From positions 15,477,001 through 15,541,000 of the forward strand of contig NC_092680.1 in assembly GCF_964355755.1 (NCBI RefSeq): a stretch of DNA of 64,000 nt. Reading direction: 5' to 3'. The stretch comes from Antedon mediterranea. Lineage: Eukaryota > Echinodermata > Crinoidea > Comatulida > Antedonidae. The notes beneath the pieces were generated by a model. That model was not told the DNA's origin. It did not search any database and saw only the letters and a list, made by a program, of their open reading frames with translations. Both the position numbers and the translations under genes were made by a program. Of this stretch, positions 1-64,000 are shown in pieces (position 1 is the stretch's first letter; each line of letters begins with the position of its first letter).

Positions 1-672
1 CAACTATCTTTCGCATGAGTGAAAAATATTTTAATTTTTATGACGTCATCATGCCTAAAAATTGAAATCACGTGTGGCATCAATTTCATCTTTACAGTAA
101 ATTTTAATCTGTTATAGCTCGTAAGAATAAAATGTGATAATCACGATTAAAACTTTTTCTGGAAGCTATTGGATTGTAGATACGAAATTATGTTAAAATG
201 TTGCCAATCGGATGTTGTGACGTCATCATATGGCCAGTTAAATAAAAAAGGTCGTATTTTCATCTTTTGCGTCATAATTCATTACATTTAAAAGAGCGCA
301 CATCAATATTTCACGTATTCAAATTTCTTCTACACGCTAATACGTTGTTGCTGAGATAATTTCCTTTCGGAATTGCTACCTTCGCGTTTCATTTTAAAAC
401 CGTCAACATGTTAAAAATTGCAATAAATAGCGGGTCCCGTAATTTCACCTATTCTACACTGTATGTGATATGGATACAGATTATACTGTGTATACTATAT
501 ATGAATTTAAATAATAAAATTCAGCAATAACAACATATCATATTCTTCAGTTCAGGTCATAATGCCAACGTGAACACTTCCTTTTGTCCTCAACCTATCC
601 CCTTAATGTTAATGTTGCACCACTTGCGCTGCGGATAACCAAACTCGTCAAAGTGACGAGTTACATGTCTAG
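1..672 (+). mobile_element. Helitron-like non-autonomous element, 3' part (copy 1)
   Basis: The sequence ends with a hairpin (CTCGTCA/TGACGAG near 642-661) followed a few bases later by CTAG at 669-672 and then T. This is the arrangement of Helitron 3' termini (hairpin, CTRR, target T). The 5' part lies outside the window. The whole stretch is repeated at 1526-2197 with few differences. No coding potential was found. Confidence 0.6.
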
Positions 673-2197
673 TTCTTCTTCTTTCTTTCTGTATGATTTT
701 TGTGTAACGCTTTTCTCTGAAACTTGCAAACATAACATTTTGTTAACTATGTTAACATTTTGACATTTATGTAACGTCGTCAAGCGAAGCTTTTCATGAT
801 GTTTACAATTGCGCAACGTGACGTACGCGCGATTTAACGATTTTCTCGTATTTAACATATGTCGAAAACCAAATAACATTTCAACTTGAAACTTTGCAAA
901 AGTTTAATTTATATCATGCGCTAACTTTCTGTTGAAAAAAAATTGCGTGTTTTACACAAAGTTACGCGCGCACGCGCATTTAAAATTTCAAAATGCGCGA
1001 AATTAATTTATAATCAACTTTCTACGCGTTTCATGTCGTTTTAAGCATGTCAAAAATTCCCACGCGTGCGCACCTTTTTACGTGTGCGGTGCGCACGTAG
1101 CATTGAAAACGTATTTTTTTCGCGTGATTTATGTTTTTCCAGCCTTTTCATGTAATTTTACCAAATTTTTAACAATTTCGACTTAAAGATACGTCATACG
1201 AGCACGTCGAATTGGACAATTTGCGCGCGTTTTTTATGAAAAGGTTAAAAAATTCGTTTAAAATATGCCTTTTTTTAAACAGTCGTAATTTCTAAACTAG
1301 ACGGTCAAATTTTTGTGGATGACATATTCTGGAAGTAGATGAGTTGTAGATATCGGATCAGGTATTAATATGGCTAACCGGACATTGTGACGTCATCGTA
1401 TGGCCACGCGAATATAAAATTTAGGATTTTTGTATCTTTCGTCATAGCTCATCACATTGAATAGAGCGCATCTCCACTTATCCGTTTTCCATTTTCATCC
1501 CGATTTTGATATTGTCTAGATCAATCAACTATCTTTCGCATGAGTTAAAAATATTTTAATTTTTTTGACGTCATCATGCCTAAAAATTTAAATCACGTAT
1601 GGCATCAATTTCATCTTTACAGTAAATTTTAATCTGTTATAGCTCGTAAGAATAAAATGTGATAATCACGATTACAACTTTTTCTGGAAGCTATTGGATT
1701 GCAGATATGAAATTATGTAAAAATGTTGCCAATCGGATGTTGTGACGTCATCATATGGCCAGTTAAATAAAAAAGGTCGTATTTTCATCTTTTGCGTCAT
1801 AATTCATTACATTTAAAAGAGCGCGCATCAATATTTAACGTATTCAAATTTCTTCTACACGCTAATACGTTGTTGCTGAGATAATTTCCTTTCGGAATTG
1901 CTACCTTCGCGTTTCATTTTAAAACCGTCAACATGTTAAAAATTGCAATAAATAGCGGGTCCCGTAATTTCACCTATTCTACACTGTATGTGATATGGAT
2001 ACAGATTATACTGTGTATACTGTATATGAATTTAAATAATAAAATTCAGCAATAACAACAGATCATATTCTTCAGTTCAGGTCATAATGCCAACGTGAAC
2101 ACTTCCTTTTGTCCTCAACCTATCCCCTTAATGTTAATGTTGCACCACTTGCGCGGCGGATAACCAAACTCGTCAAAGTGACGAGTTACATGTCTAG
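673..2197 (+). mobile_element. Helitron-like non-autonomous element (copy 2), tandem to copy 1
   Basis: A complete 1525-bp unit starts directly after the CTAG of copy 1 with a TC-rich 5' end (TTCTTCTTCTTTC). It finishes with the same hairpin plus CTAG at 2194-2197. It contains several TGACGTCATCAT-like words and acgcgcg-rich stretches, but no protein. Related modules occur reversed at about 43.1-44.1 kb and at 35.9-37.5 kb. Head-to-tail arrays are a known Helitron behaviour; the assignment rests on the termini only. Confidence 0.6.
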
Positions 2198-2564
2198 TCT
2201 AACCTTTTCTTTGTGAAATCCTCAGAACACAGGAGTTGGTTGGCACATAAGGGAGACTTGTGGTAGGAACTTGTGAAATATGCAATTACAAAGCGACCAC
2301 ACCCAGTCACAGGACCAGTAACATTAACGTCTTCATTCCTTCAAATTTAACCAAGTAACTGATTATAAAAAGAATAAATTGGCCAAATCAATATCGACAA
2401 ATAAAGATAAACACAAATATTTATTTATTTATAATACTGTATTTATTTCTGCACCTAAACACATTAACAATGTTCTGAGTATAAGGTGACAGTAGTAGTT
2501 CATCTTGTTTTAAGAAACCAAGAATTCATTGTTTGCTTTATGAATATAATTTTAATATATAGGC

Positions 2565-2567
<3 letters not shown>

Positions 2568-2596
<29 letters not shown>
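2568..2596. repeat. (TTA)n microsatellite
   Basis: About nine TTA/TAT triplets in a row, in the AT-rich 3' flank of the minus-strand BRICHOS gene. Apart from this, 2215-3640 shows no coding exon. Confidence 0.9.
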
Positions 2597-2597
<1 letters not shown>

Positions 2598-3646
2598 AAT
2601 ATTTAAAATAAGGATTATAAATTTGAACTCGTCGCCGTGACCACTTCGCTTATCAACGATAATACGCACATACATATCCTATGAACTGAAGAAAACATAT
2701 TATTTATACGCTACTGAATTGTGTTTTTAGTATTGACTTAACTAGGGTCAATACCAATCTATATTCTAATTTTCAAACAGGATGACCACATCAAAATAAA
2801 ACATCAAGATATTAATATAAATATAATTACACGAGCAAGAATTTAGAGAAGAAAACGTAGAAGTGAGATTCACGCTCATTGAATAATGATGAATTGTAGA
2901 AATATACCTGCTCACCATCTAGTAAAATTACTATAGCAATGTTCCCTGCAATGCCAGACGGGCAATCTGTGAGAACGAAAGCCGCTATATCCCCATGTCT
3001 GTTCTGACTTCTTGTGCAGTCAAGAAAATGTATCCAATGTTTTTCTCTCTGCGAATTGTTTTCAGAGAACGTGCGAAAAAATTTGCGAATTGGTTGGACT
3101 AATTCGATACGAGAACATTTTTAAAAATAATTGTGAAAAAATGCATTCTATCTATACTGGCATCAGCCAACAGTGACGCCTATGAGAAAAGGACTTATGA
3201 GGAAAGAGATGAAAAACCCACTTTTTAATACAGCTGACCATATGATAATATTATTTCCAAAACTCACATTACTTACATAATTTAAGGATGTCGATTTAAA
3301 ATGGGTAAAATGTAATAATTTAGAGGATTTAAACCTTAAAATCATAAATAAATTGATTAATTTAATTGATTGATAAATTCATTATAGCATAGACTATTTT
3401 TCGAAGCTGATATTCTGGAATAATATGCTGTGAAAAAAATTTGTTTTCTGCAATCAAATTTAAACAATCTATAGTCAAAATGTTTACATGAATTTGTATC
3501 TACAATTCAACAGATTCCACTATAAGTTAAAAACATGAGGGTCACCTTTTATAAATGCTATAACATAAGAAAAAAATATGAAACAAGACGATGGTTATCT
3601 GCATTAAATACGGATAAGCAATTAATATTAAACCATTGAAGTTTTT

Positions 3647-5347
3647 CTACGCTTCAAAGATTACGCAGTCGCATGTTCTATAGGAACACACGCATAGAAT
3701 GTAGATGTCTCGTTTGTTTCTGGATAATTTACCACTTTCGACAGTACGAGATTGATCTTCTGACAAAAGGGTTGCCCAATAAGACTTCACACCAAAACAC
3801 TTATCCGCAATTTCATTGACAGCAACACGTCTTAAAAATGCTGATGGAATTTCTTCCTCTCTCTTAAAAGTAACTGAAGGAAATTCTCCATTATGCAGCT
3901 AAAAATAAATAGTATTATAGACACAGTTATAACAATTTAGTCATCGTCCTAGTATTGATTTTATTCAGAAAGGATTTGAGTGTTTCAAAAAATAATTGTA
4001 ATCTACTATGCAACATAAGACGTACAGTAGTTAATATTTAAATAATTCAGAAATTAAACTGATTGAAAAGTTTAGCGTAGACCTATTTATTAGGCTATTT
4101 TATAATTATATATAATACTTACCCAACCACGGTCGTTCCAATCCAAACTGTCATCCTCCCACAAGTAACATGCATTGTCCTTGTCACTGTACGCCGCAAC
4201 AAGTTTCTGTAACAAAAAAAAGAACAGCGTATTATTTATTATAATTGATAATAGTATAACTTCACTAAAAAATGGTTTAGAACGAGATTATAATATACTG
4301 ATCTAATGCCTATATATAATATGATTTATCTGGCAGCATTTAATTTACCTGTCGAAAGTCATAAATAAGCGTTCCTCCCTCAGTTACATTGTGAATCTTT
4401 TCAAAGACTACAGTTTCAACACGGTCAGAGTTCTTAGTAGTAATTTCAATCGAGTGCTTCAGTCCATCGTCATCTGATGTTCTATAGACAATCTCCTAAT
4501 AAAGCAATACATGTTTTATTCTTTAATAACAATCAATTGTTTGACTGCTGAATCTCTTTACTGTACGTAAGTTTCTCTTTTGACCTGAATTATGATGCAC
4601 TAACTAAATTCAAATTTTGGTCAACTTAGACCTAATATTTAATTTAGTTTCAAACAAAAATGTGTACTTACTGTATCGTCTACCATATCTGCATACCTGT
4701 AGTAAAGAACAACTGAACCAACTACACTGATAACCAGGACGGTAGTAACAAAACTAAGTGCAATTTGATTTCTGTTGAGTTTTGACAACTTTCTAGCAAA
4801 ACTTGCCTGAAATTAAGTACAGTTCATCATTGTATATCATATGATAGGACCTTACTGTAATTGCAAATAAAGACCAGTATAATTCACTTTTACCGATATT
4901 CATTTTAGTTAACATGATGCTATTCAATTATTTCTAAAACAACAAATGTGTATGTGTAGTTCTTTGACAATTCAATTCAAAGTTTTTTCCCACAAAAGTA
5001 GGATATTTGTTGGATTTTAGAGTATTTTAAGATTTTATTAATAAGACCTTAATGATTAAATTAGATATAATAAATTAAATACATGTAAAAAATAAATAAA
5101 TTACAGCCAAAATAAACAAGACAAGACAACCTATTTGCATCTTGCTGCAGTCGGTACGATTATTTACAATTGCAATTAAATCGTATTCCAATTACGGTAA
5201 ACAATAATATTAAAAGCGTTTTAAACAATTCATTCAAACTATCATACTATTTAAACCAGACAGTTTAAATTAAAAACGTACCTCAATGTTTATTTGAGTA
5301 TCGACTTCGTTTGTCTTCTTTTCTTCCGCAATCATTTTTGGAAACAT
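3647..5347 (-). CDS. BRICHOS-domain type II membrane precursor with C-terminal 4-Cys peptide (copy A)
   Basis: Five exons, all introns phase 0: 5347-5282, 4806-4672, 4495-4349, 4206-4123, 3898-3647, giving 227 aa. Residues 1-36 are a charged cytosolic tail, about 37-59 a single membrane helix (NQIALSFVTTVLVISVV), then an extracellular linker. A BRICHOS-like domain covers about 70-180, with the family's Asp in LIYDF (D113) and two Cys (C129 in NACYLW, C178 in DKCFG). The motif RNKR (204-207) is a furin-type site. It releases a 20-residue tail with Cys at 213, 215, 220 and 222 (CVCSYRTCDC). BRICHOS proteins chaperone such beta-prone tails during secretion, and in annelids the tails are antimicrobial beta-hairpins (arenicin, capitellacin). 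The tail here is net acidic (about -2), so antimicrobial activity is only a hypothesis. Start codon chosen as the first ATG of exon 1; stop is TAG at 3647-3649. The gene is divergent to the RNase T2 copy on the plus strand. Confidence 0.85.
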
Positions 5348-5619
5348 CTTGACAGTTGAATGTAGACAACACTAACTGCTAACTATGACGATTTTACGAA
5401 CTTTTATACCAACGGGAAGAACAATAAATCCGGCCCACAGTAGAACTTTGCTTTTCTAAAATGAACAATGGAGTCAACATAACAACTTTTATCGAGCATT
5501 ATTATAAAACCAGGAACTATTTTCTCATTTTCTATAAAAAAAATAAGTATTAATTAATCTATTGAACATAATGATTATGAAGACGCTATATTTACAACAA
5601 CAAATATTACTGACTGTTT

Positions 5620-6510
5620 TTTTTTAATCTTATGTGGGTTCATCCCACTTTTATTTCCATACAACTGTTCTCTTTGCATATATTTTTCACTATACACTAT
5701 ACATATCATTATATTTACAATGTTTGTTTAATCATCTGCTTACATATACTTATTGAAAGAGTTTTATTCATTTGTTACAAATAACATATTATCTGTAACA
5801 CATTTTCATTAACAAGCTTATTTTTTTCTTACATAGTTGTTTTTGTTTTTTTCATCTACCACATTTTCATTTAACAATGCATATTCTCTGTTATACTCCT
5901 TACTTACTAAATGTTTACTGTTAACATAATATTGTTCTCATCCTTTAACATTAATATTAATATTTTTGTTCTTTAATGTTTACAAAACTTTTATTTCCAG
6001 CAGATTATCCTTCTAAAACTTCTTAAATTGTCATTTAACTTTTTTACTTTCTTCTCTTATGTGGATTCATTCCACTTTTTTTTTTACTTATTTTCTTTAA
6101 AAAAACTATTTCCATATATTATTTTGTTTATACATACATTATCATTTAACCACATTGATTACATAGTTTCCTCTTTTTATACATATTATCTATAACACAT
6201 TTTCATTAATTTATTTTTTCTTACATAGTTGTTTTTGTTTTTTTTTTTCATCTACATGCATATTTATATCATACAATTATAATACGTTTATGTTTAATAA
6301 ATCCATCCCATGGGTTTGTCCCATTTTATTTTTCTTTGGATTTATCTATGCAAACATATTTTCATTTAAACAATGCATATTCTCTGTTATACTAAATTAC
6401 TTACTAACTTTTTACTGTTAACATTATATTTTCCTCATCCTTTAAGATTGATTTTTTTGATCTTTAAATGTTTACAAAATTTATTTCCAACAGATTATCC
6501 TTTTTTGCAT
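5620..6510. mobile_element. T-rich 891-bp insertion flanked by 15-bp target-site duplication
   Basis: TATTACTGACTGTTT occurs at 5605-5619 and again at 6511-6525. Unit B has a single uninterrupted site (about 17275-17295), so this DNA was inserted after the duplication. The insert is T-rich and carries three degenerate repeats of a 'ttatgtgggttcatcccactttt' type word (about 5632, 6057 and 6302). No ORF. A 15-bp duplication suits target-primed (LINE/SINE) insertion. Confidence 0.7.
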
Positions 6511-6525
6511 TATTACTGACTGTTT

Positions 6526-7332
6526 ATTGACACTTTAATGCATACAGTTTCTTAAACTCACTAAATGTTATTAGATTGTTCTATTATTTTTTGACACAGC
6601 GCAGCATTTCAAATGTATAATAGCCATTAGTATTGTCAAGAAACATGATATAGCTTACGTACTAATTAAATTGAACAACACTGAAGTTTATTCAACTTAA
6701 CTGCATTATTATGGAACAAATTAAACACAACTTATTATTTTGTTTAACTAAATACAAATGTCAACATAACAGAAAATAAGAAAACTATTGTTTAATGATG
6801 CTTTACTCTTAGTATTTATTTACGCACATATTCAAGAAGTACCAAAATGTATCCAGTAGCAACGGATTTACTTGAAAACAAAGCATACCAGAGTATATAT
6901 GAAGTGTATGCAAACTCACATGATTATCATGGCACAATGAACATCAATAATAATTGAACGAAACAAAATTATTATTATTATTATTATTAGTGTTATTATT
7001 ATTAGGCCTATTAAATTAAATAATTACAAATTCTATAAATTGCAAAAACATCTGGGCCTACATATAAACGTAGTAGAAAGCATTACTGCTTGAAGAAATA
7101 AAGATACACTTCACAAAACACTGCTTCAATACGATTGAACTCTTATCCGTATTAGATCGGGCGCTCAGAGAATTTATTCATGGGAAAAGTCATCAAAAGG
7201 TGTGTTTGATGGGCTGATTATGTAGATATATGACAAAGATTTAATAATAAATATTGCTGACGGGTCATATCCTGTAATTTACTGGGGAAACCAAATAAAA
7301 GGGGTAAACATTGATTTACTTATGTGAAAAGC
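6526..7332. other. Intergenic DNA between divergent genes, unit A
   Basis: AT-rich sequence that aligns with 17285-18060 of unit B. It contains an interrupted (TTA)n microsatellite at about 6967-7002. No exon, RNA gene or TIR element was recognised. Confidence 0.6.
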
Positions 7333-7369
7333 TACACATATAAAAGTTTTTGGACATTGTTCCCATATT

Positions 7370-7695
7370 ATGTGTATGCAATGTTAAAACAGCAATGACA
7401 GCAATTTTATCCTGTAAGTTGCCCAAGACAGTAGCCTCAAGTGACCACTCAACAATTGTTCATGTCAAGAGCCACGCGGCTAATTTCTTTTGCATTGTAA
7501 TTGGGTGCACAAAAATACCATTGACACAGCACAAAAATACCATTGACAGCAACTTTATCCTGTAAGTGGCCCCAGACAGTAGCCCAAAAATTCCCGCCAA
7601 AGCAGATTTAATTAGGCGATGAACCACATGGCAAGTTCCTTTTACACTATTACGCTTTGGAATATACAAGAATACAGTAACTTTATCCTGTAAAG
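7370..7695. repeat. Degenerate ~100-bp tandem repeat
   Basis: Repeats built on 'aaaataccattgacagcaac' and 'tttatcctgtaagttgcc' words, ending with 'agtagcccaa'. The same array is at 18100-18450 in unit B. Short open frames on both strands here come from the repeat and are not genes. Confidence 0.65.
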
Positions 7696-8051
7696 GCTGT
7701 TTTCCTGTCGACGTTATTCGACGCTATCGTTAACAATAAAGCGTGGTTCCCACTAGCGACGCAACACAAGGACGTAACGCAACGCAATTGAATTGACCAA
7801 TCACAAGCGATGGCTTATTCGCTTGTGATTGCTAACTGTCTATAACTTCGCTTGTCATTGGTTAAAACGCTTGCGTTGCGTTTACTTCATTGCGTTACGT
7901 TCTAGTGGGAACCAAGCTTAATCGGCGATCTTCTACGGGAAAAGGTACTTGCTATCGTTATTATTTTAACTTGATCGGTTTCAAACGATCGTCGTTGAAC
8001 TGTTGGCGATCAACGACGATAGCGTCGAATAACGTCGACAGGAACACAGGC
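7695..8051. mobile_element. Outer TIR element (MITE-like)
   Basis: The left arm starting at 7704 (CCTGTCGACGTTATTCGACG...) is the reverse complement of the right arm ending at 8042. The match runs about 40 bp including flanking GGCTGT/ACAGGC. A second TIR element (7739-7919) sits inside it. No transposase. Absent from the matching position of unit B (about 18.4 kb), so it is younger than the duplication. Confidence 0.75.
7739..7919. mobile_element. Inner nested TIR element (MITE-like)
   Basis: The terminal TGGTTCCCACTAG at 7744 is mirrored by CTAGTGGGAACCA ending near 7914. Subterminal GACGTAACGCAACGC-like words are also inverted. Related fragments are at 22540-22905 and 46220-46270. Confidence 0.75.
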
Positions 8052-9517
8052 TTAAGTTGCCTCAGACACTAAGTAGCCCAACATTTTCCGATTCCAACCC
8101 CTACAAGATTTATCACTCTAAAACTAGATTCAATAGGCTATCAAAACAATTTCTATGATTTATAGATCATAAATAATATCAAACTCTTTATTAGAAATAT
8201 CAGTGAGATCAAGAGAAGATATTGAGCCTCTTCTTTCAGTGTTAGTAATGAAACAATTGTAAATATCTATCAAAATCATTTTCATTATTTTTTTTTTGCT
8301 GATAAAGGGCTTAATTTCAACTTTACACTTTTTTCAGTCTAAATTCCCAGTGGACCACCATTGGTAAGTAATCTAAAAATAAGAACAAACAAATAATTAA
8401 TAACTAACAATAATTGTTTGTTTTGGGATTTTGTGTTACAGTTTCTTATCAGTCACATCTTTAAATAACACATTTTGAAATAATAATACGGAGTCAGATA
8501 GCATAAATTATAACTTTAATTATGGTGTTTCAATTCAACTTCTGCTTTTTATTTCCGTGACACATCAACATTATCCACCATATACTCACTGATCTTGATA
8601 TGGTAAAAACAGTTTGAACTACTTACTACTAAATGGCAAAAGCAATGATTTAATATACAGAATTTTGCAAAAAGTTAAGAAGTACATCTTGTTGTTTTAT
8701 TTGATTTCTGCTACACGTCAATTTAACCAAATAATACTATTCGTCGTCAATTTGAAAAGCCATTATTTGGCCCATGCAACACATTCATAGTAATTTTCAA
8801 ATATACGTAATTTTCTTCTACTTTTTTTTTTTATAGAAAAATCGTAGGATAACGATTTCCTGTTAGAAGAATATTCATCTAAAACAAAACATATTATTCA
8901 CCCCATCCATATAGCAGTGACAAGCGTTTTAACATTAAAATGTCCCTCCTAACATTCTTTTTCTTTAATGTTAACTCTGTATAGTGTAACGGTAAATAAT
9001 TTCTTGTATAGGAAAAATCTCATCAAATAAACAGAAAACAAAAGCAACAAAACAAAAGAAATAAGGGCCTTGAGCATTTTGGTGGATGTGTGGTGCGCTT
9101 AACAAATATTATTATAAGGAAGTATTGGCGTAGAATAAAACAGATAATTATAGACCGAAGAAATTCAATACAAATAGCACTTGAACAAATCCGTCAGTGA
9201 AGCTGTAAATACGCCAATCGAAACAAGGAAATAACATTTTAATATTGTCACTCAAATATATTATTATTACTGTAGCTTGTGTTTCTCACATTCATCAAGA
9301 GAAGATTTTATTGAGCGTCTTCTTTCAGTGTTAGTAAATATCAATCAATATGATTGTCATATTATTGTTGCTGATAAAGGACTTAATTTTAACTTTACAC
9401 TTGTTCAGCAATTTTAGCTAAAGAAACAAGTCTCAAGCCGAGTGGACCACCATTGGTGTGTAATCCAAAAAAAAAAAAAGAACAAACAATTATTAATTAA
9501 AAAAACCAATAATAATA

Positions 9518-9605
9518 GCTCTACAGCTCACTATGTCGGTCGGTTGGTCGGTCGGTAAACACTAACTCAAATTTGAGCGCGACTGCAGCCATGTATATGG
9601 CCTTG
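9518..9605. repeat. Interspersed 'tcggtcggttggtcggtcggt' repeat
   Basis: Shared sequence 'ctctacagctcactatgtc' + 'ggtcggttggtcggtcgg' + 'gactgcagcc(a/t)tgtatatggcc'. It also occurs at 10726-10820 and 60188-60300. Its nature is unknown; it could be part of an old SINE or DNA transposon. Confidence 0.6.
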
Positions 9606-11235
9606 TTCAGTTTGTTTTGGGTTTTTGTGTTACACTTATTCTCATCAGTCACATCTTGAAATAAAATTATGAAATATAATACGGAGTTGTAAAATATTTT
9701 ATCAGATGACTATAGATAACATAAATTATAACTTTAATTGTGGTGTTTCTATTCAACTTCTGTTTTTTATTTCCGCGACATATCAACATTATCCACCGTA
9801 TACTCACTGATCTTTATATGGAAAGACAGGTTGACCTACTTACTATACTGAATGGCAAAAGCAATGATTGAATATACAGAATGTTGCAAAAAGTTAAGAA
9901 GTTCATCTTGTTCCCTTGGGATTTCTGCTACACGTTAATTTAACAAAATATTACTCTTCGTCGTCAATTTGAAAGGTTATTATTTAACGGCCCACGCAAC
10001 ACACTCACAGTAATTTTCAAAATTACGTAATTTTCTTCTACGGTGTTTTTTTTATAGAAAAATCGCAGGATAACGAGTGTTAGAAGAATATTCATCTAAA
10101 ACAAAACATATTATTCACCTCATTCATATAGCAGTGACAGTTTTAACATTAAATGTTCCCTCCTAACATTCTTTTTCTTTAATGTTAACTCTATATAGTG
10201 TAACGGTAAATAATTTCTTGTATAGGAAAAATCTCATCAAATAAACAGAAAACAAAAGCAACAAAACAAAAGAAATAAGCGCCTTGAGCATTTTGGTGGA
10301 TATGTGGTGCGCTTAACAAATATTATTATAAGGAAGTATTAGCGTAGAATAAAACAGATAATTATAGACCGAAGAAATTCAATACAAATAGAACTTGAAC
10401 AAATCCGTCAGTGAAGCTGTAAATACACCAATCAAAACAAGGAAATAACATTTTAATATTGTCACTCAAATATATTATTATTACTGTAGCTTGTGTTTCT
10501 CGCATTCATCAAGAGAAGATTTTATTGAGCGTCTTCTTTCAGTGTTAGTAAATATCAATCAATATGATTGTCATATTATTGTTGCTGATAAAGAACTTAA
10601 TTTTAACTTTACACTTGTTCAGCAATTTTAGCTAAAGAAACAAGTCTCAAGCCGAGTGGACCACCATTGGTCTGTAATCCAAAAAAAAAAAGAACAAACA
10701 ATTATTAATAAAAAAAAAACCCAATAATAATAGCTCTACAGCTCACTATGTCGGTCGGTTGGTCGGTCGGTAAGCACTAACTCAAATTTGAGCGCGACTG
10801 CAGCCTTGTATATGGCCTTGTTCAGTTTGTTTTGGGTTTTTGTGTTACACTTATTCTTATGTTTGTTTGTTTGTTTTTATTTTTTGCTCATATAAAAATC
10901 AACAAGGTACAGTCAGTCACATCTTGAAATAAAATTATGAAATATAATACGGAGTTGTAAAATATTTTATCAGATGACTAAATAGATAACATAAATTATA
11001 ACTTTAATTATGGTGTTTCTACTGTATTCAACTTCTGCTTTTATTTCCGTGACATATCAACATTATCCACCGTATACTCACTGATCTTGATATGGTAAAA
11101 ACAGTTTGAACTACTTACTACTGAATGGCAACAGCAATGATTTAATATACAGAATGTTGCAAAAAGTTAAGAAGTTCATCTTTCTGCTACACGTTAATTT
11201 AACAAAATATTACTCTTCGTCGTAAAAAATCAGTT

Positions 11236-11540
11236 AATTGAGGGCACTATGCTTTGCCAAAATACGCAAATCATGCCAAAATACGCAAATTGAGGGCGCT
11301 ATGCTTTGCCAAAATACGAAAATCATGCCAAAACAAAATACGCAAATTGAGGGCGCTATGGTTTGCCAAAATACGCAAATAATGTCAAAATACGCAAATT
11401 GAGGGCGCTATGCTTTGCCAAAATACGAAAATCATGCCAAAATACGCAAATTGAGGGCGCTATGCTTTGCCAAAATACGAAAATCATGCCAAAATACGCA
11501 AATTTAGGGCGCTATGCTTTGCCAAAATACAGAGCCATAT
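11236..11540 (+). repeat. 52-bp minisatellite, six units
   Basis: 'ttgagggcgctatgctttgccaaaatacg' units start near 11238, 11290, 11347, 11399, 11451 and 11502 (spacing 52-57 bp). The open reading frame through it is a repeat artefact. It lies about 120 bp upstream of RNase T2 copy A and is absent from unit B. Confidence 0.85.
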
Positions 11541-12776
11541 ATATATAAAGAGTTACGACATTAAATACGCGAATCGAAACAAGGAAATAACATTTTAATA
11601 TTGTCACTCAAATATATTATTACTTTAGCTTGTGTTTCTCGCATTCATCAACATAACTAAAGATGTCTGCTAAATACTTTATTGGCCTGCTAATATTTGT
11701 TGTTGTTAGTCCGAGTAACGCTTGGGTGTATCAATGTAAAGCTTACCCAACAACAAAGTAAGTGTTATTTTTATCGTTACTTAATCTAATCACGAATTGG
11801 TCGAATTTGATGATTCGGCACATTTAAGAAGTTTACCAAGGAGGTATAGTTATATTTGTATCATTATAATATGGTTAAATGAACTGAACTTAAATAGGAA
11901 GAACAAATTAAATTCGATTTTTAAGCAAGCGGTTAAGATTATACAGTAGGCACCGATGTTAAATTGTTAGAACACTTATGTAATGAAATGATGGCTAAAA
12001 AACTTAATTGTATTATGTCTGATGTTACTCACCCTGTCTTTGATACCCTTGTTACCTGATTCAATCAGTTATCAGGTTGTATAATAGAGATTTCAAACGC
12101 TAGTCCGCTAATTATTACTCATGTTTCTGTTACATTTCTCTGTTTATTATTTATTTTAATCTGGTAATTTATGTTATATTCATACTAACTCGAGTGTACC
12201 TAAGAAACCATATCTCATAACTGTATATTTTTGCCGTATCGTATCGTATCGTATTTAGAAAATAGGTCAGCCATCTTGAGATTCTTTATCATAACAACTA
12301 ATCTCGTTGAGACCGAACCAAATCGGTATCCATTTCAGAAATATTTTATAATTCCTAATATTTTGTATTTGAAGTTGTAATTTGTAGGCCTAAATAACTT
12401 CTTATTGTAAGATGATGTAATCCATCTTCTTCTTTTGTGCATTGCCCAATGAGGGATGAATACAGATATAATTATACTGATACTGATAATATAATTAATA
12501 TATACAATTGATGGTTTTCAGGAAGTGTGATCATTTCATGTTTTCTCAACTATGGCCTCCGACATTTTGTAAAATTGAAAAAGTAAGTACCGGGAGTAAA
12601 GTAGCCTAACTAACGTTTTTGTTACTACTAATATGAAGAAAAACAAAAGTGAATGTTCTTTCTATTTAACAGTGTAGCATTCCGACTGGTGTGAACACGT
12701 GGACTATTTATGGACTCTGGTAATGTAAATTATTCATCTATACATACTAATTTATTAATTTGTTTGGGTAGTATAC

Positions 12777-12885
12777 ATTAACAGGGGGAATTACCACCTA
12801 TCTGATAGGACAGTGATTAATTCACTATTGGTAATCCTTTGCCACATTGCCTAAAGACATAAAATAAAAATAAATAAAAACAGAT
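12777..12885. repeat. SINE tail fragment
   Basis: 'cagggggaattaccacctatctgatagg...cactattggtaatcctttgccacattgcctaaagacataaaataaa' resembles 33785-33870, and the duplicate is at 20330-20432. Probably the 3' part of the SINE family seen at 33.6 kb. Confidence 0.5.
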
Positions 12886-13439
12886 AATTATAAAGAAAGT
12901 GATGGATTCTTCATTTCTTACCTTAATTCAGTACCGTACCTTACATTATATTTTTCCGGCAGGCCCGATGCTGCTAACTATTACCTTTCGTTCTGTTATC
13001 CAAAACAAGTGTTCGATCCCAATTCAATCACGGTAAGAAACTATATTATAATTATTTAGACTATTTGCATATGATGCACAATCGTCCAATCACATAACCT
13101 GAATCTATGTACGTAGTGTAACGGATATGGATAAATGTAATAATTTTAACGTTTAACCCGAAGGACAATTTTTTGCGTTAGTAGGATTGGTCACTTGGTG
13201 TTGCAGTAATGATTGTTTATTAATTGTCTGATTGTTTAAAAACAAATTAATCAATCCTACTATTATACCCATCATAGAGTTTAGCGCCGGAACTGGTTAA
13301 TAATGCCTACATCATGCCATGATCTTTTAACAAATCACAGAACCTCACAAACATCACTCACTATCTAAAAGCATCACAACAAAATCAGTCATACTATAAA
13401 CTCATTTATTTATATTATATTATAACTTTCAAAATGCGA

Positions 13440-13590
13440 TCAGAGGATCCATCACATTGTGATCGAACAATTGCGGCGCAGTTTACGTCATCTAAGTGAA
13501 ACCAAACTTTACCCCGAAGAAAGTATTGCAGTGTCCTTACGTCTGGAGAACCAGAGTTTACGGTTGTTACGTAACAATGCTCATTTTTGC
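13440..13590. repeat. Interspersed repeat shared three times in the cluster
   Basis: 'aagtgaaaccaaactttaccccga...gagaaccagagtttacggttgttacgtaacaatgct' also occurs at 21000-21140 and 22905-22995. The third copy lies in RNase intron 5 beside MITE debris, so this looks like part of a mobile element and not a conserved exon. Confidence 0.6.
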
Positions 13591-13986
13591 TGTCAAGTAA
13601 GCATAGCTTAGGATGGCAAATAATATATCAAAGTATTTAATTAACAATAGGCAGCACATCCGCAAATAATATACCTTTAAAAAACATAAAAACAATAACT
13701 TCCTGGTCATTCATTAACTGTAGTCTTGTGGACAAATTGCGTCACTCATGTTTTGTAATTCACCTGAAGAGTGTGACCAGTGGCCATACGAAACAAGCGT
13801 GTAGTGAATAAATATGAAGTCACCTTAGTTCATCTCGTATCGTTTTTTTTTTTATTTAGCTCTACCTCAGTGTATCAAGCACTCTATCCAGGTGATCTGA
13901 ATTATTTATATATACCATGTCCCGCATACCTGGCTCAGCCTATATATTGTGCCAGTTCTGCGGTACATTTTATTTCGAAACCTGAG

Positions 13987-14029
13987 CTGCACTGACGAGA
14001 TCTAATAAGATCGAAACAGTACTCTGCAG
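13987..14029 (+). ncRNA. Decayed hammerhead ribozyme-like sequence (in RNase A intron 4)
   Basis: Core CTGACGA (13992-13998), stem II GATCT-AATA-AGATC (13999-14012), GAAA (14013-14016), and stem I CTGCA/TGCAG are present. Stem III plus the cleavage triplet is changed: CAGTACTC in place of CAGTGCTGTC, which breaks the A15-U16/C-G closing pairs. It is probably inactive. It sits in a 130-bp repeat (13909-14037) just upstream of a tRNA-derived SINE. Confidence 0.6.
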
Positions 14030-14062
14030 ATTGGATATAGATATATATATATATACATATAT

Positions 14063-14205
14063 GGTCTAATGGTTAGGACATCTGCATATCAAGCAGGCGG
14101 TCCGAGTTCGAGTCTCGGTTGGGGAGACATTCTCACAGATTTCCTCATCTTTATCGTTTAAAATTAATTAATTAAATGTCATTATATCACCGGGCGGTTT
14201 AGAAT
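14063..14205 (+). mobile_element. tRNA-derived SINE
   Basis: The tRNA-like head has an A box (GGTCTAATGGTTAGGACA), an anticodon-stem palindrome CTGCATATCAAGCAG, and a T arm with B box (GGTCCGAGTTCGAGTCTCGG). The tail is 'tctcacagatttcctcatctttatcg...aattaattaatt...accgggcggttt'. The first few acceptor bases are replaced by an (AT)n tract. Confidence 0.8.
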
Positions 14206-14603
14206 TACTGTTCTTTGCCTGATTTGTTTTTATATATATAATACTGTATATATGAAATGTTGTAATTTAGTCGTGTAACTTTTAAATTAACTTTGAAGCT
14301 AAAACAGATTTTTATGTTTTCAATTGGGTGTGCTAGGACATCACGGATAAGTTGCAACTCGTATGGCCATCGTTAAAATACAACGAAGAAAATATGTATT
14401 TCTGGTAAAGACATACTTTTAATTGTGCTTAATATTTGTTTTATTTATGGATAATTCATAATATTCATGTTTTAATATTACAATGTGTATAGAGTTGTTA
14501 TGTGTGTTTTTCATTTACGTGGTCTGTTTTAATTGTAAATGAACAAGTAAATTAAAATGAAAAAATAAACAAAATAAAAATAAACAAATAGGGCCTATAC
14601 TGT

Positions 14604-14879
14604 GAATTAGTCAAAACAAATTGTGTGTCGTCCGAACCTGTGAGCAATTCCACCCAGATATACTTATTCTATTTGTTGGTATACGCCATGGTATCATTGA
14701 CATTCTATAATTTATTCTTGAATGTGACGACCAGTTAGAGAAGAAATAAATAAATATTTATTGTCTTATATTTCAACGATATACAAAATAAAACAAATGA
14801 AACTTGTTAGTCTCTAATATTGTCAAGGGTCACTTCTGGTCATCATCCTCGTCACAATAATCATCATCTAGCCCTTTTC
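14604..14879. other. Unit junction, no gene seen
   Basis: Sequence after the end of unit A homology and before clear unit B homology. It contains 'aataaataaatatttattgtc' and a small (tca)n-like stretch at 14838-14870. No exon recognised. Confidence 0.5.
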
Positions 14880-15282
14880 TTCGTGGGAATTCCTTCTAGG
14901 AAACACAGTTGTTGGCACTTAAGCATTATACTTGTAGAGGGAACGGTGAATAATTCAATTACGGAGCGACCCAACGACCACATTCGGTAAAGAACCAAAA
15001 TACAGAAACTTCTTAACTTAAACCAAAACTTTAAAATAAAAAAGTGAATACATTGGTCAACTCAATTTCGACAAGATACAAACTCACAATAAAATATCAA
15101 CAACATTATTTATTTCTGCCAACAAAAACACGATGCTCTGATAATGAGTATAATATATAATAATGCATGTTGTTTAGTAGAGTACTCTTCATTTCGAAAC
15201 GGTGCATTTTTGTTGTGAATACTATTAGCATTTTGCAAAGCACGCTCGTTGAGCTTGTGCACTCTTTGTGTTCATAATCAGT

Positions 15283-15411
15283 GTACCATGTCCTGCATAC
15301 CTGGCTCAGCCTATATATTGTGCCAGTTCTGCGGTACATTTCATTTCGAAACATGGGCTGCACTGACGAGATCTAATAAGATCGAAACAGTGCTGTCTGC
15401 AGATTGGATAA
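15283..15411 (+). repeat. 130-bp repeat carrying the hammerhead motif
   Basis: 'accatgtcctgcatacctgg...gccagttctgcggtacatt' leads into the hammerhead. Copies are at 13909-14037 and 21456-21584; unlike those, this one has no tRNA-like SINE behind it. The reverse-strand open frame here is spurious. Confidence 0.75.
15358..15402 (+). ncRNA. Type I hammerhead ribozyme (minimal stem III)
   Basis: All core elements are in order. Stem I 5' strand CTGCA is at 15358-15362 and CUGACGA at 15363-15369. Stem II GATCT (15370-15374), loop AATA and AGATC (15379-15383) follow. GAAA is at 15384-15387. Stem III is CAG (15388-15390), 2-nt loop TG, CTG (15393-15395). The cleavage triplet is GUC, with predicted scission after C15397. 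Stem I 3' strand TGCAG is at 15398-15402. The A of GAAA pairs with U15396, as the fold requires. The very short stem III resembles the minimal type I hammerheads of animal retroelements (for example Penelope-like and schistosome SINE-type), which often cleave best as dimers. Located between the truncated RNase copy and BRICHOS copy B. Confidence 0.75.
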
Positions 15412-15549
15412 TAATGTATGTATAATGTTTTTGTATTCATCTGTGTAATTTAAGTATAGAATTAACCGAATGAAATAAGCAAAAGTTCTTTTATGAACAT
15501 GAGCAGTTATTACGAAAAAAAATAGTTGAATCATCAAGTTTATACTGTA

Positions 15550-17042
15550 CTACTTAATATGGATGATTACAACAACTACGCATTCGCGATAGTAACACAC
15601 GCAGACATAGATAACGTCTCGTTTGTTTCGAGATAATTCATCACTTTCGGCAGTAGGGGACTGATCTTCTGACAAACGGGTTGCCCAGTAAGTCTTCACA
15701 CCAGAACAATTATCGGCAATTTTATCGACAACAACACGTCTCAGAAGCGATGATGGAATTTCTTCCTCTCTCTCAAACGTAACTGATGGAAATTCTCCAT
15801 TATTTAGCTAAAACGATATTATAAAAATGTTAACAATTTCATGCCGAGTGGTCGCCATTCTGAATTGAAAGGAGTGAATTGGAATCCATCGTATCATATT
15901 TGAATTGGGTCATTGTTTCTCAAATAAAAAACATGTTTACATTTGGACTACAAAATTTGGAATGTTGACGTTTTATCTTAGGGGCTTCATTTGTGTACCA
16001 AATTTAAACCAAATACATGACGTGACGATGTACTGTAATTCATTTCGTTCAATTGAGGTGGAATGAGTAGTTGATGGCTTTAATAATTAAAAAAGGTGTG
16101 TTTTATACCTATTTAATACTAAATAAATGACTCCTCAAAACTAGGGCCTATACTTACCCAACCACGGTCGTTCCAATCCAAACTGTCATCCTCCCACACA
16201 TAACACGCATTATCACTGTCACTGTACGCCGCAACAAGTTTCTATAAAAAAAGAGCGTATTATTATTAAATGATTATACAAAGTAGAATGAGTTTATGAT
16301 CCTTATCTCTATTAATTTACCTGCCGAAAGTCATAAATAAGCGTTCCTCCCTCAGTTACATTGTGAATCTTTTCAAAGAATACAGTTTCAACACGGTCAG
16401 ATATTTTAGTAGTAATTTCAATCGAGTGCTTCAGTCCATTGTCTTCTGATGTTCTATAGATAATCTCCTAATAAATAAATAATTCATGTTCTATTATTTA
16501 ATAACAATCAATTGTTTGACTGAATCGCTATACTGTACGTGGCTGACCGTACTGACCTGAATTATGATGCACTTACTAATTTTGTTTACTTCAAATTTTG
16601 TTAAACTTAATATTTAATTTTGCTTCAAATAAAATATTCGTACTTACTGTATCGTCTACCATATCTGCATACCTGTAGTAAAGAACAACTGAACCAACTA
16701 CACTGATAACCAGGACGGTAGTAACCAAAATAAGTGCAATTTGATTTCTGTTGAGTTTCGACATCTTTCTAGGAAGACTTTCCTGAAATTAAGTATACAG
16801 TTCTCTTGTATTTTATGATAGTACAACCTTCTGTAACTGCAGTCGGTATGATTATTTACAAATGCAATTAAATTGTATTCCAATTACGGTAAACAATAAT
16901 ATTGCAAGCGTTTCTAACGATTCATTCAAACTATCATACTTGTATTTAAACCAGACAGTTTAAATTGAGAACGTACCTTAATGTTTATTTGAGTATCGTC
17001 TTCGTTTGTCTTCTTTTCTTTCGTAATCGTTTTTGGAAACAT
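15550..17042 (-). CDS. BRICHOS-domain precursor with C-terminal 3-Cys peptide (copy B)
   Basis: A paralogue of the gene at 3647-5347 with identical structure: exons 17042-16977, 16782-16648, 16467-16321, 16241-16158 and 15807-15550, all introns phase 0, giving 229 aa. The membrane segment, the BRICHOS Asp (LIYDF) and both BRICHOS Cys (NACYVW, DNCSG) are kept, as is the RNKR furin-type site. The released tail is 22 residues and reads CVCYYRECVV: the first three Cys of copy A are conserved, the fourth is Val, and the end is a Val/Ile-rich segment. Odd cysteine number suggests dimerisation, a changed role, or decay, although no frame damage is visible. Most differences from copy A lie in the last exon. 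Confidence 0.83.
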
Positions 17043-17284
17043 CTTGACAGTTGAATATAGACAACACTAACTGCTAACTATGACGATTTCACGAACTTTT
17101 ATACCAACGGGAAGCACAATAAATCCGGTTTACCATAGAACTTTGCTTTTCAGAAATTAACAATGGATTCAACATTATTATATAACGAGGAACTATATTA
17201 TCATTGTTCTGTAAAGAAATAAGTAATATCTTATTGAACATAATATATGAAGATGCTATATTTACAACAACAAACATTATTGAT

Positions 17285-18570
17285 TGTTTATTGACGCTTT
17301 AATGCATCATCCATACAGTTTCTTAAACTCACTAAATTGTATTAGATTTAATTGTTCTATTTGTTTTGGCACAGCGCAGCATTTCAAATGTTATAATAGG
17401 TTATTATAGTAGTGTGAAGAAACATGATACGTACGGTACTAGTTAAATTGAACAACACTGAAGTTTGTCCAACCTAACGGCATTATTATGGAACAAATTA
17501 AACACAACTTATTTTTTTAACTAAATACAAATATTAACATAACAGAAAATAAGAAGAGCACTATTATTTAATAATGCTTTATTCTTAGTATTTATTTAGG
17601 CACATATTCAAGATGTACCAACATGTATCTAATAGCAACGGCTTTAATTGAAAACAAAGCATAACAGAGTATAATTATGAAGTGTATGCAAACTCACATG
17701 ATTATTATGGCACAAAAATGAATATCAATAATAATTTAACAAAACAAAATTATTATTATTATTAGATTATAATTTATAAATAATTACAAATTCTATACAT
17801 TACAAAAACATTTACATATAAGCGTAGTAGAAAGCATTATTGCTGGAAGAAATAGATACACTTCACAAAACACTGTTACCAATACGATTGAACCCTTATT
17901 CGTAATAGACCGGGCGCCCATAGAATGTATTCATGGGAAAAGCCAGAAGGTTTGATGGGCTGATTATTGAGATATATGACCAAGATTCGGGTCCTATCCT
18001 GTAAATTTACTCCGGGGACACCAAATAAGAGGGGTAAAAAATGGATTTAATTATTTGAAAAGTCACACGGATAAACGTTGTTGGACATATGTGTATACAA
18101 TGTTAAAACAGAAATGGCAGCAACTTTATCCTATAAGTTGCCCGAGAGGCAGTACCCCAAGTGACCACTCAAACATTGTGTTTTTCATGTCAAGAGCCAC
18201 GCACCTGATTTCTTTTGTATTGTAACTGTTACACATTGGGATGCACAAAAATACCATTGACAACAATTTTATCCTGTAAGTTGCCCCAGACTGTAGCCCT
18301 AAAATGCCCGCCATAACAGATTTAACCATGCAAATATAAACACGGCAAATTCCTGTTACATTGTAACTATTACCCTTTGGGATATACGAGAATACCATTG
18401 GCAGCAACTTTATCCTGTAAGTTGCCTCAGACACTAAGTAGCCCAACAATTTCCGATTCCGACCCCTACAAGATTTAATAACTCGAAAACTAGATTAAAT
18501 TGGCTATCAAAACAATATCTATGATCTATAGATCATATATTATATCGAACGCTTTATTAGAAATATCAGT
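17285..18570. other. Intergenic DNA between divergent genes, unit B
   Basis: Matches 6526-8190 of unit A without the nested TIR element. It contains a (TTA)n stretch near 17748-17765 and the 'ttatcctgtaagttgcc' degenerate repeat at 18100-18450. No exon recognised; the 107-residue reverse open frame is repeat-derived. Confidence 0.6.
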
Positions 18571-18571
18571 G

Positions 18572-19608
18572 AGATCAAGAGAAGATATTGAGCCTCTTCT
18601 TTGAGTGCTAGTAATGAAACAATTGTAAATATCTATAAAAATGATTGTCATTATTTTTTGGCTGATAAGGGGCTTAATTTCAACTTTAAACTTTTTTTCA
18701 GCAATTTCAGGTAAAGAAACAAGTCTAGGCCTAGTGGACTACCATTGGTGTCTAATCCAAAAATAAGAACAAACAATTATTAGTAACAAACAATAATTGT
18801 TCAGTTTGTTTTGGGTTTTTGTGTTACAAGTTTTTATCAGTCACATTTTTAAATAAAATTATGAAATATAATACGGAATGGTAAAATATTTTATCCGCTG
18901 ACCAAATATAGATAACATATTAAAACTTTACTTGTGGTGTTTCTATTCAACTTCTACTTTTTATTTCCGCGACATATCAACATTATCCACTATACTCACT
19001 GACCTTGATATGGTAAAAACAATTTGAACTACTTACTACTGTGGCGAAAGGAATGGTTTAATATACAGAATTTTATTTTGGAAAATGTTAAGAAGTTCAT
19101 CTTGTTTCCTTGTGATTTCTGCTACACATTGATTTAACCAAATTTACTCTTCGTCGTCAATTTGAAAGGCCATTTTTTGGCCCATGCAAACACATTCATG
19201 GTAACTTTCAAATATAGGCTACGTTATTTTCCTCTACGGTGTTTTTTTTTAAATAGAATTATTCCCTCCTATCATTGTTCTACTTTATGTTAACGCTATA
19301 TTGTGTAACGGTAAACAATGTGAACATATTATGAACAATCTCATAAAATAAAAAGAAAACGACTACAAACAAAAGAAATAAGCGCCTTTGAGCATTTTGG
19401 TGAACATGTGATGCGCTTAACAAATATTATTATAAGCCTGGAGGTATGGAAGTATTGGCGCAGAATAACATAATATAGATCTGAAAAAATCCGCCTATGA
19501 GTGAAACTGAAATACGCCATTCGAAACAAGGAAATAACATTTTAATATTGTCACTCATTAATATACTACTGTAGCTTGTGTTTCTCGCATTCATCAACGT
19601 AACTAAAG
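18572..19608 (+). promoter_or_regulatory. Putative upstream/promoter region of RNase T2 copy B (single copy)
   Basis: Homologue of the 1.2 kb units of 8.2-11.65 kb, present once. Its end ('cattcgaaacaaggaaataacattttaatattgtcactcattaatatac') lies 45-110 bp before the start codon and is conserved with unit A, so the transcription start is probably there. No experimental support. Confidence 0.45.
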
Positions 19609-22600
19609 ATGCCTGCTACATACTTTATTGGCCTGCTAATATTTGTTGTTGTTATTCCGAGTAACGCTTGGGTGTATCAATGTAAAGCTTACCCAACAAC
19701 AAAGTAAGTGTTATTTTTATCGTTACTTAATCATCATCATCATCTTGGTCGAATGTGATGATTCGGCACATTTAGGAAGTTTACCAAGGAGGTATAGTCA
19801 TATTTATAATATAGTTCAGCTATCTTGAGATTCTTTATCATAACAAATAATTAATCTCGATGACCGATCCCAATCGATATCAATTCAGGAATATTTAATA
19901 ATTCCTAAGAGTTTTATATTTAATATTATTTGAAATTTTAATTTGTAGGCCTACTTCTTATTGTAAGATGATGTAATCCATCTCCTTCTTTTGCCCCATG
20001 AGGGATGAATAACGATATAATTATACTGATACTGATAATATAATTAATATATACAATTGATGGTTTTCAGGAAGTGTGATCATTTCACGTTTTCTCAACT
20101 ATGGCCTCCGACATTTTGTAAAATTGAAAAAGTAAGTACCGGGAGTAAAGTAGCCTAACTAACGTTTTTGTTACTACTAATATGAAGAAAAACAAAAGTG
20201 AATGTTCTTTCTATTTAACAGTGTAGCATTCCGACTGGTGTGAACACGTGGACTATCCATGGACTCTGGTAATGTAAATTATTCATCTATACATACTAAT
20301 TTGTTAATTTGTTTGGGTAGTATACATTAACAGGGGGATTACCACCTATCTGATAGGACAGTGATTAATTCACTATTGGTAATCCTTTGCCACATTGCCT
20401 AAAGACATAAAATAAAAATAAATAAAAACAGATAATTATAAAGAAAATGATGGATTCTTCATTTCTTACCTTAATTTAGTACCGTACGTACTTTACATTA
20501 TATTTCTTCCGGCAGGCCCGATGCTCCTAACTATTACCTTTCGTTCTGTTATCCAAAACAAGTGTTCGATCCCAATTCAATCACGGTAAGAAACTATATT
20601 ATAATTATTTAGACTATTTGCATATGATGCACAATCGTCCAATCACATAACCTGAATCTATGAACGTAGTGTAACGGATATGGATAAATGTAATAATTTT
20701 AACGTTTAACCCGAAGGACAATTTTTTGCGTTAGTAGGATTGGTCACTTGGTGTTGCAGTAATGATTGTTTATTAATTGTCTTTAAAAACAAATTAATCA
20801 ATCCTACTATTATATCCATCATAGAGTTTAGCGCCGAAACTGGTTAATAATGCCTACATCATGCCATAGTCTTTTAACAAATCACAGAACCTCACAAACA
20901 TCACTCACTATCTAAAAGCATCACACCAAAATCAGTCCTACTATAAACTCATTTATTTATATTATATTATAACTTTCAAAATGCGATCGGATGATCCATC
21001 ACATTCTGATTGAACAATTGCGGCGCAGTTTACGTCATCTAAGTGAAACCAAACTTTACCCCGAAGAAAGTATTGCAGTGTCCTTACGTCTGGAGAACCA
21101 GAGTTTACGGTTGTTACGTAACAATGCTCATTTTTGCTGTCAAGTAAGCATAGCTTAAGATGGCAAATAATATATATAAGTATTTAATTAACAATAGGCA
21201 GCACATCCGTAAATAATATACCTTTAAAAAACATAAAAACAATAACTTCCTGGTCATTCATTAACTGTAGTCTTGTGGACAATTTGCGTCACTCATGGTT
21301 TGTAATTCACCTGAAGAGTGTGACCACTGGCCATACGAAACAAGCGTGTAGTGAATAAATATGAAGTCACCTTAGTTCATCTCGTATCGTTTTTTTTTAT
21401 TATTTAGCTCTACCTCAGTGTATCAAGCACTCTATCCAGGTGATCTGAATTATTTATATATACCATGTCCCGCATACCTGGCTCAGCCTATATATTGTGC
21501 CAGTTCTGCGGTACATTTTATTTCGAAACCTGAGCTGCACTGACGAGATCTAATAAGATCGAAACAGTACTCTGAAGATTGGATATAGATATATATATAT
21601 ATACATATATGGTCTAATGGTTAGGACATCTGCATATCAAGCAGGCGGTCCGAGTTCGAGTCTCGGTTGGGGCGACATTCTCACAGATTTCCTCATCTTT
21701 ATCGTTTAAAATTAATTAATTAAATGTCATTATATCACCGGGCGGTTTAGAATTACTGTTCTTTGCCTGATTGGTTTTTATATATATAATACTGTATATA
21801 TGAAATGTTGTAATTTAGTCGTGTAACTTTTAAATTAACTTTGAAGCTAAAACAGATTTTTATGTTTTCAATTGGGTGTGCTAGGACATCACGGATAAGT
21901 TGCAACTCGTATGGCCATCGTTAAAATACAACGAAGAAAATATGTATTTCTGGTAAAGACATACTTTTAATTGTGCTTAATATTTGTTTTATTTATGGAT
22001 AATTCATAATATTCATGTTTTAATATTACAATGTGTATAGAGTTGTTATGTGTGTTTTTCATTTACGTGGTCTGTTTTAATTGTAAATGAACAAGTAAAT
22101 TAAAATGAAAAAATAAACAAAATAAAAATAAACAAATAAGGCCTATACTATGAATAAAATAAAACAACTAGAGCATTCTCAAACTGAGTGACGTTGTTGA
22201 TGAAATGTTACTGATTTTTAAAGGATTTACTGTTTATTTTTATAATTTTTTTTCCTTTAGGCAAAACGAATGGTGCAAACACGGAAGTTGTGCGCTTAAC
22301 TGCACGACTGAAACAGATTCAGAGAGAAATTATTTCAACAAGACGGTTGATTTAAATAAAAAGTTTAGTATTGATAAGTAAGTTCTATTACAGGAAATTC
22401 TTATACTATAAACTTTGGTATTGAATCATTACAGAGCCAAACATATCTTATATATTATGATCATTTTAGACAAATGGCAAATCTTAATTACTTCTGACAA
22501 AATATCGTCATCGTAGACTAGATTACATGTAGAGTGCATGTTTTTCTGCCTAGAAGCTTGTTCCGCAACAACGCAAGTGATTTGACCCATCACCGGCGAT

Positions 22601-23964
22601 GGATTTAATTGTCATTAATCAACACGCTTTTGTTGTTTACATCCTTTCGTTGTGCCTAGTAGGTGTCTTAAACTTCGTTTCCATTCGGACGCAACGCGAC
22701 GACGACATAGGCACAGTGCAAGTGTTCGGATGATTCATCACATTGTGATTGAACAACTTACTTGCGGCGCAGGTTAGTCATCTAAAAGCTTGGCAAACGT
22801 GTTGACCAATGACAAGCGACCGTTCGAATAATCCATTGGTTGTGATTGGTCAACACACTTACGTTGCGTTACGTCCTTGTCTTGCGTCTCAAGTGGGAAC
22901 CAAGCATTAGTGAAACCAAACTTTACCCCGAAAACAATATTTCAGTGCCCTTACGTCCGGAGAACCAGAGTTTACGGTTGTTACGTAACAATGCTTTATT
23001 TCTGTGTCGGCACGTGGACAAAAGTTCTGGGTAGATCAATTTATCTCTGGTGAAGTGTTGAATAGTCACCATTCAATCGTATTTAAACAATATCATGAAA
23101 GACCCAGTGATCTACTGGCGAGAAGGCCTACATTTACATATCAAGCAGATGGTTCTGGGTTAGAATCTCTCGGTGGGGCAACTTTGTTTCATTCTCACAG
23201 ATTTCCTCATTTTTATCTTTTCAATTAATTAATTCATTTTCAGTATATAACCGGGCGATTTAAAGTGTATTATGTGCCCGTGATGTTTAGTTTTCAGTTA
23301 AACAAATTCCATATAATATATAAATAATGTATAATGTATGATATATCTATATAAATGTTTATCTGAAGGGCATTATCCGAAAACGGTATTGTTCCAGGGA
23401 AGAGTTACAATTTGACTACAATAACCGACGCTCTCCACGATGCCTTCAACGCTACATCTATTGTTTGTTGTTCAGTTGTAAGTACCGTATATGATTACAT
23501 TAAATAAAAAGAAAGGAACGAGCGAAAAAAATACATATTCATGACCAGCGTTTTTCTTTTTTAAGTAAACCTCTGATGCATTATGGTACATATTAACTTT
23601 GTTAAGTTGCGTAAAGCAGAGTTTAGTTTCAAATCTATGTCTAACGCAGCAATACCTTCCACCATTAAATCACTCCATGGTATAGGCCTAGACCTACTGT
23701 TAGAACTCCACTCTATCACCTAGATTGATGATTATTGTATTATTGTATGTATATTTAGTAATTTATCTCTCTATGATATGAGCCTTCTTTTATGTGCAGG
23801 TTGGTGGACAGAATTACTTACACGAAATCCATTTGTGCATGACAACAGACTTTACCTTGAAGGACTGTGATGTGAGCATGACAGGATGCAAAAAATATGA
23901 ACCCATAAGCTATCCAAGTTTCAAATCTTCATTTATTTCTGAGTTAAGCTTAGAATTACCTTAA
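19609..23964 (+). CDS. Secreted ribonuclease T2 (complete, copy B)
   Basis: Eight exons: 19609-19703, 20071-20131, 20222-20268, 20516-20585, 21885-21952, 22261-22377, 23369-23477 and 23800-23964, giving 243 aa. All junctions are GT/AG and in phase. Signal peptide about 1-20 (FIGLLIFVVV, cleavage after SNA). CAS I is WTIHGLWP with catalytic H65. CAS II is FWQNEWCKHGSC with E117, K120 and H121; the usual first His of HEWxKHG is Asn116. IVPGKSYNLTTI and many Cys fit the T2 fold, and several N-glycosylation sequons (NCT, NKT, NLT, NAT) fit a secreted or lysosomal protein. T2 enzymes cut single-stranded RNA through 2',3'-cyclic phosphates. AATAAA-like signals follow at about 23993-24003. Exons 1-5 are duplicated upstream; exons 6-8 are unique. 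Loss of the first CAS II His may lower activity, but the acid-base His pair and Glu remain. Confidence 0.92.
21535..21577 (+). ncRNA. Decayed hammerhead ribozyme-like sequence (in RNase B intron 4)
   Basis: Same defect in stem III as the 14.0 kb copy (CAGTACTC). In addition, stem I is damaged: CTGCA faces TGAAG. CTGACGA, stem II and GAAA are intact. Probably inactive. Confidence 0.55.
21611..21753 (+). mobile_element. tRNA-derived SINE (duplicate of 14063-14205)
   Basis: Same insertion as in unit A, copied by the segmental duplication. A box, B box (GAGTTCGAGTCTC) and the 'accgggcggtttag' tail end are intact. Confidence 0.8.
22540..22905. mobile_element. MITE fragments in RNase intron 5
   Basis: 'gaccaatgacaagcga', 'gattggtcaac', 'acgttgcgttacgtccttg' and 'agtgggaaccaagc' match the ends and interior of the 7739-7919 element. 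A more diverged copy occupies 22540-22680. Short + strand open frames here are not exons. Confidence 0.6.
23101..23265 (+). mobile_element. Degenerate tRNA-derived SINE
   Basis: 'catatcaagcagatggttctgggttagaatctctcggtggggc' followed by 'attctcacagatttcctca...aattaattaattc...accgggcgattt' is a mutated copy of the same SINE, in RNase intron 6. Confidence 0.7.
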
Positions 23965-24479
23965 TAGGCCTATATTGTTTTTCAACAGTAAAAATAAATA
24001 AATAGTTAAAGTTATATAGATATCATTTTTCTTTCAACTTTCAGTTTTTTTTTACTTCTTGTTTACACGGAAAAAAAGAAGGTTGATCAAGAATATAAAG
24101 TATTCGTTGTTTTCTTAATCTATCTCATGATAAGTATGCATAGGCCTAATAAAAGTTAAACAATTATGACAAATTATGGAGAATGTTTTTTTTTTCACTA
24201 TGAAAATGAAAATATCAGATTTAAATAGAGTCAAAACAGGCAAAATGTTTCAAGCAATTATGATTATTGGAATAAATGTGTTTAAGCAGCATAGAAACAT
24301 TGTCTTTTCTTTAATATTATTATATGTACCGCCATCCATTTTGCACGGTTTATATAATACCTATTAACTTATTGATAATATTAATAATTACTTCCATATC
24401 GATAATGCAACGTATAATTAACCTTATTCAGATAATATGTAGGAATTATTTTCTATTTTCATCTATCAGGATTTAAAAT

Positions 24480-24918
24480 TCGTTTACACCAACCATATTT
24501 TAGTTCCAAAGTCGGGAATTTTGATTCCATCTTTTAAAAGGTTACCTATCAGTGTATTTCTTTTAATGGTTTATTTTTCCCACTCTACAGGAAGTTAACT
24601 TTTGATACATTCTCTGATTTTATTTGTAATAGAAGCATGTCAACTTTGAAAGTACCAGTGACTGTTACTTTACCAAAGTTTCGATTATTCAATACATTGC
24701 ATTTCTTTTTCTGTTACGCCCAAACCAAATTGCAGGTTTGAAATTTTACAAAAAGTAATAACAATTTCTAAACCTTTATATACATTATGACCATTGTCTG
24801 CAAAAATTACCGTATCGTCAGCAAGCTGCGATATCCTTACATGCGAGTGAGTGGCCAAGAGTGTAACCGTTATACTTAGCCATAACATCGGCAAGGGTTC
24901 GATGCTCACTCCCTTCAT
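24480..24918 (-). pseudogene. LINE reverse-transcriptase relic
   Basis: The minus strand reads ISQLADDTVIFADNG, an (F/Y)ADD-type reverse-transcriptase catalytic motif, followed by a ...FCKISNLQF segment at 24685-24918. Further 3', after stops and frame breaks, it reads NTLIGNLLKDGIKIPDF, like the GGL-MPD segment of non-LTR retrotransposons. It is damaged by stops. Confidence 0.65.
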
Positions 24919-25115
24919 GGTTTTGGTTGTAGAACGAGTCTTCTCGGACTATAAACCGTAGGTCCAGTGTACAAATCTGGCTCATGTGCAAGAACGTAGT
25001 ACATCTTTCGAGAAGAGTAGGGCGTTCCCCCGATGTACTAGTTCACACACAGCCACTGCCACAAACTCATCATAGTATACATACACTGAGCACTCTGTGT
25101 GGCTACCCAGTATAA
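24900..25115 (+). mobile_element. SINE family copy (partial)
   Basis: 'ggttttggttgtagaacgagtcttctcggactataaaccgtaggtccagtgtacaaatctggctcatgtgca' matches 33638-33720. No intact A/B boxes were seen. Confidence 0.5.
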
Positions 25116-25429
25116 AGATTTACTGTTAATAATAACATACATCTTCAATATTGTTATTTACAGAAGGTAGTAAAATACCAGAGTGGTATTGCAAGGATTT
25201 TTAACAACAACAGAACAGAACAATAATCTGTTAAGATATGCCTACACGGCCACAATGTCATTTTACTTTTCATTATGTAATTTTCCCATGCTGCTCTCCT
25301 TCTTATTTCGCTGAAGTTATGATTTTCTGTTAATTGCTTGCCACGAATATTATGTCAATAAACAGATTAGGTAGCACAATCATAACATTCTTCATCTCCT
25401 GTGATTGTGATCAAATAAAATATCAATTA

Positions 25430-25643
25430 AAATAAATATGAATATTTAGTGATTTAATAAAATGATGTTTGTGAACTGTGTTATGTAAATAGGCCTACAC
25501 CGAGCTCACAACATTAGAGATCAAATTCCAAAAGATTACATAGACAGATATAAATATAGTGTAGACATAGCTTAACGCAATGTATTTGCATAACACAGTT
25601 CACAAACATCGTTTATTAAATCACTAAATATTCATATTTATTT
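25430..25643. mobile_element. Foldback element with ~55-bp inverted arms
   Basis: Left arm 25430-25485 ('aaataaatatgaatatttagtgatttaataaaatgatgttt...') is the near-perfect reverse complement of 25589-25643. The centre is about 105 bp. Upstream 25120-25430 and downstream 25645-25845 show no gene. Confidence 0.75.
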
Positions 25644-25845
25644 TGACAATTATATTTTACTATTCTATTAATTACTGTGTTGTAATTTGTAAATTTTGCT
25701 CGTTTCCTTTCTCTATATCATATTGATATGCTTTACACAGTAAATAATTGGAAACGTATAGGCCTAAGGAAATGTTAACATTAATTTTAACACCAAACTT
25801 TCTTGGAAAGAATTAATATGTAGCATAAATATAAATGGTAACACA

Positions 25846-26163
25846 ATGTATGTTAAGGCACGAGATAAAATGGCAAACGAAAATTGTTTAGTTTGTTACG
25901 ATCAGCTTCTGACTGATCGATGGAAATGTGACCAATGTACGTTAGAAGCTCATATGACCTGCATTGTGCGATGGTGTAACACCTCGCAAACGTGCCCTCA
26001 ATGTAGGTTATCAATCACTACTACTCCTTCTACCCCTACCACTCCTTCTACCCCTACCACTCCTTCTACCCCTACCACTCCTTCACGCTCATGGGGAGAC
26101 GAAGAGATCTTGTTTGCAGAATCTAACAGAAGTTGGATCCGAACATTTGATTTCTATGTTTAA
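25846..26163 (+). CDS. Small RING-like zinc-finger ORF (intronless)
   Basis: 105 aa from the first ATG; the second ATG at 25870 (aaaATGg) has the better context and would give 97 aa. Residues 14-53 hold eight possible zinc ligands in order: C14-x2-C17-x10-C28-x2-C31-x4-H36-x2-C39-x10-C50-x2-C53, ending CPQCR. This is a C4HC3 arrangement similar to compact RING or RING-variant fingers, as in small E3 ligases. Then follows a low-complexity TPSTPT tract coded by four 18-bp repeats (about 26024-26083), and a short C-terminal end. The ORF is single-exon and isolated among repeats. It may be a retrocopy, an orphan gene, or one exon of a larger gene. Confidence 0.5.
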   Translation: MYVKARDKMANENCLVCYDQLLTDRWKCDQCTLEAHMTCIVRWCNTSQTCPQCRLSITTTPSTPTTPSTPTTPSTPTTPSRSWGDEEILFAESNRSWIRTFDFYV

Positions 26164-26169
26164 GCGCTA

Positions 26170-27200
26170 TGAAAATAATACAACCCCGTATTCTTTTTTC
26201 AAATTTTCTTATAGGCCTAAGTTGTTGTTATTCTTTTCAAATAACATTCCCGTCTATTACTACAACTACATACTCTCATCAGGTTAGCTATATAGTTGTT
26301 TTAGGATTATACGGTGAGCCTCTCTGCTGAACGATTTCATGGATATGGAATATGCCTAGGCCAAATGCTTTTTGATTTGGTAGAGCGAAAGTATTGTGAA
26401 ATAATTCAAAGATTCTGTATTACAAAAAGGATTATACAAAAACTTTCCGGAATACCGCTTGTGCTACTCTTTATTTTGAACTTACTGATTTGCAATGGCT
26501 TACAATAACGTTAATCGGGTATCTAAGGCCTATGTCTACTAATATAATAGTATTTTTGTGTGTAAAATTGATTGTTTTTAAAAGAAAATAACTCAAAAAA
26601 TATAATTGTGAATTTCCTATATAAATAGTATAATTCGTATAATACCTGTTAGCACCAATTAAAAAAAAATGCTTATCTCATGACAGACGGTCGTTTTGTG
26701 CTGACGAAAAATAAGTGTGTTTATTATTGTTGGTTGCCAAATAAAAGGTTTATGCTTAGCCTACATTGTATTGTATGGCTACACTGTATTTTTTTCGCGC
26801 CGCGGCTCTAGCCAGCTATGTCCCAGGAGGACACATTAATTAATAAGCTGTTTCATAGCGGTAGCTTTAGTATCTAAGGCTGACAGGTTTGGGAATTTGG
26901 AAACTCGACTATAATTTATAGGTAGCTGCTGGACCCAAAAAACGTCTATGGGGGAAGAGAGTCTATATGAAAGCCTTTGCTGATAATACAGTATTATTGA
27001 GATGTAGACGGAAATCTGTAAAATCTTGTTCAATAAATAATAACTTCGTTTTTGCTGTCAACCAGGCCGGTATTATAATAAGTCACTGTCAAATAATCAT
27101 TCGATAATGGTCAAAACTTTATTTTGGCTCTGTCAACATAAAGGGAGGTATTTACAATAACTTTCTTTTGACTGTCAATCTAGGCCAATGTTATAATAAT
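26170..27200. other. Gene-free stretch
   Basis: Only short open frames without recognisable similarity or composition bias. A ~130-bp motif ('gctgtcaaccaggccggtattataataagtcactgtcaaat') recurs diverged at about 27170-27215. Confidence 0.5.
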
Positions 27201-27685
27201 ACGCCGTCAGATATTAAATCATTGAAACAGTCCTGGTAAATTGTTTGTTGGTTATCAGATGCCGTGGGGGGTCCAATCAATTATCGTCAGAAGGTGAACA
27301 ATCAGTCTAGGTAGCAGCAGCAGATTATTAGGAACGCCTGCTCCATTAATTAATCCAGAAAAAGGTTTGTACATTATCTATTTGTTTATTAGCCTTCTCC
27401 TAACACAATTATATTTTCTTTAAAAAAAGGTTTTATAAGTGGTTTCAACATTTATGATAGTAATGTCACAGTTCTGTGTCTGGACGCAACTTCATAGACC
27501 TACTAGTTATATTATTCATATTAACTGATACTTACTCTTCATTTACCGTAAAGTTCAGTTTTAATGAAATAGGCCTATATAATATAAATTGGCTTCGTAA
27601 CAATTAGTGTTGAAAAGGTTAGTTTTTTGGTGATAGGTGAAAATGACATGTAACTTCGTAATCAATTTATTTTTTTTTGTATAAA

Positions 27686-28047
27686 GGCCCAATTACCCTA
27701 TGACGATAACGACGGATGATAAATATATAGCATGCATTTTTTTTACATAAACCAAAAGAAATTAGAAAGGTTTTCGTTCTAGACCTATAGGATAATCATT
27801 TATGCTGCCTTTGATAAAAATAATGTTTTTCAAATTCCAATCAAATGATGTCATGATAAATAAAAACAATAAAATCGCTGTATTGTCACGATATTATTGG
27901 TCTTACTAATCATGACGTCATTTGATTGGACGTGTGAAAATATAATTTTCATCAAAGGAATTGTTTATATTTCTTTTGGTTTATGTATTAAAAATGCACA
28001 TTTGTCTATTTATCGTCGATCGTTATCGTCCTAGTGTATGGGCCTTA
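27686..28047. mobile_element. Foldback MITE-like element
   Basis: 'aaggccca..ta..ctatgacgataacgac...gataaata' at the left is mirrored by 'tatttatcgtc..cgttatcgtccta..tatgggcctt' at the right. Further inverted blocks (aaccaaaagaaat; tttgattgg...atcatgacgtca) extend almost to the centre. There is no ORF. Confidence 0.7.
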
Positions 28048-28239
28048 TGCTGTAAATGTTCAATTAATTGATCATTCCGTTTTCATTTTATTAGTTGGAC
28101 TCTTGCACAGTTGCTGCCTAATCGTTGTTGTGTAATATCATTTCGAACCATATTAAAATCATAAAGAGATTCATATTCCTTAACATGTGGCTGTTATTAT
28201 ACAATTGAAAGCAAAACCCGTTGAATCTCAAATCATTAG

Positions 28240-29330
28240 GACTAGAAATTTGGCTTATCAATCAAATAAATACTTTCGTTCAAAATGAAACTCCAACCTC
28301 TCTAAAAGATTGAACTCGAAAACGGACCGTTTTTTTTAATTGGGTATGTTGAAACATTTCAATATTCATTTAAAAAAGTACATTAATTGTGGTATTGATC
28401 AGTGGCTATAGAGGCGTAAAAACCCTCGGTCAATATCATGTAAAATGCACTGTGGAAGGGTTATTATTAAGACTGCAAAATTGGGCTTATCAACAAATAA
28501 ATACTTTCATTCAAAATGTAAAATCAAGGCTGAAAAATTGGGCTTATCAACAAAATATTTTATTATTAGACGCGATAACATCAAGGATAATCAGTATAAT
28601 TATTAATATAGCCACTGTTACTAGTTTTATTCTACATGCTAAAGTAAATAAAAATCCACTAGAAAACAAACAAGTCTGAATGTTATGCTTATTAGCCATG
28701 TTATGTTTGTTACTGTAGGCCTATGATTGTTTGCAATGTCCACATATTATTTCCGTGGGCATATCCATAGTGTATCACTCACAAAAAAGACGTGTGAGGT
28801 TCTTTTTCTTTAGATTTTGAAGAATGATTTGTGTTACAGGTTGACACATGAGTCAAATGCTCAAGATATCAGCTAACGCCATGGAACCCTTGGCTTATCA
28901 ATGAATAATAAATACAGTACTACTTTCGTTCAATTGAAATCGGAATCTGACCGTTTCATTAAATTGGGTGTGATTAGGCCTAAACATATAATAATTTATT
29001 AAAAAGGTACAATAAAAACAAATGCATCAGAGGCGTAAAGAACCCACGGTCAATATCATGTAAAATATATATGGTATAAGCACTGTGGAAGGGGTCATTA
29101 TTATTAAACTGGAAATTCGGCTTATCAACAAATAAATACTTTCGTTTAAAATGTAAAATAAGACTGCAAAATTGGGCTTATCAACAAATAAATACTTTTG
29201 TTCAAAATGTAAAATAAGACTGCATAATTGGGCTTATCAACAAATAAAATATTTTTTTTCAAAATGTAAAATTAAGACTGGAAAATTGGGCTTATAAACA
29301 AATAAATACTTTTTTTCAAAATGTAAGAAA
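28240..29330 (+). repeat. ~57-bp degenerate tandem repeat
   Basis: Units of 'gcaaaattgggcttatcaacaaataaatactttc.ttcaaaatgtaaaat' occur near 28240, 28475, 28530, 28890, 29110, 29165, 29225 and 29280. The 96-residue + strand open frame (28389-28679) is made of this repeat and was rejected as a gene. Confidence 0.75.
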
Positions 29331-29349
29331 ACATTTTTTAAATATAATC

Positions 29350-29507
29350 CTTAAGCTCTGTCTATACTATCAAACTAAATATGATGTGCCCATATTATAT
29401 AGACATGACGATGTCCACTACGATATTCGGGCATATCACTTACCATATTTGGGCACATCACACTTTTTTTTTAAAACTAGTTGGGACAGTGTAGACACAG
29501 AACTATG
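29350..29507. mobile_element. Short TIR MITE
   Basis: 'agctctgtctatactatcaaact' at the left end is mirrored by 'agttgggacagtgtagacacagaact' at the right end, with internal inverted 'gatgtgcccatat/atatttgggcacatc'. Sits upstream of ULK3. Confidence 0.7.
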
Positions 29508-29859
29508 TGATCGAAACATAAGTCGGAATTGGACTGACGCGATTGATTTAATTGGGTATTTTTATTAATGTAATGATTCATTAAAAACTATAATACCGAT
29601 ACGCGTTTGGTATTGATCAATGGTGCAAAAAACCCTGAGAAATAATGGTATAACGCGATTTGGTGATAGCTTATCAATAATACAACCCATGATACTATTA
29701 TTATAAATACCTATTACAAATCCATTCATATAACTTTTCATCGCGAACCGAAAATGTATAAATGTTATTCTACAGACAGTAATTATATATTCAAAAGCCA
29801 TATTATTATTATTATCAATACCTAAATGCGATAGTAATAACCACATAAACATAAATTAT

Positions 29860-30128
29860 ACCCAATACAAGTTTGTGCGTTTAATTCTAGAAAGAAACGA
29901 CTGTGCTGACAGGCCAATGACATAAATCACAAGTAAAGTCCCAATTGTTCACTTGCGTTTTGATTGGCCGACCTATTATATTAGATTAATGAAGACTGTC
30001 CAGTCAAAAAGTTACGCGGCGTTTTTTGTAAGAAATATTTCTTGTTTTATCAAAGAATCCAATCATATTTAGCGCCATCACACGCCAAAATCGTATTACT
30101 GGTATTTCCATTTGTGAATTTGCGAAAC
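29860..30128 (+). promoter_or_regulatory. Probable ULK3 promoter and 5'UTR
   Basis: Contains GGCCAATGA (29911) and ATTGGCC (inverted CCAAT, 29964) about 160-220 bp before the start codon, and no TATA box near the likely start. No in-frame ATG between 30042 and the chosen start. Inference only. Confidence 0.4.
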
Positions 30129-33100
30129 ATGGCGCTGGCTGCAGGAGGTCTGTTGACAGTTCCTACGTTAAAAGGGTTTGTTTTAACTGACAAGTTGGGA
30201 AGTGGCACATATGCAACGGTTTATAAAGGTTTTAGAAAGGTGATTCATTATAAATTATTGTTTTCATGCATATTCATTGCAGATTGTAGGTATATGCCTT
30301 GGATATATGTACAGTCATTGCCAGTGGCACTTCACAGGCCCACCAGCCAGAGTGCACATTTTCACTCATTATTTCCATCAGCTCGCTCGGCTCCGCCAGA
30401 CAGATTTCATAGCTGGGCCAAGGCAAGCTAGCCAAAAAATGTAAAGCTGCCATAGCCTTTCTTTGTCCTTGTGATGATACTGGATAGAAACATAAAACAT
30501 ATAGGCCTAGGCCTACTACTAGGCTAGGGCCTAAAATGTAGGCCAAGCAAGGGCCTACTACTATACTATAAAGTGAGGGGTCCTACTAAACACCACCAGA
30601 TACCTACTAGGGGCCTAGGCCTAGAGCGATAAATCCTACCACCAGAGAGCAACCACCTGTTTGGAATTGATTATTAAGGGTATATTGCAAATTTCAAAGC
30701 TTAAGTCTTTCAGAAACTGATAAAATTGAAGTTTAAAGTTGAATTTCTCGCCGTCGTATTCCAGAACCGAATGCGTTTGATAAACATTATAGCAACGAAA
30801 CGAACGCATTCATCCGTGTCTCTTGTGACGTGTATTGTATTCAACGGTCAACTATGAGGCGCTACCGATGAATTTATTTGGTCAATTAAAATCAGAAATT
30901 CGTTTCTGTACACTATAACATTTATTAAAAATAAATAAAACTTAATGCCAACTACATTTTGTCAGTGATGGTAATGCACTTGTCAATTGTATGACCCACT
31001 ATACGACCCCCGGGAGAGGTGCGTCATTTGTCCGATGTGCGTCATACTTTTGAATACCATGACGCACCCGTGCATCAAAAAGGTGACTTACCTTTAGGTG
31101 ACCATGACGCACCCATTTTGACGCACTGTGACCATGTTGTTTATGATATGGTGGGTGGTAAAGTGACGGACATTGACACACCTTGTTTATTGATGTGACG
31201 TACCATCTAGGTTTTTTGACGCACCCCTGTGTCAGTAATTATTTGTAAATGACGCACCTCTCCCGGGGGTCGTATAGTGGGTCATACAATTGACAAGTGC
31301 ATAATCGTATGTTAAAATAGAGTAAACTCATTATAGAATAGGAATGTGGAAAGAGAAAATAAAACAGAAGTTTTAACTTGATATTACCGTGTATTTTATG
31401 TCTAAAGAAATATCTGGCCACTGCACTATATGTCAGAGTGGTGAAATAGAAAATATACAACATTTTTTATTTAATTGCCAAGCTCTTAATGCCATAAGAG
31501 AGATTGAATTTATAATAATATAATAACCATTCCTACAGCACCCAGAGTATACGAAAATGATGACAAAGGGAAATAATTAAAATTAATGTGCAAAAAAAAT
31601 GTTATCGTATGGTATGCTATTTGTTATGTTATCGTTACCGATTTTGACATACAAAACATGATAAAAACATAATGATAAAAACATAATGTCAAAAGAAAGA
31701 CTAATCGCGCAATCGATTGGTGTAATTTATGTGACTGACTAAAGTAACAAAAAAGCATCGGTAGCGCCTCATAGTTGACTGTTGAATACAATACACAAGA
31801 GACACGGATGAATGCGTTCGTTTCGTTGCTATAATGTTTATCAAACGCATTCGGTTCTGGAATACGACGGCGAGAAATTCAACTTTAAACTTCAATTTTA
31901 TCAGTTTCTGAAAGAATTAAGCTTTGAAATTTGCAATATACCCTTAATAATAAATTCCAAACAGGTGGCTGCTCTCTGGTGGTAGGATTTATTGCTCTAG
32001 TTGGTATCTGGTGGTGTTTAGTAGGACCGTAAAGTGAGTCCTCCTGGTGTCGAACCTACGTCATTATGACAGGTTTGGCCACCGCGCACCGACAAGTTGA
32101 ACCGCCGGTCAAACAATCGTTTTCGGCGGTTGTTTAGACCATATATTTTGGAAACTATGAGTCAGATTTTTTAAATTTATTTCTTTAATTGCAATATTTA
32201 TAATATTAATAGACTAAAAAAACCGTGATATTAACTTTTAAATATATAGGTACATCGATATATCCTATGAATAGAATTTTCTATTAAAAAGAAACTAGCC
32301 TAGCATCGGCGAAAGATAGCAGTTGGCATTTCATAGAAAGTAATGTTTTCCTGGGCGACGGCTCAACTTGGCCTAATCCGAACCCACTACCACCCAATCC
32401 CTGAACCATGACGTACCAATATCTATGCCAACCAGCCAATCAACCTAGCCTGCTCTGCTGGTAATACCTATGCACTTTTCAATTGCATGACCAAATACAA
32501 CCCCCGGGAGAGGTGCCTCATTAGTCCGATGTGCGTCATACCTTTGAATGCCATGACGCAACTGTGTATGAAAATGTGACCTACCTTTAGGTGACCATGA
32601 CACACCCATTTTGACGCACTGTGACCATGTTTTTAATGATATTTTTAGTGGTAAAGTGACGCACCATCAATTATTGATGTGACATACTTTCTACTAGGTT
32701 TTATTACATCAGGAATTTTTTTTTAAAGGGAACACCCATGACGCAGTTCTTCCGGGAGTCGTATAGTGGGTCATACAATTGACAAGGTTACTAAAATAGA
32801 TTATAAATTACATAATCATTAATATAGGCCTATATTTACTTTTCCAGGTGGCACACAGAGAAGTCGTAGCAGTAAAATGTGTCCTAAAAAAGAGCCTGTC
32901 CAAGTCCTCTACAGAAAACTTGTTAACAGAGATTGAAATATTAAAGAAAGTAAAGCATGACCACATTGTAAACTTAATTGACTTTCAGGTGAGAATTAAA
33001 CATATCATTTTATATATTTCTACAAAAAAATAATTTTTACTAGAGGCACACTATATTCCAGAGGCAACATTAACAACCACCATTTTCGGTCATAAATCTA

Positions 33101-36100
33101 CTGTGTGTGGTATTGCCCAGTATTGTTTTATGATATAAAATGATATCAAGCACATGTAATTAACATGCTCTATAGTAATAATTTTAACTTACAGTATCAT
33201 TATATTTTTCCAGAGGCAAGTTAAACTATTGTTTATTTATTTATTTAAAAACATATTTATACATAGGATTTAAACCTACCGGGTGCAGATATGCACCTGT
33301 TACATATGGTCCTGTTTTTAAGGAGCAAAAATGTTGTTTTCATTCTCCATAACAGTTTCAAAATAAACCTGATCAGTATTTTGACTTAATTTTTTGATTT
33401 AAAAATTCACAAAACGACATACAATTAAATATTTAGAAAATAACATTTAATGTGATGTTAGGATGTACTTGATAACATTTTATAAAACCCTACCCGTCCG
33501 GTCCCCGACATGCGATACTGGGCGTAGATTAGTATACAAATGAATAAGTTATATGGCGGAGAAATTAAGGCAGGGGCCGCTGTTTACTGTACCTAAAAAG
33601 CTCATAATATTAGCTGATTTCGACACTGCCTCACTCCTAGTTTTGGTTGTGGAACAAGTATTCCCTGATAAGGACTATAAACCGTAGGTCCGGTGTACAC
33701 AGTTAAACATGTGTGCACTTTAAAGAACCCAGTTCATCATTCGGGATGAGTAGGGGCTTAGTTCACAAAATAGCCCTTGTATCAGGGGGATTACCACACT
33801 ATCTGATAAGAATTCACTATTGATAACCCTTGCCTACATTTGCTTTAAGTCATAAATTTAATAAAACAAATAAAATTAAATTAATAAAAATAAATACTTT
33901 TTTTATCAGGGATTGTAATTAGTAAATTTAATTCGACCTCTTAATAATAAAACATTACTATACTTCACTGGACTTACAACATACTAAAACATATTGCAAC
34001 CATTGGGAACTTGTTGTCTTTATAAGCTTACTTTTCTTTCCAGTGGGATGGGCATTACATCTACCTGATAATGGATTACTGCAGTGGGGGAGATTTATCA
34101 AAGTTTTTAGCAACGAAAAGAGCACTTCCTGAACGAGTTGTTCGACGATTTTTGCAACAATTAGGTAAAAGTTAGATTGAGAATGAATCATTTAGAGTTT
34201 ATGCACATTGAAAATTAGTCTACAATATTATCTATGTAGCCTAATTTAATTTTAAATCAATAAAAACTATAGCAACATTAAAAATAATTTGTACTAATTA
34301 TATAAAGAAGTATTTAGGTAGATTCTAATGGTTGCTTAATTTGCAGACACCATCTTTATAATCCATCATATAGCATTACCTAGCTATATTTTCTGGATTT
34401 TCCTAATCATGAATTATTTACAAAGAAATAATTGGTCATGTTATGTTGACCAAACACTTATCCATATGTTAAATTACTAGGCATACATTCTGTAACTATA
34501 CTTAATAGTGGTACACACATTGTTTAAAACACAATGTTTATGTCGAGTCAATTGGCCCAGAGGTTAAGGCACAGGCGCTTTTGGTGGTCGAACTAGTCTT
34601 AGATAAGGAATTAACCGTTGTGGACAGACGAACAACAGCGCCGTTTGGTGGCATCACTTGACACAAAGTGTCCAGACCTCTGTACAATATAATATAGCTC
34701 AGTTAGGCTGCAAGCCACAGGCTAACTCATGAAATATTTTTAAAGATTTATTAATGGTTGGTGTGACAAATTATTTTAATACATTTTTTTTTTCTTTTTA
34801 CATCAGCTAGTGCTTTGCAGTTTTTACATTCACAAAATATATCTCATATGGATTTGAAACCTCAAAATCTGCTACTTTCCAACTCATATGATCCGGTGTT
34901 AAAGGTTGCAGGTAAGCTGTATGGATGATTCGGCCCACATGGGCTGAGAGACAATTTCGCCCAAACCATGGTTGTTAATATGCATTTTTGTTGCTATTTA
35001 TCAAGTTTTTTAAAGTTGATTGAACTAGACAATCATATTAAATGATAATATAAATAAACACAACAGCCACAGAATATGCATTCTAAACCACCCGATGATA
35101 TAATGAAATTAATTAATTCGAAACGATAAAGATGAGGAAATCTGTGAGAATGAGAAAAAGTCCTAACATTTTGTGTAAGTAGCCATGTTCTAGCCTGCTA
35201 GACTAGACCAATTGCATCGATAGCTGGAGGGGTTTAATGCATTGAAACAAAATCAAAATTAATCATTATTAAATACACTAGAAATATATATGTATCGCTA
35301 TTTATAAATCTATAAACACAACAGGCATAGAAATAAATTCCAAACCGCCCGGTGATACACTGAAAATTATTTAATTAATTTTTGAAACGATAAAGATGAG
35401 GAAATCTGTGAGAATGAGAAAAAGTCGCCCCAACCGAGACTCGAACTCGGACCGTCTGCTTGATATGCAGTTGCCCTAACCATTAGACCACTGGGGCTTT
35501 CATGGTATTGTTCTTTAACTCGATCGGATAACGACCCTTTAACATTCTCGGCGTGGTACGGTTGGAACACAACTAGTCCTCAGTTGTACGCACGCGCACC
35601 AGAGATCAAATTGATACGCCCTCATCTATAATTCAGTTTAAACTATTTATAAATCTATAAATGTGTATATCATTGGAAAGGTTACATCTTCGGCCGAATC
35701 TCTGCAGCTATTTGACACACCATATTTTTCTTTTACTCTTACCCTAATTACGAAATTCTATTCTGGTACAATATAATAATAATAATATATAAATACTTTA
35801 TTTTAACACGGAAAAGCTTGTGTCACCATAAAGGTGTTCTTCTACAAGGCCGTGATCAACTAACAGTAGTACATTACACATTTAAAAATAACAAATTTAA
35901 GAAATAACAAATTTTCAAAATTTTGTCTTTTTTTAAACAGTCATAGTTTCTAAAGTAAACCGTGAACCGTTTATTTTTATTACAAAATCTAGAAGTTGAT
36001 GAGTTGTAGATAACGGATCATGCATCGATAAGGCTAATAATAATAATAATAAATACTTTATTTTAACACGGAAAAGCTTGTGTCACCATAAAGGTGTTCT

Positions 36101-39100
36101 TCTACAAGGCCGTGAACAACTAACAGTAGTACATTACACAATTTAAAATAACAAATTTAAAAAACTAGATGGTACGCTCGCTTCGCTCGCGTACCATCTA
36201 GGTCGTACCCACAGATGGTTCTCGAATACACAGTAATTTCAGCGTTAAAAAACTGGCGATTTCAAATGTACAATAATGCAGGACAATAATATATGTCGTT
36301 TACAGGAACGATTAAATAGACACTGTGATTTATGTACTCAACTAAAATTAGCACACTGGGAATTACTTCCGAAAGAGAAAGTTGTCACAAAATGAGACCA
36401 ATTGTTTAAGTCAAATTTAAACAAACTTAATTTGTGTTTTGTATGTAACATTATGGTTGAGAGATGGGGAAGAGGATGGGTGCAAAGAGGAACAATTTTT
36501 AAATATATTCTTTATTTTGTAACGAAATATTAATTAACATGTTTTACAAATAATATACCACTAAACACAGTAAAACATTGCGATGTAATACTTTGTTGAA
36601 ACTATCACCGTCGTAGTCGATTGAAATAGTACAGTACATGTAACGATACACTACGACGTATGTTTATATATAATGTTAAACAGTTTGTGAAAACCACCTC
36701 TATTCGGGGCAAATCATAAATTCGATTTAATCGGTAATAAATATTAAATTACGGCGACTGAAAACGCTAGCTCATTATCCGTTTAAAAAAAATTATATCC
36801 AACCTCTGCAGCACAGATTGAAAAAAATAATGGATCGAATTTCTGTTATGAGTACAGTACTTTCCTTTACGACGCCTGAGGGAATAGACACTTGTGGAAC
36901 GACACAGAGATTGGAATGTTCCATTCATCGCAAATCAATACATTTGTATAAACGTATATTAAATCTATCAAAATAGTATTTTTTTAAGAAAATCGGCCTG
37001 TCTTCAACATTATGATACTGTACTCGAGCTGTTCAACCGGTTTTCAGCTATTAAAAACAATTATCGTAGGAGGAGATAGGAAAATGCGAAGCCTCCTCGC
37101 ATTTTTGTGGCGGGTATTTTTCAAGATGGACATCCATTAGACAGTGTATACCACGATCGGAAAACACCCCTATCTGGGGCAAATCGTTGAACCTAAATTC
37201 GTTTTAATCGTCAATAACTAATTATCTAACTCAATTTAATTAGTAAACAGGGTTACATCAGGTGGTTAAAATCAGTACCGAAAGTACGAACCAACTTTAC
37301 ATACCATCGAGTAAAAATTCTAAAAGTAAGGCGTGATTTACCGAATTTTGCCCTTACGTAAATTTATATATAGATAACACATTTTCAAAATTTTGTCTTT
37401 TTTTAAACAGTCATAGTTTCTAAAGTAAACCGTGAACCGTTTATTTTTATTACAAAATCTAGAAGTTGATGAGTTGTAGATAACGGATCAATGAAAAAAC
37501 TAATGAAATAATTCAAAGCTGTTATTTTTGTATTGAAGATTTTGGTTTTGCACAGTATGTTGAAATACAGATAAACAGTGAAAGTCTCAGGGGATCTCCA
37601 CTTTACATGGCACCAGAAATTATTATAAATGCTACATATGATGCTAAGGTTGACTTATGGTCAGTTGGTGTCATTCTTTTTGGTAAGTATTTGTTGTCTG
37701 TAAACGGATGTGAGGTGCTGGAAAAACAGCTTTTCAGGGATGAGATTCCTCCTTGAATCGACGGATTTCATTTTTGTAACCTCTCAATATTATTCAAAAT
37801 CTGAATCCAAAATTTTGTTTGGAGTGTAGGTGGTACCGTCAATCAATCATTATAACAATTCATTTCGCGCCCTTGATTTTTTTTAATTTGTTAATCTAAC
37901 TATATTTAGATTTTTGGTGGCGCTATTTACTATATTGACACCGTTCTCTGTTATTGTAGATGTTCACAAAGTTTTTGTTATATTAAAATTACGGTAAAAT
38001 ACAAATCTAAATTTATTTAAATGATTTATTTGTAATTTTATTACAAAATGAACTACATTGAACCTGGGTTCACGAAGTGGAAACAGTCGTTTTTGATGTG
38101 ACTGATTAGATCACGAAGTAGATGTTGAAATTTGTGCGAGTCCATGAACGCATGAAGCTGGGTAATTACATAAAAAAGCCCACAATGATTATCAGAATTC
38201 AGCATAAATCTAACATGTAATTAAATTAATTTGTAATACTGTATAAAATAATAATAGATCCATATTTTTGTATAATTTTTGTAATATTATTTTATTATGT
38301 TGGGGACCCCTTTGGAAACAAGCCTCTGGGCTTAAAGGGCCATCCCCTGCTTTCCATGCTTATTTTCTTGTCTAGTCTTGTATTTTTATATTTAATTGTT
38401 TCTCTTTTTATTTCATTTACATTATACTGTTTTATTTATTTGTACTGTATTTGGAAAGCAATAAATATTACTTACTTACTTACTAACACCGCTGGGAATG
38501 CCTACTGACCGTTGTGCAACGTCAACGCCTTTGTTGTAATTGTTTTGTAACTACTGTGGAGTAGCTTTGCGTCAGGGTGTTGAGTAATTGGTCAGATGTT
38601 TTGTAAGTACATTGAGAATACTTGGCTAGTGATCTGGAGGTCGTGGGTTTGAGTCCCACCCGAGAATCACTTGCAAATTTTTTAAAATTCTCAATGTACT
38701 TAGTATGAAGTACAAATTACATCAGAGTAGGGCAAAATATCTGACCAACAACTATGTTGTTTTGTTATAATCAATTAATTGTCAAGATTATTAAAGAAAA
38801 AAACATTTATTATTCTTAAATAAAACATTTGATTATTCTAAATGCAATTTATGAAATTTGCTATTTTTAATTGCTTCATTGTGAGTTGAATACCTTGAAT
38901 AGAGGGCAACATAGACTCCCCTTAATCCCACTATTGTGTACTATTAGTATTTTATTTATTGATATTTTCAGTATTTTTGATTGTGTTCCTTTTTAGAATG
39001 TCTATTTGGTAAAGCACCATTTGCATCCAAGACGTTTTCAGAATTAGCTGACAAGATAAAAAGTAATGAACCTATTAAGGTAAGGTAACAATACTGTAAC

Positions 39101-42100
39101 AATGTGTTTCTATGAACTGAATTTCAACCTTCGAGCTGCATGTTTTTTACTATATAAACCTGAATAAATTAAAAAAAATAAATAGATATTGTCTTTCTAC
39201 TATTGGATGTATTGCTATATGAATAAATTCATTGGTACAGAAGTGTAATGTTTATTCTATAGTCGCTGAACACATAGACTACTACATCATTACATCTATG
39301 AATGGATGGCTAGTTGGTGACAAGAACGCTAGTTCATCATACCCTGTACCGTTTTGATTTTACAATCGTTCGGGAAAACATCTGACATGGAATACTACTT
39401 TGTTGAAGATTGAACAATTTAAAAGTAAATTCAATAAAAGACACATTTAATACAGTACTGCATACAAACAAATCAAATAATACCTTTTCTATTTTTCTGA
39501 TAGATCCCGTCCTCAATTAGAATATCCGATCAGTGCCATGATTTGATGTTTAGACTTCTACAGAGAGATCCGAAGCAGAGGATAAGTTTTGAGGAATTCT
39601 TTGATCATAAATTTGTTGACATAGAACACATGCCATCTCCACAATGTATTGAACGTGCTGTGAGTAAAATGTGTAGGCTATTATATCAATAGAAAGAAGG
39701 GCCAATGTACAAATTATAAATTGTTTTGTATAAATTTTTGTATTTTTTTTAATGTTTCTGTTTCCATATATTTATATATATATTTTTGTAAATCAACAAT
39801 TTCAGCCTTCGGGCTGCATGTTTTTTATTGTATAAACCTGAATAAATAAAAAAAAAAATAATAATTTTTTATTAAAGCCAGTAGACCTACATTCTTTTTA
39901 CCTAATTTAAGGTCATACACTACATTTGCCTGCTATAAATACCAGAATGCATCGCGTATGATGTTCTTTACCGCTCTTTACCAGCTAGGCCTACACAACT
40001 AAGTCTAGCTAAGCAATGGTAGTGCATTGTTTCTCTTTTTTTTAATAATTAACCCTAAATAGTACCTTTAAATGACCCAATTTAATGTTTTTACAGTAAT
40101 ATATATGCATTATTTGTATTTTATTATATTCATTTTTATTATAGTTTTAATAATTGCTCCAAACTTTGTACTAAAGGGGAGCATTGTAAGTTTTTCCCAA
40201 TTTGGACAGTATCTCGTCGAACTCTGAAATTAATATTTGTAGTTAACCTTTTTTCTAGAAAAAAATTGTAACAGAAGCAGCACAGAAAGATATAGAAGGT
40301 GATTACAAGTCTGCTGCCAGCCTATATTGCCAAGCTCTTGAATACTTTCTTCCTGCAATACACTGTAGGTATTATAGTAGTATGGTTATTGTATAATGGC
40401 TGTATTATTATGGTAACACATAAATTTAAGTATGTTGACGATGGATATTACTTTTACACATGCTTTAGAAGGTATCATTCGGTACACTTACATATCTTCA
40501 TTAACAAGTCACCCTTCTAAAAAGACATTAAAACATTGCAAAATATTTAAGACAAATATAAATTGCCAATTTATTTCTTTGATAGATGAAAAAAATCGTA
40601 CCAAAAAAGAAGCCCTGAGATCAAAGGTTAGGATTTATGTAGTTTTATTATTACAATTTGGCCATTTCATCTCAAGTCTTACTAAAAATGTAATGGTTTT
40701 TACTACTCTCAAACAATAGAGGGCACTTTATAACATATACCATGTAATTATTAGTTCTTCAAAGCAAGTATATGTCTCCTTGGCTGAATGGGTCAACACT
40801 CTGTCAGAAGATTTGTTAAAAAAGGCTTTGCCTGTTTTTAAATTTAATAATTGCAAATTATTTTTTTAGGTACGAGAATATATGCAAAGAGCTGAAGAGT
40901 TAAAACAGTCTTTCAAGCCGTCAGCTGCACATCCTCCGTCCACCCCAGAAGCGCCTTCAACCACATTTATTTTGGGTACGATCACACTTTTTAAAGTGTT
41001 AAATAATTAATGTTTCAGTACAGTAGTAATGAAGATTAATGGTATTATCTTCAAGCTTACTGTACTTGGAAACTAAGGACATTTTGATTAGGCCTCATAC
41101 GAAAACATGGCAGCCAGCAGTGCAGCCCCTACCCAGATCAGCACACTGGAAGATCCCGTTTCTTTTCAAATAGTATACCAAGTTCTTGAACGTGCACTAT
41201 ATGTACACAACTTTACACTCAAAGGATGAGGCAACAAAAGTAAAGCATTTTGCCTAAAGATACAATCAGTATGGTGCAGATAGACTCGACCCCAGCCTAT
41301 CACATGATAGTCCGATTTCCCTATCATTATTTGATGTCTATACAGCACTGTACCTGACAATATTCCCAAACAGTCTCAAAAACGCAAATGGGCCCAACTA
41401 TCATAATTGTTAATTGAAAAAAACTTAGATGTAGAAATCCTAATATTATTGTACTGTTTCTTACTTACTTACACAATTTGATTTTCCTTTTTTAGATGGG
41501 TTAGCTAATGGATATCCTGAATTAAAAGCAGCATTGCATACAACATGCCAAGCTGAAACATTTGTAAGAATTTTACAATTGATTTCATCGTGTACATAGT
41601 AATAGTAAAATTGTCAGAAAGCTCAAATGAGGATGTAGGGATACTGAATTCTGCTAGATTTTCACTAGTTGCAGGTACTATCACAACTCCCATGTTCAGA
41701 TATGTACAGATGTTTTTAAATGCTGTATTGTAATAGAAGTCTCAGCAAACCATTGTTGAGAAAATCATGATGGTCAAACATCAAAAGGTGCCTTACCAAT
41801 TGAAACTTTTCCTTACAATGCCTTCCGGAATTTGGTTAGATATGACAGGTTTAAAGCCCTTTCTTTTCTTAGCCATGCACAACATACTGTATTAAGAAAA
41901 CAAAAGTATACTCCATATGCAAAATTTAAGAATATTCAAAGTTGTAGTGTGTTGAAAAATTGTTGGTCTTAAGGGATTCTCACAACATATTATGTTATGA
42001 CACTTTTTTTAACCTTGTCTACTAGTTCACACATCCACTGTCATACACATCCAGCTGCAAAAACCTTCAGGTTGTTGAAGGCGGCAACTTAGTACAAGAT

Positions 42101-45100
42101 GAGTTTATGATGGTGTTTATATGTTATTTACTGTACAATAAACACTATTATATATATATGTTTTTTACAGGATGAACAAGAAAGGTACCAGGAAGCATTT
42201 AGTAAATATGAAGAAGCACTAGGCCAACTATTACCAATATTACAAAGTGAGAATCTAAATGTAAAAGATATAAAGATTTAATATTTTTATGATTCTTTTA
42301 TTGCTATAGTCTTTTATACTACAACTTTATAGTGGATTTTATATTTCTTAAAATTTAATATAACCGCTATTTTTGCCATAACATGAAAATGTAATATGCT
42401 CAGCTATTTCCCTGTCACATAAGACAGAACCAGAAGAATAGCTCTGGCAATGAACTTGAATTAAACATTATGGAATTGTTTAATGTATAATCTCTTTTGT
42501 CTATAGGCGAACCAAAAAGCCATAGAAGGGAACTGTTGCAAACAGAAGTTTTGAGATTTATGTCAAGAGCAGAGGAGATCAAAAACTATTTAGAAGTAAG
42601 TAAAAGAGTGCCTATTTAACACTTTGACTGCCAGAGGTTTTTCCAGTTAGAAACTGCCACCGCCAGCGTTTTTAACCCAATTTGATGTAGACTAAAATAA
42701 TCATAAAGATTTTAGCTTTACAATGGTACCAAGAACGATTTTCAAATCACAATATGTAAATCGTAATAGTAGAATAAAAGTAACCTCTTCGAGTTTTTCG
42801 TAGTTTAGAGCAAGAAAGTCGAGATATTCGCGATTTTGTGCAAGACATCACAATATAAAAATATTGCCCGGTGAGATTAACAAATAACGTAAAAGTTGCT
42901 TACACTGCACCGATAGGCCTATAAAACACGTTATCACTATATCTAAAAATGTATTACATTTTATAAATCATGAATCTTACCTCAAAGTTTTGCCAAAATC
43001 CACATAGTGAAGACACCAGGCCTAGTAAACGAGGCCTAAAGTTGGTCCGGAACTGTTTTACGACTAGGCCTAGGCTAGCCTAGTACTAGCCTAGTAAACT
43101 GATGATAATATCCATACCATTTCACATGAATTCGTATCTACAATACTAGAGCTTCCAGAAAACGTTTTAATCATGATTATCAATTTTTATACTGACGAGA
43201 TTAAAATTTACTGTAAAGATGAAAATAGGTGACCCATGTTATTTATATTTTTAGACATGATGACGTCACTAAAATTAAAATATTTTTAACTCATGCGAAA
43301 GATAGTTGATTTACCTAGACAGTATTAAAATATCGGGGGAAATGGAATACGTATAAGCGAGATGCGCTCTATTTAATGTGATGAGCAATAACAAAAGAGT
43401 AAAAAATCCTATAATTTACATTCGTGTGGCCAAACGATGACGTCATGACATCCGAGGGGTAAAGATTCTGCATGAATTCATATCTACAACATATCTGCTA
43501 CATATTAAATTTAAAAAAAATTGGGGGTCATGGATGATTCTGAGGAGCTATAATAGATTCAAACTAGGCATAATTTATAGGTAATAATAGGTCTAAATCA
43601 ATGTGTTCGTATGAAATCATTTTAATTTGAAATGACGTCAATCTTTTTTTTTAAATGACTAGGAAAGGCTGTAAAATCATAATTCAAGAGAAAAACACAT
43701 GATTTTCATGCTCGTGGGGCACCTTACGCGTAAAATTTTTCGCGCTCGTGGGAATTTTTGACATCCTTAAAATGTCATGATCAGGGTAGAAAGTTAATTA
43801 GAAATTAATTTTGCGCATTTAGAAATTTTAAATGTGCGTGCGTGCGTAACTTCTTGTGAAACATGCCATTTTCAATCCATAGAAAGTTTGCTCTTGATAT
43901 GACTTAAATTTTCACCAAGTGTCAATACAAAATTAATTTTGGTTTATAATCTATGATCAATCATTGAAATTAATAAAATCGCGCGTAACTTGCGCTGCGC
44001 GACTCTAACGTCATATAACGAAATTTCTTGCACAGCTACAGCTACAGGTCAATCTTATGACAAAGTTTTGTAAGAAGAATAACATAGAAAAAAAAAAAAG
44101 ATCGTGACAATAACAAGGGGTTATCCGCCAAGTGCGGATAACCAATTACTAGAAATAATGTATGCTAGGTGCCCATCATTTAGTAACCTGGTAAATTCTG
44201 TTCTTAACTGTATATGTATATTTTGCAGATGAATCGTCTTCCATCACGACAAGATTCACTCAACCAAAGTGTAATGGTAACAAATGATTCAGAAGATGCA
44301 ACATGTAAGTTTTTAACATTTATAGCTGCAAGGTTGAATCATCTCATCTTAAATTATGAGTTTATACCACTGGTGCTCTTTCCCAAAGTAGTAGCATATT
44401 TTTGGACGGTGTGTTTTTCACATATTTTCCATATACCACACTTGTGATGAACCTATATTTACTCTCTTCTTCTTATACCACACCTGGAATGAACCTACAT
44501 TTACTCTCTTTTTCTTATACCACGTCCACCTGTGATAAACCTAAGTTTACTCTCTTCTTCTTATACCACACTTGGAATGAACCTAAGTTTACTCTCTTCT
44601 TCTTATACCACACCTGGAATGAACCTAAGTTTACTGTCTTCTTCTTATACCACACCTGGAATGAACCTAAGTTTACTGTCTTCTTTTTATACCACACCTG
44701 GAATGAACCTAAGTTTACTGTCTTCTTCTTATACCACACCTGGAATGAACCTAAGTTTACTGTCTTCTTCTTATACCACACTTGTAATGAACCTAAGTTT
44801 ACTGTCTTCTTCTTATACCACACCTGGAATGAACCTAAGTTTACTGTCTTCTTCTTATACCACACCTGGAATGAACCTAAGTTTACTCTCTTCTTCTTAT
44901 ACCACACCTGGAATGAACCTAAGTTTACTGTCTTCTTCTTATACCACACCTGGAATGAACCTAAGTTTACTGTCTTCTTCTTATACCACACCTGGAATGA
45001 ACCTAAGTTTACTGTCTTCTTTTTATACCACACCTGGAATGAACCTAAGTTTACTGTCTTCTTCTTATACCACACCTGGAATGAACCTAAGTTTACTCTC

Positions 45101-48100
45101 TTCTTTTTATACCACACCTGGAATGAACCTAAGTTTACTGTCTTCTTCTTATACCACACCTGGAATGAACCTAAGTTTACTGTCTTCTTCTTATACCACA
45201 CCTGGAATGAACCTATTTTTTTTTCTACACCACAATTACTACATGCTTAATATTATTCTAGCATTTAAACTTTTGACTGAAATGTTTAGTTCGTTTTATA
45301 TACACATGTTTGAGACCAGTATATCCATTTACACACCGTTTATTTCAACTTACCTTTAAAAATGTATAAGTTGGGCATTTAATTTGTATATATTTTCGGA
45401 GACTTTGTATATTCATAAATATGATACGGATATGATATAAATTTGATCTTTATTGAAATGTGTTTACAATCAACACAGATTTTAATATTTCATTGATTGA
45501 TACACCAGTGGCATTCTGTACAGTGGTATCATATCCAGAGTCTCTTTAGTGGAAATTGTTTTTCCTATAGATTTTTACAAATTTTACCACTACACTATAT
45601 AATTCCCATTATTGTTTAAATACACATAAATTATAGAGATATATGTACATTACAGAATAAATAGATACATACAGAATATTGACCTACCGTATACCAGAAA
45701 TAATAAGTACTTATGGCACATTTTGATATGCGACATTAAGTACACTCTGTAAAAATTAAGTACACTGAACTTAGCACTGTACTATGAATTGCTCTAGTTA
45801 CATTAGCAAACTTAATCTTTAAATGTTATTCGGTCATGGTTAGTTCTTATCCTTGCTTTTGTTAGTGTCATGATTCTAAATGGATTGTTTTCTGTAAAGC
45901 AAAAATATACTAGCAAGTTTAATTGCATCTTAATGCTTGCTGGCATTTGTCTTTAGTCCAGTTATGATTGAGTGTGCTTTTTCTTAATGCCCCTCGGGCT
46001 AATTTGAATCATTCAGGTGGCAGATGGCGTGATAGGATATATTCGAAAACTACAACAGATTATGCCTAATGATAAAATATTTATTTATACAAATATTTGT
46101 ATTCGTAGGCTTTGCCTTTTTTACTTGTTCTTACTTTTACTTTTATCCATGTGTAAAAAAAATAGTGTGCGCAACTAAGCTAGAGTTTTATTTCATGCAG
46201 ATGCGGGCATGCAGATGTTATGTTGCGTTGGTTACATTGCATTGCATTGCCAGTGGGAACCACGCTTTATAGGAGGCGCTCTGATTGAATTTTAATATTG
46301 TTGTCTTTCATTTATCTACTTTAGGTATTTTTTTAGAATTGTTTATTAAAATTGGAGACCAATTTTGTCACAATATCAATAACTTTATTTATCATTTAAG
46401 GTAATTAAAAAAAAATTTTTAAATGCATAGATCCTACATACATCCTATTAAATATCATTTGGATAATATTTCATTTACAAAAATACACAACTAGCAAACT
46501 TCTGAAGACAATAAATATTAGACTGAAATTTGATGTATATGAGAAGAGAGATGGCAATTTATTTTAAATGGAATACAATTTAGTTAGCAACAATTTCTGT
46601 CTAGATGCTGCATAATTTCTTGTTCATTCTGTCATTATTGCACATGTTTACTTCATTATTGTGCTTGGGTTATGACAAAATGCAATATGAATATAATATT
46701 TTAATTAAAAATGCTATTTAATATTGTTACTATGGTAATGTCAAATAAAATTATCTATTTGACAGGTATTTTATGCTGAGCTGTAAAATTCCACAATAAC
46801 CTTAAATTTAATCTCCCACCTTTATATTTAAAATCAGATTCTACAGTCTGCCCAGCCTTTTAAGTATGAAAAAATAAAAATTTAAATAGCTAATCTTATA
46901 CCAGATTCACAAATGCAACAAATTTTAATTTATTGTTCATTTTGTTTATCTGCTAAATTGTAACAGATTAGTTTTAAGTAAATAATTTTTTTGCATGGCA
47001 TCCAATATTTGATATGTTTTAATTTGTTGTTTAATGAGTATTTACTAGTATTAGATTGGGACGGAAACGAACATGATAACTGTATAGTATAAAATTCACT
47101 GTTGTTTACTGACACACCTAAGGCATCACTTTTACCAAATGATATGTACAGTATAGCATATGTTATGACAACATTTGGTTTTCAATCCAAGAAAGGAAAT
47201 CTATGGAAAAGTATTTCAACAAAATTTCCCAGCGGGCATATCAACATTGATCAACCATTATTTTAACATTGATAAAACGTTGAAATCAGGTTGAAGTGTG
47301 AACATTCATGGTCGATCTACTGTACCTTGTCCATACAACGTCCCTATTCAACGTTGTATTAATTATGTTGAAATCAAGTTGGTTTCCGACAACTTAAGGT
47401 TGATCTACCTTTGCTGTACGATCTGTCATCGCTGAAACAACATCACTATGTTGAAATCCGGTTGAAGTCTGACCATTTAAGGTTGATTACCGTCGTCAAT
47501 ACAACGAACGTCACTATTTAACATTGAAATCGGGTACAAAATCAGACATCTGTCGATACAGTGTCACTATTTAACGTTGATACAACACGTTAAAATCCGG
47601 TTGAAGCCTAACCATTTATTGTCGATTACCATTGTTGATACGTCACTATTTAACGTTGATACAACATTGAAATCAGGTAAAAAGTCTGACAATTTAAGAT
47701 CGATCTACCATCGTCAAAACAACATCACTATTTAAGGTTGATACAATGTTCACAATCTGACAATTTAAACTTAATCTACCGACATCAATACAATGTCACT
47801 ATAGTATTAATGTTGATACAATGTTGAAATCAGGGTGAAATCTGAAAATGATTGTTTTTCTCCGGCCTCATAAGTACCGATCCAACGTCAATCCAACATA
47901 TTTTGCCCACTGGGTTAATCTTATAGGCACAAGTATAACAACATAATATAAAGTTTTTTTAATACACAGTTGCCAGGGTTTTGGTGTCTTCTACAAATTC
48001 ACTCTGATTTTAATGTCAAAATCTAAATTATCTTAAAGACTGACCTGCATTTTTTGACGTTTTCCTAAAAATATTGCTTATAATAACTTAAAAATCATTA

Positions 48101-51100
48101 AACCAGGTCATTTCTTGTGTGCGCTCTGAGGTTAATTATGATAAAACAATGCACTACTTAAGTAGCTCACGTCAAAAGTTCTCTTGTAGAAGCCTAGCTT
48201 AGTTAGGCTTAGTTTTGTAGGCCTAGCTGGTAAAGAGCAGTAATGTACAAACATTGTACGCTAGCTATAATAGACCTAGCCTGACGTTTGACTTTTTTGA
48301 CAGAATCCGTTAATACAAACTGAAAAGTTACGGTTATTGTATGATGGCGTTTACCCTTTCATGCATCACATCACGATACTAAAATATCAATCGGCACGCA
48401 AGGCATGTTGGAATTTATAGTGGGCCGCTAAAATCGACTTAATTTTTAACATTTTTCAATGTTTAAAGACAAAAAAAAATATCGCAATAAGTCCATATAG
48501 TATTTATTTTTACATAAAATTAGGTCAAAACATGTAGGTCTAGTGTCTTTAAGCATACTATTATTTGCATGGTAACTCTGACTACAAAATTATTGGGTAC
48601 AAAAGTCAATTTCAGAAAAGGTTTTGATAGAATAGTTATGGTAATTAAAGCTTGTCAGCTATAATACTGCCAAATCTTGTTTAGATTGACACGACTGTAA
48701 TTAAGAATCTGAGGTATGCAGTATATTTATCGATTAAAGAAGAAGAAATTTAAAGGCTACTGTAGCTTTGTTTACAAACATCAAACTGAATCGGTAGCTT
48801 ATCAAGCTACAGTGCTCACTCAGCAGTACAGAAGTTTGAATTTATTGCTAGGAAGGATCCTGGATGCTTAATTAAAGGACAACCATATTATCCTCTGGCT
48901 GTAAATGTTCTATTTCTGAACTAATAATATTTAGTGCAGTACACCCTCTATAGACACAATTTGATTTTGATGTTTTCACAGATTTACAGCTTTTCACTAT
49001 TAACAAAACTTGTTATCACACAACAAATGTTAAATCTGTAGGCCCACAAGTATATAAACTAATTTGGCGAAGTATGCCCCATTCGATGTTTTATTCTACT
49101 GCTGCCCTCTATGGTGATAGAAATGATTGCATTTTTTCTTCTCTACTAAAATCATTGAGGTAATTTTACCTCCATGCTAAAATGATATATCATCTCTTTT
49201 TAAAATCGTTAAAAATGTTGAATGTGTTGTTAAATTAGCCCCTGGACATGTGTAGTTTATTTTCTACTTTAAGAAAATGTGCATTTTGTAGACATACAAG
49301 CAGTTAATGTTTATGTTTTATTTTTATTGATAATAAGAACAACTTATAATGTTATGCATTTCCCAAAATAAACATACAATTTTATTTTAGCATCCATCAT
49401 ACAGTATTCCTTTAACCTCTTGAAGACACCAGGTTTCTACCCCAAGTGACTGAGGCTAAATAAGGTATTTTTAAAAGGTTTAGGAGAAATGCAAAATACA
49501 TTTTTATGATTTATTGATTTCTTTACAATTACAACAGAATACGTAAAAATACAAAATGAAACAAAAAGCCAGGATTGTCAAAAGCGAACCTAATCACTGT
49601 TTAAAGACTTTCCTTTAACAGAAATAAAATATAATATAATATAATATAAATGACGAAAAAAATTTAAAATTAATTAATTAAAATCTAAGACGTTATAAAA
49701 AAAATACAGCAGGGACCAGGTAAAATTAAAAGAAAAAGTGTTGGCGAAGACTAGTCTCAAATTTTTGAAATGTATGCAATTGTTGGTTTTATTATTATGT
49801 GAAATATTTTGGCTTTCCGAAAAATTGCTATTTTTTAACCTAGGTCAAAGGTCCTCGACGTAGAGTAAATTACGTATGAGATACGGACCACGTCTTCAAA
49901 GGGTTAATGTCCTGAACCATACATAAAACTTTCCAAATTGTATTTTTTCTGATTGTATAAATTATGTGCTGTAGTTATATATTTATTATTATATTATAAA
50001 AAATGAATTTTGTGGTTTTCAGTATGATGTTATGTTGTTTTTACCTCACCAAGGCTTCTGAACAAACTAATTTCATTGGATGTTAAACATTAAAGGAGCC
50101 ATAAATTTAGATTACCGTAGATAGCAGAAAAGTTGACATTTGGTAATATTAACCCTTTTTAGTAAAACCAAAAATAAAGAAGATCTTGTGAGGCTATTGC
50201 AAAAGACACAAAGAAAAACACAATTGCCAAAAAAACAGAATTCATGTATTTATAAAAAAAATTGTTTTGTTTTTAAATATTGTCTTACAAATTATAATTT
50301 ACGAGTAAAGTTTGGTTCAACAAATAAGCTCTACAATATGGAATTCTCATATAATAAATGGCAAAATTCATGGATTGTACACATAGCAAAAATAAAACAC
50401 GCTTTATAGGATAAACAACCAGTAGGCGGCTAATTGCCGACAATATTCTGTACTTAAATAGCATTTTCCAGGGCAGGATTAAAAGTTGAAAACGTTACTG
50501 TTGGAATGATAATACATATAATACCCATCCATCTGTTCATGATTTTTTTTAACGTTTCATTTTAAGTAGGTCTGCGTCCACCTGTATTAATACAGAACAC
50601 AAAGAAGTGTAGATTATCATTATTTGTCTTCAACCATGTATTATGTAGTGGATGTCTTTCAATCATCTTCATTATAATATTTCATAAAATCACTGTAGTG
50701 TGATAAACAGTAGGCGACTAGTGTAAAATTAGCATTGATGTTTGAAAATGTTGTTGTTTATAAATACAAATATTAAAGATCTATTTTCCCCGATAAAATC
50801 ATAAATACAAAAAAAACAAAAATAGCTTTTGATTTTGAACAAAGGATAACATTTTACCTGTACTCCAAAACGAATGAATATAAATATTAACTGTTCAAGA
50901 CGTTCCAACTTGTAAAGTAATGTTGCATACGCATATGTATGTTGTAGCTTCTAAAGCCTTCTTCGCACTGGACTTGAATAAATTTAAACCATGGTAGCTT
51001 TACCCAATGTTTTATCGAAAAATTTTACCATCATTCGTACTTTTCATGCAGTTAGTTTTACCGCAATTTTACCAAAATTGACTCGCATGTGTTAACATAA

Positions 51101-53511
51101 GTCACACTTTCGGATTGAACTTTTAGCTGCATGCTTAGTTTTACCGAGACCATGTTAAGTTTTACTGGGCAGGCAGTGGTCAGTAAAAGTAACTATTGGA
51201 CTTGGTTATGATTAGCCAGTGTTCGGATTAGACTTTTCCTGGTCACTTTAGCCGATTATTCAGTTAATTTGACCAAATTTAGTCCAGTGCGATCAAGGCT
51301 TTTATCTGTGCTGCATATTTTAATACTGTATGCGCTAGTGCAATATGCTAAACATTCATACAAATGTATATCTAGGTCGTTCACTATGCATTCATTCGTA
51401 CGTTATAATTAAAGCAACATCTACTTCATATATAGACATAGTGGGGTTATATTTCAGACTAGTATTTGCAGGCTGTGATGTTTCATACCTACTTCAAAAT
51501 TAAAATAAAATTTAGCGCTGTTTAACGATAAAGTTAAATATAAAGATTTATAATGTTTAATACAAAATAGTTTTATTGATCCGTTAGCTGTGATTTTTAT
51601 GTATGGAAGGAGTGACAAAATATCTTAAAATGCAACATATTTTTACATAAATTCAGCATATGTATTCATCAAACTATGTACATTCAATGTTAATTTTATT
51701 TCAACCACACTAGCTGTATTGCATTGCAAATACTGTAACAAGATGGTTTTCAAAATGGCCACGTGAATAAAAAATGCGTATTGTTTTGGTTTTTAGAATC
51801 ATTACCTACAGTACTGAGGACACTGTGATTAAGCAGGTAGATTATCACTAAACTACGATAGTCTACAGTTAATGAATGGTTAAAGATGAATACAATATCT
51901 ATTTATTTGAGCCATTTCACATCAGTCAACCAAAATGTAACAAAGTAGTATATAGCATGCCATTTATTAATATTAATGTCACATGCAGTATATTAACAAT
52001 TATTTAGTTCATGACAATAAAAATTGACAAAAGCATTCAATCTATAAAACAACTTTAATTATTTCCATAATTTCAAAACAATAAATATGTTGAATAAACA
52101 ATGTGTTTATACTGACTCAAACATTCCGTGTTTGCTTGGTATCGCTTAAGAGCATTTTTTTAATCATGATTTTTTTTGCCATCATAAATCGTGTGATTAC
52201 TCCCTGGATACTAAGTGATACTTACTATTCTCCGATTTAATATTACTTGCCCAGTTAGACACCACAATTACTTTACTGTACGCGGTCTAATCAGACTTAA
52301 ACTACGCTTGTTGACTTCGTTAGCTAACAGACTGTAAGTATAGTTACCAAGGTCTGGCTAAGTACTGTAGCATGATATGACCAGTATGGGTTTTTTTTTT
52401 CTGTTACTGATAAGCAATCTTGACCCATGTCATAATATTAAGTGTATTAAAACAAGAGTGACACTCTTGTGTACAAGAGGAATGAATATCAAACAAAAAC
52501 TATCATAAAGGAAAGGATTTTTTATTTTATTTATTTTATTTCAACAATATTTTATGAGGGTGGTCCATCCAGCATCAGCTGATCATTAGGGACCCTCAAA
52601 CAAAACAAACAGTAAATACAAAATAAACTATAAAAACACAAAATTAACAAAGATATAAAAAATAAATATATATATATATATATATACAAAATATACTATA
52701 TCATTTTGTTCCATATGGGCCTGTTTTTGTTGCCAAATAGATACCGTATTCTAGAAAACTGCAAAGAGCAAGTGAGTGGTGCGAGCAGATCTAGCATAAA
52801 AAACATATTTTTGATGACGCAGGGCCTTCCCTTAAAGACAAACAAAATGTCTATATTTACAACACTTCTTATTGAATAAAAAAAAACCCCATTAATTTCA
52901 TGTTTTAGTTTTATTACAGTATATGAATGACGAATTAAAATATGATTGTTAATGTTATTTAAAAAGGATCTACTGTACAAAATGCTACTGTTATCATAGC
53001 ATGGGTATTTTAAACACACTTTTGATCCATTTATGTGACCTTTTGATGACATCAGATTTCAATTCACATCATTATCTATGTAACTGATGATGTAATTTAT
53101 CAACCTGAATGACTTATAAAATATTTATTAATTAGTATGCTACATTCTATGATAATATATTGTACAACCTTTTAACAAGTTGGTCATGTGATTTTGGTAA
53201 TACTGTGATAAGACAAATTGTATAGTAGAAATATATATTTTTAAATTAAAAAAATGTAAAACCTTCACAAAAAAATCAAGCTAATTTACTAATTTGTAAA
53301 AAAAGTCCTAAGCTATAACAGAGCCCTCACAAATCAATGATGAGTCTAATATTGTGTTGTCCCTGCAGCATATACTCTGTCTTATCTTGATGTGCTTGGT
53401 GCCCAACCATGGGACAATAAAAAGTTACAGGAAAATCTCCAGCCGATTGCTCATTCTTTTGATATATATTCTTTGGTTTATTTTGAATTCAAATTTTGTA
53501 AATTTTCATAA
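30129..53511 (+). CDS. ulk3: ULK3-type serine/threonine kinase with C-terminal MIT regions
   Basis: Exons: 30129-30239, 32848-32988, 34044-34164, 34807-34911, 37539-37682, 38997-39079, 39504-39659, 40259-40364, 40586-40626, 40870-40975, 41496-41563, 42171-42246, 42507-42595, 44229-44304 and, less certain, 53369-53511. Together 521 aa (human ULK3 is about 470). Kinase domain about 17-275: glycine loop [12 protein letters not shown]47 in VAVK, catalytic loop SHMDLKPQN (D140; the HRD Arg is Met, as ULK3 proteins commonly have HLD), DFGFAQ (D160), GSPLYMAPE. Then two MIT-like helical regions (about 288-372 and 385-450), including [17 protein letters not shown] and [14 protein letters not shown]3 acts in autophagy, Hedgehog/GLI signalling and the ESCRT-III abscission checkpoint, where MIT domains bind ESCRT-III tails. 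The start ATG has a good context (AAACATGG). The first 14 exons are phase-consistent; exon 15 depends on a 9-kb intron and ends at a TAA overlapping AATAAA. Confidence 0.9.
30975..31302. mobile_element. TIR MITE nested in the Mutator-like element
   Basis: Perfect ~50-bp terminal inverted repeats beginning ATGCACTTGTCAATTGTATG and containing the CCCCCGGGAG palindrome half. The interior has repeated 'tgacgcacc' words. A second, more decayed copy is at 32470-32786. Confidence 0.85.
31387..31521 (+). pseudogene. LINE C-terminal zinc-knuckle fragment
   Basis: Translates as [20 protein letters not shown] followed by [11 protein letters not shown], the Cys-x2-Cys...His...Cys knuckle seen at the C-terminus of non-LTR reverse transcriptases. 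Short, with a stop at 31521. Compare 58288-58370. Confidence 0.55.
32470..32786. mobile_element. Second copy of the 31.0 kb TIR MITE
   Basis: Ends 'atgcacttttcaattgcatgacc' and 'gggtcatacaattgacaag' with 'cccccgggagaggtgc' subterminal. It ends about 60 bp before ULK3 exon 2. Confidence 0.8.
33620..33875 (+). mobile_element. SINE in ULK3 intron 2
   Basis: 'ttttggttgtggaacaagtattcc...ggactataaaccgtaggtcc' then 'tgtgcactttaaagaacccagttcatc' and a 'cagggggattaccac...ataaatttaataaaac' tail. Related to 24900-25115 and 12777-12885. Confidence 0.6.
34545..34735 (+). mobile_element. tRNA-like SINE copy in ULK3 intron 3
   Basis: The head 'attggcccagaggttaaggca' looks like a pol III A box. It is followed by 'ggtggtcgaactagtcttagataaggaattaaccg'. 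The B box is unclear. Confidence 0.4.
35084..35160 (-). mobile_element. tRNA-derived SINE tail fragment
   Basis: 'accacccgatgatata...aattaattaattcgaaacgataaagatgaggaaatctgtgagaatgag' is the tail of the SINE at 35343-35497, without the tRNA head. Confidence 0.65.
35343..35497 (-). mobile_element. tRNA-derived SINE with complete tRNA-like head
   Basis: On the minus strand 35497-35427 folds as a tRNA. The acceptor GCCCCAG pairs with TTGGGGC. The D arm is TGGTCTAATGGTTAGGGCA, the anticodon loop ATATCAA (triplet ATC), and the T arm CCGAG-TTCGAGT-CTCGG. The tail to 35343 matches the copies at 14.1 and 21.6 kb. Best-preserved member in the window. A free-standing tRNA gene is unlikely because the SINE tail follows directly. 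Confidence 0.8.
35763..36170 (-). repeat. Two direct copies of a non-LTR 3' end
   Basis: 'ataaatactttattttaacacggaaaagcttgtgtcaccataaaggtgttcttctacaaggccgtg' occurs at about 35785 and 36047 with (TAA)n at the left. As read on the minus strand this is a retroposon 3' end with an AATAAAG signal and an (ATT)n tail. Confidence 0.6.
35907..37490 (-). mobile_element. Helitron-like fragment flanked by 110-bp direct repeats
   Basis: 'ttttcaaaattttgtctttttttaaacagtcatagtttctaaagt...gagttgtagataacggatca' occurs at 35907-36018 and 37381-37490. The same module is inside the Helitron-like element at 1265-1365. A strong hairpin (GGTACGCTCGC/GCGAGCGTACC-type) next to CTAG at 36166-36204 looks like a Helitron terminus on the minus strand. 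The interior (36210-37380) has no ORF. The right repeat ends 48 bp before ULK3 exon 5. Confidence 0.5.
38290..38487 (+). mobile_element. LINE 3' end with (CTTA)n tail
   Basis: 'ttggggacccctttggaaacaagcctctgggcttaaagggccatcccctg...tttggaaagcaataaatatta' followed by CTTACTTACTTACTTA. The layout is typical of a non-LTR 3'UTR with a short tandem tail. Confidence 0.6.
38590..38750. mobile_element. Inverted-repeat element with tRNA-like centre
   Basis: 'taattggtcagatgtt...aagtacattgagaa' at the left is mirrored by 'ttctcaatgtactt...aatatctgaccaac' at the right. The centre has 'ggtcgtgggtttgagtcccacccgag', a T-arm/B-box-like hairpin. Confidence 0.55.
39890..40090. repeat. Interspersed repeat, inverted relative to 48130-48440
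   Basis: 'ctctttaccagctaggcctacacaac' and neighbouring 'gcattgtttctc' words match, reversed, 'gttttgtaggcctagctggtaaagagcag' at about 48210-48240. No ORF. Confidence 0.5.
43090..44112 (-). mobile_element. Helitron-like element fragment in ULK3 intron 13
   Basis: Reads as the reverse complement of 673-1700: 'gatgacgtcac..aaaattaaaatatttttaactcatgcgaaagatag', 'gagatgcgctctatttaatgtgatgag', 'gtggccaaacgatgacgtcat'. More diverged than the 0-2 kb copies and lacking the 3' terminus. Confidence 0.65.
44112..44155 (+). repeat. Helitron-like terminal hairpin
   Basis: GGTTATCCGC-caagt-GCGGATAACC then AATTA and CTAG. Resembles a second Helitron 3' end abutting the reversed element; the base after CTAG is A, not the usual T. 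Confidence 0.4.
44430..45222. repeat. 42-bp minisatellite, about 19 units
   Basis: Unit 'ctggaatgaacctaagttta' + 'ct(g/c)tcttcttcttatacca' + 'cac', nearly homogeneous. 42 is a multiple of three and the unit has no stop in three frames, so long open frames appear on both strands (282, 275 and 228 codons). It starts 125 bp after ULK3 exon 14, inside the long last intron. Not considered coding. Confidence 0.92.
45230..47235. other. ULK3 last intron, no gene seen
   Basis: AT-rich DNA with a MITE remnant at about 46220-46270 ('gttgcgttggtt..gccagtgggaaccacgctt'). Short open frames lack similarity or splice context. Confidence 0.5.
47240..47905 (+). repeat. Degenerate tandem repeat of 'caacgttgaaatcaggttgaa' type
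   Basis: About ten diverged units of 60-70 bp with recurring 'cactatttaacgttgatacaa', 'gttgaaatc.ggttgaagtctgacca' and 'ggttgatctacc'. Ends 'gtcaatccaacatattttgcccactgggtt', which pairs with 'cccagcgggcatatcaacattgatcaacc' at the left, so the array may sit inside a TIR element. Confidence 0.7.
47906..52500. other. ULK3 last intron, repeat-poor gene-free stretch
   Basis: Holds the reversed interspersed repeat at 48130-48440 and a short (ATAAT)n at 49629-49650. The open frame at 50140-50409 shows no recognisable domain and was not kept. No RNA gene recognised. Confidence 0.5.
52515..53052 (-). mobile_element. Probable LINE 3' fragment
   Basis: A 118-codon open frame (53052-52696) is followed on the minus strand by a short (AT)n and then 'gggtccctaatgatcagctgatgctggatggaccaccctcataaaatattgttgaaataaa', a typical non-LTR 3'UTR with an A-rich tail. 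The peptide itself shows no clear domain, so the coding claim is weak. Confidence 0.4.
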
Positions 53512-54195
53512 ATAAATACATGATGAATGTTCATTTTATTGAGTCTTTCGTCGAAATCCGTGACAGTTAGTAATAAATTACATTAAAAGGTTTCACCAAA
53601 ACATGTCTAAATTTTTTTTAATACGAGGATCAGATTATATGGAAGAATGTGCACCAATTTATTCTTGTAATCAACTTACCTTGATTTTGACAAAAGTACT
53701 CAAAGACGTGCGACAACGTGACATATATTTCATTTAAATCTCGGAAAATGTTAATAACATAAAGTGTTGCTTGTAAATTTTCAATCAATTAAAGATCTGA
53801 AGGTGAAAGTCTTTAGTAACATGGTTATAGGTAAAAGTAATCACAGTGAGTGGTCTGTATGTTTATTGTTAACGTTGTTATGCGGATCTTTTGACATAAC
53901 ATTATAAACTTGTTAAAGTGTTTGCATGGCACATAGTAAAGCTTTCCTTTACTTACTCAAAAATAAGTTGTAAACATAAATAAAACATAATACTGTATAT
54001 CATGAGAAGGGCAAAAAAAAGTCAATCAAGTTCAGCCCCTAAACATTTAAAAATAAATATTTAAATAAATCTGGACTCAGTACTTTTCTAAACTTTAATA
54101 TACATAAAACATGTTTTGGCCCTAATGTGGATGAGCTCACTATATAACAATACATACATTCACAAAACAAAAACAAAATAAAAATAAATGTTATT

Positions 54196-54233
<38 letters not shown>

Positions 54234-54920
54234 CAGAAACAACAGCAGAAACAAATCCGCCACTTACAGCTTGGTTTAACAGATACAATACAGTTACAAC
54301 AACTCAGAAACACTTAAATTACGACGAAACAGATAAAGATTGGAATAAAAAATGTCAATATGGGGATGAGCCTGGACTAAACTATTATAATATAAACTTA
54401 ATCTACTGATGTAACCATTTTTGAGAACATTGACTCTACAAAAAGGAACACAAAGGATAAAAATAAAATAAAATAAGTGTTTAAGTGTTTACATTGCACA
54501 TAGTAAAGCTTTCTTTTATTTACCCAAAAATAAGTTGCAAACATAAAATATCATGGGAAGGGCAAAACAAAATAGTCAAAACTAATCAAGTTCAGCCCCT
54601 AAACATTGAAAAATAAATATTTAAACTTAATATACAGTATACAAAATTTTTGGACTAAATGTAGATTTTCACAAAAAAGTAATGTTCACCAATGTTCTTG
54701 TAAAGTGTGTGATAGCTATGGAGCAGGAAGCATTCAAGACATGACTGATGCTCACCAGTGTTCAACTTAGATCAAATCCTGGTTGCTGACGAGGGAGTAT
54801 CCCTATAATTTGGTTTTGGTTTAGCTTCTTTTTTTCTGAGTTTGTATGTTTGGTTGGAGGTTTCAAAACATTTACATAATAAATCATAGATATTAATTAA
54901 TTCATCTTATCTCATCTCAT
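53512..54920. other. Gene-free stretch downstream of ULK3
   Basis: Contains a 31-nt poly-T run at about 54199-54229 and a ~140-bp direct repeat ('cacatagtaaagctttc.ttta.tta...gggcaaaa.aa...tcaatcaagttcagcccctaaacatt') at 53930-54050 and 54495-54610. No exon found. Confidence 0.55.
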
Positions 54921-54923
54921 AGC

Positions 54924-55142
54924 CTATTTCACCCACTGCTGTGTGAAGGCCTCCTCCAGCTGTTTCCATTTAGTTCTGTTTCTTGCCGATCTTTCCCATG
55001 TTGCCGTTTCCATGTAAGTTGTTATGTCGTCACGCCATCTTCTTTTTTGCCGTCGTCTTCTTCTTCTTCCTGTCCTCGGCTGCCATTCATTCAATCTCTT
55101 CGTCCGCCATTCATTCAATCTCTTCGTCCGCCATTCATTCAA
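54924..55142 (-). pseudogene. Non-LTR retrotransposon C-terminal fragment
   Basis: Minus strand reads GRRRRRRQKRRWRDDITTY then METATWERSARNRTKWKQL. This is the conserved 'GR-RKRW-DDI....W...A.dR..W' C-terminus of RTE/BovB-like and related reverse transcriptases. The upstream coding part is lost and replaced by a 24-bp tandem repeat (55081-55152, three copies of 'gccattcattcaatctcttc'). Confidence 0.65.
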
Positions 55143-55176
55143 TCTCTTCGTCCATCTATTGTCGTCTCTGGCTATT

Positions 55177-55545
55177 AATATTAATTATTATTACACAAAT
55201 TATTGTTTGTTAAAGAACGATGAAAAGATCTTGATTGACTACAAAAAGCAAGTGACATGAGCTGTCAATTAATTAATACAACTTATTGTTGAAATAATTC
55301 CAAAATTATAATATTATTTTTATTATTTTAAAATCATGTTAACAACTGCCAAAACTTATTGTTAAAATGATTTTAAAATAATACTAATATTTTAAAATCA
55401 TTTTAACAATAAGTTGCTGCTGTTATAGTTATTATTTTTGTATTAATTATAACATGACAGCTGGCACTTGCTTTTTGTAGTCAATCAAGATCTTTTCATC
55501 CTTCTTAATAGCAAACAATAATTTGTGTTTAATAATTAAAGAATC
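55177..55545. mobile_element. Foldback element with ~100-bp arms and inner perfect hairpin
   Basis: Left arm with 'gatgaaaagatcttgattgactacaaaaagcaagtg' (55219-55253) is mirrored at 55467-55502; homology extends outward through 'acacaaattattgtttg' to about 55177 and 55545. Inside, 55353-55380 and 55388-55415 form a perfect 28-bp stem with a 7-nt loop. Confidence 0.8.
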
Positions 55546-55919
55546 AGCCTTGGCAATTGATAGAGCAGCCAGAGGGTGCGATTGCTTTAGGACTTGCTAC
55601 TTTTACAAACGATCCCAAACAATAGCACTTTACGCCTACACATCTATAGAATAATCAAGAACAATATAACAAGTGTAATACTGATACTGGCATGTTGTAG
55701 ATCCCTAGGGACGTTTTAAGGTACAGAACATCAAAGAATGAAGGCAATAAAGAATTGCAAGGGAAGATAAAAATGCAGATATCTTCTGTCCTGTGTGTTT
55801 ATTATTACAGTATTTAAGTCACAGTACTGTATATGTATTTTAAACCAACCTCAAAGTGCAAAGATAATCCTAAACAAAATTAATATATAATAACAGAATT
55901 AGAGTCAATTCATATTTTG

Positions 55920-56060
55920 CTTTAATTTTTGTAAAGAATTCTTTATTGCCAAAAAAAAGGCTGCATACAAAGACAATCAGGTACAACACAGGTCAAAGGG
56001 AACTGAATGCGAAGAGCCTATGTTTCCCTCATATCCCAGTGATACACCAACACCTAAAGA
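55920..56060 (-). repeat. Possible retroposon 3' end
   Basis: 'aattctttattgccaaaaaaaaggctgcatacaaagacaatcaggtacaac' read on the minus strand ends in an AATAAAG-like signal. Only one copy seen, so this is a weak call. Confidence 0.3.
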
Positions 56061-57690
56061 AAATAAAATATATAATTCAAATTTAAAAAAATCATAAAAT
56101 AAAATGTCAATAATATAAAATTATAAATACTGTATATACACATTTTTATTTTTTATAATATTTGAGGGAGTATTTCTTTACAACAATGATATGTTTATAT
56201 ACGGTATATAAACTGTATATAAACTATATAAACAAATTTGTAGCTAATTTTTGTGAAAGAAATCAAGTTATATGTATTGTATAATATATTTTTTTATAGT
56301 TTTTTTCATACAACTTAGAGTTGAAAATAAATTTATTCGGTTTGTAGTGAATATTTGCCTAGTTTAGAAATAGAAATAAAAATTTGTGCTAAATGAATTA
56401 TAAAAACAATTGTTATTGGTTTTTAAATAGAGACTAATGGAGTTTAGATTATTGGACAAAAAAATGTATGTCAATTTTCAGTAAATAGGCCGATATATAA
56501 TCATTAGACCTCTCAACAATTAACTTTGTTTATTAACATCCCTATCAAAGTTGGAGTTTTGCTTCTAATGAAGATTGAAATTCATTCAAAACATTGTTTA
56601 TTATTCTGCTGATGAACAAGAGTAAGCGTTGACGGCACAGCATTCCGCTGGTTGCCAGTTTATCACTCTCTCCAGGCCTCTTCACTGATTTGTTTAAATA
56701 ATTTCACCAGTCAACAGCTAGGCCTCTTATTAATTAAAATAGTGAGCATGGTCAGTTAATTAGCTGCTAGCCTGGAAGAAAGACTAATAAACGAAGAATC
56801 AATTAACGTGTAGCTAGCTTAGGTATGACAGACCTCCTGGACCTGGTATACGAGAAAAATAAATTGAATTTGAATTAATTTCAAAAGAAATGGATCTGTA
56901 TTGTGACAATACAACTCAAATATTTAAATTAAAATGAAATTTGTCTGAAATTGGAACACAATAAACTAAATTGCAATGCTACCAAGAATGAATACAATAA
57001 ATGATTTTACTTTATTGTATACGTTTTAGCAAACTCATAGATATGTTAGTTCACCATAGTTTCAGTTGCTTTTGATTTTGTGTATAGATTATACTGTAGT
57101 AAATAGTACACTCTGCGTTTGTTTATGTCGGCATCTACAGTTTCTATGAAATGTTGAAAATCGGAGAAATTCAAGCATATGTTTAAACATATAGCATGCT
57201 TCTTAAAGCTAGGCAATATACCTCATAATTTATAATCAGTTATTTCTCAAATATGTAATGGCTTAATTGTTCTGTGTTTTTTAATGTTTTTCTTGTAGGA
57301 CATATTGCATGGAATGCATCTACCACGTTATTGGATACAGCCCCCATTATTGTTGAAAAAACATACATTTTATGCTCATTATTTTATATTTTTTAATTCT
57401 TGATTGTGTTTTTCACCTTTGGATATCAACTATCAGGCTGTGGGTGGGTGTGTGGGTTTCTGTAAGGTGGATGCGTGGGTCTGATTTGTATAACAGGTTG
57501 GAATTGAAATTAAAGGACTTGAAAACTAATTTGCAGTTGTTTTGCATTTGTAATATCATTTTTAATCTTACGATTTATTGTACCATATTAACAAAATATA
57601 TTCCATGGAGAAATATTAAAAACTTAAATTTATATATTGTAAATTTCAAGTCTAACTCTAATGTTTACTTGGCTTAAAATTTAAAATGTT
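56061..57690. other. AT-rich gene-free stretch with a higher-complexity block
   Basis: Mostly low-complexity. 56500-56850 is more complex, with 'ttaattagctgctagc', 'attaattaaaa' and 'tttaaataatttcacc' words that resemble homeodomain sites. No exon found; the 101-codon open frame at 57372-57677 has no recognisable domain. Confidence 0.4.
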
Positions 57691-57694
57691 GTTG

Positions 57695-57800
57695 TTGTTG
57701 TTTTAACGTTTTCCGTCTTCCGACATTACGCTTTCCACAATTTGTTTCCATTTGTTTCTGTTTATGGCAGGATGGTTTGTTATTGTGTTAGTGTCTACTT
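57695..57800 (-). pseudogene. Non-LTR retrotransposon C-terminal scrap
   Basis: Minus strand reads INRNKWKQIVESVMSEDGK, resembling the '..dR..W..lve' end of LINE reverse transcriptases. Very short. Confidence 0.35.
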
Positions 57801-57849
57801 GTCCTTGTACAGTAGGTCTTTCTTTATTTGATTATTTGGAAACAAATAA

Positions 57850-59140
57850 AGTGTGGAAAAAGACTATTTGATGTTATTTTCCCGGATGTTATGTAGTGCG
57901 GCGTCACCCAGCACTTCCGGAATCAATTTAATTTATAATAAAAACCTTAAATTTAAAAAAATGTTAAACCAACACATGAATGCATTGTCAGGATTGAGTG
58001 AAGTTTTCAACAAAAGACCAACAAAAATCAAACTATCTGAATACTTAATGTGTAATAATGATTTCTTCATACAGTAGAACGCTTCTTTTGGACTCTTTAT
58101 TTAGGAAACGCCATAAAACACCTTGCCGTGAATAAACGTCAATACAGTACATGTTTTAACACAACGGCCAAACCTATTCATGTAACATCCTAGAGGACAA
58201 TTGAAACAAACATGCAACAATATGTTTTTACTACAGCCAACCCTATTTAGGATCGAGACACCACTATTAAAGGACACCAAATGGTTTACTGTATGTAAGG
58301 ATGAACCTGAAGATTTATATCATTTTATGTTAAATTGTAAAGTACTACAAGAAGTGCGAATTTCAGAATTTGAATGCTTGGAACAAAACCTTAATGATTC
58401 TGGTCTTTCAGATCTATGGAATTCACTCCAGTTAAATAATTCAGAGGTTATCTTAATGATTATACTTGGTGGTGATTGTTCTGTTCTCATTCCAACAATG
58501 TCGATTAATATGGTAAACAAAGCCCATGACATTCTTGATAAATTCTGCAAATCATACCTTAAGAAAGCATGGGCCTTTAGACAACGTATCAAGTCTAACA
58601 TTATCGAATGATTTTTTTATATTTTTTATTGTATGTAATTTGGTTTGGTTATCTTACTTTGTTCTTTTTCTTTTTTTATAACAATTCTGTTTACAGTCAT
58701 CAAATAATTCACCACAGCTGAAATAATTTAATCTATGCTTTCCTGTTTATTGATGTCCCTAATTTGGGTTCCTAATTGTTCCTTATTATTTTTGCTGGTA
58801 GACACTGTGTATCAAGAATGTGTATATCTTAACATAGATTCTAAGTACTGTATATTCCTTTGTTCATATACTAATTGATATGCTAATTTAGTGTCCAAGC
58901 TTATGTATGTGGGTTGCATTTAATTGGTTTTAGTATTACAGTTTATTTTTAATTTGGTTTTATCGAACTTCCGTTTTATCTGAGTATTATCTGTTTTAAT
59001 CTAGTCTATCTTTATTTTTATACTCATATATTTTTATATTGTATGTTTAATTGTTTTAAGGATGCACCATTATTATGTGTGCCGCTGTTCAAAAAGCGTT
59101 TTCCAAAATAAATTATTATTATTATTATTATTATTATTAT
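57850..59140 (+). mobile_element. 5'-truncated LINE with (ATT)n tail
   Basis: Open segments 57853-58077 and 58201-58611 are separated by stops. The second includes CKDEPEDLYHFMLNC, the Cys/His knuckle of LINE C-termini, and ends KKAWAFRQRIKSN. It is followed by a ~480-bp 3'UTR, a terminal 'gcaccattattatgtgtgccgctgttc' block, AATAAA and an (ATT)n tail at 59113-59140. Best-preserved LINE in the window but still defective. Confidence 0.7.
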
Positions 59141-59149
59141 ACCTTACAT

Positions 59150-59990
59150 AATCATATTAAGTAAGTTTAATTAACATTAATAATTCTCTTTTTAATTTAT
59201 CTTGATTACAAATTAGACCAATCATTCTTTAACTTTATCTTACATTTGTATAACAATGAAATTCCACAAACAAATAATTAAACCGCAATGTATTCATTGC
59301 ATTATTTATTTAGCTCCAATCAATTGTTATTATTCATCATGATAGATGCCAATTAGCGTTAATTATTATTTGTAATTAAACATTCCAAACACATTGTTCA
59401 ATAGGTCTTTTAAATTCTTGATTTGCCTGCTTTGTTCAGCTATTCTTAATTAGGTTTGGATGAAGTTGGTTCAGTTCTTCACGGTTGGCTGAACTGAATG
59501 TGTTTTGATCAGCATTGCCATATGCCATTATAGTTATATTCATATGATAAAATGTGGTGTTCCAAGGTTAGAAAGTGACAAATTTTGATGCTCATTTGAT
59601 GACCATCTTATGCTTAAGTGCTGAATATTTAAACCCTACATAATGGGTTTTATTTCAAACAGAGCGCAACTATCAATATGCAAATCTTGTTTTTGTTTCC
59701 TCTCATTTGCATATTTAAAAAACAAATTTGATGGATGCAACGGTTTATTTTCAAGACTTTATTTGCATATTGTTTAAAGTAATGATTTCACAGATACAAA
59801 CTTCCGCATTATACTTCAAATAATGGCCTATGATTGGTCAATTGAATACCAGGGTAATAATTACAAAGTATCACTTGTGTGTTCTTCTAATGAAGAAAAT
59901 AATGTCTCCTGTTATTGGTGGTTTCATCGATGTTGGTTGTGAACTGAATAAAAAAATGTTAAAAAAATACAACAAATTGCATTCACACTG
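59150..59990. promoter_or_regulatory. Candidate regulatory stretch with POU octamers
   Basis: Three octamer sites lie within 91 bp: ATGCAAAT at 59678-59685, ATTTGCAT at 59705-59712 and ATTTGCAT at 59761-59768. Many TAATTA/ATTA-type words precede them (59160-59470). No coding potential. In AT-rich DNA such words can arise by chance, so this is a hypothesis. Confidence 0.3.
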
Positions 59991-60179
59991 CTTGAATTGA
60001 ACATGCAGTACTATTTGAAAGTAACTAATCTGGATACTTTTAGATGTCTAAATTCAAGCCACATCACACAGCACGGTTGCAATGGCTGGGTGCATCATGT
60101 TTGACTGCCCTGCTAACTCGTTCGCGATGAAGTATTTAAACTAGTTTAAAATTATTTTACAACTTTTTTTAGCAGTGTA

Positions 60180-60305
60180 CAATGCGACTCTACAGCTCAC
60201 TATGTCTGTCGGTTGGTCGGTCGGTTGGTTGGTCAGGTGGTTGGTATTAACACTAACTCATTTGAGCATGTGACTGCAGCCATGTATATGGCCTTGTTTG
60301 CTAAA
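60180..60305. repeat. Interspersed 'ggtcggtcggttgg' repeat, third copy
   Basis: Same block as 9518-9605 and 10726-10820, with flanks 'ctctacagctcactatgtc' and 'gactgcagccatgtatatggccttgtt'. Confidence 0.65.
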
Positions 60306-63120
60306 TTCTTACAGCTAACGATGTATTTTATTAGGCTTTTCATTCATTATTAATATTATTAGTACAGTAATAACATATGCTTTTTTTTCTTTAGTAATTA
60401 GCATTCTGTACAGTCACAGGTCATTAACATCCAACTTTAATTACTATTATACAACAAAAATAGTAGAAAAAGTATTGCAAATTAAGCCCACTTTTGTTAA
60501 AAATCCTTTTAGCAATACTCTGTTGGCTCATCAAACATATTAAAAGATATTATGCTATTATTGACAGTTATTAACTGTTATTATACAATAAGCCAACAGA
60601 TGTAATATAATTTTAAATCAACATTATAATTGCCACGACTCAAAACTGGTTTTGAGGGCACTAATTTGTAAGGCGCCATAGCTAGCTTAGTATGAGACGT
60701 GTGTCAACCATAACTACAAATACTACAAATAATAATAAAGAACAAAATATTAATTAATTGTTGTTGATTAACATCCATGGGTCAAATTGGAAATACCATT
60801 TTTTGTTAAAGTTGATTATTTCTGTACTATTGTTAATGTAAGAAAGTGAGCTGTTCTAAGCTTTAATAGGCATTTTATATTGGTAAGGTGGTCAGTTCCT
60901 TTTTCTGCGTGGTATGTATGATCTGAGAAGACCGTCTTAAATCACCTTAATTTTTTTATTATGAATTTGATTTGATACTGTTTTTGTTTTCCTTGTACTT
61001 TACACAAAATCTGTTTATAGTCATTGTTCATATTGCTTGTTCAAGGGTCTCTTTTTTCATTAAAATGAACTTTTTTTTGCAACCATAAGAAACCTAGAAA
61101 GGAGGCAAATGATGTTGGCTGTACTCTCCAGTCACCCTTTTACATCATGCATTTTTATCGATAGATGTATTCGTATTGCGTTAAATTAGACTAAGATCAT
61201 GTGCGACTCTCAATGGTAATTCTAATGCTACCTCCATTAACAACTGTTTTCTACTACCATTTAACTTTATCTTATGTATTTAGTACGGATTTAAAAACAT
61301 CTATTTTGCTTTTATAAATTCAAGCTATTAAGAGACTTTAAATCCAGTGCACTTGAATAGGACGCCAAAGTTAAGCCAGTCACTAAATAGATACGTCTTC
61401 AACAGTGATGGCAGGAATTGTTTATTTATTTAAACTAAAGAAAAAAATGTTTTCCGAAATAAAAGAAGTTGAAAATGAAATTGAAAGATGATTTTATCTA
61501 TTTTAATCTATTTTAATTTATAGATTATTGGTCCTTTAAATCTTTACAACCATGGAAATTGACTATAAACAATCCATTATTAGTTCCACCGTCAAATACT
61601 GATATTTATTTAAACTAAAGACAAAAATGTTTTCCGAAATAAAAGAAATTGAAAATGAAATTGAAAGAAGATTTTATCTATTTTAATCTATTTTATAGAT
61701 TATTGGTCCTTTATATCTTTACAACCATGGAAATTGACTATAAACAATCCGTTATTATTTCCACCGTCAAATACTGATATTGGTATAAAGATATTGTAAT
61801 TGCTAAAAATTGCCACAGCTTTAATGTCCCTTCACAATTTTTTTATAAACTTAAGAACGGTAAAGTATAAAGATTTTGTTTGTGCATATTTTTAAAAATA
61901 TCTGTAAAACTGAGAAAATCTCCTTTAATCTGTCATAACCTGATGTATCTTAATATTCTTTTCATTTGATTGGCTTATACAATAATCTTTATTTTATCTT
62001 GATTTACATATTTCTGCTTCAATCAGTTCTAAATAAATTCACTGAGTGAGAGTTGATTGTATAGGCTACTTATTATACCTTCTGCTTCCATTTAGTAAAT
62101 TAGTTATTTATCTTGACTCAGATAATTATAGTAGAACTCATATTAAGCGAACACCTTTAATAGGAGTGCCCCTTATAACAAGAATTTAGGAATTGTCAGT
62201 AGCTGAAGTAAAGCATATTTCCTCTAATTTATTAACTAAAAAATGTCCCTTTTATAAAGGAGAAGTTCTGTAGATTGTTGTTGTACAGTATTGTAGTGTA
62301 AAATAGCAAACGTAACAATGTCACTATTTTCATACAATCTCTCGCTCACCCCCCCCCCCCCCTAAAATGAAATACTGTAGTGCTTTTCAATGTAAAGAAC
62401 TGGCATAATAGAGAGTCCATATTAATAGTAATGTTATGTGTCTGTTATCATTTACATTTTGTTTGTATAGAGTGTTAGGTAGCTAGAATGAACATTAACT
62501 CTGTGGTCTATTACATTATTGCATACATAATCAGATAGATTTATCTTTATACTGTAGGCATATTCTCTCTTTATTTTTAATATTACTATAATTAACTTTA
62601 TATTTTCTTTATTTTTTATTAATTATTAATATTACATTACAAAATTATTCTCGGAATCATTTACTAGTATTATTTTAACTTATGTACATCTAATAATTAT
62701 TACAGCTACATTCATTCAAATGCACGTTATAACAGAACAGATTTTCAAATTACCGAAAAAATCTAAATATTTATGTGCTGTGCCTTTAGCAGTATTACTC
62801 AGTTTGTTGACCTTTGATCTGTTGTAAAGTCAATGTACGCTATATTTTATGAGGAGAATCAAAAGGAAACCAATTAGACAAAAACACGTACTGTATCTCC
62901 TTTGTTTAAAAAATTAGGATTTCTAGTATACTGTACCTCAACTGATAATTGCATGAATTTCACACTTACAGAAAAATCTAGCATTCAATTATATGCATCT
63001 GTATATGAGCATTAAAATCTTAAAGCTATACATTTTAAATTTAATTAAGTGGACTGCAATGGATGACTTTAGTTGGTCAACACAAATGATTTGCTAACAT
63101 GAACCAACCAACTACATTAC
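60306..63120. other. Gene-free stretch
   Basis: A ~190-bp direct repeat is present: 'atttatttaaactaaag.aaaaaatgttttccgaaataaaagaa.ttgaaaatgaaattgaaag' starts near 61420 and 61600. A poly-C run of 14 lies at 62349-62362. No gene seen. Confidence 0.55.
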
Positions 63121-63270
63121 ATACATTTGCCTCTCTCCATCCATGGGATTTGCCTTCGTCCATTTTCTTGTATTATCACTTGCCATTTTGTTTTTGTTAC
63201 TTTTGTCTTCTGGACGTGAATAAATGTTCTTTGAATTGAATTGAATTGAATTGAATTGAATTGAATTGAA
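63120..63270 (+). mobile_element. LINE 3' end with (TTGAA)n tail
   Basis: 'catttgcctctctccatccatgggatttgcc...ttctggacgtgaataaatgttc' followed by seven TTGAA units. Layout as at 38.3 and 59.1 kb with a different tail motif. Confidence 0.55.
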
Positions 63271-63644
63271 TGGTCTACAAATTGGTAACTGGTATTGATG
63301 AAAACTAAACTGCGCTGATTACGGCTGCAACATTATGGGAGTCATATTATTATTCCTGAAATAATTTTTTTTTTATGATTTGAAATGAGAGCGCCCTCTC
63401 AACAGAAGTGACACAATGTTACATCATTTAAAATATGTAAAATAGATTGGTGAAAACCATAAATCAATTATTTAAAATTCCTACAAATACAGTATCGATC
63501 AATATATATTATATAAATTATAATATAAGCAACATTTTTGTGTCTCATTACAATTTAAAGTAATGATCATCATGGTATCAACACTTTCTTTATTTCTGTG
63601 TGCCATGTGCTATAGTATTATAAATTCACAAGCATAACAAAATT

Positions 63645-63810
63645 CTAAACTGCCTATAAATGAAATACTGAAAATTAATTAATTTATCAACCATAGAGCT
63701 AGATAAAGGAAAGTTGTAAGAATAAAAAAGGCTGCTTCAACTGAGATTCGTACCCAGAGTCTTTTGCTTTACTCATACAGACATCCTATGGACCACTGAG
63801 GCTTTCATTG
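63645..63810 (-). mobile_element. Degenerate tRNA-derived SINE
   Basis: Minus-strand copy of the 35.4 kb SINE: 'aactgcctataaatgaaatactgaaaattaattaattt' tail, 'gctgcttcaactgagattcgtacccagag' T-arm region, and 'ctatggaccactgaggc' acceptor side. Several mutations in the tRNA fold. 63811-64000 shows nothing further. Confidence 0.65.
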
Positions 63811-64000
63811 TACCATTCAAATTCGATTAGATCGCGACTCTCACGAACACTTTGTTCTCAATTGTCACACAGGATCAATTTGGTTTACCCTCATCTTTGT
63901 ACGATGTGTGTCTATATAATACTGTATTTCATTTAGTATTTTTGATTTAGCTTGTTGCTTATTCTATTTGTATCTTCATTGAGATTCAGCTGCTGATACC

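Follow-up and report, generated by a model that had tools for sequence, protein, structure and literature searches.

A tandem family of likely BRICHOS-type precursors with cysteine-bearing C-terminal tails

Gene D, its tandem paralogs and their surroundings

The window analyzed here is a stretch of DNA of 64,000 nucleotides, and at positions 3647–5347 of its minus strand lies gene D, the five exons of which (Table 1) read through to a single protein of 227 residues, matching the gene proposed in an earlier note on this DNA. All introns of this gene are GT–AG and all are in phase 0, and the sole other open splice combination among those tried gives a protein one residue shorter, through an alternative acceptor of exon 3. 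The residues that the earlier note had singled out (D113, C129 and C178, the RNKR site, and the cysteines at 213, 215, 220 and 222) are all found where it had placed them. Residues 37–57 are the most hydrophobic 21-mer of the protein, with a net charge of +2 ahead of residue 37, and the lumenal part up to the putative cleavage site has a net charge of −8. As judged from these letters, the layout is that of a predicted type II membrane protein.

Table 1. Positions of gene D, its parts and paralog E in the window (position 1 is the first base of the window).
Feature	Position	Strand	Content and basis
Gene D, exon 1	5282–5347	minus	Start codon and cytosolic N-terminus MFPKMIAEEKKTNEVDTQINIE; counterpart exon in A, B, C and E
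Gene D, exon 2	4672–4806	minus	Basic stretch and transmembrane helix
Gene D, exon 3	4349–4495	minus	Linker, then start of BRICHOS including D113
Gene D, exon 4	4123–4206	minus	BRICHOS; first signature Cys, C129 (D+16)
Gene D, exon 5	3647–3898	minus	Remaining BRICHOS with C178 (C-x5-Y), RNKR, tail and stop
Gene D, RNKR furin-type site, residues 204–207	3710–3721	minus	Position from the reading frame
Gene D, 20-residue tail DIYILCVCSYRTCDCVIFEA	3650–3709	minus	Predicted beta-hairpin; reading frame and AlphaFold
108 bases upstream of the gene D ATG	5348–5455	minus	TATAAAA box; nearly identical in paralog E; alignment
Paralog E, 229 residues	15550–17042	minus	RNKR, then DVIYVCVCYYRECVVVVIIHIK; exons 16977–17042, 16648–16782, 16321–16467, 16158–16241 and 15550–15807; inside the same window

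When the genome (354 Mb on 18 contigs) was searched with D, exon by exon and with only the best candidates scored, such that distant members elsewhere are possible, 21 matches were obtained, every one of them within 15.396–15.494 Mb of contig C11. The corresponding search with paralog A placed 18 of its 19 matches in the same region, and the remaining one, on C3, is at chance level (E = 2.99). This region of a single chromosome holds five tandem paralogs, A–E, each encoded by the minus strand in five exons that are all in phase 0 (the exon boundaries of A, B, C and E were set by eye at AG/GT and then read through), and the earlier suggestion of a gene family is supported by five copies in one genome. 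Identity to D is 80% for E, 41% for A, 41% for B and 38% for C. In gene C (C11:15439400–15445200), an intron of about 3.2 kb that contains repeated sequence separates exons 3 and 4, and because this third intron may join pieces of two copies, the model of gene C is less sure: its exons 1–3 and 4–5 could come from two broken copies.

Between D and E, exons 1–4 are 92–95% identical, exon 5 is 82% identical and the four introns are 47–80% identical. The conservation of the exons above that of the introns supports a working coding sequence, and with it the five-exon gene of the earlier note. Both genes sit within a larger tandem duplication, in which, for example, 5145–5622 pairs with 16837–17292 and 6512–7693 with 17276–18420. 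Paralog E is flanked by a 2.4-kb direct repeat (12249–14619 and 19798–22167, 96% identical), and further tandem duplicates lie at 1–673/1526–2198 (98%) and 8416–9967/9610–11226 (88%).

The rest of the window contains an open frame at 25768–26160 (plus strand) with a RING-finger match of 23.7 bits, just under the Pfam cut-off of 27.3, and exons of a protein kinase gene at 32803–37753 (plus strand; Pkinase matches at 32803–33030 and 37484–37753), which presumably resemble those of ULK3. At 44432–45215, a 42-bp tandem repeat of 18.6 copies with 94% matches, which has long open frames on both strands, is probably a minisatellite.

Elsewhere in the genome, a homeobox search returned 27 matches, 14 of which were read, and these include a Hox cluster at C2:7.83–8.21 Mb, with twelve homeobox matches over 380 kb, of which eleven share a strand and one is inverted. 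We take its homeodomains to be, in order, Hox1 to Hox8, Hox9/10 and three Hox11/13, with Hox4-like and Hox6-like genes both present, and the inverted gene to be a posterior one; two genes on C5, 90 kb apart, are presumably Xlox-like and Gsx-like. Hox1–Hox8, Hox9/10 and three Hox11/13 form the set of echinoderms and hemichordates, which makes the genome likely to be that of an ambulacrarian. On the basis of this complement, the family probably lies outside annelids, as the earlier note had proposed. Hox9/10 and Hox11/13a are genes that are named in a brittle star (PMC11310086). A search for COX1 yielded no candidate in this genome, compared to matches in 8 of 14 control genomes, and no mitochondrial contig was thus found.

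Relationship to the BRICHOS superfamily

BRICHOS (Pfam PF04089) is the only family that matches the lumenal part of the protein, and it does so in all five paralogs, with E-values of 0.00066–0.061. The scores are 14.0 bits for D, 19.9 for E, 20.3 for A, 18.3 for B and 18.6 for C, all below the curated cut-off of 25, and the match covers at most profile positions 4–40 of 91, which is about the first third of the domain. The profile search that had been proposed as a check therefore returned BRICHOS as the sole lumenal family in every paralog, but at scores short of the cut-off. Other weak Pfam matches, to FBO_C, DUF4307, TMEM154 and others, were rejected, as they vanish when the lumenal part is scanned alone.

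When a profile of the lumenal parts of the five paralogs was aligned to human SP-C and Bri2 using hhalign, a score of 32.67 was obtained, compared to 23.01 for the best of 500 column shuffles and 8.78 for the reversed profile, and the P-values against SP-C and Bri2 as single proteins are 0.0013 and 0.0066, respectively. The match is limited to about 40 columns near the Asp and the first Cys, with the second half of the domain aligning poorly. The three invariant residues of BRICHOS (Asp, first Cys and second Cys) are present in all five paralogs as D113, C129 and C178 or their equivalents, with a spacing of 16 from the Asp to the first Cys in each, equal to that of D144 and C160 in ITM2A (PMC2751770). 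Furthermore, all five paralogs have x5-Y after the second Cys, in common with SP-C (CGEVPLY) and Bri2 (CHDKETY), the letters of which were matched to the PDB chains 2yad and 8rnu. The overall layout of a BRICHOS protein (transmembrane or signal region, linker, BRICHOS and beta-prone C-terminus) is also present, with a hydrophobic 21-mer in every paralog and strands predicted for the tail of D.

When PDB sequences were searched with D alone and with the paralog profile, the matches obtained were at chance level only, with no BRICHOS chain among them. The Pfam BRICHOS profile yielded no candidates when run against the whole genome, nor in any of 14 control genomes, and this absence is thus not informative. 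In the BRICHOS fold, two helices flank a sheet; exon 5 of D folded alone gave a poor model with a mean pLDDT of 51, with two strands in the tail region (63–71 and 75–82).

Taken together, the gene D family likely belongs to the BRICHOS superfamily. Of the BRICHOS precursor described in the earlier note, the signature residues stand and the profile score exceeds all 500 shuffles, while the Pfam matches remain partial and below the cut-off. Computation from the letters gives the gene structure, the family and the signature residues directly, and on these the genes A–E are likely to be a real, intact-looking and new family of BRICHOS-type precursors with cysteine-bearing tails.

Cysteine frame, release and divergence of the tails

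Counted from the first cysteine of each tail, the cysteines stand at positions 1, 3, 8 and 10 in D, at 1, 3 and 8 in E, at 1 and 10 in A, and at 1, 8 and 10 in B and C. The spacing C-x-C-x4-C-x-C, which the earlier note had described, is therefore a property of D, one of the five paralogs, and does not hold as a family trait. In a hairpin with its turn at positions 5 and 6, position 1 faces position 10 and position 3 faces position 8, such that every tail has at least one facing cysteine pair within a shared 10-residue frame: both pairs in D, the inner pair in E, and the outer pair in A, B and C. The tails of E, B and C have three cysteines each, which leaves one unpaired. We note that, when each tail is shuffled by itself, the support for these cysteine slots is weak (p = 0.25 for A, 0.07 for B and C, and 0.02 for E), and that B is almost a copy of C and E a close relative of D; because of this, the shared frame is a pattern and not proof.

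AlphaFold, run on the C-terminal 32 residues of D from an alignment of all five tails and with no negative control, places strands at 14–21 and 24–31, with a mean pLDDT of 91 over residues 21–30 and of 73 overall. In the predicted hairpin, C213 faces C222 and C215 faces C220, and the beta-hairpin tail of the earlier note is thus predicted for D, with both cysteine pairs in register.

The net charges of the tails are −2 in D, 0 in E, −4 in A, +1 in B and 0 in C, and the antimicrobial reading raised earlier is weakened by these values, although a defence role of the tails is plausible. In particular, none of the three tails that follow a cleavage site (D, E and A) has the positive charge that BRICHOS antimicrobial peptides carry as a rule. 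The E tail is rich in Val and Ile and belongs, by this composition, to the beta-prone sequences that BRICHOS domains are presumed to protect.

The motif RNKR stands directly ahead of the tail in D and E (two of the five paralogs), and RNRR does so in A (one of five), while the aligned residues in B and C are ENPR and ENTR, which are not furin sites. RNKR can thus not be retained as a family trait. Since one or the other of these motifs is present in A, D and E and a furin motif is missing from B and C, release of the tail is likely for the former three and unlikely for the latter two, as read from their sequences.

The tail is also where D and E differ most, with dN = 0.70 and dS = 1.06, compared to dN = 0.075 and dS = 0.145 in the remainder of the protein. 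Nonsynonymous change between the two is concentrated in the tail relative to the rest of exon 5 (Fisher test on rounded counts, p = 2e-6), and synonymous change is higher in the part of exon 5 ahead of the tail than in exons 1–4 (p = 0.002); the tail does not differ significantly from the rest of exon 5 at synonymous sites (p = 0.11). Positive selection on the D and E tails is not supported, as omega in the tail is 0.66 and dS is raised there as well. Because of this omega, relaxed constraint would suffice to account for the divergence, as would an older exon 5 combined with converted exons 1–4. In B and C, exon 5 is almost identical (7 changes in 78 codons), whereas exon 1 has diverged (11 changes in 22 codons), and the A–E array looks mosaic, probably via gene conversion. 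An identical peptide across paralog genes is described for alvinellacin (PMC5431198), which is like the case of B and C and unlike that of D and E, the tails of which have diverged strongly. This divergence of the tails, like the predicted hairpin of D, is a computed result.

Comparison with known precursors and proposed reading

We consider it somewhat probable that gene D encodes a BRICHOS-escorted precursor of a furin-released disulfide hairpin. BRICHOS proproteins are described as type II or secreted, from 11 phyla and 14 families, and as having a beta-prone C-terminal region (PMC10182729), and the architecture of the gene D family is the one described there. Echinoderm and amphioxus sequences, which come from the likely taxonomic neighbourhood of A–E, are named in a divergent group of two BRICHOS sequences in the survey by Hedlund et al. 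(2009; PMC2751770), and this group is a candidate relative of the gene D family.

The family shares with the annelid precursors of BRICHOS antimicrobial peptides (alvinellacin, capitellacin and HfBRI) a BRICHOS proregion, a basic cleavage motif and, at the C-terminus, a disulfide hairpin about 20 residues long, which is predicted in D. Alvinellacin has 22 and capitellacin 20 residues (PMC13001179), the alvinellacin genes are tandem copies (PMC5431198), and 13 HfBRI precursors are described as having a dibasic motif and peptides at the C-terminus, 5 of the 13 being transmembrane (PMC10745061). As far as these sources describe them, the annelid peptides are cationic as a rule, whereas the site-bearing tails of A, D and E have charges of −4, −2 and 0; the HfBRI peptides are enriched in positive charge, with two, HfBRI-75 and HfBRI-91, not markedly cationic (PMC10745061). 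On account of the charges of all five tails, we do not file gene D with the BRICHOS antimicrobial peptides, which in the literature examined are all from annelids. Among the open-access papers listed, as judged from titles and abstract openings, none dealt with BRICHOS peptides of echinoderms or hemichordates.

Protegrin, a peptide of the cathelicidins, has the cysteine spacing C-x-C-x4-C-x-C. The likeness that the earlier note had seen here is to gene D only, as the other four paralogs lack this spacing, and in contrast to the protegrins the D tail is not cationic and no Pfam match to a cathelicidin proregion was found among the five proteins. The resemblance is thus at most convergence.

A different reading, which we regard as unlikely but as the strongest of the competing ones, is that these are membrane proteins of the Bri2/ITM2 kind, the tail of which would be cut off only incidentally, as in the case of Bri23, with the membrane-bound or shed BRICHOS domain working as a general chaperone or signalling protein unrelated to defence. 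Gene D shares with human ITM2B/Bri2 the type II layout, the Asp–Cys spacing of 16, the C-x5-Y motif and a basic site followed by a short cysteine peptide of low charge, in the same order of BRICHOS, KR and cysteine loop (the ITM2B letters were mostly confirmed against a PDB chain). In addition, the chaperone half is the half conserved between D and E, and B and C retain the whole protein without a furin motif. Against this, the tails of ITM2 proteins have one wide cysteine loop, C-x16-C in Bri23 by the ITM2B letters and C244/C261 in ITM2A (PMC2751770), compared to a 10-residue frame here with one or two facing pairs; the spacing of 17 between the ITM2A cysteines is not found in any of the five tails, in which the widest distance between cysteines is 9 in A, B, C and D and 7 in E. 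Tandem copies with divergent tails, and a BRICHOS domain that has diverged past the Pfam cut-off, likewise set A–E apart from human ITM2B/Bri2 and its relatives. ITM2 genes are widely conserved, and human ITM2B had no match in this genome, in a search run without a positive control. By tail charge and topology, gene D is closer to Bri2, and by hairpin size it is closer to the annelid peptides.

It is improbable, in our estimation, that the tail is a secreted signalling peptide, similar to a hormone or neuropeptide, with a disulfide loop. The tail is indeed short, bears cysteines and is not cationic, with a furin-type site ahead of it in three of the five paralogs, but a type II anchor combined with a BRICHOS propart would be unusual among neuropeptide precursors, and in the comparison of D with E it is the tail that is conserved least. 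Quite improbable is a tail that is never released, its cysteine cluster serving as a membrane-tethered cap, a dimerization handle or a metal site: the missing furin motif in B and C and the odd numbers of tail cysteines in E, B and C, which could pair between chains, would fit such a role, but A, D and E retain RNKR or RNRR right ahead of the tail, and the cysteines occupy positions in hairpin register. Finally, we give hardly any credence to a protein outside the BRICHOS superfamily, a decayed gene or a wrong exon model, as the partial and sub-threshold Pfam matches and the PDB searches that returned no BRICHOS chain are opposed by five open paralogs with GT–AG boundaries, exons more conserved than introns, a profile score above all 500 shuffles, and C-x5-Y at the second Cys of every copy.

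Returning to the BRICHOS-escorted precursor of a released hairpin, the anatomy of the protein suggests how its processing might proceed. Protein D would be inserted into the ER membrane in type II orientation, and there its BRICHOS domain, with D113 and a probable disulfide between C129 and C178, would shield the beta-prone C-terminal tail while the tail cysteines are oxidized. A furin-like protease would then cut after RNKR-207, to set free a 20-residue hairpin with the cross-strand pairs C213–C222 and C215–C220. In B and C, the tail would stay tethered to the membrane, as the furin motif is gone. The five tandem copies would in this way retain the chaperone half and vary the tail, to produce a small set of different hairpins. 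We infer expression, cleavage, disulfides and function of the gene D product from its sequence, and the most likely use of the hairpin, in our judgement, would be as a secreted surface or defence effector.

More tentatively, and with rather less confidence than we place in the precursor itself, the array may represent a deuterostome's own BRICHOS peptide system, with a conserved chaperone half, tandem copies, and varied non-cationic hairpins on a 10-residue frame, in which cysteine pairs would be gained and lost at matching cross-strand slots, with some hairpins released by furin and others bound to the membrane. If true, BRICHOS-escorted hairpins would be at work in an animal other than an annelid, and would not need a positive charge to function. 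The role proposed for BRICHOS domains is that of chaperones for a segment of the same precursor that is prone to aggregation (PMC10182729), and the physiological roles of most BRICHOS members are unknown. A tandem set that combines one chaperone half with five related tails, in a likely ambulacrarian, would allow the requirements of BRICHOS for its clients to be tested, and likewise whether the release of peptides from BRICHOS precursors was used more than once.
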